Made by a program: the position numbers and the translations under genes. DNA of 64,000 nt from contig NZ_CP104900.1 of NCBI RefSeq assembly GCF_025449215.1, positions 4,650,001 through 4,714,000 of the forward strand, in the 5' to 3' direction. This document shows, piece by piece, positions 1 through 64,000 of the stretch. Each line of letters begins with the position of its first letter. The first letter of the stretch is position 1. The notes beneath the pieces are model-generated. The model was not told where the DNA came from. It worked only from the letters and a program-made list of their open reading frames with translations, and did no database searches. The DNA comes from Shewanella seohaensis (GTDB lineage Bacteria > Pseudomonadota > Gammaproteobacteria > Enterobacterales > Shewanellaceae).

Positions 1-492
1 CATCCAGCCCAGCGGCGGCAGAATCAAAACCTGCCTGCAATTGGTCGACATCGTCCTGTGAGCTGTAGTTGCTGACTTTTAACTTTTTAGCACGAGTTAA
101 CTGTTGCTCGGCGCGCAGTTTGTCGGCCTGCGCCGCGACCACGCCCGCACTCGCTTGACTGATCAACGCATGTTGTAATTCCACCTTAGCGGCTAAGGTT
201 TGCAGATCGGCCTTAGCACTGGCGAGTGACGCCTCGGCTTGGCTGACTTTGGCGCTAAACTGGTTATCTTCAAGTTGCGCCAATAACTCGCCCTTGCGCA
301 CATGCTGGTTATCGGTCACATCGGATATCACCACATAACCTGGGACCTTCACACTCACATGGGAGATATCGGCCTCAACATAGGCGTTGTCAGTGGTTTC
401 GATAAAACGTACTTGCGTCCACCAGTAATAGCCGCCCCCGCGACAGCGGCGAGTATCAGTGGAACGGCGATGATGAGCTTACTTTTGGACAT
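1..492 (-). CDS. HlyD/EmrA-family efflux membrane fusion protein, 5' part only, frameshifted as given
   Basis: The gene starts at the ATG at 492, preceded by AAGGAG, and runs off the left edge. It encodes an N-terminal membrane anchor (MSKSKLIIAVPLILAAVAG), then a YYWWTQVRFIETTDNAYVEA-type stretch, a lipoyl-like half domain and a coiled-coil hairpin, the order of inner-membrane adaptors that link a pump to a TolC channel. The anchor and the rest lie in different frames: the switch falls at the C5 run 435-439, and one more base restores a continuous protein. In the downstream frame there is no start codon after the stop at 481, so a second gene start does not explain it. The LysR gene is divergent, which is the usual arrangement for a regulated efflux operon. 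The pump gene must lie outside the window. Substrate unknown. Confidence 0.8.
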
Positions 493-589
493 GAATGACT
501 CCTTGATTAGTGAGTGCTAGTGTACTACTGTCTCATCACGTTTATTAGATAGTTAAAAATCAACCCACTGTTTCACAGGCGTAACAATC
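493..589. promoter_or_regulatory. Divergent promoter region between efflux adaptor and LysR regulator
   Basis: A 97-bp spacer separates two divergent start codons. LysR-type regulators usually bind such spacers and control both genes. I could not pick out one convincing T-N11-A palindrome, so the operator position is inferred from the layout only. Confidence 0.4.
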
Positions 590-1543
590 ATGGATCTCAA
601 TCGTGTGCAGATATTTGCCCAAGTAGTCGAGCAAGGCAGCTTTACTGGCGCCGCCAAGGCCCTGGGTTTAACTAAGGCCACCGTCAGTCGCAAGATTGCC
701 GAACTGGAGTCCGATACTGGCACCCAATTGTTATTCCGAACGACCCGCGCCCTCAAACTCACCGAGGCGGGATCGAGTTACTACAATCGGATCAATAAGA
801 TCTTGAGCGATCTGCAGAGCGCCGAAAATCAGCTCAGCGCCCACCAGCAATTGATTAAAGGCAACCTAAAAATTGTGTGCCCCATCGAGTTAGGCCAATT
901 GTTTCTCGGGCCTATCTTCGCCCAGTTTTTAACCCTTTATCCCGATATCACCATTGAGGCTGAGCTCACTAACCGCAAGGTCGATGTGATAGAAGAAGGC
1001 ATCGATTTGTTATTCCAAATCGCCGACTCGAGCGATACTCGTCTGCAGAGCTATTCCTTAGTTAACGCCTACAAATCATTGATGGCAAGCCCAAGTTATT
1101 TAGCCGAACACGGCACACCCAAAGTGCCGCAGGACTTGGCCAAGCATAAAGCGATTCGCTTACAGTCGGCGCATATTGAAGGGGCGTGGAAGCTGTTTGA
1201 TGGCCAGTCTTGGGTGGTGATTGAACCCGTCACGCAGCTAACCGTAAACAATGTCACCATTGCCCGCGAAGCCGCCATTGCAGGGCTTGGCATTACGGCC
1301 GTGCCGTCGATTATTGCGCAGGAAGCGATAGAGAAAGGCTATTTAGTGCCGCTCCTCGACGATTATCCTATGGTGCAAACCAAAGTGGTGCTCAGTTATC
1401 CCAAACGGGCGTATTTACCACGCAAATATCGCGTCTTTATCGAATTTATCTATACCGCCCTGTTCAAACGATGGGGGTCACAGGTATTAGAAGTACCAGA
1501 ATTTATCGGTCAGCAAGAGCAGCCTTCCCCACGTCAAACTTAA
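590..1543 (+). CDS. LysR-family transcriptional regulator
   Basis: A 317-residue protein with an N-terminal winged helix-turn-helix (about residues 1-60; SFTGAAKALGLTKATVSRKI is the recognition region) and a C-terminal effector-binding domain of the periplasmic-binding-protein fold (about 88-295). Length and order are normal for the family. It is divergent from the HlyD-type adaptor gene, so it probably controls that efflux operon in response to an unknown small molecule. The ribosome site is weak (CAGGCG), and no better in-frame start gives the complete helix-turn-helix. Confidence 0.9.
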   Translation: MDLNRVQIFAQVVEQGSFTGAAKALGLTKATVSRKIAELESDTGTQLLFRTTRALKLTEAGSSYYNRINKILSDLQSAENQLSAHQQLIKGNLKIVCPIELGQLFLGPIFAQFLTLYPDITIEAELTNRKVDVIEEGIDLLFQIADSSDTRLQSYSLVNAYKSLMASPSYLAEHGTPKVPQDLAKHKAIRLQSAHIEGAWKLFDGQSWVVIEPVTQLTVNNVTIAREAAIAGLGITAVPSIIAQEAIEKGYLVPLLDDYPMVQTKVVLSYPKRAYLPRKYRVFIEFIYTALFKRWGSQVLEVPEFIGQQEQPSPRQT

Positions 1544-1727
1544 CAATTGTAACTTTCAGAGGGTGAAATCAGACGGCGAAGGATAAATCCCGAATGTCAG
1601 AATTGCCTTAATCCTTAAGCCCCTATAAGCTTGGCAAGGTAACAGGCAGCAAAAGACCCTTAGGTTTTCCTGATACAGATAACACAATAAAATTTAACAT
1701 TTCATTTTTAATTTCGGAGGAAACCTA

Positions 1728-2138
1728 ATGAGCTTAATTAAAGAGTTCAAGGCTTTTGCGTCCCGTGGCAATGTGATCGATATGGCGGTGGGTATTATCA
1801 TCGGTGCCGCTTTTGGCAAGATAGTCTCATCCTTTGTAGCCGATATCATTATGCCGCCAATTGGGATCATCTTAGGTGGCGTGAATTTCAGCGATCTGAG
1901 CATAGTGTTGCAAGCCGCCCAGGGCGATGCGCCAGCGGTAGTGATTGCTTACGGTAAATTCATTCAAACCATCATCGACTTTACCATTATCGCCTTCGCG
2001 ATTTTTATGGGCTTAAAAGCCATTAACAGTCTAAAACGCAAGCAGGAAGAAGCGCCGAAAGCGCCACCTGCACCGACCAAAGATCAAGAGCTGTTATCAG
2101 AGATCCGCGATCTACTTAAAGCGCAGCAAGAAAAATAA
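1728..2138 (+). CDS. mscL: Large-conductance mechanosensitive channel MscL
   Basis: A 136-residue inner-membrane channel that opens under membrane tension and releases solutes during osmotic downshock. The N-terminal amphipathic helix ([20 protein letters not shown]) and glycine-rich first membrane helix ([20 protein letters not shown]) are hallmarks. A periplasmic loop, a second membrane helix at about 75-98 and a charged cytoplasmic helix follow. Length matches the family (about 136). The ATG is preceded by GGAGG. The gene stands alone and ends at a strong hairpin. Confidence 0.97.
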
Positions 2139-2173
2139 GCTAACGCCATTTTTATCTTATTGATTGCAATAAA

Positions 2174-2197
2174 AAACCCATCGACTTCGATGGGTTT
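2174..2197. terminator. Bidirectional intrinsic terminator after mscL
   Basis: A 10-bp stem (AAACCCATCG / CGATGGGTTT) with loop ACTT, followed by a T-rich run on the plus strand and by T's on the minus strand. It sits between mscL and the convergent ABM-domain gene and can serve both. Confidence 0.85.
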
Positions 2198-2219
2198 TGT
2201 TTTTGTTCAAGCGCTTAGC

Positions 2220-2543
2220 TTACTCGGGCACGTCGTGCACTGTTTCGCTATAGTCTTGCACTACTTCGGCAACACGGATGCGATAAGCGTTAAATAAGCA
2301 AGGCACAATGCCAGATTGCTCAGCAATGCTGTGGGCCATTTGATTACGCCATTGGGTAATAGAGGCCATATCATCCCAAAACGATAAGCTCAGCACCTTG
2401 CCATCGTCGGTTAAGCTCTGAAACCGTTCAATTGAAATCAGCCCCTGACGCCCTTCTAAATATTGGCGCATCTCAGCTGCCACGTGCAGATATTCTTCCT
2501 TGCCTTCTTTCGTGGGCACGACTTCAAAAATGACTGCGATCAT
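2220..2543 (-). CDS. Antibiotic biosynthesis monooxygenase (ABM) domain protein
   Basis: A 107-residue protein with a single ABM/dimeric alpha-beta barrel fold: MIAVIFEVVPTKEGKEEYL start, a FWDDMASITQWRNQMAH helix, and a short C-terminal strand. Family members include quinol monooxygenases and heme-degrading proteins. No heme-ligand motif is obvious here, so the substrate is unknown. The start is preceded by TGGAGAG. The gene lies downstream of the metal-efflux operon on the same strand but is separated by a hairpin, so it is likely transcribed alone. Confidence 0.8.
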   Translation of the reverse strand: MIAVIFEVVPTKEGKEEYLHVAAEMRQYLEGRQGLISIERFQSLTDDGKVLSLSFWDDMASITQWRNQMAHSIAEQSGIVPCLFNAYRIRVAEVVQDYSETVHDVPE

Positions 2544-2631
2544 AATGCTCTCCAGAGATAGTAATCCTTAATACCAGAGCTAAGCCTAGCCTAGATCGCG
2601 CACTATAGCTCACTGATTTTTAACTTTAACA

Positions 2632-2665
2632 TTGAGCCTTGCCACAAAATGATGCCAAGGCTCAA
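2632..2665 (-). terminator. Hairpin downstream of the RND pump gene
   Basis: A 10-bp inverted repeat TTGAGCCTTG / CAAGGCTCAA with a 14-nt loop lies just past the pump stop codon. It lacks an immediate T-run, so it is a possible terminator or mRNA-end stabiliser. Confidence 0.45.
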
Positions 2666-2672
2666 CATCCCA

Positions 2673-5600
2673 CTAGGCGGGCGACTTATCGTGGCGATAT
2701 AACCAGCGATACAGGGTCGGTAACACCAATAACGTCAGTGCCGTAGAGCTAAACAGCCCGCCGATAATCACCACCGCCAGCGGCTTTTGGATTTCACTGC
2801 CCACACCCGATGACACTAAGATGGGGATCAAGCCCAAGGCCGAAGTCAAGGCCGTCATCAGCACTGGGCGTAAACGGCCAACCGTGCCTTCGTAAACCGA
2901 GTCATAGAGCGACTCGCCGCTCTGCCTGCGCTGATTAATCGAGTCCACTAACACCACACCATTGAGTACCGCCACCCCAAACAGCGTGATAAAACCAATG
3001 GAGCTTGGCACCGATAGATAAGTGCCGCTGACAAACAGCGCCACGATACCGCCGATCAATGCCAGAGGCACGTTTGCCATGATCAATAAGACCTGCTTCA
3101 GCGCACCAAAGGAGAAGTACAACAGCAAGGCAATCAAAGCGATAGAGATAGGCACCACCAACATCAGCTTTTGTTGTGCCCTCTGCTGGTTCTCGTACTG
3201 ACCACCCACAATTACCGTGTATCCTGCGGGCAAATCGGCCTGAGACACTAGCGCATAGATATCTTTGACCACAGATCCCATGTCCCGCCCCGCCACGTTG
3301 GCTTGCACCACCACGCGGCGCTGCACATCATCACGGCGAATATTCGGCGGCGCCATTTCCACCTCAACGCTGGCCACCTCACCTAAACGCACTGTGGCAC
3401 CATTACTGCCGCTAAGGAGTAAATCCTTAATCACATCCGGGCTGCTGCGATACTCGGCTGCGAGGCGCAAATTGATGTCGTATCTCGCGTTACCGTCGAT
3501 TACCTGTCCGGCACTGGCACCGCCTATCCCTTGGCTGACTAGCGACATCACTTGGTCGACACTGATGCCATAACGGGCAAGCTGCGACCGGTCTGGCCGC
3601 ACTACCAGCTGCGCCTCACCACTGACCTGCTCGAGTGACACATCCACGGCGCCGGGAATTTTCGCCACCAGATCGGTGAGCACTTGTCCCTTTTCTGATA
3701 AGACATCTAAATCGGGGCCAAACAGCTTGATCGCCAGCTGCGCCTTTACCCCAGAGAGCAACTCATCGACCCGCGTCGCAATCGGTTGTGAGAAGGTGAG
3801 TAGCAGTCCGGGGAAGACACTGAGCTTTTCTTCCATTAACCGTTGCAGCTCCAAACGCGAGCTAGCCGATTGCCATTCTTCGATGGGTTTAAGGCCGATA
3901 TAGACTTCGATATTGCTGACAGGCTCAGGATCGCCGCCTAATTCAGGCGCGCCGATACGGCTCAAGGCATAGTCCACCTCGGGGAACTCCAGCAACATGG
4001 CCTCAAGCTTTGGCGCTACATCTAAAGAAGTGCCAAGGCTCGCGGTCGGTGCCAGCGTCACCCTAAGGTTAATCGTACCTTCCTCTAGCTCGGGCACGAA
4101 CTCGGTCCCCAGCCTGGGCAGCAAAACCATACTCATGGCAAACATCAGCAGCGCGCTGATCATCACCAACTTTGGCCGAGCAAGTGTTGCACTCAGCAGC
4201 TTGCGATAGGCGGAGTCCAAAGGTGCTAAGACAACGCTCTCCTTGAGCACGACGCCACGCTTAAACAGATAAACCGCCAGTGCAGGCACGGCAATCAAGG
4301 CCACCAGTAAAGCGGAAATCATCGCCAAAATAATGCTGACCGCCATCGGCTGAAACAGTTTGCCCTCAACCCCTTCCAGCGCAAATAACGGCGCAAACAC
4401 CACAATGATGATGGCGGTCGCGAAGAAGATCGGACTGCAAACCTCTTTCGCCGCCAGCATAATGCGCACGGCCATGCTGTTATCCGCGTCTAAAGCATGA
4501 GCACAGCCATCCTCATCGCCATGATATGGGTCAACTTCGCCATCGGCGCGGCTTCTCGCCTGGGCTAAATGGCGACGGTCTGGCTGAGTTAAATGTTTGA
4601 AAATATTTTCAACCATCACCACAGAACCATCGACCAACATACCAATGGCCACCGCTAATCCACCGAGAGACATCAAGTTGGCAGACAGGCCATAGTAAGA
4701 CATCACCATTAGCGCCAAACCAATGGATACAGGGATAGACAGCAGCACTAACAGGGTGGCGCGGATATTCACAAGGAACAGCGCCAAGATCACCACGATA
4801 AACACAAAGGCCATCAGCAGCGCATCGCGCACTGTGGTAACGGCTTTATCCACTAAGTCCGCTTGGTCGTAAAACACCTCAAAGGACACGCCCTTAGGCA
4901 GCGCCTGCTCAATCAGATTAATCCGCGCATCGATATCATCAATCGTCGCCTTAGTGTTGGCGCCCATGCGCTTAAGCACGACGCCCGCCACCACTTCGCC
5001 CAAGGCTTGCGCCTGACCCGCTTCATCGCGGCGCGTCATAGTCACGGCCCCAACACGGATCTCACTGCCAAAATCGACCTTAGCAATGTCGCCCACTCGC
5101 ACAGGCGTGCCACGGACTTCAGTCAGCGGAATTTGGGCGATCGCGGCAAGCCCTGCTTCACCCGCGGGTAACATGCCATAACCCCGCACCACCAATTGCT
5201 CCTGGCCTTGGTCCATAAACCAGCCACCAGCGTTGCGGTTATTGCTCTCAAGCGCCTCACTCACCTGCGCCATCGACAAACCATAGGCTCGCAGCTTGTT
5301 AGGGTCGACCTGCACTTGATACTGGCGTACCTCGCCGCCAAAGGATAAAACATCGGTCACACCGCCCACCGGCATCATGATCAGTTTAACGAGGTAATCG
5401 TTAAGGCTACGCAGCTCGGCGGCATTAATGCCAGAGCTAGGGTCAGCCCGCAGAATGTACTGATAAATCTGCCCCAAACCTGAAGTGTTAGGGCCAATTT
5501 CTGGCACGCCCACTCCGCTTGGGATCATCTCCCGCGCCGCCTGTAACTGCTCAAACACTTGCTGACGGGCAAAGTAAATATCCGTGCCCTCGGCAAATAC

Positions 5601-5885
5601 CACGGTCACAATGGACAAGCCAGTACGTGAAAGTGAGCGCACCTCGGTCACCGCTGGCAAGGCATACATGGCCGATTCGACCGGATAACTGATGAGCTTC
5701 TCCACCTCTTCGGCGGCCAAGCCCTCGGCCGCAGTATTGATGGTCACCTGTACGTTGGTCACATCGGGAAAGGCATCCAGATTCAATTTAGGCAACATGG
5801 CGACACTAGCGGCCACCACAGCAAGTAGTGCCAGCACTACTAATAGCCGATTTTTAATCGCGGCTTCGATTGCTTTTTGCAACAT
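2673..5885 (-). CDS. CusA/CzcA-family heavy-metal efflux RND pump
   Basis: A 1070-residue inner-membrane proton/metal antiporter, the pump of a tripartite efflux system. Twelve membrane helices, two large periplasmic porter/docking loops and the family sequence in membrane helix 4 (AIGMLVDGSVVMVEN) are visible. Asp419 and Glu426 match the proton-relay acids of the family. The third acid of CzcA-type pumps is Ala413 here, as in CusA-type pumps, yet the porter region (INLRVTLAP) lacks the metal-binding Met expected of CusA, so substrate class is open. The cytosolic loop after helix 4 is unusually long (about 428-480) and contains a DPYHGDEDGCAH stretch. GAGG precedes the ATG. Last gene of a tolC-like / adaptor / pump operon. 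Confidence 0.93.
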   Translation of the reverse strand: MLQKAIEAAIKNRLLVVLALLAVVAASVAMLPKLNLDAFPDVTNVQVTINTAAEGLAAEEVEKLISYPVESAMYALPAVTEVRSLSRTGLSIVTVVFAEGTDIYFARQQVFEQLQAAREMIPSGVGVPEIGPNTSGLGQIYQYILRADPSSGINAAELRSLNDYLVKLIMMPVGGVTDVLSFGGEVRQYQVQVDPNKLRAYGLSMAQVSEALESNNRNAGGWFMDQGQEQLVVRGYGMLPAGEAGLAAIAQIPLTEVRGTPVRVGDIAKVDFGSEIRVGAVTMTRRDEAGQAQALGEVVAGVVLKRMGANTKATIDDIDARINLIEQALPKGVSFEVFYDQADLVDKAVTTVRDALLMAFVFIVVILALFLVNIRATLLVLLSIPVSIGLALMVMSYYGLSANLMSLGGLAVAIGMLVDGSVVMVENIFKHLTQPDRRHLAQARSRADGEVDPYHGDEDGCAHALDADNSMAVRIMLAAKEVCSPIFFATAIIIVVFAPLFALEGVEGKLFQPMAVSIILAMISALLVALIAVPALAVYLFKRGVVLKESVVLAPLDSAYRKLLSATLARPKLVMISALLMFAMSMVLLPRLGTEFVPELEEGTINLRVTLAPTASLGTSLDVAPKLEAMLLEFPEVDYALSRIGAPELGGDPEPVSNIEVYIGLKPIEEWQSASSRLELQRLMEEKLSVFPGLLLTFSQPIATRVDELLSGVKAQLAIKLFGPDLDVLSEKGQVLTDLVAKIPGAVDVSLEQVSGEAQLVVRPDRSQLARYGISVDQVMSLVSQGIGGASAGQVIDGNARYDINLRLAAEYRSSPDVIKDLLLSGSNGATVRLGEVASVEVEMAPPNIRRDDVQRRVVVQANVAGRDMGSVVKDIYALVSQADLPAGYTVIVGGQYENQQRAQQKLMLVVPISIALIALLLYFSFGALKQVLLIMANVPLALIGGIVALFVSGTYLSVPSSIGFITLFGVAVLNGVVLVDSINQRRQSGESLYDSVYEGTVGRLRPVLMTALTSALGLIPILVSSGVGSEIQKPLAVVIIGGLFSSTALTLLVLPTLYRWLYRHDKSPA

Positions 5886-5962
5886 ATAAATTCCTCGCGC
5901 ATTCGCCCTAAGCCTTTAAAAAGGCGTAAAAATAGGGCTTGATAAGGTTCGACTCATCGGCA

Positions 5963-7246
5963 TTAGTGGGCATGAATATCAAAGCCAGCTTTGGCCTGCT
6001 CCGACGCTAAGAAAAATGCGCCTCCCACCACCACTTTTAGTTGTGCCTGTCGTGCCTTATCCAACTTGTCGCCGCGCACTAGGCTTAAGCCACGCTGACG
6101 CTGCACCAGCTCCACCTCAATGGCTTCAAAACCATCCTCGTCTTGAATAAAGATCTGCCAATCGCCATCCCCGCTGCGGGTAAGCGCCGCATCGGGCAAG
6201 ACAATTCCTGAAGAAAAGCCTGATGATAAGTCGCTGCCCTTGGGCGCATCGGCAAAATACAGCTCGGCAAATTGCCCCGCGTGTAACACATGTTCAGGGT
6301 TGGGCATACTGACTAAAATTTGCTCGGTGCGGGTCACGCTATCTAGCTCATGGGAACGGCCAATAATCTTGCCCGCCAGCGTTTTATCCCCCACTTGCAC
6401 TAACGCCGGGCCGCCGACATTCACATTGGCCGCCTGCGCCGGGGTTAATTGCGCTTCCACCCAAAGGTGCGACTCATCGGTCAACTGCATTAATGGTGTG
6501 CCAGCGGTGAACACTTGGCCTAGCATGGCAATATCCTGCTGCACACGGCCATCGATAGGCGCTAAAAGTTGATAGCTACCGATAGCTTCTGGAGTCGACT
6601 CTAAGGTACGGATCTGTGCATCCGTCATCTTGATCGCCTCCAGAATTGCTCGCTTAAGTTCAGCATCGACCTGCGCCTGCATTCTGCGGCTCACGCTCAC
6701 CGCGCCCTCGCTCATCCGACGCACTCGACTCCACTCGGCGGCGGCATTGATATATTCCGCCTGCGCCTTGGCGACTTCTGCACCGCCCAAGGTCAGTAAG
6801 GGCTCACCTTTTTTCACCTCTTGGCCGGGCACCACATGGCGCGCCTGCACCCGCACATCCAGCTGCGGCGCTAAGGTCGCGGTTCTATCACGGTCAACCA
6901 CTAAAGTCGCCGTCGCCCGAATATCGAGATTAAGATTGCTAAGACTTAAGCTGTCGCTGTTCAAGGGCAACAGGCGCACGCCGGCAAGTTCCAACTGCGC
7001 AGGCGTAAAAGTGAGCGCCTGCTCACCATGGTCATCTTCTGTTGCACTTACGCTCTTTTCAGCGGTATTGGCCACCTTTTCGGCGCCGTGGTCATGGCCT
7101 TCACCCGCGAAGGTGGGGGTCGTAATAGTTAACGAAGTAAGCATCAGCGCCAGCGCTAAACGAGAAGGAGTAAATAACGACCTTAAGCCCGCAGCAGACA
7201 CTGTGCCCAAAGTATGGAAAGACGATTTTTGAGTAAATGAATTCAT
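5963..7246 (-). CDS. Metal efflux RND periplasmic adaptor (CusB/CzcB type)
   Basis: A 427-residue membrane fusion protein with an N-terminal signal segment, a His-rich mature start (GEGHDHGAEK) and another His-rich tail (FDIHAH). The middle carries a barrel-sandwich hybrid split around an alpha hairpin (ATLAPQLDVRVQARHVVPGQ ... YQLLAPIDGRVQQDIAMLG) and a beta-barrel domain. It joins the RND pump to the outer-membrane channel and in this family may bind and pass on metal. GAGG precedes the ATG. It lies 15 nt after the TolC-like gene and 77 nt before the pump, so one transcript is likely. Confidence 0.92.
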   Translation of the reverse strand: MNSFTQKSSFHTLGTVSAAGLRSLFTPSRLALALMLTSLTITTPTFAGEGHDHGAEKVANTAEKSVSATEDDHGEQALTFTPAQLELAGVRLLPLNSDSLSLSNLNLDIRATATLVVDRDRTATLAPQLDVRVQARHVVPGQEVKKGEPLLTLGGAEVAKAQAEYINAAAEWSRVRRMSEGAVSVSRRMQAQVDAELKRAILEAIKMTDAQIRTLESTPEAIGSYQLLAPIDGRVQQDIAMLGQVFTAGTPLMQLTDESHLWVEAQLTPAQAANVNVGGPALVQVGDKTLAGKIIGRSHELDSVTRTEQILVSMPNPEHVLHAGQFAELYFADAPKGSDLSSGFSSGIVLPDAALTRSGDGDWQIFIQDEDGFEAIEVELVQRQRGLSLVRGDKLDKARQAQLKVVVGGAFFLASEQAKAGFDIHAH

Positions 7247-7261
7247 AGTGTTACCTCACGA

Positions 7262-8632
7262 TTACTTTGCTGGCACGGCATTTGTGGAAGAAGTGGAACT
7301 TGATTTGTCGACTAAATTGTCGATCACAGACAGCAGCTGACCGCTGTCCCCCATCCAAGTTAACCAACTCTGATAAATTGCCGTTTCGAGGTTTAAACCG
7401 ACCAAATAGCTGGCCGCGAGTTGTCGCCGACTCTGCAAATACTCGCTAGTACTCACATCCCCCGAACGCCACTGCTCACTTAAGGATTTAGCGGCTTTAC
7501 TCCCCGAGGCTTCGACTCGCTCACGCCAATCTTGATAGCGCGCCAGTAAACGGGGTAACGCATTGGCAAATTGTGCCTGTTTGGCCGTAAGTACTCGCTC
7601 ACGGGCTAAGTAGTTCTGCTCCGCGATAGCGATGCCTTTATCGGCAACCGACTGTAACTCGCTGTAGTTATTCCGCACCTGCAAAGGGATCGCCACGCCG
7701 ACGCCAAACTTGTTGTCATCGCCTTCCTTTTCAACACCGAGGTTGATGGTGGGATCGGCCGCAGTGTCCGCCTTAACCTTCATGGCATTGGCCTTGGCCA
7801 GCAACACCTGTTGATGGGCACTGGTCAATGCGGGTAAATCCGCTTTTGGGGACATCTTAGACACCCATTGGCCAATCTCGGGGATAAACTCCCGAAATCC
7901 CAGCTTATCGACGCCAAGTAATTCGATGACTTTGCCATCGGCCACTAACGCCGCTTGTTCGGCCAGCGCATAGTCGGCGGTATTGCTTGCCAATTCGAGT
8001 TTAAGCAGTTGCAATTCAACATCGGATAAATCCCCAGCCGCAAAGCGCTGCTCGGCAATATTGAGCTGTGCCTGCGTAAACCTTAATTGCTGCTCGGCGA
8101 AGGTCAGCGCCTTATTGCTCTGCGCCTGCTCGGCCAGCGCCAATAGCCGCTCGGCCAACATCTGACTGCGCTCTAACTGTATATCTGCTAACAGGATTTG
8201 CGCCTCGAGCTGGGCAAGGCGAGTCGCTACGCCGCGCTTATCGCCCCAATCTAGGGTTTGGCTCAGCCCTAGGCTGTAGGTATCTGTGTCGGCGTTTTGA
8301 TAATTGAGTCCAAGCTCAGGGTTATAGATGGCGCGATCCGCAGCCGCAATGGCAAGCTCTGCCTGTTGCTGCCGAGCAATTTGCGCCTGCACTTCGGGTA
8401 ACTGATTAATTCGCATGAGTAACTCAGGCAACCACTGATTAAGTGAGGCTTGAGTCTCAGGGGCTAATAGCTTGTCTGGTGCCAATTCAACCGATGAGAC
8501 GATTGAATCGTCCTTAAGCACTTTGGATTCGAGGGCTGAAGTTGCTGCAACGGCAGAGTTAACCTGTCCGCCGACGAGCACTAAGCTACTCATGAGGGCA
8601 AACAAGGTCTGGGCGATAATGGTTTTATTCAT
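7262..8632 (-). CDS. TolC-family outer-membrane efflux protein (CusC/CzcC type)
   Basis: A 456-residue exported protein: signal peptide (MNKTIIAQTLFALMSSLVLV), then two repeats of long helices and short strands typical of the TolC/OEP family (for example QARLEAQ-like helical segments and ELGLNYQNADTDTYSLGLSQ strand region). It forms the outer-membrane duct of the metal pump. A longer reading from TTG at 8647 is possible, but AGGA lies inside that extension, 6 nt before the ATG at 8632, so I chose the ATG. First gene of the three-gene efflux operon. Confidence 0.9.
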   Translation of the reverse strand: MNKTIIAQTLFALMSSLVLVGGQVNSAVAATSALESKVLKDDSIVSSVELAPDKLLAPETQASLNQWLPELLMRINQLPEVQAQIARQQQAELAIAAADRAIYNPELGLNYQNADTDTYSLGLSQTLDWGDKRGVATRLAQLEAQILLADIQLERSQMLAERLLALAEQAQSNKALTFAEQQLRFTQAQLNIAEQRFAAGDLSDVELQLLKLELASNTADYALAEQAALVADGKVIELLGVDKLGFREFIPEIGQWVSKMSPKADLPALTSAHQQVLLAKANAMKVKADTAADPTINLGVEKEGDDNKFGVGVAIPLQVRNNYSELQSVADKGIAIAEQNYLARERVLTAKQAQFANALPRLLARYQDWRERVEASGSKAAKSLSEQWRSGDVSTSEYLQSRRQLAASYLVGLNLETAIYQSWLTWMGDSGQLLSVIDNLVDKSSSTSSTNAVPAK

Positions 8633-8847
8633 CGCAATTCCTAACAATATCTAATATTGATTGGCCCACGCCATAGGCATACGGATACCAATCGAACACT
8701 CCCCAGAGGCGTTAAATATCGAATAAGCTCAAAGCGCTAGCACGAGCCATGGCCGTTTTAGACCCATCATCGATGCTGTGGGGATAAATAAAGGGCTTAT
8801 AGCGACACGCAAAAACGCTGCGATACGCGATAAGCAGATATTGAAGG

Positions 8848-9330
8848 TTAAGCGATGGGAGGGCGGTACTTAGGTAATTGATCTGCCGAGAAATAAGCTA
8901 AATCAGCCGGCACATAGGCCATATCAAACGCGATAGCCGTTTGGCTCTCGGTATGGGATAACAACGCCACATGACCGCCGTGACATTGGCAATCGAGGCA
9001 GAGGTCAAAATCTTGAATTTCAGTGGTTTGCACTAAGTGTGAATGGCCACTCACGCTCGCCGTTGCTATGCCCGACTTGAGTGCCGTTTCGCCAAACGCC
9101 TCGGCACTGAATCCGAGTGCCTGCTCATTGGGGCACACACAATCCACACATTGGGCCAAGGTGGTCACGGGCGCACTAAATTGGAGATGGGGATGATTCT
9201 CGGCTTCTTCGGCACCATTACCCGCATGTAACTGATGCGCACCCAAATTCGCGCCCGCAAATTGCAGCACGATAATGGCTATCAGTAGGGTGACCATTCG
9301 GCTAAAGAATGGCTTGGCGGTCGAAATCAA
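8848..9330 (-). CDS. Small His/Cys-rich exported protein, likely metal-related (CzcI/DUF2946-like)
   Basis: A 160-residue protein with an N-terminal hydrophobic export segment (VTLLIAIIVLQFAGANLGAH) and paired cysteines with histidines (CVDCVCPNEQ, CLDCQCHGGH). The C-terminus (FSADQLPKYRPPIA) resembles small proteins that accompany Czc/Cus operons. The role in that family is poorly defined; metal binding or sensing is an inference from the residues and from the efflux operon immediately downstream on the same strand, 215 nt away. The start is TTG at 9330 with AAGGTGA just upstream; the next ATG has no ribosome site. Confidence 0.65.
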   Translation of the reverse strand: MISTAKPFFSRMVTLLIAIIVLQFAGANLGAHQLHAGNGAEEAENHPHLQFSAPVTTLAQCVDCVCPNEQALGFSAEAFGETALKSGIATASVSGHSHLVQTTEIQDFDLCLDCQCHGGHVALLSHTESQTAIAFDMAYVPADLAYFSADQLPKYRPPIA

Positions 9331-9460
9331 ATATCACCTTTGGACAATTCAGTAGGTTGTTAAGCAATAGCTTGTGCAACTTCAGACAGGGATTCTAAGC
9401 ATAAGTTCACAGCTTGCAACTAAAAAGAAGCCAAGCTGTGACGCTACTCGCTTGAAAAGC

Positions 9461-9664
9461 TTATTTAAACACGCAGTGTTTTGCGTAATCGGCGGCTTCG
9501 TTCGCCGTCCAATCGCCAGATGGTTTATCCTTCATTTGCTTACACCAAGCTTCACTGCCCACCTCTGGCGCACAGGCACTTAAGCCTGCGGTAAAGGCCA
9601 ACACTAGGGCGATAGCGCCTAATTTAGCGGTCGGTTTGGCAGTCATAGTTTTCAACAAAGACAT
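9461..9664 (-). CDS. DUF3012-family small lipoprotein
   Basis: A 67-residue protein with a lipoprotein signal (LAFTAGLSAC) and the conserved short core EVGSEAWCKQMKDKPSGDWT followed by EAADYAKHC that defines DUF3012. It should be anchored in the envelope; function unknown. I start at the ATG at 9664 because AAGGA lies 8 nt upstream; a 10-residue longer reading has no comparable site. Only 36 nt follow the upstream SpoIIAA-like gene on the same strand, so the two may be cotranscribed. Confidence 0.85.
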   Translation of the reverse strand: MSLLKTMTAKPTAKLGAIALVLAFTAGLSACAPEVGSEAWCKQMKDKPSGDWTANEAADYAKHCVFK

Positions 9665-9700
9665 AGTTAATTCCTTATAAGTAATACCCACCATGGGCCG

Positions 9701-10066
9701 TTAAAAAGTTGAACGTTTCGCAATCCAGTCGATAGCTTTGGCTTTTTGTTCTAAGGGGAACCAAGCCACTTCGCCCTGCATAAAGGGGCCGAGTAAACGC
9801 ACAGCGTTACCCACCCAATCTGGGCCACCAACAAATACTAAGGCTTCAAAATTAGGGAGTTGGACTTCGCCGCTGCCCGTTAGCGACTCAAATTCCCAGC
9901 CTTCGAGTAAGACGTCCGCCTCGATATACAGGCAAACTTGTCCCCAATCCTTGCGGTAACTCTTAATGGCCGGCTGTAAACGGGTCCGATAATCGGTTGA
10001 TGAGAGTCTACCACTGGCGAAAAGACTGATAACACCCTTAGCAATATCGGGGATTTGGCATAACAT
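9701..10066 (-). CDS. SpoIIAA-like (STAS-type) domain protein
   Basis: A 121-residue cytosolic protein with the alternating strand/helix pattern of the SpoIIAA-like family: a helical lead, VCLYIEADVLLEGWEFES, a helix, then FEALVFVGGPDWVGNAVRLL and a C-terminal VAWFPLEQKAKAIDWI. Related proteins bind lipids or act as anti-sigma antagonists, but no specific role can be given. The ATG at 10066 has GGAG 8 nt upstream and is preferred over the start at 10108. Confidence 0.75.
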   Translation of the reverse strand: MLCQIPDIAKGVISLFASGRLSSTDYRTRLQPAIKSYRKDWGQVCLYIEADVLLEGWEFESLTGSGEVQLPNFEALVFVGGPDWVGNAVRLLGPFMQGEVAWFPLEQKAKAIDWIAKRSTF

Positions 10067-10214
10067 AAAGGCACTCCGAAACGAGAACACTATTTTGCAA
10101 ACGGGCAAACACGCCTGCCCAGCAAGAATGCGCCGATGATAACAAATCTATTGAAAAGCCATAAGCAGTTATTGCTCGCTTCTCAAAGCAATTGGACAAA
10201 ACCCTAAGTCTGCC

Positions 10215-10628
10215 ATGATAAAAATCTCAAACCGTGTGGAACTTCCGGAAAATGAAATCGAGTGGCAATTTATCCGCTCAAGCGGCGCTGGCGGGCAGAA
10301 TGTAAATAAAGTCTCCACCGCCGCCCAATTGATTTTTGATATTAAAAACTCGTCATTACCCGAGTTTTATCAGCAGCGCCTGCTGCAAAAAGCCGATCAT
10401 CGGATTACCGCCAGTGGCAAAATCATTATCAAATGTCAGGCGAGCCGCAGCCAAGAGGCGAATCGGCAAACCGCATTGGAGCAATTTATCGCCCTAGTTG
10501 CCAGCGTGGCCGAAGTGCCCAAAAAACGCATTCCAACCCGCGCGACCAAAAGCAGCCAAACCAAACGCTTAGATGCGAAAAAACAACGTGGCGCCACTAA
10601 AGCCATGCGACAGATTAAGTTTGATTAA
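10215..10628 (+). CDS. arfB: Alternative ribosome-rescue factor ArfB (YaeJ)
   Basis: A 137-residue peptidyl-tRNA hydrolase related to release factors. The catalytic GGQ loop is at about residues 26-28 within SSGAGGQNVNKVSTAAQL. The C-terminal tail is strongly basic (RIPTRATKSSQTKRLDAKKQ) and in this family enters the empty mRNA channel of stalled ribosomes. Length and layout match E. coli YaeJ (140). Stands alone on the plus strand; the ribosome site is weak. Confidence 0.93.
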   Translation: MIKISNRVELPENEIEWQFIRSSGAGGQNVNKVSTAAQLIFDIKNSSLPEFYQQRLLQKADHRITASGKIIIKCQASRSQEANRQTALEQFIALVASVAEVPKKRIPTRATKSSQTKRLDAKKQRGATKAMRQIKFD

Positions 10629-10729
10629 CCCCGCCGACAGCGCGGTGACATTCATAATGCAAAATCCGCCCGAACAGGTTAAGTTAATGGCATTCAACCC
10701 GTTAAGGCATGTCGTAAAAGGAAAGCGTA

Positions 10730-11164
10730 ATGAATCATAAAGTTCTGCTCATCAATGGCCCCAATTTAAACCTCCTTGGCCGCCGTGAGCCCAGTGTTTA
10801 CGGTCATCAAACCTTAGCCGATATCGTTGCCATTTTGAGTGAACAAGCTCAAGCAGCAGGTGTTGAACTTGAGCATATTCAATCGAATGCCGAATTTGAA
10901 CTGATCAACGCTATCCATGCCACCGATGCGCAGATGATCATTATCAACCCCGCAGCCTTTACCCACACCAGTGTGGCCCTGCGTGACGCACTGCTTGGGG
11001 TAGATATTCCCTTCTTTGAAGTGCATTTATCCAATGTCCATGCCCGCGAGCCCTTCCGCCACCACTCCTATTTGTCCGATAAGGCCATTGGGGTAATTTG
11101 TGGTTTCGGCGCCCAAGGCTATGAGTTTGCCCTTGCGGCGGCGATTAAGAGATTGAAGGCATAA
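10730..11164 (+). CDS. aroQ: Type II 3-dehydroquinate dehydratase
   Basis: A 144-residue enzyme of the shikimate pathway that dehydrates 3-dehydroquinate to 3-dehydroshikimate. Typical segments are visible: [20 protein letters not shown] (catalytic Tyr), [29 protein letters not shown] and [17 protein letters not shown] with the catalytic His. AGGAAAG precedes the ATG. It is followed after 34 nt by an AccB-like gene, the order seen in aroQ-accB-accC operons, but here accC is missing. Confidence 0.95.
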
Positions 11165-11198
11165 ACGCGATTAGCGTGAGTACAGGGAGCCACAAGCC

Positions 11199-11654
11199 AT
11201 GGCGGTTGACCTTCGAAAGATCAAAAAACTGATTGAATTAGTGCAGGAATCTGGGATTGCAGAACTGGCGATTACCGAAGGGGAAGAGTCTATTCGCATC
11301 ACCCGCTACGGCCCGCATCCCACAAGCGCACCTGAAGGCGCGCACAATCCTGCGCCCTCTTCTGCACTCACGCCAAAGCCAGCCAAAGCCCGTGACGCCC
11401 TGCCTGTGATTGAAGGTTTTGTGCAGCTATCGCCCATGGTCGGCACCTTCCATGCTTCGCAAGGCCAAACCGAAGTGCCCTTGGTGCGTGTGGGTCAAAG
11501 TGTGGCCCGCGGCGACACGCTTTGCATTATCGAAGCCATGCGAATGCAAAATCCCATCGAGGCCGAGCGTGACGGTATAGTCGGCGCTATTTGGGTGAAA
11601 GACGGAGACGAGGTCGCCTTCGACCAGCCGCTGTTCACTCTTATCGAAACCTAG
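11199..11654 (+). CDS. AccB-like biotin carboxyl carrier protein lacking the biotinyl lysine
   Basis: A 151-residue protein that aligns end to end with the biotin carboxyl carrier subunit of acetyl-CoA carboxylase: N-terminal DLRKIKKLIELVQESGIAEL, an Ala/Pro-rich linker (about 40-65), then the biotinyl domain (SPMVGTFH ... VGQSVARGDTLCIIEAM). The normal EAMKM site reads EAMRM (Arg115, codon CGA), so the lysine that receives biotin is absent. The thumb region is kept but altered. accC does not follow; an SDR does. It probably is not the working AccB of the cell. It could be a degenerate duplicate or a non-biotinylated regulatory paralogue. Ribosome site AGGGAG. Confidence 0.85.
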   Translation: MAVDLRKIKKLIELVQESGIAELAITEGEESIRITRYGPHPTSAPEGAHNPAPSSALTPKPAKARDALPVIEGFVQLSPMVGTFHASQGQTEVPLVRVGQSVARGDTLCIIEAMRMQNPIEAERDGIVGAIWVKDGDEVAFDQPLFTLIET

Positions 11655-11681
11655 ACTTCGAAATAGAATTTAGAGGTAAAG

Positions 11682-12359
11682 ATGATACTGATTACTGGCG
11701 CAAGCAGTGGCTTAGGCGCAGCATTAGCCGCCCTATATGCCAAGGATAACCAAGCACTTACACTGACGGGACGCGATGCCAACCGTCTTCATACTGTGGC
11801 TAATGCCCTCAGCCCATTTTCGAATCAAAGCATTAGCGCCATCAGTGCCAATTTAGCAGACGAAGCGAGTGTCGAAGCGCTATTCGATGGCCTCACCGAT
11901 ACTCCCAACACGGTTATCCACTGCGCTGGCAGTGGTTACTTTGGCGCACTGGAAACCCAAGGCACGAGTGAAATCCAAGCACTGCTAAATAACAATGTTA
12001 CTTCGACGATTCTGCTGGTACGTGAATTGGTGAAACGCTATAAGCAGCAAGCGGTTAAGGTGGTGATCGTTATGTCCACCGCCGCCCTCGCCGCCAAAGC
12101 GGGTGAATCGACCTACTGCGCCGCCAAGTGGGCGGTGCGGGGCTTTATCGAATCGGTACGTTTGGAGCTCAAGCAAAGTCCAATGAAGTTGATTGCGGTT
12201 TATCCCGGCGGTATGGATACCGGCTTTTGGCCAAGCAGTGGTAAGAGTCTAGATACCTCAAGCTTTATGTCCGCCGATGAGGCCGCAGGCATGCTAAAAC
12301 AAGCACTGCTCGCCACTGAACATGGTTATATCGCCGATATCACCATACAAAGAGGTTAA
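11682..12359 (+). CDS. Short-chain dehydrogenase/reductase (SDR)
   Basis: A 225-residue classical SDR: nucleotide-binding TGASSGLG near the N-terminus (residues 5-12), NN motif near 104, catalytic Ser132, Tyr145 and Lys149 (STYCAAK). It should use NAD(P)(H) to oxidise or reduce an unidentified carbonyl/alcohol. GAGG lies just before the ATG. It follows the AccB-like gene by 27 nt and is likely cotranscribed with it, in the place where accC would be expected. Confidence 0.88.
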   Translation: MILITGASSGLGAALAALYAKDNQALTLTGRDANRLHTVANALSPFSNQSISAISANLADEASVEALFDGLTDTPNTVIHCAGSGYFGALETQGTSEIQALLNNNVTSTILLVRELVKRYKQQAVKVVIVMSTAALAAKAGESTYCAAKWAVRGFIESVRLELKQSPMKLIAVYPGGMDTGFWPSSGKSLDTSSFMSADEAAGMLKQALLATEHGYIADITIQRG

Positions 12360-12375
12360 GAAGTTTACTTAAAGG

Positions 12376-12399
12376 CGGCGCAGATATAGATCTGCGCCG
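12376..12399. terminator. Hairpin between convergent SDR and MFS genes
   Basis: A perfect 10-bp stem CGGCGCAGAT / ATCTGCGCCG with loop ATAG lies between two convergent stop codons. No T-run follows on either strand, so termination efficiency is uncertain. Confidence 0.5.
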
Positions 12400-12410
12400 T
12401 CATGGTCAGC

Positions 12411-13622
12411 TTAATCAATGCAGTTTGCAGTACAAAGATTGTCAGCGCGGCGACTCTCCCTATGGGTTAACCACCACATAACTAAACCACCGAGGGATAA
12501 CAGCGCTGCGGCATAGCCAGTCGCGGCGATGCCTTGGCCTGATAAGATCACTAAGCTGCCAACCCAAGGGCCAATCGCATTGGCAAGGTTAAAGGCACAT
12601 TGTACTAAAGCGCCCGTCATGGCCTGCCCATCCGGGGCCACATCCATTAATCGCGCCTGTACTATGGTTGCCAGACCAATCCCCGAACCTACAAAGAATA
12701 CAATCGGCATTAATGCCCAATAAGATCCCGTCAAACTCGGATACAGTGCCAACACTAAGGTGCTTAACACCAGCGACCAAAATGCCGCCGCCAGCGCCGA
12801 CTTATCCGCCGCCCAGCCACAGACTAAGGTGCCCAAGGTGGCGCCAATCCCAAAGACCGCCATCATCACCGGGATTTTAAAGGGCTCGACCTGAGTGACT
12901 TGGATCAGCGTCTCGGCCAGATAGGTATACACACAGAAAATCCCGCCAAAACCGATAGCCGCAATGCCGAGCGTGAGCCAAACTTCACGGTTCTTCAGGG
13001 TTTGCAGCTCTTTTTTCGGGCTGGCATTTTGCGGTACGGCGACATTCGGCGCGAGAAAATACAGCATCACGGCAGTCACGGCGGCAATAATCGCCACTAT
13101 GCCGATACCAGAGCGCCAACCGACGGTTTGTCCCATCCAAGTCGCGAAGGGCACACCAACGATAGTGGCTAAGGTTAAGCCGATAATCACCCGAGAAACC
13201 GCTCGAGCCTTCATCTCGGGAGGCACTAATGACGCCGCCAGTAACATAGCCACCCCAAAGTAAGCCCCATGGGGCAAGCCACTTAAAAAGCGGAAAAAGA
13301 CTAACCAATTCAAGCTGGGTGCTAGGGCGCTTAAGCCATTGGCAACCGCCATCATGGCGGCCAAGGCGATTAACAGCGTGCGCCGCTTAATCCTCACCCC
13401 CAGCACCATAATAATCGGCGAGCCCACCACCACCCCAAGGGCATAGGCACTGATGGCATAACTCACATGGGCGACATCAACACTTAAATCGCTGGCGATA
13501 TAAGGCACTAAGGTCATAGCGGCAAATTCTGTGGTGCCTAAGGCAAAGGTGCCTAATGCCAAGGCGAGTAACACCCAAAGCGCGCTGCTTTGAGCCTGAG
13601 TCTGGGGTTGAACTGCTTGCAA
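12411..13622 (-). CDS. MFS transporter, DHA1 (AraJ/Bcr-like) family
   Basis: A 403-residue protein with about twelve membrane helices and the DHA1 signatures: LGTTEFAAMTLVPYIASDL in helix 1, GVRIKRRTLL in loop 2-3, and FFRFLSGLPHGAYFGVAM in helix 4. A drug or sugar exporter is likely; the substrate cannot be read from sequence. The start is TTG at 13622 with GGAG 7 nt upstream. No regulator is adjacent. Confidence 0.88.
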   Translation of the reverse strand: MQAVQPQTQAQSSALWVLLALALGTFALGTTEFAAMTLVPYIASDLSVDVAHVSYAISAYALGVVVGSPIIMVLGVRIKRRTLLIALAAMMAVANGLSALAPSLNWLVFFRFLSGLPHGAYFGVAMLLAASLVPPEMKARAVSRVIIGLTLATIVGVPFATWMGQTVGWRSGIGIVAIIAAVTAVMLYFLAPNVAVPQNASPKKELQTLKNREVWLTLGIAAIGFGGIFCVYTYLAETLIQVTQVEPFKIPVMMAVFGIGATLGTLVCGWAADKSALAAAFWSLVLSTLVLALYPSLTGSYWALMPIVFFVGSGIGLATIVQARLMDVAPDGQAMTGALVQCAFNLANAIGPWVGSLVILSGQGIAATGYAAALLSLGGLVMWWLTHRESRRADNLCTANCID

Positions 13623-13671
13623 ACGATTTCTCCGCGATTCTATAAAACGACAACTGGCTAAGAAAAAAATA

Positions 13672-13690
13672 GGAGCCCACTCGGGGCTCC
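13672..13690 (-). terminator. Intrinsic terminator of the His/Gly-rich protein gene
   Basis: Stem GGAGCCC / GGGCTCC with a 5-nt loop, followed on the minus strand by a run of seven T's. It lies directly downstream of the minus-strand gene ending at 13714. Confidence 0.8.
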
Positions 13691-13713
13691 CGTCGATAAG
13701 GCCTAAAACAATA

Positions 13714-14472
13714 TTACTTCACTAACTGTTCTTGATAGGTTTGGCTATTCCAATCGAAGGCGTAAAGCGTACCTTGCCACTCATATAAGGTACGGCCATC
13801 CTGTTGCACTATTCTGGCATTGCTCGGCAGGCTCGACACACTGCGCGCCGCCCGTGCACGGGGCACATTGGCAATTTGCTCCGCCGAGGCTGATGATGCC
13901 CTAGCCGTCGATGCACCTGTCTGTGATATCACAGTCGCACTATTCGTTGGCATATTCGACACCATACGGCCTTCGCTCGGCGAATATTGCATACTCGTTG
14001 TGACTCGCACAGGGGGCGAAACCGCCACTGGCGTATCATCATAGGCCATAGGAATAGACAAGCCTATGCCCGAATAGGGTGAATTCCAATAACGCGAGCC
14101 ATTCCAGCCCCAATCGTTCCAACCGTTATTGTTCCAACCATAGCCGAGATTCCAACCCGTGCCCCAACCCGTCGCTAAGCCGACACCTAGGCCCAATCCC
14201 CACGGATAATAAGGACGATAATGGCGATGGCTATCCCCATGTTTATGGTGATTATTGTAGTGATTATCGTGGCGACCATGACTCTCGCTATGGCGATCAT
14301 TGCCGCGATCGCGCGCCGCCGCCAGATTCGGCACGGCTAAACTGCAAATCAGTAAGGCGCCCAGTAAGGACAAGGCAAAGCTTGGTTTATGCCAAGGCTC
14401 AGCCGACTTAGGTAAGCAAACTGATTGAAGTTGAAGATATTTATCTTTAACAAGGCATGGAGAGAGTGTCAT
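13714..14472 (-). CDS. His/Gly/Asn-rich exported protein of unknown function
   Basis: A 252-residue protein with a signal-like hydrophobic segment (ALSLLGALLICSLAVPNLAAA), a His/Asp/Asn-rich stretch (HSESHGRHDNHYNNHHKHGD), a Gly/Trp/Asn-rich region (GLGLGVGLATGWGTGWN) and a C-terminal SH3-like strand set (GRTLYEWQGTLYAFDWNSQT). The combination resembles small envelope proteins of the DUF6515 type. The histidines could bind metal, but this is only inference. The ATG at 14472 has GAGG upstream and is preferred to the one at 14502. It is divergent from ubiD. Confidence 0.75.
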   Translation of the reverse strand: MTLSPCLVKDKYLQLQSVCLPKSAEPWHKPSFALSLLGALLICSLAVPNLAAARDRGNDRHSESHGRHDNHYNNHHKHGDSHRHYRPYYPWGLGLGVGLATGWGTGWNLGYGWNNNGWNDWGWNGSRYWNSPYSGIGLSIPMAYDDTPVAVSPPVRVTTSMQYSPSEGRMVSNMPTNSATVISQTGASTARASSASAEQIANVPRARAARSVSSLPSNARIVQQDGRTLYEWQGTLYAFDWNSQTYQEQLVK

Positions 14473-14630
14473 ATAAACCTCGAAATACCGGGCGCTGGTC
14501 AAATAAACATCGACCTAGGACAAGCATTTTACGCTTCCAAAGCTGGAAGATCACTGAATAGGTTAACCCTAAAACAGAAAAATGCTATAGTGCGCGCCAC
14601 ACGGATTTCCACTGCAGAGGCTATTTCCAC

Positions 14631-16112
14631 ATGAGTTTTAAGGATTTACGCAGTTTTATCGATCATCTGGAAACCAATGGCGAACTCAAACGCATTAGCT
14701 ACCCCGTTGATCCTCATTTAGAAATGACAGAGATCGCCGATCGCGTTCTACGCGCCAAAGGCCCTGCACTCCTATTCGAAAATCCAACGAATCATTCAAT
14801 GCCAGTGCTGGCCAACCTCTTTGGCACCCCTAAACGCGTAGCTATGGCCCTGGGCAAAGAAGACCCGCTAGCCCTGCGCGATGTGGGCGAGCTGCTGGCG
14901 TTTTTAAAAGAACCCGAGCCACCACGCGGCTTTAAAGATGCCATTTCCAAGATCCCCATGTTCAAACAAGCCCTGAATATGCCCCCTAAGACGGTGCGTA
15001 ATCCCGCCTGTCAGCAAGTGGTAAAAACGGGCGATGAAGTCGATTTAACTCAGTTGCCGATTCAGCATTGCTGGCCGGGCGATGTCGCACCTTTGGTCAC
15101 TTGGGGTTTAACCATTACCAAAGGTCCGCGTAAGAGTCGCCAAAACCTTGGGATCTACCGTCAGCAGCTGCTCGGCAAGAATAAACTCATTATGCGCTGG
15201 CTGTCCCACCGTGGTGGCGCCCTCGACTTTGCCGATTTTAAAGAGCAATTCCCCGGCGAACGTTACCCAGTGGTGGTAGCCTTAGGCTCTGATCCTGTGA
15301 CCATTTTAGGCGCGGTCACCCCAGTGCCCGATGCCATGAGCGAATACGCCTTTGCAGGATTGCTGCGCGGCGAGCGCACCGAAGTCTGCAAGGCATTAAG
15401 CTGTGATTTAGAAGTGCCTGCCAGCAGCGAGATCATCCTCGAAGGCTATATCGATCCCGACGAAATGGCCGAAGAAGGCCCCTACGGCGACCACACGGGT
15501 TACTACAACGAGACGGATAAATTCCCTGTCTTTACCGTGACCCATATTACCCACCGTAAGGATCCGATTTACCACAGCACCTACACAGGCCGTCCACCGG
15601 ATGAACCCGCCATGTTAGGTGTGGCACTCAACGAAGTGTTTGTGCCGATTTTGCGTAAGCAATATCCTGAAATTATTGATTTTTACCTGCCGCCCGAAGG
15701 TTGCTCCTATCGGATGGCGGTGATCTCGATTCGTAAACAATACCCCGGCCATGCGAAACGGGTAATGATGGGCGCATGGTCCTTCCTGCGCCAATTTATG
15801 TATACCAAGTTTATTGTGGTGGTCGACGACGATGTGAATTGCCGCGACTGGAACGATGTGATTTGGGCCATTACCACCCGTATGGACCCTAAGCGCGATA
15901 CCGTGATGATCGATAACACGCCTATCGATTACCTCGACTTTGCCTCCCCCGTAGCGGGCCTCGGCTCCAAAATGGGCCTCGATGCGACTAATAAGTGGGA
16001 AGGCGAAACTAACCGTGAATGGGGCACACCGATCGTGATGGATCCTAAGGTTAAGCAAAAGATCGACTCAATCTGGGATGAGTTAGGCATAGACGACAGC
16101 CCAACCCTATAA
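14631..16112 (+). CDS. ubiD: 4-hydroxy-3-polyprenylbenzoate decarboxylase UbiD
   Basis: A 493-residue prenylated-FMN-dependent decarboxylase of ubiquinone synthesis; E. coli UbiD is of nearly equal length. It starts [20 protein letters not shown] and keeps the family core: the prFMN/metal binding region ([20 protein letters not shown]), the catalytic acidic segment ([20 protein letters not shown]) and the HHG-like C-terminal part. It acts in the cytosol with UbiX, which is not in the window. fre follows after 110 nt, the same ubiD-fre pairing seen in enterobacteria. Confidence 0.96.
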
Positions 16113-16222
16113 TTCAGCTTAAGCACGACTCTCGTACCCACTTAAGCCAAGAGAATAGGCCGCCAGCGGCCTTAATGTGACACCTAACGACAACAAATGA
16201 TGAAAGGTGCAAAGGAAGTTTG

Positions 16223-16920
16223 ATGAAAACCATACGTTGTAAGATAGAGAAAGTAACCCCCTTTAACGACGCCGTGTATCAGGTGTGGTTAAAGCCCGAC
16301 ACCCCTTTGAGTTTCAAGCGGGACAATACCTGTGTGTTGTGATGGGTGAAAAAGATAAACGTCCCTTCTCTATCGCGTCCGCCCCCAATGCCGAAGTGAT
16401 TGAGCTTCATATTGGCGCGGCCGTTAGCGAAAGCTATCCAATGCAAGTGGTTGAAAAATTGCGTAATAGCACGCATATCGACATCGAAGCTCCCGGCGGC
16501 GAAGCCCACTTACGCCACGACAGCCAGCGCCCACGTCTATTGATCGCCGGTGGCACTGGCTTCTCGTACATTAAGAGTATTGTCGAGCAACAAATCGCCC
16601 TCGACCAACAGGTCGAAACCACCCTCTACTGGGGTTGCCGTACCCAAGATGCGATGTACTACGAAAGCATCGCCCGCCAATGGCACGACGCTCACCCTTG
16701 GTTACACTTTGTGCCCGTTGTGGAAGAAGCTCCAGCTAACTGGCAGGGTAAAACCGCTAACCTGCTCGCGCAAATCAAGCAAGATTTTGTCAGCCTAAAC
16801 GGCTATGACATTTATATCGCAGGTCGTTTCGATATGGTTGGCGCCGCCCGCGAAATCTTCCGCGAAATGGGTGTCGATGAAGCCCATCTCTACGGCGATG
16901 CCTTCGCGTTTATCAAATAA
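16223..16920 (+). CDS. fre: NAD(P)H-flavin reductase Fre, frameshifted as given
   Basis: Full-length Fre (232 residues once repaired; E. coli 233) reduces free flavins with NAD(P)H. The start is the ATG at 16223 after AAGGAAG, giving MKTIRCKIEKVTPFNDAVYQ. The frame breaks in the C4T3 tract 16302-16308; one more C or T joins it to FEFQAGQYLCVVMGEKDKRP with the flavin-binding RPFSIAS. The NAD-binding GGTGFSYIKSI and the C-terminal GDAFAF are intact. Without repair, the reading stops after about 38 residues, and only a truncated version could start at 16285. Since the rest is perfectly conserved, a sequencing error is more likely than a true pseudogene. Confidence 0.9.
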
Positions 16921-16978
16921 CGCGTTGATGTGTGAGTTTGGCTGAGTAACCTTTGCCAACATAGGCTCAAACAATAAC

Positions 16979-17007
16979 CCCCAGTTTTTACTGGGGTTTT
17001 GTTTTTT
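16979..17007 (+). terminator. Intrinsic terminator after fre
   Basis: Stem CCCCAGT / ACTGGGG with loop TTTT, followed by TTTTGTTTTTT. It lies 58 nt past the fre stop and ends the ubiD-fre unit. Confidence 0.88.
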
Positions 17008-17040
17008 AGCGCAACTTGATTAACTGTAAGGATTAAGCAC

Positions 17041-17103
17041 TGTCATTCCAGTGACACGCAGCGAGTACATCCATGTATGCTCGACGGCGGCATCCATGCC
17101 GCC
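17041..17103. repeat. REP-like hairpin element between fre and the ankyrin-like gene
   Basis: A compact set of palindromes: TGTCA TTCCAG TGACA (17041-17056), GTACATCCATGTATGC-type imperfect hairpin, and GGCGGCAT CC ATGCCGCC (17086-17103). The composition and setting look like an intergenic repeat unit, but only one copy is recognisable in this window, so the repeat nature is inferred. The rest of 16921-17297 holds the terminator and an AT-rich leader for the next gene. Confidence 0.4.
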
Positions 17104-17297
17104 AACGGTCACTTTCATGCCAATGCTTAATCTCTCCATCCCTTACCAAATCTTCATTCTATTTTTTACAACCACACATCAAATGATGTTAACCATCGCT
17201 GACTAAATAAAATGTCATATTACGACGAACTCCGGTGATATTATCCCCTTATAAAACATCATTATAATTCTATGCTCGTTTTAAGGATTGAAACAAA

Positions 17298-19207
17298 ATG
17301 AAGAAGTACCTTGTCGCTTTACTCGCCTGTATTGCCGCGCTATTTTGGTTTACCCAAAAAAACTCTAACAGCTCATCGCATTCCAATGACAAGATAAAAA
17401 CAGCCCAGCCCTCAACCTCGTCTTCATCCGCAACACTTGAGAAAGAAGTCGCCCACAAAAAACTGAAGGCTCCTAACAACTACTATAGTTGTCAGCAACT
17501 TATCACATCGGAAAAAGAAACACGTTGGAATTGGGCTAGAAAACAAGAATGGGATCAATGGTTAGACAAAGGGTATTCTATCGATGAGATTACATTGGCT
17601 ATAGATCACTTTTTAAATTCTAATTTCGCGGCTAATTGGCGGGCAAAGCAGCTCAAAAAGACTCAAAACTTAATCAGCAGAATCAAAGTTTAGCTGAACA
17701 AGTAAAGGCTTTAGTGCCTGATCTCCCCTCGTCTGTACGAATCGAGAGAAGCATACCTCAATCTCAAATAGAAAATATTGCCACACTCACTCAAGCTGAC
17801 GCACTAGCACTCATTAAAGAAACGAAGCTCAGCATCGATGATGTTGATTGGTTGATTAAACAAGATTCACTTAGCCAGCAATTATTGTCACAAGCCATTG
17901 AAAAAATTGATAACACAGATGAGATTATAGGATTCGGAATCCAAGAGAATGAAACTCTACATCTTATCGATACCGCAGCCTACTATGGCAGGGATCAAAT
18001 CGTAACCGCTCTGCTAGAAAAGAACAGTGTTCTCAGTGATGATGCATACCTAGGCACAACCATGGATTATGCCCTTGCTCGTCTGGATTACTATTTCCAA
18101 ATGAATATTCCATTAGAAGATGACTTAATTGTACGACAAGTCAAAATAATTAAAGCGCTTCACGGACTAAATAGCACTGCCAACTTTAGCATTCAGTCAG
18201 ATCAAAAAGCCGTGGGTTTCTTTCCTCGCCATATTTATAGCTTCGATGCACAACAAATAACAAATTTACAGCAAATGTATGGCCTCACACTCACAGATAT
18301 ACTCCCTAAAAAAGTATTAACTTTTAATCCTAACTCCCCTTTATTAAAAGAACTTAACGCCAATTTTGCACAACTAGATGCAAACAGTCCTACACCTGAA
18401 GCAGTTGCAGATTGCCAGTCATTCGTTCACAAAATAGATTCTCAATGGCAGCCACGTAGTCTTTCTTACTTTATCGATAAACTAACCAAAGAGGGCAAAG
18501 AGGTCACAGCCACCCATCTCCATCAAATTGATCCAGCATTAGCTGATTGCTTTAACTATCAACAATGGCAACCTCTTTCTAGACGGCAAAGTGGCGATCA
18601 CAACTTAGACAGCGCTATATACAAGCTTGCGGCTCAGAATAACATCAATGAAGCCATTAAAATGGTTGAGGACGCGCAGTTAGAAGAGAATGTAAATCGT
18701 GAATTTTTCTATCAACTATTAGGTTATAACCCCAAGTATTTCACTGAGTTACAACTCAGCAAATTACGTCAAGAAACATTCGACTACGATGCCTTGTATC
18801 GCATGGCAAATTCCAAAACGATTTCCCTTATGACCGAAGGTTTGGATATCGATAAGCTAGATTATACGGGTAAAAGTTGGCTCGACATTGCGATAGTGAA
18901 TCGCGATCTTCCACTGCTAAATTATCTGGTTAATCAGCATATTAGCTATCCACATAGGGAAAGCGGACGAGATCCACTGTATCTGTTATTGGAGACTAGC
19001 CATTACGAATTTAACCCTGAGCATCTATTGGAGTACTTATCCTTACTAATGGTACTTGAACCCAAGGTCTACCCTCATCATCAACGTTTAATGTCATTGA
19101 TACGTTTGAAGTTCCCTGAGTCATACACTCAAATCATCAACCAATTCCCAACGTTAATCGCAAAAGAGGACACACCACTGCCACCTGCTGTGTGCCTTAA
19201 TTATTAA
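17298..19207 (+). CDS. Membrane-anchored or secreted protein with ankyrin-like repeats, frameshifted as given
   Basis: As given there are two overlapping readings, 17298-17693 and 17636-19207. Adding one A in the A5 run 17655-17659 fuses them into one 636-residue protein through AKQLKKDSKLNQQNQ. It starts with a signal/anchor (MKKYLVALLACIAALFWF), then a Ser/Thr-rich linker and a helical body. Two stretches resemble ankyrin helices (LIDTAAYYGRDQIVTALLEK and WLDIAIVNRDLPLLNYLVNQ). No family is recognised and the function is unknown. The gene is visibly more AT-rich than its neighbours, which may indicate acquisition, but it carries no mobile-element signs. Confidence 0.7.
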
Positions 19208-19611
19208 GGTTGTCCAACAGATAAAAGTAAGAATGGAGACGCCCGCAATTCTTCTGGCTTTTCGGGCTAACTAACAACTCCAAAAATAATGGAGTTCGCC
19301 TCCCCTGCGAAGTTGTCGAAATACGTAGATAGCTCTTAGTTGTTTGAGCTGGGCCGTGGCGACATCAGGGATGATGGCGCAGGCTCGGTGAGACATGGAT
19401 GTCCCATCTGAGCCGTTAGGCAATTTTTATTGGAGTATGAGACCACTAACCAATGCATGTAACTTCGCTAGGGACGTCGGGGGATTTCCAAAAGGGGAAC
19501 AGGCGCTTTTCCCCTTTTGGTCGACTCTTTATAAAAAATCAAGGGGTGAAGCCCCACGACTTTGACTTTGACTTTGAATTAAAAACTCAAACGAAGTTTG
19601 AGTACCACCAC
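19208..19611. repeat. Non-coding, hairpin-rich spacer of repeat type
   Basis: About 400 bp without a gene. It holds a GGCTC ... GAGCC / GACAT GG ATGTC nested hairpin near 19391-19423, a 12-bp stem CCAAAAGGGGAA / TTCCCCTTTTGG with a 9-nt loop (19488-19520), a three-copy TTTGAC tandem at 19560-19577, and a terminator at 19586-19602. This layering is typical of intergenic repeat units; no protein is encoded that I can support. Confidence 0.5.
19586..19602 (-). terminator. Intrinsic terminator of the flavin reductase gene
   Basis: On the minus strand CTCAAAC TTC GTTTGAG followed by TTTTTAATTC, 10 nt past the stop codon at 19612. Confidence 0.8.
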
Positions 19612-20238
19612 CTACACTTGTGGTCTATGTAGATCGAAACGCAGATCTTCGGAGATCCCATAGTAGGCGGATGGGCCGCCAGCGCGCAGCACGGGTTCGG
19701 CGAGGGCGGTTTGATACACACCTTCACTATTGAGCAAATGCTTGGCGATATGCACGGCAACAACTTCACCTAAGACGAGCCAAGTATCAATCTTATCCCC
19801 ATTGGCGGCAGTTAATTGAATACATTGAGACAGCTTACATTCAAAGTTTACCGGGCTTTCGGCCACCAACTCGGCTTGGACGATAGTGCCCGCCTTTGGG
19901 GTGAGTCCGGCAAAGGCAAACTCATCCTCCCCGCGGGGCAGCATGGCGGATGTTTGATTCATTTTCTCAGCAAGGCTGCGGGTGGTGAGGTTCCAGACGA
20001 ACTCGCCGGTGTCGACGATATTGGCGACACTGTCCTTCCAGCCCGTGCTGGCAAAGCCAATGATCGGTGGTTTGTAGTTGAAACAATTGAAAAAACTATA
20101 GGGCGCGAGATTGCGTTGCCCCTGGGCACTGCGCGAGGAGATCCAGCCTATAGGTCTGGGGGCGACAATCGCATTTAAGGGGTCGTGCGATAGTCCATGT
20201 CCCTTGCTCGGCTCGTAAAAATAGCGTTCTGTAGTCAT
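19612..20238 (-). CDS. Flavin reductase-like (FMN-binding split barrel) family protein
   Basis: A 208-residue protein of the DIM6/NTAB-like flavoprotein oxidoreductase family. FMN-binding segments are visible: LNAIVAPRPIGWISSRSAQG, then NLAPYSFFNCFNYKPPIIGF and KDSVANIVDTGEFVWNL. The natural electron acceptor or substrate is unknown. GGGAAG precedes the ATG. It is a single-gene unit bracketed by terminators on both sides. Confidence 0.85.
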   Translation of the reverse strand: MTTERYFYEPSKGHGLSHDPLNAIVAPRPIGWISSRSAQGQRNLAPYSFFNCFNYKPPIIGFASTGWKDSVANIVDTGEFVWNLTTRSLAEKMNQTSAMLPRGEDEFAFAGLTPKAGTIVQAELVAESPVNFECKLSQCIQLTAANGDKIDTWLVLGEVVAVHIAKHLLNSEGVYQTALAEPVLRAGGPSAYYGISEDLRFDLHRPQV

Positions 20239-20340
20239 CTTCTTCCCTTATCGATTTGTGCCCAGTAAAGCTTAGCATTCACGCATGTCATTCATCTTAA
20301 CCCGTGAACAGGTCGAATAACAGGAAGATATTAACCCAAT

Positions 20341-20368
20341 AAAAAGAGGGACATGCGTCCCTCTTTTT
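20341..20368. terminator. Bidirectional terminator downstream of the S8 protease gene
   Basis: A 12-bp perfect stem AAAAAGAGGGAC / GTCCCTCTTTTT with loop ATGC, giving T-runs in both directions. It ends the protease gene on the minus strand. Confidence 0.88.
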
Positions 20369-20387
20369 GACTGGAGAATGAAGCTAA

Positions 20388-23300
20388 TTAAGCACGAGTG
20401 GCTTTTTTAGCACGGCGAATAAATGCCATAGAAAGCAAGCTGAGTAAGCTCCATCCTAAGGCACCGCCAGAGCTAGATTCTGGCTCTGGGGTCTCAGGAG
20501 TCACTGGGGTGACTGGCGTAGGTTCAACACCATCAGACTCTACCGTCAGCATAAAGCTAGTGCTGGCGGCATCGGAGCTGATTTCGTTATCACGCACAGT
20601 CACTGTGACTAAGGTGTCACCGTGGAAGTTCGTTTCTGGGATCAGGGTAAACTGACTACCCTTGATCTCGGCACTAATGTGTTCACCCGTGACTTCAACC
20701 GTGTTCGGAACCTTGTTCGCATCCACATAGGATACACTCAGTCCTTCGAGACGGGTGTTTTCGGCAACGACTTGGTTAGCAATTGGCGCTAACTTGATAT
20801 TGCCATTCACATTCACTGTATGCACTAACGTGGTAGGTGCTGCGCCTTCTAGGTCGTAGTTCAGCTCAACATTCAGCGTCTTGCCCGTAGCTTCCGGTTG
20901 AACAGCCACTTTAAAGCTGACTTCCATACGGCTCTGCTCAGGGCCCACATAGTCATAACAGACCACCAGATCGTTTTGCAGTTTTTCGTCTAAGTCATCG
21001 AAACCTAAGACTTCGTAGAGGTTGCCATTTTTTGGACCTACGGTTCTTGACCATGGAGAGTCAAACCCTTCCACAAATACCGCGCCTTTCGCCACATTTG
21101 CACCTAAGTTGCTATAGGCGTAAATGATTTCGTATTGGCCAGGACGATCGTCGATACCACTGCGTAAAATGGTTTCAAAGTCAAACTCTTCACCCGTTTT
21201 ACTGTCGGTGACATTGTCGAACTCGAGGAACAGTAGATCGCCCAGATCTGGACGCTCTTCAGCATACTGAGTTGCAATGGTTAAACCCCATGGCTCAGAA
21301 GGATCGCGACGATACTTGCTGGTGAAAGTGCCACGCCAGAATGGTGCCAAGGCTTCGTTCAAGAATCCTGGACCACGGTGTTGTGACATGTACCAATAAC
21401 CTGTGTTGAACTGCAACGCCCCCACGGTATGCATACGCATGTAGCCCGCGTTAGGTTGGTTGTAGACTTCAAACTTGGCGTTTTGTTTGTAGAACAGCCA
21501 ATTGATAGGCACATCGAATGCGTTGTTAAAGTCACCGACAAACCAGTCTGCGTTAGGCTGGATGCGGAACTCACCCCACAGGTCGATATAGCCGCCTTTC
21601 GAATATTCATCGATCAGCGGTGTATGGCACATCTTATCGGTTAAGCTGGTGCTGACCTTGTACTCACGTCCAACGTTGCGTGTCGACAACTGTAAACCAC
21701 TCAGGGTTAGGTTGTGCTCATCGGCAACGATCGCTTTGGTCACATCATCGTTATTGGTTTTGATCGTTCCTGTCGCGAGACGCATACCTTCTGGCAGCTT
21801 CATCTCGAACTTGTAGTTACGATCCTGTGTCTCTAAGTTAGGCGCAATGTTGAGCTTAACGTCGATGACATCCATGCTACGGGCCTTGTCTTGGCTCACA
21901 GACCAAGTTACCGCATCGTCGGCACGACGAATATCCAGCGCGGTAAAGCCTAATGTGCCTTCGGCACCTGGCATATTGCCAAGGTCGAAACCACCGTAGT
22001 AAACATCGCCAGCTTTGGTTTCAGGAATGTTCCAGTGAAGGCCAATCTCATAGTTACCATTACCGTCGTGGGATGCAGGGCCTGACATGCTCAAGTAGCC
22101 CTTATCATCGTTTTCCATCACTAGGGCATAGCCCGTTTCGATGGCGACGTCACCTTGACCAGAGCCGTAGGCCATGGCAGTAGCCACCCAGTAAGTCCCA
22201 GGGGTTGGGCTCTCAAAGCTACAGTAGTTATGCTCAGACTGACTGGTTGAAATACACACCAACTCATCGATATATTCCGCGCGAATCGCAGAACTCGTTG
22301 GGTTATCGCCCTCTGGTACGAAGGTATTACTGCCGTTCTTATCCAGACCCACCATGATAAAGGGGTGCATCTCGGTATAGCGTGGGTTCAAGTTTTCCTG
22401 CGTCGAGATAAGCTCTGCCTTTTGAACTTCTACCACGAAGCGTTTAGTGCCTTCAGGCACAACAACAGGGCGAATATCCCACCCCTTATCTATGTTCGCT
22501 TTGCTTAAGATAGCGCTCACAGCCGTTAACTTGTTGGAGGCGATCTCTGGCTTCACAGGCCCATAGAAACGTGGTGTCAGCTGGCTGTATGAATCCGTGT
22601 TCACCATCAAAGACTCTGTGCCTTGATCGCGAGAGATTTCAAAGCGGTGCGCGACAGGTAACTGATCGGCAACGCTCGCCACCACCACAGGCATATGCAC
22701 TTCCGGTGAGCTGCCATTGATTTCTTTTAACAACACTTGGCCATTGAAGAAAGTGTTCTGATTGATCACTTCGCTCCAAGGCGCCGAAGCATCTTCAGGC
22801 TCAATCTTATGTTCGATAAGATTTGGTGTTTTCGCAGTGATAATAATGCTTTGCGACTCACCCGCCTTAAGGCTGAAGGACGCTGGCGATACAGATACCT
22901 CAAAACCTTCTTCCTTGCCGATACCTTCGACTGTCCAAGTGCCATCGCGGGTCGCCTTAACGGTACGCATCCAGCTACAGGTTTTCTCACATTCCATTTC
23001 CACCATAGAAGGCAAGTTCAACCAGTTCACTACACCGCCATTGGTCGGATCGGCATTCCGGTAGTTTTCGATGGTTTCATCCATCACTAACCCCGTATCC
23101 GCTGCGCGCGCCACGTTGATCGCGCCCGCACCCGCCATAAAGTTGTAGTAAGGTTCGATGAGCTCATAACCAGTATTCAATACCACAGGACCTGCGGTCA
23201 GCATGAGTGCAGACTGGATTTCAGCAGGTGTCCAATCTGGGTGTAACTGAGTCAGCAGCGTCATAGCCCCAGTAACGTGCGGCGCGGCCATTGAGGTACC

Positions 23301-25332
23301 GCTCATAAAGGTCCAGTCAGACGCACTCGGATTATTGGTAAACGGCTGATCGTCGGCGTTGGCCGCGTAGATATCCACACCCGGCGCCGTTAAATCTGGC
23401 ACTAAGGTGTTGTTGGTTTTGCTTGGGCCTAAGGAGCTGAATGTCGCTAGGTTGTTACCCGCAGACGCATCGAAACTGTACTCGTTAGTAAAGTCGGTAA
23501 TGGTCGCTCGCGCCGTACCTGGATTTTTCAGTACCCAGTTACGGATCTTAAAGCGGTCGGCATACTTCACCTGGATCCCCGGGATCACGTACACATCCGC
23601 TTCGAGGTTATCCACCGAAGAGCTCATATTTTGCAGGATCACGCCACCGGCGCCGCCTGCAGCCACGTTTTTCGCTTTTTCGATACGGGCAATATCACCA
23701 CGCTCACAAACGACGATTTGATCCGATGTAAAGGTGCCCGCAGGGAAAGGCACGTTACAGCTTGCCGCCGTGTAGCTATCTTTGGTGTTAGGATCGGCAT
23801 ATTTCTCCGCCAACACAACTTCACCGGTAATCGCACCAGAGAAGCTGGTCCCTTGAATCGCCGCCGTTGGTTTACCCGTGCCTTCGAAGCCTGTGAGGCT
23901 CTTAATACCCGCCTTCAGCTTACGGTCATGGGTGGTTGCACCGACTGTGGTAACCCAAGGTGATGAGTGGTCAGCCGTCCAATAGGCACCGCTGTTACCC
24001 GCCGCAGCGGCCACCGAAATCCCGCTTCGCGGGCAGATAGGAAAGCCAGCTCCATTGGGTCACCCCAAGGCATGTTTTCGGCGCCACCGATAGAGAAGTT
24101 AATCGCATCGACACCATCGGCAATCGCATCTTCAAATGCCGATAAAATGGCTGATTCAGGGCAGCCCGCATAAGGGTCGCCACTGGTGCCTGGCCAGCAC
24201 ACTTGGTAGGCAATAATGTGCGCGCGTGGGGCGACACCACTGGTCTGAGGGAAGGTGAAAGGTACATCCACGCCATCACTGACCTTATCGCCGGTAAAAC
24301 CTTGCAGTGGTGTATCTTTTAAAGTGTTACCCGCAACGGTACTCGCCGTGTGAGAGCCATGGCCAGCGTAGTCCTCTGCGTTGGCAGGGCGAATACGCTT
24401 TTTCGCGCCACTAGAAGTTTGGAACTCAGGGGCGGCATACACATCGGTGATTTCAGGGTAAGAATGCAGGCCCACTAACTTGTTGTTACACAACTCAGGA
24501 AAGGCGCCACAATCGCCGATCGCCTGACCTTTGTATGGGTTTAAGCGTGCATATTCTTCATCATCGGCAAAGGCGACATGGTCGGTGTTGATACCGGTAT
24601 CGATAATACCGACGACCATGCCTTCACCCTTCACGGGCAAACCGCCTTGCGTTGCAGTACCTTGCCACATTTGGTCGGCACCAATGAACTCTGGGCCGCG
24701 GTCGGTGCGCAGTTCAAAAATACGGTTAGGGAAATACGCTTCACCCCAGCCTGATGCGACATACGAATCGCATCTTCCTGCGTCATCTCAACGACTAAAG
24801 CGTTGCTGGCAATAGTGAATTGCTTGTTGATTTTCAGGTTAACGCCCGCCTGACGTACGCGCGAAACAAAGTTGTCCTGTTTGCCTAACAAGAAACTCTT
24901 ATAGGACTGAGCCGCCGCCGTGTTTACGCTGACACGACCCTTAGCGATGATAGAACGGTTAACCGGCGCCTTAGTCGCGGCGAACCCAGGGATATCACCC
25001 TCGTAGGTCGCCAGAGGTTCGGCCTCTAACTGCACTATGTAGGTCTGCACGCCCTGTGAATTGGCTTCAGGCTGGAAAATCTCTTGTGGAGAACGGGCTT
25101 TTTTAACGCGGTTTAGCTGTCCGGGTGTACCGACATAAATGTCACCACTTAACTCAGCCTTGCGCTCATTGGTCACTTTTAAGACATCTTCGGCGGTGAA
25201 AGTAGGAGTATAAAAACTGCTCCCTGCAACCTTCTCCATTCCAGGGTCGGCCAATGCAAACGTACAAGCACCGCTAACATAGAGCGCAGTCAGGCTCGCG
25301 ATAGCGGTACGTTTGAACTGCTGATTGTTCAT
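20388..25332 (-). CDS. Large secreted S8 (subtilisin-like) serine protease with PA domain and GlyGly-CTERM anchor, two frameshifts as given
   Basis: Three readings in different frames (25332-24631, 24670-23915, 24014-20388) form one 1648-residue protease. One added base in the A3/G3 tract near 24729-24734 and one in the C3 run 24021-24023 join them. In the joined protein the catalytic residues are Asp245 (GIIDTG), His325 (GHGSHTAS), Asn447 (AAAAGNSG) and Ser681 (FMSGTSMAAPHV). Order: signal peptide, I9 inhibitor-type propeptide (VQTYIVQLEAEP), S8 domain with a PA insert (about 490-590), beta-rich regions, an Ig/cadherin-like region, and a Pro/Thr/Glu linker. The C-terminus (SSSGGALGWSLLSLLSM, then a basic tail) is a GlyGly-CTERM signal. 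It is probably type II secreted and rhombosortase-processed. AAGGAAA precedes the ATG. Confidence 0.88.
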
Positions 25333-25592
25333 AGCATTTCCTTCAGAATTATATAGTTATTTTTTTACGCACAGAGGTGCGCTACTAGATATAACAAAAC
25401 TCCGCAAAAAAATGCGTACCATTATGTAACCTGAGCAAAACACAAATTAAACATTTAAGATTTTGTTGGCGACGGCGATAATTCTAGAAAAAACATAAAA
25501 ATACGCCGTAAATTCAACTTGTTCAGACTATTCTGCTAGAGTGTTGCAGATTAGGCATGGATAAAGCTCATCAGTCGGGCAAAGGAGTGGAT

Positions 25593-27985
25593 ATGAATCC
25601 GATAAATGCGGTCTGGAAACGTTGGCTATTGGCCCTAGTGTTAGCGGTCACGGGTTGTGCCAGCGTCGCCCAAGTGGATTTTGATAATCTTTATGGTAAA
25701 AGCTCGCCGCAGACGCGGGCCGACAATCAGTCAATCCAGAGTGAACTCACAGTAAAAACAAAGGCTTATCATTCGGCTGTTGAACCTATCATCAACAGTC
25801 GCTGCGTGGTTTGCCATGCCTGTTACGATGCGCCCTGCCAACTCAAAATGACCTCCAGTGAGGGCATTGAACGGGGCGCGAACAAGGAAAAAGTCTATCA
25901 GGGCACCCGCTTGGTGGCGGCAACACCGAATCGGTTATTTGTCGATGCCTACACACCTGAAGCATGGCGCGAACGCGGTTTTTATCCCGTGCTCAATGAG
26001 CGTACCCAAACCCCACAGGCCAATACACAGGCCTCAGTGCTGGCGCGGATGCTCACGCTAAAACAGGCCCATCCCCTGCCGGACACTAAACTGCTCGATA
26101 AAAGTTTCGACTTTAGCCTCGATCGGGTTCAGCAATGCGCCAGCATTGAGGAAATGGACAAATACGAGCAATACCAACCACTTGCGGGCATGCCCTACGG
26201 CTTGCCTGCGCTCAATCAGCAGGAACATAAGGTATTGATGCAATGGCTCGAACAGGGTGCAGTGTTGCCGACGCCACCAGCCCTCAGCGCCGAGTTTAAT
26301 CAAGAAATTGCCCGCTGGGAGCAGTTCTTAAACGCCGACAGCCTCAAGGCGCAACTGAGCGCCCGTTATATTTACGAGCACTTATTTGCCTTCCACCTGT
26401 ATTTTGAGTCATTAACCGCGGCCGATGCTCCTGCGGCTTACTTCGAGTTAGTGCGCTCACGCACGCCGCCGGGCAAACCGATTGATCTGATTGCCAGTCG
26501 CCGCCCCTTCGACGATCCACAAGTGTCGCGGGTGTATTACCGCTTTAAGCCCTATCACGCCACGATCGTCGATAAGACCCATATTCCCTACGCCTTAAAT
26601 AACACTGTGCTGCAAAACTGGCAGCAGTGGTTTATCGATGCCAAGTACCAAGTCAGCTCGCTGCCAAGCTATGCACCGAGCGTGGCGGCCAATCCCTTCG
26701 AGGCCTTTATTCAACTGCCCGCAGGCTCGCGTTATCGCTTTATGCTTACCCGCGCCCAAGACACTATTATGGGCTTTATCAAGGGGCCGGTTTGCCGTGG
26801 TCAGGTCGCCCTCAATGTGATCAACGATAGATTTTGGGTTTACTTTGTCACCCCAGAATATATGGACGACAGCGACTTTACCGACTTCTATCAGGGCCAA
26901 ATCGAGAACCTACGTATGCCCGCCGAGGAAGAAAGCACCGCCCTTGCCGTGACCTGGTGAAATACGCCGCCAAACAGGGCGAGTATATGCGGGCGCGAAA
27001 TCAGTTTTTAAATCATAAGTTTAAGAATGGTCGCCACCTTACTATCGATGGTTTATGGGACGGAGAAGGCAGTAATGATAATGCCAGCCTGACGGTATTT
27101 AGGCATTTCGATAATGCCACTGTGGTCAAAGGGTTAGTGGGAGAATCTCCTAAGACGGCTTGGGTGATCGACTATGCCCTGCTGGAGCGGATTCACTACC
27201 TCCTAGTCGCGGGTTTCGATGTGTATGGCAACTACGGCCACCAGCTACTCACCCGCCTGTATATGGATTTTTTACGGATGGAGGGCGAGTCTAACTTCTT
27301 GACCTTATTACCCCAAGAGGAGCGCCGTAAGCAGTTTAAAGACTGGTATCAGGATGCGGGCACCCAGCTAACCGCCTTTATTGCGGGGGATATTAATACC
27401 TTCAATCAACCCACAGGTGTGCTCTACTACACGGACGATCTTAAGGCCGAACTCTATCAAAAATTGGCCGCTAAGGTCGGCGAGGTTCAGCCCCAACGCT
27501 ATCAAATCGCACTCAGTCAGTTGCAACCTAACAGCAAGGCATTGTTGCAGGCGCTAGGCAGAGTTAAAGGCACGCAAGCGACCCTTTTGCCCGAGCTGAC
27601 GATGATTATGATTGAGCCTGAAAAAACGGGCAAAGCGGAAATCTTTACCTTAGTACGTAACAGTGCCCATCGAAATATTTCGAGCCTATTCAATGAGGAA
27701 AGCAACCGCGATCCCGCCAAGGATGATGTCACGCTAGTACGCGGGCTTTTGGGCAGTTACCCCGAAGCCTTCTGGCATATTAAGGAGCAGGACTTAGCCA
27801 AAGTTGTGGCAAAGGTCGAAGGTATGCAAACCGAAAAAGACTACGAAGCGTTATTGGATTTAGCGGCAGTGCGCCGTACCGATCCGCGTTTCTGGGCCTT
27901 TAGTGACAAACTCAACCAAGCCTTTTTCGACAGTCATCCGATTGAGAGCGGTTGGCTGGACTACAATCGACTGCAAAATCGCTAA
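25593..27985 (+). CDS. cti: Fatty acid cis/trans isomerase, frameshifted as given
   Basis: Two readings (ending at 26960 and at 27985) make one 797-residue protein if one G is added at the GG 26956-26957, joining ALAVTW to VKYAAKQGEYMRARNQ. The protein is an exported cytochrome-like enzyme that converts cis- to trans-unsaturated membrane fatty acids under solvent or heat stress. The heme motif CVVCH is at residues 71-75 (CVVCHACYDAPC), after a lipoprotein-like signal (LAVTGC). The family's long helical body fills the rest. AAAGGAG lies 5 nt before the ATG at 25593, so the earlier ATG at 25557 is rejected. Divergent from the S8 protease; the 260-bp spacer holds both promoters. Confidence 0.88.
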
Positions 27986-27986
27986 C

Positions 27987-28014
27987 AAAAAGGGAACCCT
28001 AGGGTTCCCTTTTT
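27987..28014. terminator. Bidirectional terminator between cti and the M13 peptidase gene
   Basis: A perfect 13-bp stem AAAAAGGGAACCC / GGGTTCCCTTTTT with a 2-nt centre. Both genes converge on it. Confidence 0.88.
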
Positions 28015-28026
28015 ATCAACTTACGC

Positions 28027-30159
28027 TTACCAGATCTTCACGCGATCCTCTGGAGCTAAATACAGCTTATCGCCGGGCTTCACATCGAACGCAGTGTACC
28101 AAGCGTCTAAGTTACGCACGGTCAGCGCACGGTACATGCCAGGGGCATGGCCATCGGTCGCCACGCGGGCACGCAAAGCTTCGTCACGCATCTTAGTCGC
28201 CCACGTTTGCGCGAAGCCGATAAAGAAGCGTTGATCGCCACTAAAGCCATCGATAACTGGCGCAGGTTTGCCGTTAAGCGAAGCATGGTAGGCATCGAGC
28301 GCGGCCGCTAAGCCCGCCACGTCGGCAATGTTTTCACCTAAGGTCAGCTTGCCGTTGACATGCAGATCCGGGAATGGTGCATAGCTATCAAACTGCTTCG
28401 CCAATGCCTCACCCTGCTTAGCAAACTGAGCAAAGTCCGCTGGCGTCCACCAGTTACGCATAGCGCCAGTCGAGTCGAACGCCGCACCATTGTTATCGAA
28501 GCTATGGCTGATCTCATGGCCAATCACAGCGCCAATCGCGCCATAGTTATAGGCGGCATCGGCCTTAGCATCGAAGAATGGTGGCTGCAAAATCCCCGCA
28601 GGGAAGTTAAGCGCATTTTGCACTGGCAGGTTAACCGCGTTAACCACTTGCGGCGTCATCCACCACTCGCCCTTGTCCATAGGTTTGCCGATTTTGGCGA
28701 GTTGATGGGCGTATTCCACCTTTTCACCATTGATAGCATTGGCATAGGCATTAGTTGGCGATACGGCATAGGCATCGTAATTACGCCATTTATCGGGATA
28801 ACCTACGCCCACGGCGATGGTCGCAACCTTAGCTAAGGCTTCCTGCTTGGTTGAAGGGTCCATCCACTCGAGTTTTTCGACTCGCTTACCAAAGGCACTG
28901 ACGATGTTATCCACCATAGTGCTGACTTCGGCCTTGGCCGAGGCAGGGAAATAATGCTCGGCATAGGCGCGGCCCACGGCATCACCTAGATATTCATCCA
29001 AGGCACTCAAGGCGCGTTTATCACGGCTGCGCTGCTCAGGGGTACCCGATAGCTTAGTGCCGTTAAAGGCAAAAGAAGCGTTATCGATAGCCGAAGGCAA
29101 TACATCGGCATGGCTGTTGATATGATGGAACACCAACCAGTCTTTCCACGCATCCAGCGGCTCAGAGGCCACCAGCGCCGACAGCCCAGTAATAGCACTA
29201 GCGTGATAGGCGGCAAATCTGTCTTGCTTGCCAAGCTGGGCGGCATCTAAAAATGCTGTCCAGTCGATGCCAGGGGCTTTAGCGTCAAAGTCAGCGCGGC
29301 TCCACACACCCGATGCCTTAGTGAAATCTTCACTGTCTTCACGGCTGGCGTGGGCGCTAGCAATCTTGTGTTCGAGGGCAAAAATGCGATCGGCACGGGC
29401 AGCGGCATCGCTGATGCCCGCATCGGTCAGCAGGGTCTCGATATAGGCACGGTAAGCGGTGCGGATCTCGACCATTTTAGGGTCGTCCGACAGATAATAT
29501 TCGCGCTCGGGTAAACCTAAACCGCCTTGCAGTAGGTAAGGCAGCACTTCGCCCGGCGTCGCCAGACCTTGAGTCACGAAAATACCGAAGAGGTTTTCGG
29601 TGAAAAAGTCGGTGGCATTGAGAGGGTCCACATCGGCACGCAGGTTAGCACCGAGCGCCGCAGATAGGGCGTGTTTATCCGCAATGGCTTGATAGCTGGC
29701 TAAATCGGCTTCCATTGGCTTCATGCCCGCCGCATCGATTGCCGCAGTGTTAGTGTAAGCCTTGTAGAAATCGGCAATGCGCGCATCATCGCTGCCAGCG
29801 GCGTGTTCAGCCTTGACCAAGTCGGCGATCAGGCTGGTTTTATGTTTTTCCGTCTCTTGGAAAGCCACTAGAAATGCACCCGTGCTTGAGCGATCGGCGG
29901 GGATCTCTGTGGTTTTCATCCACTCGCCATTGGCATAGGTATAAAAATCATCACCGGGTTTAACCTTAGGCGACATGGCCGCAAGGTTAATGCCGATTGG
30001 CATGGCGGCTTTGTTGGCAGCAGGCGCTGCGCTGGTTTGTACTTTTGCTGCATTGTCGCTAGCGACAGCGGCGGTTTCCTTGGTGTTATCACCACAGGCA
30101 GTTAACCCTGTCAGTACTGTCGTCGACAGTAATATGGCGGGGATCAGGCGGTCCGACAT
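28027..30159 (-). CDS. M13-family (neprilysin/PepO-like) zinc metallopeptidase lipoprotein
   Basis: A 710-residue peptidase with a lipoprotein signal (TVLTGLTAC, Cys22), so it is likely attached to the outer membrane facing the periplasm. The zinc site is HEISH at 548-552 with the third ligand in ENIAD (Glu609). The substrate-binding NAFY-like region is NAVNLPVQNALNFPAGILQP. C-terminal Trp is present, as in PepO. It degrades oligopeptides. AAGGAG precedes the ATG. It follows no clear operon partner. Confidence 0.93.
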   Translation of the reverse strand: MSDRLIPAILLSTTVLTGLTACGDNTKETAAVASDNAAKVQTSAAPAANKAAMPIGINLAAMSPKVKPGDDFYTYANGEWMKTTEIPADRSSTGAFLVAFQETEKHKTSLIADLVKAEHAAGSDDARIADFYKAYTNTAAIDAAGMKPMEADLASYQAIADKHALSAALGANLRADVDPLNATDFFTENLFGIFVTQGLATPGEVLPYLLQGGLGLPEREYYLSDDPKMVEIRTAYRAYIETLLTDAGISDAAARADRIFALEHKIASAHASREDSEDFTKASGVWSRADFDAKAPGIDWTAFLDAAQLGKQDRFAAYHASAITGLSALVASEPLDAWKDWLVFHHINSHADVLPSAIDNASFAFNGTKLSGTPEQRSRDKRALSALDEYLGDAVGRAYAEHYFPASAKAEVSTMVDNIVSAFGKRVEKLEWMDPSTKQEALAKVATIAVGVGYPDKWRNYDAYAVSPTNAYANAINGEKVEYAHQLAKIGKPMDKGEWWMTPQVVNAVNLPVQNALNFPAGILQPPFFDAKADAAYNYGAIGAVIGHEISHSFDNNGAAFDSTGAMRNWWTPADFAQFAKQGEALAKQFDSYAPFPDLHVNGKLTLGENIADVAGLAAALDAYHASLNGKPAPVIDGFSGDQRFFIGFAQTWATKMRDEALRARVATDGHAPGMYRALTVRNLDAWYTAFDVKPGDKLYLAPEDRVKIW

Positions 30160-30368
30160 ATGAGACTCCTTCCGTTGTTATTCTTGTATTTTTGGTATTT
30201 TGGCTATTCGAATGCTTTCCAGCATGGCGAGGCAGTGTAACTGGCGATATGGTGAGATGTAAAAGAAACTCACGCTTTATGATAGAAAGTTAATGCAAAG
30301 TCTTTAATACACTCTCGATCTCTGCAAAGAGACACTTCTGGCAAACAGATGCTGCTAGCAAAAAGCCA

Positions 30369-30394
30369 AACAGCCGATGGTTATCGGCTGTTTA
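30369..30394 (-). terminator. Intrinsic terminator after the CadC-like regulator
   Basis: Stem AAACAGCCGAT / ATCGGCTGTTT with loop GGTT, 14 nt downstream of the stop codon at 30408 on the minus strand; a short T-rich stretch follows. Confidence 0.75.
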
Positions 30395-30407
30395 GATGGT
30401 TTTGTGA

Positions 30408-31691
30408 TTAAAGCTTAACTTGAGTGTACTGAGTCCAGGCCAGCAGTTGCCCCATTTGTGGGACTATCCACACCGCCGTGCCCTGATTTTGATAAACCCG
30501 ATAGTAAAACAGATCTTCATCGCGAATATCGTGCTTACGGATCGCGCGGTAAAACTGCATGGCAGAGCCACTCACCTCATCGGGTTTGGTGAGCTCCTTT
30601 TGCGACACTTTGACATGGAATACATCCACATTCAGATCATCAATTTGCGTTTGATACTGCTCAAACTCCCCACGGATAGTGTACTTAATCGGCGTGGTTA
30701 AACAGTCCTGATCGGTAATGCAGGAGGTGGAGTAAAACTTGCCCCGATTCTCCCCTTCGTACACCAGCGACATGCTGAGATCCGTGCGCACCAGCAGCTC
30801 GCCCGCCACAGGGAAATAGATATCCGCGTGGTAGTTATGCTCCAGCAGCTCCCCCGCCCCCTTGTCATCAATCGGCAGCACGATGCGGTTGTAGCGAATA
30901 CGCTCCTCCATCGTCTTACTCAGCGGGATAAACTCGGCCATGTTAAGGCCCGCCGGCGTTGCATCAATCGAGGTGATATTGATCATGCCCTTGCCGTTAC
31001 AATCCTTGGCATCGAGCGAGGGGCAAATGGCCATCGAATAGTTTTTACCATCCGTTGCGGCAAAGGCACTGAAATAAGGCAAGCCGCTGATATGGTTACC
31101 TTCTGGTGCTAAATGTTTTTGCCACCACGAGGGATGTAAATGTTCTTCATCGTCGATATACAGCACCTGTGCCGTGCCCAAGGTACCGCCAATATTGAGG
31201 CTGATATATTTATCGGCGTTCCATTTTGCCACCTGTTTGACCACGGCATGGTGATCGCTCCAGTACCACACAGAGATAAGGATTAACCCCAGCATCACGA
31301 TGCCCGCCAGTTTCGTCCACGCCGAGACACCGACAATGGCATCGCGGATCGCATCGGCGTCGTTAATCGCCAACATCTTCACATGGGACTGTTCGGACAC
31401 ATGCAACTGATAACCGCGGCGCGCCACTGTTTTGAGCTGCACTTCGGTATAAGGCTCTAATTTTTTACGTAAGGTACTGATGCACTGAGTTAATGAGGTA
31501 GGCGCGACCACACGTTCTGGCCAGCCGACTTGCAGCAATTCTTCCTTGGTAAAAATCGCGTTCGGGGCAGATAACAGCAATACAAGTACGGCGGTTTCTG
31601 AAAAAGTCAGGCCGATCTGGGTTCCATGAACATGGTCAACAAGCTCTTTGGCCTGTTCATCTAACATTAGGTATGAAGTGATTTTATGCAT
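30408..31691 (-). CDS. CadC/ToxR-like membrane-anchored winged-helix regulator
   Basis: A 427-residue protein. The N-terminal OmpR/PhoB-type winged helix (about 1-100) is clear: LTFSETAVLVLLLSAP, LLQVGWPERVVAPTSLTQCI, and TLRKKLEPYTEVQLKTVARR. One membrane helix follows (about 148-165, LAGIVMLGLILISVWYW), then a periplasmic domain of about 260 residues with two close Cys pairs (CPSLDAKDC, CITDQDC). This layout senses a periplasmic signal and binds DNA at the membrane. The target is unknown. I start at the ATG at 31691 because it places the helix-turn-helix at the very N-terminus; a start at 31748 adds a spurious hydrophobic segment. No adjacent gene is clearly its target. Confidence 0.8.
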   Translation of the reverse strand: MHKITSYLMLDEQAKELVDHVHGTQIGLTFSETAVLVLLLSAPNAIFTKEELLQVGWPERVVAPTSLTQCISTLRKKLEPYTEVQLKTVARRGYQLHVSEQSHVKMLAINDADAIRDAIVGVSAWTKLAGIVMLGLILISVWYWSDHHAVVKQVAKWNADKYISLNIGGTLGTAQVLYIDDEEHLHPSWWQKHLAPEGNHISGLPYFSAFAATDGKNYSMAICPSLDAKDCNGKGMINITSIDATPAGLNMAEFIPLSKTMEERIRYNRIVLPIDDKGAGELLEHNYHADIYFPVAGELLVRTDLSMSLVYEGENRGKFYSTSCITDQDCLTTPIKYTIRGEFEQYQTQIDDLNVDVFHVKVSQKELTKPDEVSGSAMQFYRAIRKHDIRDEDLFYYRVYQNQGTAVWIVPQMGQLLAWTQYTQVKL

Positions 31692-31904
31692 GTTAAGCGC
31701 CCAAACTAAGCCAACACAATAGACTATGATTGCGCTAACAACGGGCAAACACAGTGAAACTCAGTCTCACCCGAGAGCAACCGTGATTCCTAGCTACTAA
31801 ATCAAGAGGGTTTATTTTACTTCTTAACAACATAAAATACTGTGACCCTATACTCAGTTTACCCATTGTTTATAAAGCATAAATTTAAACTAATGCAGAA
31901 AAAA

Positions 31905-32792
31905 CTAAACCTCTTGCCTCGCAAAAATCCAGCAGGCTAGTAATCCTAAAAGCCCTATCCAAGTCGCCAGCATGGCGTACATCAGCACAGGCCCCATCCC
32001 CGTTTGGGCAATCAGGGCCAGACTACTCTTCGCCGACAGGGTATCGGCGGGATTGGCGAGCAGGTTCAAGGCACGGAAAAGATCGGTAGGATTAATTAAA
32101 ATCAATAGGTTAAATAGCTGGCGATTGAACACTTCCGCCAGACTCACCAGCGCCGTGAGTAGCACTAAGTCATAAACCAAGACCAGCACAAACCACAGTA
32201 GCAGTAATATGCCTAGGGCTTTGGCCTTTTCGCGCACACACAGACTCACGCAATAACCCAAAAGCACAAACACCAGCGACAGCAAAATACCGCTGCCAAT
32301 CAAATGGATAAACCCGATAATTAAGGCGTGTCTTAAGTGTTCGTCAACAAAGGTAAGCAGTAGTAATGCCGTCGCGCCAAACCCCATCATACAGGCTGCA
32401 ATCATCACATAGGCATGGCCGAGCAACTTGCCACACACCAAGTGCCAACGGGCCAAGGGATAGGTGAGTAGCAGCAATAGCGTGCCCGACTCACGCTCGC
32501 CAACAAAACTGTCGTAGCTGAGTAAAATCGCGCCCAAGGGCAAGATAAACACCGCCAGCGTGACTAAACCCGAGAAGATTTGTGCGCTCTCGAGCAGCAC
32601 TACAGTGCCCGACACGGCGCTGCCCATAAAGCTCACGCACAGGGACAAAATCAACAAGATACCCGCCATCAAACCTAGCCAACGGTTGCGTAAATTGTCC
32701 TTAAACTCTTTCACAGCAACGGCTTGAATCAGTGTTAGCGCCCGTGGAGGGCAATATTGGGCAGCTTCTTGCTCGATACTTATCTGACTCAT
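31905..32792 (-). CDS. nosY: NosY-like ABC transporter permease of the sirA operon
   Basis: A 295-residue ABC-2-type permease with six membrane helices and the family signature SYDSFVGERESGTLLLLLTY after helix 2. Its start overlaps the stop of the ATPase gene by four bases (ATGA). In nitrous oxide reductase systems NosDFY builds the copper site of NosZ. Here no nosZ is present in the window and the gene ends the sirA operon, so the same function is probably used for SirA. The symbol is by family. Confidence 0.85.
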   Translation of the reverse strand: MSQISIEQEAAQYCPPRALTLIQAVAVKEFKDNLRNRWLGLMAGILLILSLCVSFMGSAVSGTVVLLESAQIFSGLVTLAVFILPLGAILLSYDSFVGERESGTLLLLLTYPLARWHLVCGKLLGHAYVMIAACMMGFGATALLLLTFVDEHLRHALIIGFIHLIGSGILLSLVFVLLGYCVSLCVREKAKALGILLLLWFVLVLVYDLVLLTALVSLAEVFNRQLFNLLILINPTDLFRALNLLANPADTLSAKSSLALIAQTGMGPVLMYAMLATWIGLLGLLACWIFARQEV

Positions 32793-33835
32793 GCCACTAA
32801 CTCCCTTTGATCTTGCTCTTCTTCAACCGCCGAGCGCACGGTTGATGAATTAGGGCGATTCAGCCCTGCCATAAAGTGATGGAAAATATCCTGCAAGCTC
32901 GGTGGCGCAATGGAAAACTCATGGATTTTAAGGAGATGTAATTGCTCGATAACCTTGGGCTTAAGCGCATCGGGCACACTAAAGCACACGCTGTTTGCGC
33001 TTGAGTGATTCCGCATTGAGGCGAACAGTGGCAGAGCCATTAGCTGCTGATATTGCCAAGGCGAAACGCGGTGCAACTCAAGCTGACTTGGCAGCGCGCT
33101 GATTGCCCTAAGCTGCGATAAATCACCTGCGGCGAGCAGCCGACCTTGGCCTAAGATCAGCGCACTATCCATTTGATCTTGCACTAATCCTAACTCGTGG
33201 GTACTGATGATGATGGCGCAGCCCTGCGCCTTCAATTGCGCCATTTTCTGATATAAAAATGCCGATGCGAGGGGATCTAAGCCTACAGTCGGTTCATCCA
33301 GCAACAGCACCTTAGGATCGGCCAATACCGCCTGAGCTAATCCCAAACGTTGGCGCATGCCCTTGGAAAAGGTGCTTAGGCGTTTATCCTTGGCCGCCAT
33401 CAGGCCAAATTCTTCCAGCAAAATGGATATACGCTTGGGGGCAACACCCTTGAGTTTGGCTAAATAGCTTAAGATCTCCTGCGCCGTCATATTGTCATAA
33501 AAGCTCACATTTTCAGGCAAATAGCCTAATGAAAGGTTGGCGTTGGATCGCTTGGTATGCAGAGGTTGTCCCTGCACAAATAGCTCGCCATGGCTTGGGG
33601 AGACAAGGCCTAAGATCATTTTAATCAGGGTCGATTTACCCGCACCATTGTGGCCGAGTAGCGCTAAAGTTTGGCCTGCTTGCAGTTCAAAATGAAGATC
33701 CGTGAGCGCCTCAAATGTCGCATAACGCTTGCAAAGCCCGATGGCCTTAATCGCCACTTGCCCTTGGGATGAAGCCTCGTTTGTCATCAAGGTCAGCGCC
33801 TGTTTATGCTGTGCATCATTGCTGAAATGGCTCAT
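32789..33835 (-). CDS. nosF: NosF-like ABC transporter ATPase of the sirA operon
   Basis: A 348-residue ATPase with Walker A LLGHNGAGKSTLIKMIL, signature STFSKGMRQRLGLAQA and Walker B KVLLLDEPTVGLDP. It should pair with the NosY-like permease to energise NosD. The start at 33835 has GGAG 7 nt upstream and lies 20 bases inside the nosD end, so translation is coupled. The C-terminal part is about 80 residues longer than a minimal ABC ATPase. Confidence 0.88.
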   Translation of the reverse strand: MSHFSNDAQHKQALTLMTNEASSQGQVAIKAIGLCKRYATFEALTDLHFELQAGQTLALLGHNGAGKSTLIKMILGLVSPSHGELFVQGQPLHTKRSNANLSLGYLPENVSFYDNMTAQEILSYLAKLKGVAPKRISILLEEFGLMAAKDKRLSTFSKGMRQRLGLAQAVLADPKVLLLDEPTVGLDPLASAFLYQKMAQLKAQGCAIIISTHELGLVQDQMDSALILGQGRLLAAGDLSQLRAISALPSQLELHRVSPWQYQQLMALPLFASMRNHSSANSVCFSVPDALKPKVIEQLHLLKIHEFSIAPPSLQDIFHHFMAGLNRPNSSTVRSAVEEEQDQRELVA

Positions 33836-35105
33836 TGCCCATCTCCTCGGTTTTCCATCCCATTAAGGGAAAGCTGTCACTCACACCACTTGCACCCGTT
33901 GGCTGAAACTGCCGCTCCACCCAACGCAGCAGCAAGACCACAGGGCTTTCCATCAGCAGTTTCGCCTCGGGATAGAGCCAAAAGAGTTTGTCTAAGCTAT
34001 CGTTGGGCCGATGGGCGATATCCCCGACGCCGTCGCCATTAGTGTCCCAACCCTGATATTCGGACCAGTAATTGCCCTGCCCCTGATAACTCCACTCGAG
34101 TTGTGCCTCGCCAACGTATTTGACTTGGGTTTGGTTGGCTAAAATACGATTTTGCCAGAGGCGATTTGCTTCGCCGCCCATAGCCATGCTGATCCCAGTA
34201 TCGCTATGGCTAAACTCATTCGCCTCGATGCGATTATTCTGCGCGGCGTAGATAAAAATACCCTTGCCCTCGTTACCCAGCTCCAGCGAACCTTGGGGAT
34301 TGACCACCTCAGTCGCGATATTCGCCTGAATATGGGCATCGTTTGTGATATTGAGTAGAATGCCAAAGTCCCGCGCTTGGCTGACCTTGTTGTGGTGTAG
34401 AAAGATGTGCTGCGAGTTCATCAAGGCATAACCGCCATCGACGCTAATGGCTTGATTGTTTGAGGCCTCATCGCCTCGGGTGTACATGTAATGGATGCCG
34501 TATTGCAGCTTAGCGAATTGATTATGGTGGATTTGGCTGTCCGTCACCGACTCGAGATACACGCCATCGCGTACAAAAATAAAATGGTTATCTTGCACTT
34601 GGGGCGCACTCACATGCTTGAGAAAGACGCCGTCCCCCCTATCCAACACATAAATGGCACCATTGCCGCTGATGCAGTTTTCCGTAATGCGGGGCGCACT
34701 CAGCTGCTCGCCATAGATACCAAAGCCATCACCCACTAGCCGATTGCCCTTAATGAGCACTTCGTCAGCCCCCGCTTGCAGCAAGATCCCCGCATTCTGG
34801 TAATAGAGATCTCGCCCCCAGTGACGGATATTCAGCCCTTCGACTATCACCTTGGGCGCTGCAATGGTTAAGGCGCTACCTTGACGCAAAGCATCTAGGG
34901 TTGCCCCCGCTTCGCCCTTAAGATGAATCGCGCGGCTGACATTAAAATTGCCTTCGTAAACGGCGGTGGCGAGCACAACAGTGTCGCCATCCTGCGCCCG
35001 CGCGAGGGCTTGGGTTAGAGCCGCAGTATCCGTGACCCTAAACTCCTGCGCCAACCCAACGAGGGAGAAGCTACAGAGCCAGCCGAGGAGCAAGCAGCGC
35101 CACAT
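33816..35105 (-). CDS. nosD: NosD-like periplasmic copper-processing protein of the sirA operon
   Basis: A 429-residue exported protein with a signal peptide (LLLGWLCSFSLVGLAQ) and about ten right-handed beta-helix turns of the NosD/CASH type (for example GIYGEQLSAPRITENCISGN, NRIEANEFSHSDTGISMAMG). NosD is essential for copper-site assembly in nitrous oxide reductase. It lies 9 nt after nosL and overlaps nosF. Its presence in a sulfite reductase operon suggests copper loading of SirA. Confidence 0.88.
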   Translation of the reverse strand: MWRCLLLGWLCSFSLVGLAQEFRVTDTAALTQALARAQDGDTVVLATAVYEGNFNVSRAIHLKGEAGATLDALRQGSALTIAAPKVIVEGLNIRHWGRDLYYQNAGILLQAGADEVLIKGNRLVGDGFGIYGEQLSAPRITENCISGNGAIYVLDRGDGVFLKHVSAPQVQDNHFIFVRDGVYLESVTDSQIHHNQFAKLQYGIHYMYTRGDEASNNQAISVDGGYALMNSQHIFLHHNKVSQARDFGILLNITNDAHIQANIATEVVNPQGSLELGNEGKGIFIYAAQNNRIEANEFSHSDTGISMAMGGEANRLWQNRILANQTQVKYVGEAQLEWSYQGQGNYWSEYQGWDTNGDGVGDIAHRPNDSLDKLFWLYPEAKLLMESPVVLLLRWVERQFQPTGASGVSDSFPLMGWKTEEMGNEPFQQ

Positions 35106-35114
35106 AGCAATCGC

Positions 35115-35606
35115 CTACTTATCGCCGGCCAGTAATTCGAGGCTGATCTCATCGAATCGAAGCACGCGGCCACCGTATTCTTGAGCAAAGGCCTCGGCGG
35201 CGGCTTTAGTGCTAAAAGGTGCTACAGCAGGCCCCATCACGGCTTTTTTACTGGTGCCGTAGACATAAAACGCACTGGTGGCATCGATAAAGGCGCCATC
35301 GTCTGGCTGTTCCCAGTCGGTCGATGCGGCGTCATGCACCATCATGTACTCAATTTGTCTTTTGTTTTCAGGCTGTAGGGCAAAGTTAAACATATCGCGG
35401 CTGGAGCAAAACTTAGGCACCATCTTCTCGGCCTTCAAATGCACTTGCCCCTTAGGTCCAGGGTATTTAGTGATCACCATGCCGCAGAGATGGCAGCGGT
35501 CATGCTCGTGGATCATCTCGGCTTTATGTTGATGATCAGTGGCTTCACTCTTATTGCAACCCAATAACAAAGGAGCGGCTAGTAGCAAACTTAAGTACTT
35601 TTTCAT
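35115..35606 (-). CDS. nosL: NosL-like copper-binding lipoprotein of the sirA operon
   Basis: A 163-residue lipoprotein (LAAPLLLGC, Cys17) with the NosL motif CHLCGM (Cys38 and Cys41), which binds Cu(I) in characterised NosL proteins. A His-rich lead (DHQHKAEMIHEHDRCH) adds possible ligands. It probably hands copper to NosD or directly to SirA. The gene starts 119 nt after sirD on the same strand. Confidence 0.88.
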   Translation of the reverse strand: MKKYLSLLLAAPLLLGCNKSEATDHQHKAEMIHEHDRCHLCGMVITKYPGPKGQVHLKAEKMVPKFCSSRDMFNFALQPENKRQIEYMMVHDAASTDWEQPDDGAFIDATSAFYVYGTSKKAVMGPAVAPFSTKAAAEAFAQEYGGRVLRFDEISLELLAGDK

Positions 35607-35725
35607 CCTGTTATTCCTTGAAAAATATCAACGCCTCGCCAAGGCACCTTGCAGGGACAGACCTCTTGCGACGAGGGTTGATACAAAAATGGTTCTTAGC
35701 TCAGGCCCTTGGCCTTAGCTCTGGG

Positions 35726-36673
35726 TTAAATCGCGTAGTTTTGTCCCGCCAACAGGATGAAGAGTCGCAGGCACATCATGCCCACGACCGCGCACATGCC
35801 CGACATATAAAACGCTTTGGCCGAATGGCTAAAATGCTTACCCGTGGCGAAGTTAAGGAGCAGCGGCGCACCAAAACCGATACCGACCACACCAATCCAG
35901 AATACGCTTGCCCAGATCCCTTCTTGGAAGGCGGCAAAGGCAAACTGGCCTCCAGCATTGCCAGTTAACAGCGCGGTGGCGATCATAAAAATAAACAGGG
36001 CTTCGGCGAACATAATCGGCCACTCGGCACCGTGTAGGATCTTCATCTCGCCGCTGTGTAAAGGTTCTTTAAACAACCACACCGCCAGCATTTTGGCCGA
36101 GGCGCCGCCCGCTGAAAGCCCCGAAGCAATAAACAGCGCAGGCAATACCGAGGTGTTGATCAGCGGGAAGCGGATCAAGGCGGAGATTAAGAAGCCGGTG
36201 TAAGCACAGACGGATAACGCCAGTAATAACACCAGTGCTTCCATCGGGCGTCTAAAGCCCTTCAGCTTAGTGATGATGGGGCCGAGGAACTGCAATTGGG
36301 GAATGGCCATCAGCTCTTTTTCGAGGGCGAATAGCGCGACCACAGCCACTAACGGGATATACACCGACAGGGCAATCACACCAATCGACATCACAGAATT
36401 TAAGTTGTAGAACACCAAAATTCGCCAGAAGAATAAGGGGTTAGTCAGGTCGAGCACCAGACACAACATCCCTAAACTGATAGTGACAAACGACAGTAGA
36501 GTCGCCGCTTTTAAGAAGGCGGTATTTTCAACCTGACCTAAGTAAAACCGCAGCGCCAGCGCAATGGTTAGCGCCCCGCCCGAGATGCCCGCGAAGAACA
36601 AATACACCGCAATCGGCCAAGGCCAAGCGACGCCTTGGGAGAGGCCTAAGGTAAATTCCATACTGGTATCCAT
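35726..36673 (-). CDS. sirD: NrfD-type membrane quinol dehydrogenase subunit SirD
   Basis: A 315-residue polytopic protein with about nine to ten membrane helices and the NrfD/PsrC family start (AWPWPIAVYLFFAGISGGAL). It should oxidise menaquinol and pass electrons to the FeS protein SirC. It begins two nucleotides after sirC, so translation is coupled. The name follows the S. oneidensis sir cluster. Confidence 0.9.
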   Translation of the reverse strand: MDTSMEFTLGLSQGVAWPWPIAVYLFFAGISGGALTIALALRFYLGQVENTAFLKAATLLSFVTISLGMLCLVLDLTNPLFFWRILVFYNLNSVMSIGVIALSVYIPLVAVVALFALEKELMAIPQLQFLGPIITKLKGFRRPMEALVLLLALSVCAYTGFLISALIRFPLINTSVLPALFIASGLSAGGASAKMLAVWLFKEPLHSGEMKILHGAEWPIMFAEALFIFMIATALLTGNAGGQFAFAAFQEGIWASVFWIGVVGIGFGAPLLLNFATGKHFSHSAKAFYMSGMCAVVGMMCLRLFILLAGQNYAI

Positions 36674-36675
36674 AT

Positions 36676-37383
36676 TTACACTCCCAGTTTGACGATTGGT
36701 ATGTAACGTAAGCTCGGCTCGGTGCCAAACTGCGGCTTAATCCGCACTGAATCTTTTACCGCTAAGAGTTTGCTTACGTAGGATTGAGGATCGTTGGCAT
36801 CACCGAAGATCAGCGCATCGTATTTACAGCTCTGCACACAGGCGGGCAATTCGCCCTTGGCTAACTTGCTGTTCAAACAGAAATCGCAGTTATCGGCCAC
36901 ATCGGTATCGCTGTTGATGTAGCGGGCGTTGTAAGGACAAGCCCCAATGCAGTATTTACAGCCGGCGCATTTGCTCGCATCCATAGTCACAATGCCGGTT
37001 TTCGCATCGCGGTGCGCCGCGCCCGTAGGGCAAACGGTCACACAGGGGGCGTTCTTGCATTGCTGGCAGGAAACCCGCACAAACTTACGTTCACAGTCAC
37101 AACTCATCTTGCCGCAGTGTGGACAAGGCTGACCTTCGACACGGCCACTCTGCTGCTCGAGCAACACCCGTGACTTGCCTTCGGGCAACTGGTTGGCTTG
37201 ATTACAGGCGGTTTTACAGTCGCCACAGCCGACACACTTGTTTTGGTCAAAGACCATGACGTAATGGGGCTTATGGGCGCCGTCGGACTCTTCTTTGACC
37301 GAACACCCGGCTAAAGGCGTTAACATCAAAGAGCACATGCCAGCGCTTTTAAGGAACCTCCGTCTCTCTATATTTTCACTCAC
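36676..37383 (-). CDS. sirC: Ferredoxin-type iron-sulfur electron-transfer protein SirC
   Basis: A 235-residue NrfC-like protein with a twin-arginine signal (ERRRFLKSAGM) and four Cys clusters for [4Fe-4S] binding: CVGCGDC/C, CQQCKNAPC, CAGCKYCIGACPYNA and CDFC/C. It carries electrons from SirD to SirA in the periplasm. GTG at 37383 with GGAGG 5 nt upstream is a better start than ATG at 37395, whose upstream sequence is poor. An extra Cys-rich insert (CPHCGKMSCDC) sits between the first and second cluster. Confidence 0.9.
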   Translation of the reverse strand: MSENIERRRFLKSAGMCSLMLTPLAGCSVKEESDGAHKPHYVMVFDQNKCVGCGDCKTACNQANQLPEGKSRVLLEQQSGRVEGQPCPHCGKMSCDCERKFVRVSCQQCKNAPCVTVCPTGAAHRDAKTGIVTMDASKCAGCKYCIGACPYNARYINSDTDVADNCDFCLNSKLAKGELPACVQSCKYDALIFGDANDPQSYVSKLLAVKDSVRIKPQFGTEPSLRYIPIVKLGV

Positions 37384-37469
37384 AACATCCTCCATCTATC
37401 GGTTTTATACCGACGTTTTTATTTATATCGTTATCGTTCCAACATGCCTGAAAGTGGCTAGCGACTTGA

Positions 37470-38144
37470 TTAATATCCACTTTCATTCAATTTGCTTTGG
37501 GCCTTGCCGATGGCGTTTAACAGGGCCTCACGATTAATCTCTGCCCTTGGCTGCGCCAACAATGCTTGCCAATGGTCTATCGCCTCTTGGTAGCGCCCAT
37601 GGAGATAGGCATCGTTGGCCTGTAGCATCCGCGTCTGCGGCTCAAAGGGCGCGAGCGCCAAGATCTGTGCAATCAGTGCTTGGGTCTCTGCGGTCATTTG
37701 CCGACCATCGCGGTAATAGAGGGCATTGGCCTTAGCGCCGAGCACCTCTGCATCCTCCCCCACCAAGGCAAGCAGTTTGTCTAGGGTCTGCACCGCATCA
37801 GCATATAAGCCTCCCGCGCTGTAAGCCTCGGCAAGCGCCTGTAATGCCAACGGGTTTTGCGGTTGTTCATCCACGAGGCGCAGGGCTTTGGTGATGTCGG
37901 CAGCCACTAAATAGTCAATGTTTTCATCGAGCTTGCCTGTGTTCCAATCCTGATAACGCCCCGTTTGGCTATAGATGGCGAGCGTGAGCAATAGCAGAAG
38001 CACACTGCACAACACAGGCACGCCATGGGAGACTTGAGACTCTCCCACCAGCGTTTGCCGTTGGTTTAAACGTGCGTGCTGCCAGAAAATCCAAGCCACA
38101 AACCCGCTTAATAGGAGTGCTATGGTGAATCCTAAACTTGCCAT
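37470..38144 (-). CDS. TPR protein, CcmI/NrfG-like cytochrome c maturation factor
   Basis: A 224-residue protein with two N-terminal membrane helices (LGFTIALLLSGFVAWIFW and VLCSVLLLLLTLAIYSQ) and TPR repeats from about 95 onward (LALQALAEAYSAGGLYADAV). This layout is that of CcmI/NrfG, which recruits apocytochromes to the heme lyase. It likely brings apo-SirA, whose CX15CH site is non-standard, to the SirE/F/G complex. Confidence 0.8.
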   Translation of the reverse strand: MASLGFTIALLLSGFVAWIFWQHARLNQRQTLVGESQVSHGVPVLCSVLLLLLTLAIYSQTGRYQDWNTGKLDENIDYLVAADITKALRLVDEQPQNPLALQALAEAYSAGGLYADAVQTLDKLLALVGEDAEVLGAKANALYYRDGRQMTAETQALIAQILALAPFEPQTRMLQANDAYLHGRYQEAIDHWQALLAQPRAEINREALLNAIGKAQSKLNESGY

Positions 38145-38208
38145 GCCTTACCTCGACGCTCGCCTATCCAAGTTCATCACTCACTGAACCTAAGCCAATG
38201 TTTAGCCC

Positions 38209-38988
38209 TTAGTGGGCTGGCATCATGCCCATCATGCGGGCTTCTTTTTTCTCGCTGGGCTTTTCGATATTTTTCAGTTCGATTTCAAAAATTAAGGTGG
38301 ATTGCGGCGGGATTTCACCGACAAATTCATTGCCGTAGGCCAGCTCTGCCGGGATTACAAAACGGTATTTAGAGCCCATAGGCATGAGTTTTAAGCCCTC
38401 TTCCCAACCAGGGATCACTGTCATCAGGGCGAAACGTGTGGGTTCCTCACGGCCAACGGTGTTTTCAAACTCGGTGCCATCGATAAGCTTGCCGACGTAC
38501 TCGACGGTGACCACATCCTCTGGGTTGGGCTTATTGCCTGTACCTTGAGTTAACACTTCGTATTGCAGGCCTGACTCTGTAACGGTTACGCCTGATTTCT
38601 TCTTATTTTCAGCAAGATATGCTTCACCTGCCTTAGTGTTTTCCGCAGCGAGCTTCTCGGCGTTAGCCTTTCTCACTTGGTTTAACTCTTCGGCGCGTTG
38701 GTTTAGATAGGTCAGCACTTCTTCATCGGTTAATTGCTGCTGCTTTTTCAGCGCATCGACAAAGCCCTGCACCACTAAGTCCACATTCACCTCGGCGCCC
38801 AGTTCGACTTGGTTATAAATCTGGCCAGAAATGTAGTTACCTACAGAGGCGCCGATGCTGTAGGACGCTTTATCCGCATCGGTTTTAAGCGTTGGGGCAG
38901 CAAAGCTCGCCATAGAGACAAACAATGCAGCGCAGGTCGCCACTGTGAGGGTTTTTGGGATAAAAGAAGTTGGCATAGATATTTTCAT
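38209..38988 (-). CDS. FKBP-type peptidyl-prolyl cis/trans isomerase of the sir operon
   Basis: A 259-residue exported FkpA-like protein: signal peptide, an N-terminal helical dimerisation region (about 35-145), a long coiled helix (AEELNQVRKANAEKLAAENT), and the FKBP domain (GLQYEVLTQGTGNKPNPEDV ... YGNEFVGEIPPQSTLIFEIE). It ends in a Met-rich tail (ARMMGMMPAH) that could bind copper, an inference only. It likely assists folding of SirA or the copper factors. Start at 38988 gives a normal signal peptide. Confidence 0.88.
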   Translation of the reverse strand: MKISMPTSFIPKTLTVATCAALFVSMASFAAPTLKTDADKASYSIGASVGNYISGQIYNQVELGAEVNVDLVVQGFVDALKKQQQLTDEEVLTYLNQRAEELNQVRKANAEKLAAENTKAGEAYLAENKKKSGVTVTESGLQYEVLTQGTGNKPNPEDVVTVEYVGKLIDGTEFENTVGREEPTRFALMTVIPGWEEGLKLMPMGSKYRFVIPAELAYGNEFVGEIPPQSTLIFEIELKNIEKPSEKKEARMMGMMPAH

Positions 38989-39081
38989 TTTATGTTCTCT
39001 ACAATTTAGCCCTTGGGCTTTAGTGCTTTAGCCGAAAACGTATGGGTAACCCCATAACCGATTAAAATATTTATTTGATTA

Positions 39082-39522
39082 CTATGGTTTTTCTGTTGTT
39101 CTGCCTGACATACGCCAGCCGAAGATGCCATCGGCCATATGGCGCACACCTGTGTAACCTAGCTTCATGGTTTCCCGTGCGGCCATGTTGCTGGCGGTGC
39201 AAAGACGGTTGGCGCAATAGAACACCATCACAGCGTCTTTATTCTTTGGCAGTAGCTCTCGCCAATTCTGCACATTGAAAAACACCGCTCCGGGGATAAA
39301 ACCATCCGCCCAGATTTCCAGCGTGTTTACATCGAAAAAATACACCCCGGGCTTGCCGACTAAGGTTTCGGCTTCCCGCATGGAAATCGGATTCAACTGA
39401 ATTTCGTTATAGGGCGCCTCGGAGATCTCAGAGCCCCCACCAGCCGCGACGGGTAAACTCATACCCCCTAGGCCCAGTGCCAGTAAGCCGCCTAACAGGC
39501 TGTGTCGAATCGCTTTATTCAT
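39082..39522 (-). CDS. Periplasmic rhodanese-like protein of the sir operon
   Basis: A 146-residue exported protein with a signal peptide and one rhodanese domain. The active-site loop reads YCANRLCTA, with two cysteines, rather than the usual single catalytic Cys plus CRxG-type loop. In a sulfite pathway a sulfur-transferase or sulfur-handling role is plausible. I place the start at 39522, downstream of GAGG; a longer reading from 39549 begins inside an inter-gene hairpin. Confidence 0.83.
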   Translation of the reverse strand: MNKAIRHSLLGGLLALGLGGMSLPVAAGGGSEISEAPYNEIQLNPISMREAETLVGKPGVYFFDVNTLEIWADGFIPGAVFFNVQNWRELLPKNKDAVMVFYCANRLCTASNMAARETMKLGYTGVRHMADGIFGWRMSGRTTEKP

Positions 39523-39540
39523 CATTTGGCCTCGTATAGC

Positions 39541-39562
39541 CCCCGACACTCGCGTGTCGGGG
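39541..39562 (-). promoter_or_regulatory. GC-rich hairpin between sirA and the rhodanese gene
   Basis: A perfect 9-bp stem CCCCGACAC / GTGTCGGGG with loop TCGC begins 21 nt past the sirA stop. There is no T-run after it, and the operon continues, so it may be a partial terminator or a 3' stabiliser that keeps sirA mRNA more abundant than downstream genes. Confidence 0.5.
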
Positions 39563-39583
39563 ACAAGTTAGACTCGAGTCGAA

Positions 39584-41716
39584 CTACATTTTCTGTGCGC
39601 TCAGGCCGTTGCCATCGATAATGGCTTGGGCTTGAGTGACATAGGTCAAAGCAGCGTCGAGACGTTTCAGTGAGTAACGTGGACCATGGACACCCCATGA
39701 GCCGTCAGCCTTGATCAGGCGAACAACGTCTTGGGCTTTGTCGGTCAACATCAACACTTGAGTCTTGTCTTCTACCGACAGCTTGGTGACTTCTAACAGC
39801 TTGTCGATACGGGCAAGGGCTTGTTCTACTTGAGCAAAAGTATCCTTAACGGGTTTTTGCCACTTTTGAACTTCGCCGTAGATTTCCAGCTGATCTTCGA
39901 AGTGCAGGCCGACTTCTAGCTCAGATTGGAACTGGCTATGACAACCTTTGTTATCCACCACATCATGGTCTGAGGCCGATGTACGGGCACAGGTCCACAT
40001 CAGGTCGAGGTAGTTGTAGCCGTTCTCGTCTTTCGCCACAGTCCAGCCCTTAGTGGTCGCATCGCGAGACTTGCCTTCAGGTGGGTTGAGGGTCTTACGC
40101 AGTGGGTCGACATCAATCTTCCACATGTGTGACTTACGTACGTTGTCGAAGCCCGCCATATCTGGGAATTGGATCGCCGTGAAGTTTTCACAACTTCCCA
40201 TGTTTGGCATGTGGCAGCTTTGGCAAGTTTGATTGCTGTGGGTGTTAGTGTTCTTGGCGATCTCGGCTTGGGCCGTGTGACAGTCAGTACACTCTTTGAT
40301 AATTTTTGGCTTAGTCATACCCGTAGTCCAATCACCGTCGGTGACTTCGTGCGGATCGTGACAGGTTGAACAACGCATGCCTTTGTCATAGTGCGCTGAG
40401 GCAAACATTTGCGAACCTTCAGTACCACAGGATGGGCAAGATGACTTCATCTTCACGTTGAAGGCATATTCCAGCTTTTCTTTACCCTGTGGCGTATCGG
40501 CTAACTCTTCAACAAAGTTAAAGCGTTGGTGACAACGTTCACAGTTAGATGGCATGCCGCCACCGATACCACCGTCTAAGTGGCCGCCCGCACCGTGACA
40601 CTCTTCACAGGTAATCCCTTTGGCAATAGTGTGCTTTTGCAGCTCTTTCGGGTTACCTAAAGCCGCGAAAAATTCATCTTTGGTTTGGAAGTCAAACTTA
40701 AAGGTGTGGCACATTTCGCAATAGGAGCTAGCCGGTTGGAACAGGAATTCCTTCTCATACTTAGCACCGTATGAACTCATACCCCATTGGTGTGAACCGC
40801 TGGTACCGAAGTCTTCCATTTTGACGGGGAAGCTTGGGATAGCTTTGTTGATTTTGGCTGCCATTTCAGGGGTTAACCACTCAGCCCAACCACGGGAGAA
40901 CTGGTTACCACCGGCGACCATAGTTCCAGTGCCATCCTTCAACAGACCGTCTTTCACGTGGTAAGTACCGCGCACTAGGTAGGCGTCAATAAAGCCATAT
41001 TTAGTCCGTGGCGTACCCACTGTCGCGTAGATAGCATCTGGCGTAATACCCGATGGCAGAATCGAGGTATCCTTAGTGCCATACATGGTTTTCTTCAGGT
41101 CGTTATCGACCTCAGGGTGCTCGCCAGGGAAGCGAATCGTCTTAGAGTGGCGTGAACGTCTCCACTTCTCGTATTGCGGACCATGACACTCACCGCATTT
41201 TTCTGGGCCGACAAACTTGTTCGGGAAATCTAAAATCGATTTCGCCCCTAAACGGTATTGCAGTGCCTTAGGACGCTGGCCATCGTTATAGGAGCTGTAA
41301 CGCACTGCGGTGCCATCAGTGGGGTTCACTTCTTTACTGTGTTTGCTGTAAGCAACACTGTCACCACCGTGCAAATATTCTTCACCACGGTCACTGACTT
41401 TATAAGTGCCCTTTAATCGACCTTCAGCGTCGTATTTAAAAACTGGGTGATTTTCAAATAGAAAATCAAACAATTCTTGCTCTTGAACAATATAATCCTG
41501 CAGTGTTTTCACACCGCGGGATTTCTCCATTAAATTTTCATTTAAATTGGGGTTAGCCAGAATATCTTGAGTATAGTGGGATTGTTGTTTATTACCCACT
41601 CCAGGTACCACTTTCCCCTCCGACTTAGCATCGGCAGCGACTGTGGTAGCGCTTACGGCAGAACCTAAACAAAATAGCACGCTTAATGCTACTTTGGATT
41701 TCCATCGCTTCATCAT
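39584..41716 (-). CDS. sirA: Octaheme cytochrome c dissimilatory sulfite reductase SirA (MccA family)
   Basis: A 710-residue exported octaheme cytochrome that reduces sulfite to sulfide in six-electron respiration. Signal peptide ([19 protein letters not shown]), then seven CXXCH hemes (174-178, 333-337, 370-374, 392-396, 449-453, 476-480, 498-502) and an eighth site of CX15CH type, Cys576 to Cys592-His593 ([18 protein letters not shown]). This eight-site set defines SirA/MccA. Extra cysteines at 427, 430 and 509 are free of heme motifs; in the MccA family two cysteines bind the active-site copper, and these are the candidates. It heads a nine-gene downstream operon on the minus strand, with divergent sirE/F/G. 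Confidence 0.96.
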
Positions 41717-41850
41717 TCACTCCTAATTTATCATTAGTTTTATATTTTCCACTGAACCTAACTGTTCACTGAACGACATAAACAATTGACCAGTGGCGGC
41801 ATGATGAAGCAGCTAAACGCCTAAAAACCTGAGCTAGTGCACATTAAATT

Positions 41851-41866
41851 TTGATTCAAAAATCAA
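41851..41866. promoter_or_regulatory. FNR-like palindrome upstream of sirA
   Basis: The perfect inverted repeat TTGATT CAAA AATCAA resembles the FNR/EtrA box TTGAT-N4-ATCAA but has a spacer two bases longer. It lies about 135 bp before the sirA start. Anaerobic control is plausible but not shown by this match. Confidence 0.3.
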
Positions 41867-42022
41867 TAGAAATAAAAAGGAACAAATAAAATAAAACCAA
41901 TAACTTAACGTAAATAAAAGAAAAATATTTTAGAAATAAATCGTGGTTTTTGAGATCTAAAAAGACCTAAAAAATGGTTTTATTTTTCAAAAATCACCAA
42001 AGGGAAAAGTGACGATTTTAAT

Positions 42023-42038
42023 GCCGAGACAGATCACA
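42023..42038. promoter_or_regulatory. Candidate CRP half-site in the sir control region
   Basis: GCCGA-N6-TCACA: the right half is ideal for CRP, the left half matches only partly. Shewanella uses CRP for anaerobic respiration genes, so this is worth noting, at low certainty. Confidence 0.25.
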
Positions 42039-42260
42039 TTCCTAGCCGAAAAACTCCGCTACCCTGCCAGTCAATCCAAAGCGGGTGAAATGTTCGAGAT
42101 ATTTAAAAGCACTCAAAATTAAAAATAAGATGCATCAAAAATAATCCAGCGAGTATTGACATAAAGCTTAAATTAACACGCTCGAACATTATCAACGTTA
42201 AATTTCACCATTAATGAACAGCCAATAAATCAGATTAACCATGCAACACAGGAAATCACT

Positions 42261-44300
42261 ATGATAAGTATGTCCCCAGAAATAGGTCACCTATTGCTCA
42301 TCATAAGTACTGTGTTGGCATTATTCTCCGCAATCACTCACTTTATTGGCACTCATCAGCCACAACTTTATTTAATCGAGTTCGGCAATAAATTATTTAA
42401 TGCCATGTTTATAAGCTTATTGGGCGCACTCTTATGCCTTATTTATAGCTTTATTAGCGATGACTTTTCGGTTGCCTATGTGGCGAACCATTCCAATAGC
42501 CAACTCGCCCTCGGTTATAAAATTGCCGCAGTCTGGGGCAGCCATGAAGGCTCTATGCTGTTTTGGGTGTTCGCCATCGCGTTATGGGGTGCCATCATCA
42601 ATTGCCGCCAAGCGGGTAAATTCGTCGACTTAGATAACGCCGATGTGCAGACTGATAAAGCCTACTTTGCACGGCTACTGGCGATTCTCGCGCTCGTTAT
42701 CCTCGGCTTTAATCTGTTTTTACTCTTTACCTCCAATCCCTTTGCCCGATTACTACCTAACATCCCCATTGAAGGGCGCGACCTCAATCCGATATTGCAG
42801 GACATTGGCCTCATACTGCACCCACCTATGCTGTTTTTAGGCTATGTCGGGCTGACGGTATGCTTTGCCGCGGCGCTGTCATCCCTACTGGGTGGCGCAT
42901 TAGTGCATCGTCACCTCGAATACTTGCGGCCTTGGGTATTACTGGCGTGGATTTTCCTCACGGGAGGCAATGCCTTTGGTTCTTGGTGGGCCTATAACGA
43001 ATTGGGTTGGGGTGGTTGGTGGTTTTGGGATCCCGTTGAAAATGCTTCTTTTATTCCTTGGCTAGTCGCCACAGCGCTGGTGCATTCTTTAGTGCTGACC
43101 AGAAAGACCCAAGGCTTTGCCCTCACCACGCTATTTTTGTGCATCTTGGCATTCTCGCTGAGCTTACTCGGCAGCTTTTTGGTGCGTTCCGGCATAGTGC
43201 AATCGGTACATGCCTTCGCGGCGGATCCCACCAGAGGCATGTCAATCCTATGTTTATTGGTGCTGTTTGTCGGTGCGGCGCTGCTGATTTTTGCGCTCAA
43301 AGCCCAAGCCTTGAAGCATGAGGTAAGCCCTAGCCTATTGAGCAAAGAGACACTGTTACTGCTTGGCATCATAGTACTGGTGGTTGCAGCCTTTTCCGTT
43401 CTGTTGGGCACCTTTTATCCCCTGCTATACGAGTTGTTAGGCTTAGGCACTCTGTCGGTCGGCGCCCCTTACTTTAATGCGATTTTTGTCCCACTGACCT
43501 TTATCGCGGTGATGCTAATGGGCATAGCGCCGTTAATTGCTTGGGGACAATCGCGCGGCAAGCCACTCAAGGTATTAGCCTTGCCTTTTATCGCCATTGT
43601 GATTATCGCGGCGCTAATGAGTTATCAAACCCAAACCGATGGAGCTCTCTTCCTATTCCTTGGCTGCGCCAGCGCGTTGTTTTTGCTCTGCTGTCTTGGG
43701 GTGAGTGTAACAGTGACATCCCAAGCATTGACGCCACCTAAGCCCGCCATATCGACAACATCAAAGCGCGCCAGATTAGCCATGCTAGTCGGCCATTTGG
43801 GTGTGGCGGTCAGCATTATCGGCGCGACCTCAGTATCGTTTTTCGAGCAGGAAGCCTTGCTGCGTATGGGGCCTGGCCAAGGTAAACCACTTGCCGATTA
43901 TGTACTGGTCTACGAAAGCACAGAACCTGTAGAAACCCCAAGTTTTAGCGCGATTCAAGCCAATATCAGTATCCGCGCAGCCAAGCAGGATGACGTAGTG
44001 CTGGGTTACCTCCATCCACAGCGACAAACCTTTCATAGCAATGGCATGGAAGTGTCCCATGCGGGTATAGACCATGGTTTTTGGCGGGATCTCTATGTCT
44101 CTATGGGGCTACAACTGAGCGACACCGAATACCTGATCCGCATTAGCTATAAGCCCTTGGCGACCTGGATTTGGCTGGGTGCTTTATTGATGATGCTTGC
44201 GGGCGCGATTGCCGCTTGGCCAATCAAACAAGGCCACAGAGTCGCACAAACAAAGGCGCTGAATGTAAGTCGCTCACCACAGGAGACAATGACGTTATGA
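42261..44300 (+). CDS. sirE: CcmF/NrfE-like heme lyase SirE of the sir locus
   Basis: A 679-residue polytopic heme-handling protein with about fourteen membrane helices. It carries the heme-binding WWD motif (GWGGWWFWDPVENASFIPWL, about 250-268) and the CcmF-type WGSHEGSMLFW segment (92-102). A dedicated lyase is expected because SirA has a CX15CH heme that the general Ccm system may not process. AGGAAA precedes the ATG. The symbol follows the S. oneidensis sir cluster naming. Confidence 0.9.
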   Translation: MISMSPEIGHLLLIISTVLALFSAITHFIGTHQPQLYLIEFGNKLFNAMFISLLGALLCLIYSFISDDFSVAYVANHSNSQLALGYKIAAVWGSHEGSMLFWVFAIALWGAIINCRQAGKFVDLDNADVQTDKAYFARLLAILALVILGFNLFLLFTSNPFARLLPNIPIEGRDLNPILQDIGLILHPPMLFLGYVGLTVCFAAALSSLLGGALVHRHLEYLRPWVLLAWIFLTGGNAFGSWWAYNELGWGGWWFWDPVENASFIPWLVATALVHSLVLTRKTQGFALTTLFLCILAFSLSLLGSFLVRSGIVQSVHAFAADPTRGMSILCLLVLFVGAALLIFALKAQALKHEVSPSLLSKETLLLLGIIVLVVAAFSVLLGTFYPLLYELLGLGTLSVGAPYFNAIFVPLTFIAVMLMGIAPLIAWGQSRGKPLKVLALPFIAIVIIAALMSYQTQTDGALFLFLGCASALFLLCCLGVSVTVTSQALTPPKPAISTTSKRARLAMLVGHLGVAVSIIGATSVSFFEQEALLRMGPGQGKPLADYVLVYESTEPVETPSFSAIQANISIRAAKQDDVVLGYLHPQRQTFHSNGMEVSHAGIDHGFWRDLYVSMGLQLSDTEYLIRISYKPLATWIWLGALLMMLAGAIAAWPIKQGHRVAQTKALNVSRSPQETMTL

Positions 44301-44731
44301 ACCCACTGTTTCGCTCGCCCTATTTGAGCCTGTTGTTTTGGTTGCTGTCGCTGAGCCTCTGCTTTGGCGGCGCGACGTTTCTCGCCACGGCGCAGGAGGC
44401 CCCCAACCTTGGCGCCTCCTATCAACAGCAAGCCATAGAGATCAGCAAAGTGCTGCGCTGCCCCATGGCGACTAATCAAACCTTATTTGAATCGCAAGCA
44501 CCGATTGCCCATGAGCTGAAAGGACAAATCTTTTCACTTTTGGAACAAGGCTATAAGCGGGATGAGATCCTCGATTTTATGGTGCAGCGCTATGGCGAAA
44601 AAATCCGTTATCAGCCCGAATTTAAGTCCGCCACACTGGCACTCTGGCTCGGCCCGCTCGTGCTGTTAGCCGCAGGATTTGGCTTAGGGTTTGCGCTGTT
44701 AAAGCGCAGGCCACAAGTCCCAAACGCATAG
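44297..44731 (+). CDS. sirF: CcmH/NrfF-like maturation protein SirF with an altered CXXC
   Basis: A 144-residue protein with an N-terminal membrane segment, a periplasmic three-helix bundle and a C-terminal membrane helix, as in NrfF/CcmH. Its ATG overlaps the sirE stop (ATGA). The usual redox motif LRCxxCxNQ reads LRCPMATNQ: Cys55 is present but the second cysteine is Ala58. It can no longer form an internal disulfide but could still make a mixed disulfide with apocytochrome. The rest (QTLFESQAPIAHELKGQIF, GEKIRYQPEF) is well conserved. Confidence 0.88.
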   Translation: MNPLFRSPYLSLLFWLLSLSLCFGGATFLATAQEAPNLGASYQQQAIEISKVLRCPMATNQTLFESQAPIAHELKGQIFSLLEQGYKRDEILDFMVQRYGEKIRYQPEFKSATLALWLGPLVLLAAGFGLGFALLKRRPQVPNA

Positions 44732-44801
44732 CTCCTACGCATAGCCCCTAGAAGATAGCCACTTTTACCCTATTGCTAAGTTTGAATAGAAGGATAACCC
44801 C

Positions 44802-45385
44802 ATGAAATCTTACATCGCCAAGCTCGCTCTCCTTTGCACCGCATGGCTGCTGTGCTGCGCCGTTCAGGCCCATTCACTGCAAAACAAACTCTATGACACG
44901 GGTGAGCCCATCCCTAAACCCAGAGTCATGACCGGCTTTATCGAGATGCAGCATGCCCGCGGCGTGCCCGAAGTGCCTTTTATCGATGAAGCTGGGCAGA
45001 CACACAGCTTAAAACAACACCAAGGCAAACTGACCTTAGTGAATCTGTGGGCGACTTGGTGCGTGCCCTGCTTACGGGAAATTCCAGAGCTGCAAAAACT
45101 CCAGCAACAATATGTCGATAAGAACATCGCCATAGTGCCCATCTCGATTGATGAAGAAGTAAAAGATGTACGGCCATTTTTGGATCAGCATGGCTTTAGC
45201 AACTACCGCACTTGGCTCGACCCAGAAAAAACATCGAGCAGATCATCCCTGCCAACGTTGTCCCTGCGACCTATGTTTTTGATGCTAAAGGCAACCTAGT
45301 CGGTTTTGTCCGTGGCTATCTCGATTGGACCGATAAAGAGGTTGCGCCCTATTTAGATAAGCTTATCGCCAAATATGCCCAGTAA
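44802..45385 (+). CDS. sirG: DsbE/CcmG-like thioredoxin SirG of the sir locus, frameshifted as given
   Basis: A 194-residue exported thioredoxin-fold protein once repaired. Signal peptide, then FIEMQHARGVPEVPFIDE and the redox motif WCVPC (Cys87, Cys90). The frame breaks in the A6 run 45226-45231; one more A gives EKNIEQIIPANVVPATYVFD, with the cis-Pro, and the tail ending KLIAKYAQ. It should keep apo-SirA heme cysteines reduced. It lies 70 nt after sirF. As given, translation ends early at 45299. Confidence 0.88.
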
Positions 45386-45495
45386 TTTCGCTCGGCACTC
45401 ATTAGCACAGCACTGAAGGGCTAAGTGGGTTTTGACTTAGCCAATCCATGAAATCAAATCTCCGTTCGGTACCCCACCCTAAATCTTTGCCGAAG

Positions 45496-45522
45496 CCCGC
45501 TGCTCCCCGATTTGGCAGCGGG
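45496..45522 (+). terminator. Intrinsic terminator after sirEFG
   Basis: Stem CCCGCTGC / GCAGCGGG with an 11-nt loop, followed by TATTTTTA. It lies about 110 nt past sirG. The rest of 45386-45649 holds no supportable gene. Confidence 0.65.
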
Positions 45523-45649
45523 TATTTTTACCCCAAGGCGGACTCGCTTTGTATTCTGCGCCACCTTTCTTTAGAATTGCCGCTGTTATCCATGAATCGA
45601 TTTTGCAAATCCATTCGTAAAACCCATTGATAAAATCTAAGGCTTCCCG

Positions 45650-46228
45650 ATGAAACTCACTTGTTTAACTCAACCTATTTATGACCACTTGTACCGTGAT
45701 ATCAGTGAGTTTCGCAGCACCTTCGACCTCGCCGTCAACGATGCCAACTCCTTGGATGAAAAGGCCGACACGCTACATACTTCACTGATTATTGAAGAAT
45801 TAACCGAACTTGCCGAGGCCGATAGCCGTATCGAACAGGCCGATGCCATTGTCGATTCTGTGTATGTATTAATGGGGCGTTTAGTGCATTTAGGCGCGGC
45901 TCAAATGAGTGACCGCCTAGAGATCAGCTACCTTATCGACTTGCTGCTGTGTGTAGCTAAAAACCGTGAAATCGACTTTATCGCCTGCTGGGATGAAGTG
46001 CATTCGAGCAACATGAGCAAAGTGTGCCGTAATGAGCAGGAACTGACAGAAACTATCGCCTTCTATGCCGAGCAAGGCGTTGAAATCGTTGGCAGCAAAA
46101 AAGGCGAGTTTATCATCGCCAAATGCGCCAAGGATGTGGAAATGGCCGGTAAAGTCGTGCGCCAAGGCAAGGTATTAAAGTCGGTGTACTATCGCCCTGC
46201 GGATTTAACTCAGTTAGTAAAAGCGTAA
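45650..46228 (+). CDS. MazG-like all-alpha nucleotide pyrophosphohydrolase family protein
   Basis: A 192-residue protein whose first half has the helical metal-binding pattern of MazG-like/phosphoribosyl-ATP pyrophosphohydrolase enzymes: IIEELTELAEA (EExxE-like) and ADAIVDSVYVLMGRLVHLG (ExxD-like position). It may hydrolyse nucleoside triphosphates to monophosphates. The C-terminal half (ACWDEVHSSNMSKV, GKVLKSVYYRPADL) is typical of the dATP/dUTP-type subfamily. It stands alone; exact substrate unknown. Confidence 0.75.
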   Translation: MKLTCLTQPIYDHLYRDISEFRSTFDLAVNDANSLDEKADTLHTSLIIEELTELAEADSRIEQADAIVDSVYVLMGRLVHLGAAQMSDRLEISYLIDLLLCVAKNREIDFIACWDEVHSSNMSKVCRNEQELTETIAFYAEQGVEIVGSKKGEFIIAKCAKDVEMAGKVVRQGKVLKSVYYRPADLTQLVKA

Positions 46229-46237
46229 CACCGCAAA

Positions 46238-46277
46238 CCTAGGCTGCACAGCATGTAGAAACAGCATGCAGCCTAGG
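46238..46277. terminator. Hairpin between convergent MazG-like and HTH genes
   Basis: A 10-bp stem CCTAGGCTGC / GCAGCCTAGG with a 20-nt loop lies between two convergent stop codons. No clear T-run follows. Confidence 0.45.
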
Positions 46278-46286
46278 CCGCTTCCC

Positions 46287-46520
46287 TTAGTCCGACGCGT
46301 CTTGTTCGGCATCCTTGCGGTATTCCAAAATATCCCCCGGCTGACAGGCCAAGTATTCACAAATACTCGCCAAGGTATCGAAACGCACCCCTTTGACTTT
46401 GCCCCGTTTTAACAGCGACAAGTTAGCCTCGGTAATGCCCACCGCTTTGGCCAGCTCCTTAGAGCTCACCTTTCGCACCGCCATCATGACGTCTAAATTA
46501 ACGATAATATTCAAAATCAA
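46287..46520 (-). CDS. Small Xre/Cro-type HTH regulator
   Basis: A 77-residue protein that is little more than one helix-turn-helix: SSKELAKAVGITEANLSLLK with KRGKVKGVRFDTLASICEYL. It belongs to the YozG-like group that is usually encoded next to a DUF2975 membrane protein, as here; the two genes overlap by four bases. It probably controls its own small operon, perhaps with the membrane protein as partner. Confidence 0.85.
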   Translation of the reverse strand: MILNIIVNLDVMMAVRKVSSKELAKAVGITEANLSLLKRGKVKGVRFDTLASICEYLACQPGDILEYRKDAEQDASD

Positions 46521-47035
46521 ACAAACTCTTGGTTTTCCGCCTCATAATCGCGGGCGGCTTTAAGCAAATACACGATCAGCAACATCAGTAAAATCGTCGA
46601 TATATTGCCAAAATCGAGCACCAGTTCGATACGACCTTCTTCAAAAAACGACTGATGATAGATACCTATCCCTAAGGTTTGCAGCATCTCAAACACTAAG
46701 GCCGCCACTTTTAACCACACTAGCCATAGGTAACATTTCATACTCTCATCACTGAAAAACAGGCCGCGTTGATAGCAGGATAAGAGCCGTTGCAGCCAAT
46801 ACACTCCTAATAAAAATGTGATAAATAAAGGAGTTAACATTGCAAGCAACAGCATTCTGTTGGCGCTTGCGAGGTGCCATAACTCGAGCAACTGGGTGTT
46901 ACTGCTATTGAAGCGAATATCGTCGTAGGCCCAATAGCAATAAAACAGGTAGCCAACAATGGCTACCGCAGAAAAGAGCACCAGCCAGCGGCAAAACTCA
47001 CTGATTTTTATTAATTTTTTAAAATTTTGATTCAT
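46517..47035 (-). CDS. DUF2975 membrane protein
   Basis: A 172-residue protein with four membrane helices (WLVLFSAVAIVGYLFYCYW first) and the DUF2975 layout. The function is unknown; the genes are almost always paired with small HTH regulators. ATG at 47035 follows GGGTGAG and is preferred over the TTG at 47047. The four-base overlap with the HTH gene indicates coupled translation. Confidence 0.82.
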   Translation of the reverse strand: MNQNFKKLIKISEFCRWLVLFSAVAIVGYLFYCYWAYDDIRFNSSNTQLLELWHLASANRMLLLAMLTPLFITFLLGVYWLQRLLSCYQRGLFFSDESMKCYLWLVWLKVAALVFEMLQTLGIGIYHQSFFEEGRIELVLDFGNISTILLMLLIVYLLKAARDYEAENQEFV

Positions 47036-47192
47036 CAACTCACCCAAACATCACCCTAGATAATTCTTAGCGAACGAACACCAGTATAATCCTTCGACAA
47101 AAAATATTACAAAGAAATATAAATTTATTGTTTTACGATAATTAATTTTCGTATTAGCATGTTTTCAATTTCAATACACTCAGGTGACGACA

Positions 47193-49253
47193 ATGCAAAA
47201 ATTTCCATTCACGAGTCAGTTATGCAGTGCTGCCATTGCCGCCGCACTGCTACTGACGGGTTGCAGCGCCGCTGATACCCAAAATGCACAACCTCAAGTT
47301 GCCGCGACGCAACAAACCGAAGCGCCGTTAATTCCCATCGAAAACTTCTTTAACGAGCAGAGCATTCGCCATTTAAAAATGTCCGACGATGGCAAGTGGC
47401 TCGCCTTTGTGAAGGAGTACCAAGGGGCAAGCAATATCTTCCTGATGGCCGATAAGGCCGATCTTGCCAGCGCTACGCCACTCACCACCTCCGCCGAACC
47501 TATTCGCGACTTCGAATGGTCAGCCAAGGGCAATGACCTGTTCTTTATGAAGGACAAAGGCGGTAATGAGAACACCCAGATTTACAAGCTGAGCTTTGAA
47601 GAACACGCGGGCAAGATCACCGCCAAAGAGCAACGCTTAACCCATAAGGACGATGTGCAATACAGCGTGCTCGAGCAGGTAAAAGACAATCCTGATTTGC
47701 TGGTTGTTCAAGCCAACCACGACGATTCGAGCCGTATGGATATTTATCTGCTCAACATCCACGATGGCAAGTTAACCCCTATCCTGAAGAACGAACTGAG
47801 CTTTACTCAAGTGAAGTTTAACAAGCAGGGCAAACCTGTGATTGCCAGCAGCAGTAATCTCGATAACACCAATGCCTTGTATGTGCTGATCGACGGCAAC
47901 TGGCGCAAGATCATCCAAAGCGCCAAGGGCGAGAGCATCGATATTCTTAAAGTGAACGATGATAAGAAGCTCGCCTATATCAGCGCCAATATTGGCGATC
48001 GCGATAAACAGGAATTGCTGAAAGTCGATCTGATGACGGGTAAATATGAGACGCTGCACAAGGATCCTGATAACGAGGCCGATGTCTATTCGATGCAATT
48101 TAACGATGCGGGCGAGCCATTAGCCGTGGCTTACTACGGTGGTCGCTTACGGGTTTATCCCTTAGATGCCGAGTTTGCCCGCCATTGGGATGTGATTAAT
48201 CGTCATTTTAATCAAGATGTTGAAATCACGATTGGCGAAATGAACGAGAAAACCCACCTGTGGCAAATCCATGTTGCCAGCGACAGAGCAGCTGGAGCTG
48301 ACTATCAATACAATGCCGCCACTGGGGATATCCATCTGTTAGTCGACATTCCGGCCAGCATTCCTGCGGATCAACTCTCGCCACGCCAATCGATTGTGTA
48401 TACCGCGCGGGACGGGGTGAAAATCCAAGCCTATTTAACACTGCCTAAGGGTAAACAGACGCAGCTGCCGACCATTATCCTGCCCCATGGCGGCCCTTGG
48501 GCACGGGATTTTTGGACGCTCGACTCGGGTTACTTCCACGCAATTGCCCAGTTTTATGCAAACCGTGGCTATGCCGTGTTGCAACCTAACTTCCGTGCCT
48601 CAACGGGTTTCGGTAAGAAATTCTTAAACTTAGGTAACAATAATTGGGGGATTGGCAGCATGCAGCACGATCTCACCGATGGAGCCAACTACTTAGTGGC
48701 GCAGGGCATTGCCGATAAACAACGTTTAGGGATCTTCGGTGCCTCCTACGGCGGCTATGCGGCGCTGTCTGGCGCGACCTTTACGCCTGACTTGTACCAA
48801 GCGGTGATCGCCTATGTGGGACCATCGAGCCTAGTGACGCTGATGAATTCCTTCCCCGACTACTGGCGCCCCTATTTAGGCCAATGGTTTGAGTCGGTGG
48901 GTGACCCACAAATTGCCGAGCAGAAGCAAGATATGGAAAAACGCTCGCCAATTAACTATGTCGATAACATCAAGGCACCATTGATGCTGATCCAAGGGGC
49001 GAATGACCCACGCGTCACCCAAATAGAATCGGACAATATCGCTAAGAAGATGTACCAAAAGTCTTTGCCTGTTAAGTACATACTGGCGAAAGATGAAGGA
49101 CATGGATTCAGTAAGCGAGCCAATAAACTGGCCTCGATTGTCGCCACTGAGCAGTTTTTTGCAGAGCACTTAGGTGGGCGTGTCGACACCAATGTGAATC
49201 CTGAAATCCTAAAACACTTGGACGGTTTAAACGTCGATATCAGTAAACTTTAA
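47193..49253 (+). CDS. S9-family prolyl oligopeptidase-like peptidase, lipoprotein
   Basis: A 686-residue exported peptidase with a lipoprotein signal (AALLLTGC). The first half is a beta-propeller (about 60-390), the second an alpha/beta hydrolase domain. The catalytic triad is visible: Ser518 in GASYGGYAAL, Asp605 in GANDPRV, His637 in DEGHGF. It probably cleaves short peptides in the periplasm. Start ATG at 47193; AGGTGA just upstream serves as the ribosome site, so the GTG at 47184 is less likely. Confidence 0.92.
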   Translation: MQKFPFTSQLCSAAIAAALLLTGCSAADTQNAQPQVAATQQTEAPLIPIENFFNEQSIRHLKMSDDGKWLAFVKEYQGASNIFLMADKADLASATPLTTSAEPIRDFEWSAKGNDLFFMKDKGGNENTQIYKLSFEEHAGKITAKEQRLTHKDDVQYSVLEQVKDNPDLLVVQANHDDSSRMDIYLLNIHDGKLTPILKNELSFTQVKFNKQGKPVIASSSNLDNTNALYVLIDGNWRKIIQSAKGESIDILKVNDDKKLAYISANIGDRDKQELLKVDLMTGKYETLHKDPDNEADVYSMQFNDAGEPLAVAYYGGRLRVYPLDAEFARHWDVINRHFNQDVEITIGEMNEKTHLWQIHVASDRAAGADYQYNAATGDIHLLVDIPASIPADQLSPRQSIVYTARDGVKIQAYLTLPKGKQTQLPTIILPHGGPWARDFWTLDSGYFHAIAQFYANRGYAVLQPNFRASTGFGKKFLNLGNNNWGIGSMQHDLTDGANYLVAQGIADKQRLGIFGASYGGYAALSGATFTPDLYQAVIAYVGPSSLVTLMNSFPDYWRPYLGQWFESVGDPQIAEQKQDMEKRSPINYVDNIKAPLMLIQGANDPRVTQIESDNIAKKMYQKSLPVKYILAKDEGHGFSKRANKLASIVATEQFFAEHLGGRVDTNVNPEILKHLDGLNVDISKL

Positions 49254-49259
49254 TGCGCT

Positions 49260-49283
49260 AAGGGCAAGCTAAGGCTTGCCCTT
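49260..49283 (+). terminator. Intrinsic terminator after the S9 peptidase gene
   Basis: Stem AAGGGCAAGC / GCTTGCCCTT with loop TAAG, followed by TTTATTG. It also lies just past the convergent two-component gene. Confidence 0.85.
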
Positions 49284-49298
49284 TTTATTGTGCCTTTA

Positions 49299-50870
49299 TC
49301 ACTCGGCGACCACGGCATCGACGGCGGCGGGTAGACGTAGCTCAACTCGAGTCAGTAACTTAGTATCATCCACCACGAGATTAGCCTCGCCCTTTTGTGC
49401 CCGAGCAAACAAACGCGCCGCATAGGTACCTATGCCTAACCCCTCGGCCTTGCCTTGAGTGACATATTTTTCCCAAAACTGTTCACGGATATCGACGGGC
49501 ACGGCGCCTGTGTTTTCGATAGCGATCAGTACATCACCTTCCTGGCGCGATAGCGAAATCGCCACCTTAGTCTTAGGGCGCGCCGCCTCGAAGGCATTTT
49601 TTAGCAGATTGAACAGCATAGGATGGCAGAGCTTAGGATCGCCCATCACATCGAAGCTGCTGCAAGGGTCTTCGTCGGGTAACAAATACGCCACTAACTG
49701 TTTGCTGTGAAAGGTTAGCTGCGCCGCCTGCAGCAACTGCTTAAGCATCTCATGCACCGAAAACCACTCGGCATCTAAGGAATATTGCCCCGCCTCGATA
49801 CGCAGAATATCCGAGGTCAAATTCACGGTATTAATCGACTGTAATGCCAGTTCATCGACCAAATTAATCTTGGGCAGCCACTCCTTAGGACAGCTTTTAT
49901 CCTGCGCGAGCTTTTGCGCCAGCGCGCTGATGGTCGCCAGCGGATTTTTAAGATCGTGGCTCATGATGCCATCGGCATTGTCTTTTAGCTGTGCCAGACG
50001 CTGCATCTCGTCGCACTCTTGCTGTAATGTCCGCTGGCGCTGCATTTGCGTCAGCACATTCGCCAATTTGAGCTTTAAGATTTCCGGCTGTACTGGCTTA
50101 GTGAGGTAATCTATCGCGCCGCCTCTAAGCCCCTGTAGATGGTGCTCAACCTCACCGAGGGCACTGACAAAGATCACTGGGATCTGCGCCGATTTAGGCT
50201 CAGATCTCAAGGCTTGCAGCACTTGATGCCCGTCCATCTCGGGCATCATCACATCTAACAACACCGCATCGGGCGGCGTCGCCGATTGGCAAATTTTTAG
50301 CGCCGCCTTACCGTCCTTGGCAAACAGCACCTTATATTCGTCATTTAAGAGCCCCGCCATAAAGGCCAGATTATCCGGCATATCATCGACCACCAGCACC
50401 ACATTCAAGGCAGGTGCGGTTTCAGTTGTCGCCGTTGTTTCTACTTTGGCCGCCATCGCTGAAGATAACGCGACTTGAGTGCGTTTATGCCGACGCGTGA
50501 GCGCCTGTAACACTCTGCCCTGCAAGGTTTTAGAGTTAAAAGGCTTAGCGATAATGTCTGCGACATGGTATTGCATCGCCACATCCACTAAACCTCGATG
50601 GGCATTGGCCGTCACGAGGATAATGGGTAAGTCCCGCCATTTTTCCTGCTGACGCAGACTCTCGAGTAACTCTTGGCCATCACCATCGGGCATGCTCCAA
50701 TCCAGCAGCAACAACTCTACCTGATGACGCTGTAAGACATCCAAGGCTTGGCGACCGCAATCGGCCTGTAACACTTGACCAAAACCGAGTTGCCGCAGCT
50801 GCTCGGCCATAATCTTACGCAGGGCATCCATATCCTCGACGATCAAACACTGCATCTGACCTAACTGCAT
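49299..50870 (-). CDS. Soluble REC-REC-histidine kinase
   Basis: A 523-residue cytosolic protein with two receiver domains followed by a kinase core. REC1 has Asp57 ([13 protein letters not shown]), REC2 has Asp206 ([13 protein letters not shown]). The kinase phosphoacceptor is His305 ([11 protein letters not shown]), followed by an HATPase domain with the N-box [11 protein letters not shown] and G-box GLGIGTY. It starts 10 bases inside the hybrid-kinase gene with AGGAGG, so they are cotranscribed. It likely receives phosphate from that kinase and relays or modulates signal output. Confidence 0.88.
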
Positions 50871-53800
50871 ACTTCCTCCTGCGCTAATTTAAGTGTGTGC
50901 AGTCGCGTTAATGCCTGTTCAAAATCAAACAGTTCAACATCCATTTTTAACTGTTTAAGCACACTCGCCTGGGACTGAAACTGCGGCGCATGGATAAGCT
51001 TATTCACCCATTCCAAGGCATTGGTGTTGTATTCCAGCAGGCTGTTTTCTAATTGCTCCATCAGCCCAGTTAAGGCGTCATCATCCAGACAGCTTTCATC
51101 CTTAATGTTGAGCTGTTGATGCCAAAGCTCCAAGCCATTGACCAAACACTGCAATTCGGTTTGTAGCGCCAACAGTTGCTCGTGTAACTCCACGGTAAAA
51201 CTCTGCTGCGCCGTGTGGCATTGCTGCTCGAGTTCACCGGCTTGGCGGCTGATCTCCACCGCCCCGACATTGGCGGCAACGCCCTTTAAGGTGTGCAAGC
51301 TTAAGCGCAGCTCATCGGCATTTTCGTCCTGCCAGGCGCGCTGTTGCTGCCCGAGCAGTGTCTTGCTGGTGTTGAGAAATAACCCCAACAAATGGCTGTA
51401 GAGCGACTCATTGTGATCGCAAAGCGCGAGGCCATTGTGAGTCTGTAAGCCATCGAGCTGCGGCAGGCCATGGCCTGTGCTCGCTCGCTTTAATACCAAG
51501 GGCACAGGTTTACGCTGCTTTGGCGTTATCCAGCGCGCCATCACAGTGTAGAGATCCTTCACATGCACAGGTTTAGTAATTTGGTCATTCATCCCCACCG
51601 CCAGCGCTTTTTCAATGTCACCGGACATGGCATTGGCCGTCATGGCTAAAATCGGTAGATTGGCAAATTCGGGCAATTCGCGGATCCTGCGAGTCGCCTC
51701 GTAACCATCGAGCACTGGCATCTGGCAATCCATAAGCACACAGTCGAAGTACTGCAGCTCGATGCGCTCAATGGCCTCAAGCCCATGATTCGCCACTGTG
51801 ACATTCACGCCCGCTTGGCGTAATAGCTCTACCGCCAGCTCCTGATTGAGCTGATTATCCTCAACCAGTAACACCTCAGCCCCCGCTAACTGAGTCTTCA
51901 GGGCGTGCAGAGAGTGGTCCTGCTGCACTTGTCTGCCATGCTCATTGTTGTGTCCCAGCAGGGATAACAGGGCATTACCTATGGCAATAGGCGTCAGGGG
52001 TTTCGTTTGTGACAGCACTCTTGGGTTATTTTCAATCAGCGGCCTTAGGGTGTCTTGGTCGCTAAGGTTACCAATCAGCAGCATCCGCGAATCGGGATTG
52101 GCCATTAGCGCAGCCAGTAACGCTGGGCTAAATGCACTGTAATCACAGAGCACAAGCTGGCGTGTACCTGAGTGGTTAAGCGATTCAATCACGCTATCAG
52201 GGTCGGCCACTGAGACCTGCATTTGGGCCGATATCCCATGTTCTGTGAGTAACGTTTCTAATCTAGGGTGCAGCCCGACTAACTTAGCGGTTTCGCCCGC
52301 TAAGGCATCGAATTGCGACTTAGGCTCATAGGTATCTGCACAGTTGAGTGTGATCCTGAGGTAGAAGCGGCTGCCCACGCCAAACTCACTCTCACACCAC
52401 ACCTCGCCGCCCATCAAATGGGCGAGGCGCTTACAAATGGCCAAGCCAAGCCCGGTGCCGCCATATTCCCGAGAGGTCGAGGCATCGACTTGTTCGAATG
52501 AGCCAAATAGCATCCCTTGTTTTTGCTCGGGAATACCAATACCAAAATCTTCCACGCAGAAGGTCAGCTCGACCTCATCCCCCTGTTGCGTACTCTGACA
52601 ACTTAACACCACACTGCTGTCGTCGTGGGAAAACTTGACCGCGTTATTGCAGTAGTTGATCAGGATCTGCCCCAAGCGCAGGCCATCACCATGGTAATAA
52701 CGGGGCAGTTCGGGCGGCAGATCGAAGATAAACGCCATGTTTTTCTCTTCGACCTTGTAACTCACTACATTGGCCAAGTTAGACAGCACATCGTCGAGAT
52801 CGAATACCGTGCATTCGATATCCATCTTCTCGGCCTCAATCTTGGAAAAATCCAAAATATCGTTGAGTATGCCCAGCAGCGAGCCTGCGGCTTGATGCAC
52901 CTTGCCCACATAATCCCGCTGCTTACTGTTCAGCTCTGTCTGTAGCACGAGATACGACATCCCCAGAATCGCATTCATCGGCGTGCGGATCTCGTGGGAC
53001 ATATTCGCTAAAAAGTCCGACTTGGCGTGGTTAGCCGCCTCAGCCGCCTCTTTGGCTATGGCCAGTTCGTCCTGAATCGACTTAGTGTCGGTAATGTCTA
53101 AAGCCCAACAAAGGTTAGCATTTTGGCCATCCTGCACGGTGTGATAGGAGGTCAGCAGCACATCGCGGCGCTGGCCATGGGCATCAAACAGTTGCGTCTC
53201 AAATACGGTACTGTCTTGGCTTAAATCCAATTCGCGGATATGGCAGCGGTAGTCATCGGGCTGCACAAAAATCCGATAAACCGATTGCCCCACCTCTAGC
53301 CCCGTCATCTCGGTAATTTGCTCATTCACATAACGGCAAACCCCTTCGATACAGATCCAGACCCCGATCGGGCTTCTGCCTAACACGTGTTTCAGCAAAT
53401 CCCGCTCACGCTCGAGCAGGGCATTCATTAACTTTCGTTCCGACAAATCGTGGTACGACCCCAGCACAAATAGCTCGCCATTGAGCTCGATACGCTTGAG
53501 TGTCACGTCTACGTGAATAACCTCGGCGGCCGTGTTAATAAAGTCGGCCTCAAACTTAAGCTGCCCTTGGTCTAACACGGTTTGCAGACGTTGCTCAAAC
53601 ACGCTCTGATTTAAAGCATCGTCGCCCTGCTCGGGGTAATAGACTAAGGTGCGCTGACCAATGAGTTGGTGTTTACTCTGATACTTGAGCAATGACAGCA
53701 GTGCACTGTTGCACTCGATGATCACCCCCTGACTATCGGTAATCACACAGGCATCGACCGCCGAATCAAACAGCGCTTGAAACTTATGCATGCTTAGGCT

Positions 53801-55905
53801 TAGCTGCTGCTCGGTGTGGATCCGCTGCACGATATCTTTATTTAATCGTCTGTTGCGCAAGCTAAAAAGAAACAGCACCAGCAAAACCGCCACGGCAATC
53901 CGCACCGCCCAGTCGAATACTTTCTGCTTCTTTATCCCTAGGTCATATTGCACATTCACCCAGCGGTGCTGAATTTCGCGCGCCTTATCCTGCGGGATTT
54001 GTGCAAAGGCTTTATCTAAAATGCTTTGCAGTTCGGGCCAGTCCTTACGTACCCCCATCGAAATCCCAAAGCGGTAGTCACTGGCCGCCGCAATTTGCAG
54101 GCGATTAAAGGGAGGCGACTGAAGTAAGTGCGCTGTACTTGGGAAATTAACGAAGGCCGCATCGACCTGACGCTTATCCACCGCCGTTAAGGCTTGCTCC
54201 AAGTTACTGACGGGGACCAGCACTATGTCGGGATAGTCTTCGAGTAGCTGCGTGTGGGTAATATCACCGGCTACCACGCTGACCGATTTGCCCTTAAGGC
54301 TCTCAAGGCTGTTGGGATGCTCGCCCTCGATGTGGGTCACTATCACCGGCGGATACTGATTTAAGGCATCGGTAAATAACATCCACTGCTCACGTCCAGA
54401 GCCTGCCGAGGCCAGCGATAACATATCCACTTTATGCTGCTTAAATTCCTCTAGCGCTTGCTGCCAGGAACCTTCGTTATAGGTCTGGAAAATCAGCGGC
54501 ACCACACGGCTGATTTCGGCAAGATAGTCCGCCATCATGCCGCGGTGAATACCGTTTTCATCAATAAAATCAATCGGCGCAGAATGGGGATCCACGCCCA
54601 CCCTGATGATGGGATTGTTGTTGATAAAGGCCCTTTCCTCTACGGTGAGCATGCTCATAAAGCGGTGCACATCCATATTCGGGATCAGCGCGCCTAGGCG
54701 AAAATCGACCAGAAACAGATTTTTATTGAGCGCCAACGAGACTCGGGCGAAATCGGGCTGCAGTGAGTCAAAGTCGAGTAACTCATAGTAATCGTTATAG
54801 TTATTAGGGCTGATGATCAAAGGTGTAATTAAAAACTCCGCCCCCTTGGAGCGAATATCCACCCCATTTAAATAATCGAACAGCAGCACGAGACCAAATG
54901 CGCCCTGAAACTCCACGCCACCGACCCCCGCGGCGATAGCCCCTTTTGGATCCCTTGGGCGAGCTGATGATCCCAGCTTAACGAAGCAATATGGGGAATG
55001 GGCCGCAGCGGATTGGCTTCGGCCTCATGGCTTACCGCCAATGCCATAGTGGTATTCATGGCAATCACGGTATTGATATTAGGATCCTGCTGTATGGCTT
55101 TAAGATAAGCCTCACGCGCCGCAGGCGCCGTCCAGTCGGTGTTCACTACTTTGAGCTTGGCATTGGCAAATTGCTTGTTGACCGCAGTTTTCAGCTCAGC
55201 TGTACGCTTTTGCACATCGTGATTATCTTTATTCCCCGCGAGTAACAGCACATTCATGCGCTCGGCAGCGCTTTCCTGCTCAAACATTTTTTCGAGTAGG
55301 TTTTGCCCAAGGTTGTTGTTATTCATCGCCACTCGGCCAATCCAGTTGGCATTTTGTGTGCGCAGAGACAATGAGCTTTGGCTAAATTCAGAATTGATGG
55401 TGACTACAGGGATATGCTGCTGATTTGCCTCGGTTAAAAGCGCCTGCCCCTTGCCAGCAACGGGGACAAAAATAATCCCAGAAACATCGTTAGCTATCGC
55501 CTCACGGCCCAGCTTGAGCAAAGTGTCTGGCGTGCCATCGCCGTAAACAACGTCGAGCTGGATATTGAGATCCATCGCCGCAATTCTGGCGAACTTAGCG
55601 ATTTGGTGCCAAAAGGGTCTATCGGATTCCAAGATCATACTCACCCTATGGCTATGGGCGAGTTTTTGCGCCGGCGTCAACTGAGCCAGCGCCTGACGAT
55701 GTTGCAGCATCGATGACTCATTAGCCAGCGCAGCATTGGGCCATACAGACAGTAGCGCGGCTGATAACAGCAAGAGACCCGCACAATAGCCCAGTGAAAC
55801 GAGTGGCTTACAAGGGTGCGCTTGGTATTGACCCCAGCCGAGGGCGGCCAAGACTTGTCGAATGGTCCTGTGTATACGACCTGATGAAATGCCAAAAACG
55901 GCCAT
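50861..55905 (-). CDS. Hybrid histidine kinase with tandem periplasmic-binding sensor domains, frameshifted as given
   Basis: As given two readings (55905-54868 and 54916-50861) exist; one more C in the C4 run 54940-54943 fuses them to 1681 residues via [18 protein letters not shown]. Order: anchor (36-60), type I sugar-binding-protein domain (about 75-380), SBP_bac_3 domain (about 430-655), membrane helix (about 665-682), two PAS (about 700-825, 835-945), HisKA with His971 (NMSHEIRTP), HATPase ([13 protein letters not shown]), degenerate receiver (about 1205-1315), receiver with Asp1393 (VLMDCQMP), HPt with His1538 (LHTLKG). A complete phosphorelay with two ligand sensors. AGAGGA precedes the ATG. 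Confidence 0.85.
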
Positions 55906-56458
55906 AACTTTTCCTCTTAGGTTAAGTTTCTTACCGTCCCGTTGGTATGAATGGTGTATTAAGAATGAGAAGACGAAATGCGAACAGCTAAAACACGGAG
56001 GATCTTATGGGATCCGAGATCATGGATGGAGCACTCTGTTGGCCAGCGTTTCACCGGGCCAAAGGCGCTTTCGCTCATAAAACAGACAACAATTGTAAAA
56101 AAAACCGTATCAACTAAAAAGTATCAATACCTAAAAGTGTGAACAAAACAGGCCAAAAGATACAACATGATACATTTTTTTGGGGTATTATCCTGTTAGT
56201 ACAAGATTTAACCAGCCGTTAAATCCGCAATATTTTTCCGTCAAGCTTACAGCTACCGCCATCATATAACCTGAAAAATGAAAATGTAGACTTCATATTT
56301 TTTATGATGATTTTCATATTGTTATATTGATTCTTCATGGAATTAAGCAGCATTAACCGCCTAGTTTGGCACTGGCATTAACGGGGACGAATTGAGGCTC
56401 TCTCAGCATCGTCGCCGGATTAATACGGGAAACCAACCGACACAGTTGAGGCGAAACC
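55906..56458. promoter_or_regulatory. Divergent control region of the signalling cluster
   Basis: A 553-bp AT-rich spacer between the hybrid-kinase gene and the HD-GYP gene. GTATCAA occurs at 56106-56112 and 56120-56126, and GATACAA/GATACAT at 56158-56164 and 56168-56174. I see no gene in it. These may be operator sites. Confidence 0.45.
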
Positions 56459-57508
56459 ATGACTCCATTTGTAACAAAGCCCACCCTATTAGTAGTGGAT
56501 GATACTCCTGACAATATTCAGATCATTCATGGGATCCTGTCGGCGCACTATACGATCCGCGCCGCAACATCGGGTGAGAAAGCGTTAAAACTGGCCAGCA
56601 CCCATCCATTACCAGAGTTAATCCTACTCGATGTGATGATGCCTGAGATGGACGGCTTCGAAACCTGCCGCAGGCTCAAACGCGATCCTGTGACCAGCAA
56701 GATCCCCGTGGTGTTTGTGACCGCCAAGACAGATACCATAGACGAGCAAACCGGGTTTGAACTCGGCGCCGTGGACTATATTTCCAAACCCATCAGCCCA
56801 GCGGTACTCAAGGTTCGGACTCAAACCCATTTAGCCTTGAGCAATCAAGCAAGGCAGCTCGAAGCACTGGTTCAACAACGAACCCAAGAGCTTGAATCGA
56901 CGCGCCATAAGATTATTCAAAAGCTTGGGCTGGCGGCAGAATATCGGGATAACGAAACGGGATTACATATCTCCCGTATGAGCCATTATGGGCGTATTCT
57001 GGCCGAGCAAGTCTGCGACTCCCAAGCTTGGTGTGAGATGTATTTTACGGCGCTGCCGATGCACGACATCGGCAAAATTGGTATCCCAGATTCGATCCTA
57101 TCGAAACCGGGTAAGTTAACCGATGATGAGCGCCAGCAAATGCAGCAACATACCAGTTTTGGCGCGCAGATCCTCGATGACGAAAACGATCCCTTGTTAT
57201 CCCTTGCGCAGGAAATCGCCCTCCACCACCATGAACGATGGGACGGAACTGGCTATCCCCATGGGCTGGCAGGCGAGCACATTCCATTAAGCGCCCGTAT
57301 TGCTGCGGTTGCCGATGTGTTCGATGCACTCACCTCAGACCGCCCCTATAAAGTGGCGTGGAGTACTGAGCAGGCCTTTGATTACATTCAAGAAAACTCA
57401 GGGACTCAGTTTGACCCTCAGTTGGCGCAGGTCTTTATCGCCTGCAAGGCGCAAATACTGCAAGTGCAGCGACGTTTTGCCGAGCCAGCGACCACTGTCA
57501 CCCATTGA
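56459..57508 (+). CDS. REC-HD-GYP response regulator, likely cyclic-di-GMP phosphodiesterase
   Basis: A 349-residue protein with an N-terminal receiver (Asp58 in [12 protein letters not shown]) and a C-terminal HD-GYP domain: HD at 202-203 (MHDIGKIGIPD), HHE near 257 and the GYP element (HHERWDGTGYPHGL). Metal-binding and c-di-GMP-cleaving residues look intact. GAGGCGAAACC precedes the ATG. It is divergent from the two-gene kinase operon and is the probable output of that phosphorelay. Confidence 0.93.
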   Translation: MTPFVTKPTLLVVDDTPDNIQIIHGILSAHYTIRAATSGEKALKLASTHPLPELILLDVMMPEMDGFETCRRLKRDPVTSKIPVVFVTAKTDTIDEQTGFELGAVDYISKPISPAVLKVRTQTHLALSNQARQLEALVQQRTQELESTRHKIIQKLGLAAEYRDNETGLHISRMSHYGRILAEQVCDSQAWCEMYFTALPMHDIGKIGIPDSILSKPGKLTDDERQQMQQHTSFGAQILDDENDPLLSLAQEIALHHHERWDGTGYPHGLAGEHIPLSARIAAVADVFDALTSDRPYKVAWSTEQAFDYIQENSGTQFDPQLAQVFIACKAQILQVQRRFAEPATTVTH

Positions 57509-57576
57509 AAGTCTGACCAAGTGCTTCAGAACGAGGTAGACTCCTAGAACATGGGTGCAACGGATAGGGATAACAA

Positions 57577-57867
57577 ATGAATCCAGCAAAAGTGGTACGC
57601 GCTAAGGTCGTGCAATTAACGGATTTACCGAATATAGGTAAAGCGAGCGCGGCGGATTTACGCCTGCTCGGCATAGAGACACCGGCGCAATTGCTGGGGC
57701 AAAATCCCTACCAGATGTATCGCACTCTGTGCGACAAAACCGGCCAAAGACACGACCCCTGCGTACTGGATGTGTTTCTGTCTATCACCCGCTTTATGGC
57801 GGGTGATGACCCTAAACCTTGGTGGTATTACACCGAAGAGCGCAAACAGACATACGGCCAGCTTTAA
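57577..57867 (+). CDS. Helix-hairpin-helix protein of the Cdd1 family
   Basis: A 96-residue protein with a helix-hairpin-helix motif (LTDLPNIGKASAADLRLLGI) and the Cdd1-type tail (DPCVLDVFLSITRFMAGDDP, PWWYYTEERK). It probably binds DNA or nucleotides; role unknown. Its stop overlaps the stop of the convergent transporter by four bases. Confidence 0.85.
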   Translation: MNPAKVVRAKVVQLTDLPNIGKASAADLRLLGIETPAQLLGQNPYQMYRTLCDKTGQRHDPCVLDVFLSITRFMAGDDPKPWWYYTEERKQTYGQL

Positions 57868-58982
57868 TCTGCATGCTTTGGCAGTATCTCTTGGGATGCG
57901 GATGCCTGAACCTCAGGTGAGTCAGGCTCGGTACTGGGATCGTCCCTTAACCATTCGCGCCAAATGGCAATCAGCAACGCCATCAACACAGGGCCGACAA
58001 ACAGACCAACAAACCCCATGGTTTTCACCCCGCCAATCAAACCGAAAAAGGTCGGCAAGAAGGGTAATTTGATTGGCCCGCCAACCAAATTAGGTCGCAG
58101 CGTTTTATCGACAATAAACAGTTCGATACTGCCCCAGAGGAATAAGCCCACCCCTGCTGTCATGTCGCCGGTGCCGACTAAGTACAGTGAAATCAAGGTG
58201 AACATGGTTGGCGCACCACCGGGCACTAAGGCCATAAACGCGGTCAACACCCCAAAGGCCACGGCCGAAGGTACACCAGCAATCCAGTAAGCAATCCCCA
58301 ACACTATGCCCTCGCCGATGGCGATAAGTGTCATGCCTATAACGGTTGAACTCACAGTCGCAGGCACCACGCGGGAGAACCTATGCCAGCGTGCAGGAAG
58401 AATGCGCTCGCCAACAATATCCAACTGTTTAGCCACCGATTCGCCATCTTTATATAAGAAAAACAAGGTGATCAGCATAAACAGCAAGGTCAGCAACAGG
58501 CCCAAGGTATTCCAGCCCAATTGCAGTACCCAACGGGAAATACCACTCAGATTCTGGCCGCTGATCGCGCTGACTATCTTGCCCAGCTCATGGGGTTCAC
58601 CGATAAACTGCTGCCATTGCAGGGTGAGCCACTCGCCAATCCAAGGTAGATCCTTAATCCACAGCGGCACGGGAGCGCCATGCTGGTTGGCATACACCAG
58701 CCACTCCACCCAGGCTCTAATCTCTTGTAAAGCATAGGAAAATACAAAAATCAGCGGCGTGATAAGCCCAAGAATAATCAAGACTAAAGCTATGGTGGCT
58801 GACAACGCCGAGCGACCACCGCATTTAGCCATTAATTTTTGATACAGCGGCCAACTGGAGAAGCAGACGATCAGGGCGGCCAAGGCGGGCACTAAAAAGT
58901 CGATAAAAAAGAAAACACCAGCACACAGCAATAAAATCAATAGGGTACGACCCACCGCAGCATTACTGATAATCTGTGCCAT
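57864..58982 (-). CDS. AI-2E family transporter (YdiK/UPF0118-like)
   Basis: A 372-residue polytopic protein with about seven to eight membrane helices and the family pattern (FGVLTAFMALVPGGAPTMFT; GVKTMGFVGLFVGPVLMALL). Members are exporters or Na+/H+ antiporters of unclear specificity. E. coli YdiK has 370 residues. The start is ATG at 58982, with GGGAG 8 nt upstream; a reading from 59039 adds an unlikely N-terminus. Confidence 0.85.
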   Translation of the reverse strand: MAQIISNAAVGRTLLILLLCAGVFFFIDFLVPALAALIVCFSSWPLYQKLMAKCGGRSALSATIALVLIILGLITPLIFVFSYALQEIRAWVEWLVYANQHGAPVPLWIKDLPWIGEWLTLQWQQFIGEPHELGKIVSAISGQNLSGISRWVLQLGWNTLGLLLTLLFMLITLFFLYKDGESVAKQLDIVGERILPARWHRFSRVVPATVSSTVIGMTLIAIGEGIVLGIAYWIAGVPSAVAFGVLTAFMALVPGGAPTMFTLISLYLVGTGDMTAGVGLFLWGSIELFIVDKTLRPNLVGGPIKLPFLPTFFGLIGGVKTMGFVGLFVGPVLMALLIAIWREWLRDDPSTEPDSPEVQASASQEILPKHAD

Positions 58983-59160
58983 CCACAAACTCCCACAATA
59001 GAATCCAACAACAAGGTGGAAAACTTGGCAGAGTGCCAAGCAACAACCAGCCTTTGGGTGTTCCCCATTCTGTGAGCCAGTTTATTGCGCAGTGCTTTCC
59101 ATGGGCAACGACATTTAACTAAAGCGTGAGTAGTGTATCAGTGCTACTTGTATCCCCAAA

Positions 59161-59183
59161 GGCCTTCGAATGTCTCGAAGGCC
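59161..59183 (-). terminator. Hairpin downstream of the double-thioredoxin gene
   Basis: Stem GGCCTTCGA / TCGAAGGCC with a 5-nt loop, 17 nt past the stop codon at 59200 on the minus strand; a short TTT follows. Confidence 0.6.
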
Positions 59184-59199
59184 AAATGGTTGAAAATCC

Positions 59200-60120
59200 C
59201 TATGGCGCAACCTTGAGCCTTGCGACAATTTTCTCTGGTTGGCTAAAATCGGTAATACGCTCAATGACTTTACCGTCTTTCACCCAAAGCAATGTCGGGA
59301 TGTTGCGGATACTAAAGTGATTAAACAGCACGCCTAATTCATCAATACTAAAATCGACGCGTGAAGGATAGAGCTGTTTAAAATCGGCGAGGGCTTTATC
59401 GTCCGTCCACAGATGATTCACCACCCCATGCCAAGCTTTGTTCGGCAACTGTTGCGCTAGGTTGTCTAAATCTTTCTGGGCGGCAACACAGGCCTTAGAC
59501 ATTTCAGGACGACTCTCTGCCAAATACCAATCACACCAAGTGGCGGTAAAAAACAGTAAATGCTCACCTTGCTCCCAAGGTTTCAGCAATTTAGCCGTTT
59601 GTTCAGGGTTTGGTGCATCTGTAGTTTGTGCCGTGAGTTCTTGGCCATTGGCCAACATATCGATAAATTTATCGAGGTTCGCATCCGACTCATGGCTAGT
59701 GTAAACCACTTCGCCCGCGCGATTGATTAACACGCTATAGGGCGTCCCGACCAAGCCTAGGGCCACACCCAATTCGCCCTCGTTGTCTAGCCAGATTGGC
59801 ATAGTCAGACCGAAACGTGAGATCACTTCGGCTATCTTAGGTTGTTCTTCGTTGATATTGATATTCAGGGCAAGGATATTGACCTTGTCCTGATACTTTT
59901 TCTGCAATTCCTCAAAATGCGGCATCTGCTCCATACAGGGCTGACACCAAGTTGCCCAAAACTTAAGGTAAATCGGCTTATCGCCAGCGATGTTTTTTAA
60001 GGAGGTTTGCTGTTGATCTGGATAGGTTTTTAGCACTATATCTTGATAGCTTTTATCGGCAGCAAAAGTGGAAAAACTGATAAGGGCGAGACAGGTAACT
60101 ATGATTCGACGTAACAACAT
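59200..60120 (-). CDS. TlpA-like protein with two thioredoxin folds, second one lacking CXXC
   Basis: A 306-residue exported protein. Signal peptide (MLLRRIIVTCLALISF), then a TlpA/ResA-like thioredoxin domain with WCQPC at about residues 59-63, and a second thioredoxin fold (about 190-305). In the second the CXXC position reads TWCDWYLAE, so only one Cys remains; the cis-Pro segment NIPTLLWVKDGK is present. It likely keeps envelope thiols reduced; partner unknown. AAAGGA lies upstream of the ATG at 60120; a start at 60216 would add 32 residues without a ribosome site. Confidence 0.82.
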   Translation of the reverse strand: MLLRRIIVTCLALISFSTFAADKSYQDIVLKTYPDQQQTSLKNIAGDKPIYLKFWATWCQPCMEQMPHFEELQKKYQDKVNILALNININEEQPKIAEVISRFGLTMPIWLDNEGELGVALGLVGTPYSVLINRAGEVVYTSHESDANLDKFIDMLANGQELTAQTTDAPNPEQTAKLLKPWEQGEHLLFFTATWCDWYLAESRPEMSKACVAAQKDLDNLAQQLPNKAWHGVVNHLWTDDKALADFKQLYPSRVDFSIDELGVLFNHFSIRNIPTLLWVKDGKVIERITDFSQPEKIVARLKVAP

Positions 60121-60270
60121 TAGCGTTATCCTTTCAGGTGGAGATCGCTCGCAACCACAAGGGTTGGTCGTGATATTCAGCCAGTGACATAAGCAATTAC
60201 TGAGAACAAATACCAAGTGAAGCAGAGCGGCATTGCAGGACTGAGCCGCCCGGCCGCCAGTATAAATGAA

Positions 60271-60306
60271 TAGGCTTATATTTTAGCCATGTAAAATATA
60301 AGCCTA
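60271..60306 (-). terminator. Long stem-loop between two minus-strand genes
   Basis: A 15-bp stem TAGGCTTATATTTTA / TAAAATATAAGCCTA with a 6-nt loop. It lies after the membrane-protein gene ending at 60363, and T-rich sequence follows on the minus strand. Confidence 0.6.
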
Positions 60307-60362
60307 TTTGAGCAGAAGCGACGCGCCGATTGCACCAAGGCCGCGAACTCATTTTCTTCTCG

Positions 60363-61516
60363 CTACGATACCTTATCTAGCACAACACTTGGGGTTAAGG
60401 TATCGGCTAACGCTTGAGGGGCCTCGACGACTAAGTTAACCACAGTCAATGACTCAGGTAATTGCCCCATCCCGCCGTAATAAACTTGTGGCCGTTTAAA
60501 TATCAGCTGCACATTCGCCTCACCACGACCTAGGGTTAAGATTTCGGGTACGTCACTAGGCGTGGGGTCCCCTGTGAGGTCTGCGACACAGAACTGCTAA
60601 AGTGCCCTAATTTCAGTTCACTAATCTGCGTGAAATCAACGGCCATAAAGCCCCACATACCGTTATTAATGATGAGCTTACCCGCCCTTTGGTAGAGCGA
60701 GTAATAACGGCTGATCCGATAATTTGCCGCCATTAATAGGATGGAGTACAAAAGCAACCCCGAAACAAATAGTGCCGCAATATGGCTTATTCCATCGAGT
60801 AAGCTGTAGCTCACCGCTGAGGCGGCCATTAACCCCACGATGATAACCAAGGCATGCCAAGGCTTAGCGCTGAGCAAGTTGAGTGAGCCAATGGCCTCTG
60901 GGTGACGACGGGAAAAGTAAGGAATAGCGTAATACCAACTGGCGGGCTCAGTGGCGAGGATCAACCCCAATGTTAACCTCTTCTCGTCGGCACTTGGCGG
61001 CAAACCAGACTCTGACGGCTTGTCGGGATGAATTGACTCTATTTTTTCCGTTTCAGCACTCGGCTCAGGCTGCGCCATTGCGACATACTGCTCAACGATA
61101 GTTAATCTTGGATCTCCCGAAGCCTTTCTCGCCTGCCATAAGCCCTTAATAATGCTCACCATCAAGTACAGCTCAATAATGAGTAATACCGCAATAATGG
61201 GGTAACGTAGCCAAGCGATAAACTCGAAATACTCAGCCACTTCATGTGGATAGCTAAGCCTAGCCATCAGGCTACTCAAACTTAACACAACCAATATCTT
61301 CCACGGCTTTTGCGCACCTATTTTGATAATCCAATACCAATAAAGCACTGGCAACAACACAAAATAGAGCACCGTCACTACGGCTAAGGATAAGGTTTCG
61401 CGCGTGTTTGTAAGCTGCTCCGGCAGCAAATGAAAGCCTAGGACATATACCGCAATCATCAGTACCAGAAAGGCAATACGGTATTTAGCTTGGCGTCTAA
61501 GTCGGATTTTTAGCAT
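60363..61516 (-). CDS. Membrane protein of unknown function, frameshifted as given
   Basis: As given the reading ends at 60536; one more base in the C4/G4 tract (60564-60572) extends it to the stop at 60363, giving 384 residues with a folded tail (IFKRPQVYYGGMGQLPESLT). It has about six membrane helices in two groups (residues about 12-120 and 225-275), separated by a soluble linker rich in Pro/Glu/Ser. No family recognised. The extension depends on the repair, and its support is only the long open frame. Confidence 0.6.
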
Positions 61517-61662
61517 TTAACATCCCTATCAACGAGCATATTCAATATAGGGATGCGGCTCGATACACCTCATCCCCATGATAATGAACACCAAACTCCT
61601 CACTTGGCTTAGTAGTGATATGGGGAGTGACGGCCATGGAGACAAGGTTGAGTGAGAAATAA

Positions 61663-62723
61663 TCAGCTAGATAATAACCCCATCACCCCTAAAGCCAGCT
61701 GCCGCGTCAGCTCGGCTGCGGGAATGTTTCGACAACCACTGGCATTTTGGCCGCACCATAGCGGACTAAAATCACCAAATCCTTGCCGCTCCGCCGCCGT
61801 TCTTAAGCCTGCAACGGCTGAGGATGCCAAGGGGAAATCTGGCACAGCCTCATTTATCGGTCCCATTTCGGCCATCAAGCGGTTCACTATGCCGCGAGCG
61901 GGTCGACCGGAAAATAAATTAGTCAGTGCCGTATGCTGAGCGGCGTCGCTTTGCAGCGCCTCACGATGAATGCTGCTGGTATTGCACTCGGGGCAGAGTA
62001 AATAGGCCGTCCCCACTTGCACCGCCGAAGCGCCCATCGCCATGGCAGCGCGCACTGTGGTGGCATCGACAATGCCGCCGGCGGCAATCACCGGAATATC
62101 CACCGCCGCAATCACCTGCGGTAATAGACTAAAAGTCCCCTGCTGCTCGGTTAAATCCTCGGATAAAAAGTGCCCTCTGTGCCCGCCCGCCTCTAGACCT
62201 TGGGCAATAATCGCATCGGCGCCGCGAGCCTCGAGCCAAAGTGCCTCCTCGACTGTCGTCGCCGTGGAGATAACTTTTGAGCCCCAAGATTTGATTTCCA
62301 GCAGCAATTCTTCATCGGGCAGCCCAAAATGAAAACTCACCACCTCGGGCTTAAATTTGGCTAACACCTCGGCCTGCGCCTTGCTGTAGGGTGTGCGCTG
62401 GGCGCCAGCGGGCTGCGCACTCGGGTCGAGATTAAATTCAGTGAAATAGGGCGAGAGCTGTTCGAGCCAAGCCGCTTGCTTGGCCGCCTGCGGTAAAGGC
62501 TCACTATGGCAAAAAAATTTACATTGATAGGTTTAGTGGTATTGCTGCGGATTTCGGTTAACTCAGCCTCAAGCGCCTCGAGGGATAACATGGCACAGGG
62601 CAAGGAGCCCAATCCGCCCGCCTGCGATACTTCAATCGCCAGTGCACTACCCTGCACGCCCGCCATCGGGGCTTGAATAATCGGAAACTGGATCCCAAAC
62701 AATTGTGTTAGTCGGCACGGCAT
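61663..62723 (-). CDS. Nitronate monooxygenase family protein, frameshifted as given
   Basis: As given two readings exist (62723-62361 and 62367-61663); one more base in the A7 run 62511-62517 fuses them to 353 residues via VNFFCHSEPLPQAAKQAAWL. The FMN-binding TIM barrel is clear: IQAPMAGVQGSALAIEVSQA, KPEVVSFHFGLP, GLEAGGHRG, and PVIAAGGIVDATTVRAAMAM with the phosphate loop. Such enzymes oxidise alkyl nitronates such as propionate-3-nitronate. GGAGG precedes the ATG. Confidence 0.87.
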
Positions 62724-63111
62724 ACTTCACCTCCATTGAATAAATCCTGTAGCCACTCGCGCCAGTCTTGCTTACCGCGAATACGGCGATAAGCGAGCGA
62801 GCCGAGTACGAGTTGTCACAATCTACCAGAAAAATGCATACGACATACAGCATTTGGCCGATAGTGAAAAATTGGCACTTTAAATCAGCCCTTTAAATAG
62901 GATGATAAAATGTCATCATTTAATGGATATTTCAGTCTAATTAAAAACAAAAATAATATAACCAAAATAACAATGACATTTGTATCAAAGTAAAAAACAC
63001 TTATCGAAACTTCCTAAAAAATCACGTGATATCCGCCGCATTCACCAATTAAAAAACTATTTAGGGATATTTAAATCCCTTATGATTCGCCCCCATTTTT
63101 TGGAGGCCATA
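62724..63111. other. Intergenic spacer with divergent promoters, no gene seen
   Basis: About 390 bp between the nitronate monooxygenase gene (minus) and the DUF2541 gene (plus). AT-rich; reads could be extended from 62980, but the export signal and the ribosome site of the downstream gene are later. I see no RNA gene or clear operator. Confidence 0.4.
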
Positions 63112-63513
63112 ATGTTATTAAAATCCAGTCTATTTTCGACGACCATCATCCATCGACTCATTCTTTGTTTACTACTCGCGTTCACCACATCCGTTGCCCA
63201 CGCAAAAGATGATAAGGACGATGAAATCACCCTAGGTCGAACCCTGTTACTCGGCATAGGTGATCATCCTGCCACCATCCCGCTTATCATTTGTAGACAA
63301 GCAAAGTACATTAAAATCAAGGCAGAAAGAGATGTCAGCGTTGAGCGCGTCGTAGTGACCTATGGGGATGATAAAACCCGTACCGTCCGCTTTGATACCG
63401 ATATCGAAAAGGATAAACACTCGGAGTGGAAATCACTCGGTGCGCGCCGCTGTGTGAAAAAATTGAGGTATATGGAAATTCAGACCGCAGTAAAGCGGGT
63501 ATTAAAGTATTAG
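63112..63513 (+). CDS. DUF2541-family exported protein (YaaI-like)
   Basis: A 133-residue protein with a signal peptide (HRLILCLLLAFTTSVAHA) and a small beta-sandwich-like domain with two conserved cysteines (ICRQAKYIKIKAERDVSVER ... GARRCVKKLRYMEI), as in E. coli YaaI. The function is unknown. ATG at 63112 with GGAGG just upstream is preferred to the 44-residue longer reading from 62980, which lacks a ribosome site and would bury the signal peptide. Confidence 0.82.
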   Translation: MLLKSSLFSTTIIHRLILCLLLAFTTSVAHAKDDKDDEITLGRTLLLGIGDHPATIPLIICRQAKYIKIKAERDVSVERVVVTYGDDKTRTVRFDTDIEKDKHSEWKSLGARRCVKKLRYMEIQTAVKRVLKY

Positions 63514-63581
63514 GTCGTAAGTAAGACTTATCTATTTAATTATTCCATCTTTATTCAATATTGGAATTGAGCAATATATTA

Positions 63582-64000
63582 ATGAATTTTCGTGCAATAT
63601 TATTGTTATTACTCGGTATTAATTTGACCGCATGTGTGACTTTTCCAACCGAGGAGTCGGCACAGGTTAAAATATTATGGGAAAACTCTGTCGCTATTGA
63701 AAACTGTACCTATAAAGGCACTGTCATTGGTTCACAGGGACATTTCTATGACTATTGGTTACACAGTGATAGGGATATGGTGTGGGGTACTCTCAACGAG
63801 CTGCGTATCAAAAGCCATGCCCTCGGCGCCGATACGGTTTATCTCTATCAACCGCTTAAGTTTTTAGGCTCAGTGACTATGATGGGAAATGCTTACCAAT
63901 GTGCAGAGACTCAATCTTCTGAGGCCGAAGCTTCTGAGGATAAAGCTTCTGACGCTCTAGATTCGACAAGTCTGCCGTCGCAGATGAATAGCGTATCGAG
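63582..64000 (+). CDS. DUF4156-like lipoprotein, cut by the window end
   Basis: Starts at ATG 63582 and runs off the right edge, at least 139 residues. It has a lipoprotein signal (LLLLLGINLTAC) and the DUF4156 pattern (CTYKGTVIGSQG, NELRIKSHALGADTVYLYQP). The last part is Ser/Glu/Asp rich (AETQSSEAEASEDKASDALD). Function unknown. It follows DUF2541 by 68 nt on the same strand. Confidence 0.75.
   Translation, partial: MNFRAILLLLLGINLTACVTFPTEESAQVKILWENSVAIENCTYKGTVIGSQGHFYDYWLHSDRDMVWGTLNELRIKSHALGADTVYLYQPLKFLGSVTMMGNAYQCAETQSSEAEASEDKASDALDSTSLPSQMNSVS

Follow-up and report, generated by a model that had tools for sequence, protein, structure and literature searches.

A nosL-nosD-nosF-nosY set in the sulfite reductase operon of Shewanella as a candidate copper-maturation machine for SirA

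The closest described systems are the NosDFY and NosL proteins of nitrous oxide reductase (PDB 7o0y and 7osf, whose source organism we take to be Pseudomonas stutzeri) and the mcc cluster of the Helicobacter order. Like the former, the sulfite reductase (sir) operon of Shewanella seohaensis encodes four homologous proteins, with the CXXCXM motif in NosL and ATPase motifs in NosF. Unlike it, the set lies within a sir operon, begins with nosL, contains a NosD that belongs to its own clade, and occurs in a genome in which no nosZ was found. The mcc cluster and the sir locus have their common genes in the same order: MccA/SirA, an FKBP isomerase, an Fe-S protein and NrfD, followed at some distance by genes for a NosL-family protein and an ABC transporter. 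In the mcc cluster, however, NrfD and NosL are separated by a CcsA/ResB-type haem lyase and a Sel1-repeat protein; the haem lyase of the sir locus is of the CcmF type and divergently encoded. In addition, the mcc NosL is a two-domain protein in most cases, the transporter is FtsX-type, and neither NosD nor NosY was seen. A 2019 paper on MccR, MccC, MccD and MccL reportedly describes MccL as a putative copper chaperone.

According to the accessible parts of the S. oneidensis literature, the sir cluster of strain MR-1 comprises SO_0476-SO_0488, with nosL (SO0485) and nosY (SO0488) among the sulfite genes (PMC5955497) and nosD as SO_0486 (PMC7784907). The operon has been named sirAIGCDJKLM; expression of sirA requires SirR, a member of the ToxR family, and maturation of SirA requires SirEF, SirG and CcmI (PMC6976685). 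The words "nos" and "copper" are absent from the main text of that paper, and the accessible S. oneidensis literature gives no role for the last four sir genes. Published annotations of the nos genes exist for S. oneidensis and S. putrefaciens, and two observations are already on record, namely that nos genes lie in the sir locus and that a Shewanella can have nosDFYL but no nosZ (PMC5955497 and PMC9415397, each accessible in part). Among the matches listed, no title or opening of an abstract ties NosLDFY to the copper of SirA, although the subscription literature may differ.

The sir locus and its Nos proteins

The window, a stretch of 64,000 nucleotides, contains ten open genes on the minus strand across 31905-41716, in the order sirA, sirB, sirI, sirG, sirC, sirD, nosL, nosD, nosF, nosY (Table 1). 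The initial annotation had placed all four nos genes directly downstream of sirC-sirD, on the strand of sirA and with overlaps. Position and strand stand, but there are two overlaps only, one of 20 bases between nosD and nosF (with the start codon used here) and one of 4 bases between nosF and nosY; nosL and nosD are separated by 9 bases, and sirD and nosL by 119 bases. No minus-strand sigma-70-like site was found in the sirD-nosL gap, which holds one terminator-like site (35648-35630). Across the region, promoter matches are no more frequent than expected by chance (11 versus 11.8), whereas terminator-like matches exceed it (19 versus 11.8, sd 3.3), many of them within genes. The C-terminus of SirH is out of frame relative to its relatives.

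Table 1. Features of the sir locus, with positions in the window and the matches that support each assignment
Feature	Position	Strand	Supporting match
SirA, octaheme c sulfite reductase, MccA family	39584..41716	-	MccA 4rkm_A, E 7e-227
SirB, rhodanese-like	39082..39549	-	PF00581, 38 bits (cut-off 22)
SirI, FKBP-type peptidyl-prolyl isomerase	38209..38988	-	PF00254, PF01346
SirG, TPR, NrfG/CcmI-like	37470..38144	-	NF007692, 72 bits, and PF23914, 28 bits, both below cut-off
SirC, 4Fe-4S protein	36676..37395	-	PF13247; best NCBIfam NrfC, below cut-off
SirD, NrfD-like membrane subunit	35726..36673	-	PF03916, 200 bits
NosL-type copper(I) lipoprotein (predicted)	35115..35606	-	PF05573, 162.8 bits (cut-off 24); 7osf_H, E 8e-41
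NosD-type beta-helix protein	33816..35105	-	TIGR04247, 376.7 bits (cut-off 300); 7o0y_A, E 6e-90
NosF-type ABC ATPase	32789..33835	-	PF00005; best PDB match 7o0y_B (NosF), E 2.5e-62
NosY-type ABC permease	31905..32792	-	PF12679; only PDB match 7o0y_D (NosY), E 1.7e-45
ToxR-like regulator, SirR by position and kind	30408..31748	-	PF00486, 50.7 bits
SirE, CcmF-type haem lyase, divergent	42261..44300	+	PF16327, PF01578
SirF, CcmH-like	44171..44731	+	PF03918
SirH, thioredoxin-like	44802..45299	+	PF00578

Judged by sequence, the four nos products are homologues of the solved NosDFYL proteins over most of their length, and in each case the corresponding Nos chain is the best or only PDB match. Identity to their nosZ-type counterparts from three further Shewanella loci is 39-45%. 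NosL has a lipobox cysteine (C17), the CXXCXM motif at C38-M43, and a second conserved methionine (M124), residues that 95% or more of the aligned Sir-linked and nosZ-linked rows share; CXXCXM itself, a copper motif (CXM/CXXCXM) that we took from the accessible part of PMC6530538, is present in 44 of 44 Sir-linked NosL proteins. The Walker A, signature and Walker B motifs of NosF are all present and conserved, and 50 positions of NosD are common to the Sir and nosZ types.

SirA matches MccA at full length (4rkm_A, residues 8-701 of 710) and carries seven CXXCH motifs and one CX15CH haem motif. Its C430 and C509, putative copper ligands, align with C411 and C507 of the 4rkm chain, presumably the published MccA copper cysteines C399 and C495 (both numbered 12 lower). 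Of 81 aligned SirA rows, 80 have both cysteines and the other is a fragment; one SirA (P0062) lacks one of the two.

Distribution and descent of the nos set

A profile search of the genome itself (single contig, 4.75 Mb) gave no nosZ match with TIGR04244 or TIGR04246, which bears out the earlier statement that the set occurs without nosZ. The nosZ models do detect the gene nearby: 12 of 129 Shewanella genomes exceed the TIGR04244 cut-off, and of 39 further gammaproteobacterial genomes with NosD, 37 have nosZ by TIGR04244 or TIGR04246, a few as fragments. The two models replaced PF18764 (nos_propeller), which was rejected as a marker because it matched neither this genome nor any of 14 controls.

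Among the 129 Shewanella genomes, NosD was found in 66 of the 67 with SirA but without NosZ, in all six with NosZ only, in all six with both, and in none of the 50 with neither; these 50 belong to the 51 genomes without NosD above the cut-off. Where both enzymes occur, one NosD adjoins each, and the number of NosD copies equals the sum of SirA and NosZ copies in 124 of 129 genomes. Most NosD rows (88 of 103) lie 2.5-5.4 kb from SirA on the same strand, with 12 beside nosZ and 3 on contigs without SirA or nosZ. These counts rest on the 96 best SirA rows, down to 981.9 bits, among them disrupted or truncated copies in G025 and G104. They omit an additional SirA of G055 that is split into two rows (790 and 439 bits), smaller fragments from G025 and G104 (at most 180 bits) and all other matches (below 47 bits). 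G104 has a SirA fragment on a 3.5 kb contig and no NosD. The coupling of SirA and NosD withstands phylogenetic control on a gyrB tree (115 nosZ-less genomes, 18 independent contrasts, median p 7.6e-6); given the shared operon, part of the co-occurrence can be due to loss of one block.

Linkage was followed in 76 named loci, 44 inside and 32 outside Shewanella and Ferrimonas, obtained from the best 80 of 169 confirmed matches, which leaves relatives of lower similarity to the Helicobacter query under-represented; the named loci and the 129 genomes share species and are not independent samples. Within this best-80 set, NosL lies behind SirA in 41 of the 44 Shewanella/Ferrimonas loci and NosD, NosF and NosY in 40 (40 of 42 where at least 9.5 kb of downstream sequence is available), and NosL is present in all 40 that have NosD. 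Six of the 44 loci (best 80 of 169) keep the cassette in a cluster without sirC and sirD, which suggests that it tracks sirA and not the quinol module. The exceptions include L087 and the second SirA of G109, which have no adjoining cassette although another copy in the genome has one, and the divergent SirA of Ferrimonas marina (L111), whose genome has no NosL and no NosD above the cut-off.

None of the 32 outside loci (best 80 of 169) has the set, and only 2 of their 31 genomes encode a NosD above the cut-off, both together with a Sec-type nosZ. SirA there nevertheless retains the presumed copper cysteines, so most of these genomes do without NosDFY. In the comparison of operon order called for by the initial annotation, the nos set is restricted to Shewanella and Ferrimonas among the loci examined (best 80 of 169), and the proposed copper loading by it does not extend to the SirA/MccA family as a whole.

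Sir-linked NosD forms one clade (SH-aLRT 100), whose sister is the nosZ-linked NosD of Shewanella (SH-aLRT 97). The NosL tree is concordant, with weak support (78 and 72). The order of genes also differs, nosL being first in sir loci and last in nos loci where found. These data point to the Sir-linked module as a copied and re-assigned nos module; the NosD tree supports a scenario in which a nos cassette was duplicated early in the Shewanella/Ferrimonas lineage, close to its root, and placed behind sirA. Extra NosD genes of other gammaproteobacteria (L197, L199, L200, L204, L207, L212, L213), inspected as possible helpers of further enzymes, had no clear partner by eye and belong to another clade.

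Proposed copper loading of SirA and competing explanations

We propose that nosLDFY of the sir operon most likely encodes a copper-maturation machine dedicated to SirA. The claim rests on gene content, linkage, co-occurrence, separate clades and kept residues. This role fits best because every NosD-bearing genome among the 129 of Shewanella also has SirA or NosZ; because SirA and NosZ each have an adjacent NosD in the six genomes that encode the two; because Sir-type NosD forms its own clade; because the partner proteins retain their copper and ATPase residues; and because other copper-type factors lie near SirA/MccA elsewhere. The proposal of a dedicated copper-loading set, made in the initial annotation, is supported to that extent. 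If the set works as NosDFYL does for nitrous oxide reductase, the NosL lipoprotein would hold Cu(I) in its CXXCXM site and pass it to the periplasmic beta-helix protein NosD, which, driven by the ATP-powered NosF-NosY transporter, would dock on SirA and deliver one Cu(I) to C430/C509 beside the active-site haem. Haem attachment to SirA would form a branch apart from copper loading.

Could the cassette instead be a passenger, either one that remained when the rest of a nos cluster was lost or one that handles periplasmic copper in general and sits among the sir genes by chance? The sister relationship to nosZ-type NosD of Shewanella and the 12 nosZ-bearing genomes would accord with such an origin. 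We nevertheless consider it very unlikely, given that NosD is missing from all 50 Shewanella genomes that have neither enzyme, that a separate NosD is kept beside each enzyme where both occur, that Sir-type proteins keep their functional residues, and that their gene order is unlike that of nos loci. Even less probable, in our view, is that NosDFY carries sulfur species and not copper, helping to assemble or protect SirA: NosL, the Cu(I) chaperone, accompanies NosD in every one of the 40 loci (best 80 of 169), and other groups place the copper-type factors NosL and Sco1 near SirA. Nor does the copper site of MccA, to our knowledge, contain inorganic sulfide. In favor of a sulfur cargo are the rhodanese SirB, found behind SirA in 43 of 44 Shewanella/Ferrimonas loci (best 80 of 169), and an older published idea that NosDFY supplies sulfide in CuZ assembly (PMC6530538, accessible in part).

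The accessible text of the same article also notes that NosL may feed CuA when copper is limited, in line with a NosLDFY set that boosts the copper supply of several periplasmic enzymes, SirA among them. A general supply should benefit most of the 129 genomes, yet 51 are without NosD above the cut-off, and we hold this to be the least credible account.

Copper-type factors near other octaheme sulfite reductases

The proposed dedicated copper loading of SirA can be set beside the gene content of more distant loci. In the Helicobacter order, NosL occurs in 17 of 20 MccA loci, with an FtsX-type permease next to it in 15; these 20 of 52 MccA-bearing genomes were hand-picked and comprise 19 of 36 rows of at least 938 bits and 1 of 16 lower rows. 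For the clusters compared with Pfam, one member each represented the FtsX-type permease and the ATPase, and two represented NosL. Among the loci outside Shewanella and Ferrimonas (best 80 of 169), 6 of 32 have Sco1 or NosL near SirA. Sco1, once together with NosL, was found in Helicobacter, Mucispirillum, Geobacteraceae and Holophagaceae loci, and one Holophagaceae locus has NosL and an FtsX-type permease. Octaheme sulfite reductases may have recruited copper-loading modules several times, namely NosLDFY in Shewanella and Ferrimonas, a NosL that mostly has tandem domains, paired with an FtsX-type ABC transporter, in the Helicobacter order, and Sco1, a proposition that we regard as evenly balanced. 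If it is true, NosL and an ABC machine would together form a kit of general use for inserting copper, with an exchangeable transporter part and clients not limited to NosZ.

If the proposed role is correct, nosD, nosF, nosY or nosL in metagenomes should not be equated with N2O reduction. The role would also bear on how MccA/SirA obtains its copper, and it would mean that the Nos machine can act on a haem-copper sulfite reductase, an enzyme of unrelated structure that has one Cu(I) site.

The sir locus and its nos genes

The window spans positions 4650001-4714000 of a Shewanella genome that is a single contig of 4.75 Mb, and the gene calls of the window confirm the coordinates and strand that the initial annotation had assigned to the sir and nos genes. 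The overlaps it described hold for nosD/nosF and nosF/nosY and for no other junction; a terminator-like site is predicted within the 119 bases that separate sirD from nosL. All four nos genes of the window are intact, solved NosDFYL proteins were the best or only relatives of all four products in a PDB search, and the closest NosD with a named source is that of Shewanella sp. ANA-3 (96%). Elsewhere in the window, SirH departs near its end from the frame of its relatives (165 aa versus 194–197 aa in four Shewanella), and two further genes appear interrupted; these cases may reflect assembly indel errors or real decay.

Features of the window and of individually opened comparison loci (L handles)
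Feature	Position	Strand	Remark
sirA, sirB, sirI, sirG, sirC, sirD, nosL, nosD, nosF, nosY		minus	in this order
ToxR-like gene	after nosY	minus	fits SirR
sirE, sirF, sirH		opposite to sirA	
SirH	44802-45299	+	
CTI (fatty acid cis/trans isomerase)	25557-27985	+	two overlapping frames, each one half of the Pfam model
Subtilisin-like protease	20388-25332	-	family by eye; three consecutive open frames, as though twice broken
nosL, Shewanella sp. ANA-3 sir cluster	L104:15883-16372		in two frames in that record
Sco1/SenC (PF02630)	behind SirA in L045, L049, L050, L069, L075		
NosL (PF05573)	behind SirA in L073, L075		

NosL retains its lipobox cysteine C17, C38–M43 and M124, and NosF its Walker A, signature and Walker B motifs. 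The CXXCXM motif (C38–M43) is present in 44/44 Sir-linked and 11/11 nosZ-linked NosL proteins, and Sir-linked NosD has 50 positions in common with the nosZ type. C430 and C509 of SirA align to C411 and C507 of the chain in the MccA structure 4rkm, which by a constant offset of 12 would be the MccA copper ligands C399 and C495. Of 81 SirA rows in an alignment, 80 have both presumed copper cysteines and the last is a fragment. Within the CXM motif of NosL, the cysteine is a likely and the methionine a proposed Cu(I) ligand (PMC6530538). Another alignment, of 25 proteins, shows that the SirA relative P0062 (source name uncultured Parasutterella sp.) lacks the second presumed copper cysteine, possibly marking a copper-free form, and that P0063 lacks the stretch bearing the first.

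Association of the cassette with SirA

Which enzyme would the cassette serve? The set had been described as occurring without nosZ, with a genome search as the check, and the organism's own genome indeed holds no match to either NosZ model, TIGR04244 or TIGR04246 (the latter searched in 43 genomes). Such searches work in this neighbourhood, since TIGR04244 found NosZ above the cut-off in 12 of 129 Shewanella genomes; seven more gave weak matches confined to about the last 60 model positions. Across the 129, NosD exceeds the cut-off in 78 and a full or long SirA is present in 73. NosD accompanies SirA alone in 66 of 67 genomes, NosZ alone in 6 of 6 and both enzymes in 6 of 6, and is found in 0 of the 50 genomes with neither, which argues against a general copper role. 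The sole exception is G104, whose SirA sits on a contig of 3.5 kb. Of 103 NosD genes, 88 lie 2.5–5.4 kb from a same-strand SirA, 12 adjoin nosZ and 3 are on contigs with neither, and the six genomes with SirA and NosZ carry one NosD next to each. Among the 115 genomes without nosZ in a gyrB tree of 127, NosD agreed with SirA in 17.9 of 18 independent contrasts on average (200 pairings; 0 opposite; median p 7.6e-6). Because the genes share one operon, block deletion accounts for part of this co-occurrence.

In 44 named Shewanella/Ferrimonas SirA loci, NosL lies downstream of 41 and NosD, NosF and NosY downstream of 40. Two of the four loci without NosD are short contigs (L091, L108); L087 and L111 are real misses, and the Ferrimonas marina genome of L111, with its divergent SirA, has neither NosL nor NosD above cut-off. 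Six loci keep sirA-B-I-G-nosL-D-F-Y though sirC and sirD are gone, which ties the cassette to SirA rather than to its quinol module. Duplicated SirA copies without a second NosDFY have their own NosL in three cases (genomes G020, G028, G085) and none in three (the upstream copies in L082 and L084; G109).

Origin and precedent

In a NosD tree of 103 proteins, built by a quick method without bootstrap and with several long branches, all 44 Sir-linked sequences group together as a single clade (SH-aLRT 100), with the 12 nosZ-linked NosD of Shewanella as its sister group (97) and the remaining 47 outside. A NosL tree built from 92 domains points the same way with weak support (78 for the Sir group, 72 for the nosZ group). 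The window Nos proteins are 39–45% identical to three nosZ-linked Shewanella sets. Shewanella nos clusters run from a gene of about 720 codons through nosZ, nosD, nosF and nosY to, mostly, nosL; in the sir cluster, by contrast, nosL precedes nosD, nosF and nosY. From trees, identities and gene orders, the cassette was most likely copied and then given to SirA. Seven gammaproteobacterial loci (L197, L199, L200, L204, L207, L212, L213) encode NosD-family proteins that fall into a distinct clade and have no clear Nos partners; most of their genomes also have nosZ.

Parts of this arrangement have been recorded before. S. oneidensis nosL (SO0485) and nosY (SO0488) were listed and grouped with sulfite genes (PMC5955497), and SO_0486 appears as nosD in an expression table (PMC7784907). 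In S. putrefaciens T2.3D-1.1, nosDFYL without nosZ was remarked on as curious; the tags 04146–04149 lie near a sirA at 04142, a connection not made in the text examined (PMC9415397). The operon has been named sirAIGCDJKLM, with SirA maturation requiring SirEF, SirG and CcmI, in a paper whose main text lacks "nos" and "copper" (PMC6976685). MccA is counted among copper enzymes, with NosL and NosDFY named for NosZ (PMC7558416). A literature search limited to top-ranked results, with few subscription papers, returned no published proposal of a SirA role for NosLDFY. A 2019 study reportedly dealt with MccL in Wolinella.

Putative copper modules at SirA/MccA loci elsewhere

In the operon-order comparison, nosLDFY recurs behind SirA in Shewanella and Ferrimonas, and the cassette is in 0 of 32 SirA loci, some on short contigs, from Campylobacter, Helicobacter, Mucispirillum, Edwardsiella, Leminorella, Budvicia, Sutterella, Acidobacteriota and Geobacteraceae relatives. 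Of their 31 genomes (two extra Ferrimonas genomes were searched alongside), two carry a NosD above the cut-off, each together with a Sec-type nosZ, and ten a NosL. Together, these loci and the NosD count disfavour NosDFY as a general need of SirA/MccA. Six of the 32 nevertheless encode a different copper-type factor, Sco1/SenC or NosL, no more than four genes downstream of SirA. A protein of 152 aa is encoded ahead of Sco1 in L045, L049 and L050, and neither the L045 nor the L049 copy matches a Pfam family.

MccA is present in 52 of the 398 genomes searched from the order that includes Helicobacter brantae. Twenty flanks were opened, and 17 of them encode a NosL-family protein downstream of the mcc genes; of the remaining three, two stop early and one is a different type. 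A single-cluster permease, judged FtsX-type from a representative, adjoins NosL in 15 of the 17, followed by an ABC ATPase in 11 of those 15. Fifteen of these NosL proteins carry two CXXCXM motifs and two carry one (one being cut by the stretch end). The recurrent tail of the mcc clusters L343–L359 is NosL, mostly with two domains, the FtsX-type permease and, where the stretch is long enough, the ATPase.

The initial proposal that the cassette would load copper into SirA is well supported by this comparative evidence, and the cassette, found among the loci examined only in Shewanella and Ferrimonas, would represent a known machine that was copied and re-assigned. As our main new observation, we infer that NosLDFY, NosL with an FtsX-type ABC transporter, and Sco1 are different kits for the same job. 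Exchangeable copper modules at SirA/MccA loci may be the broader pattern, one worth testing.
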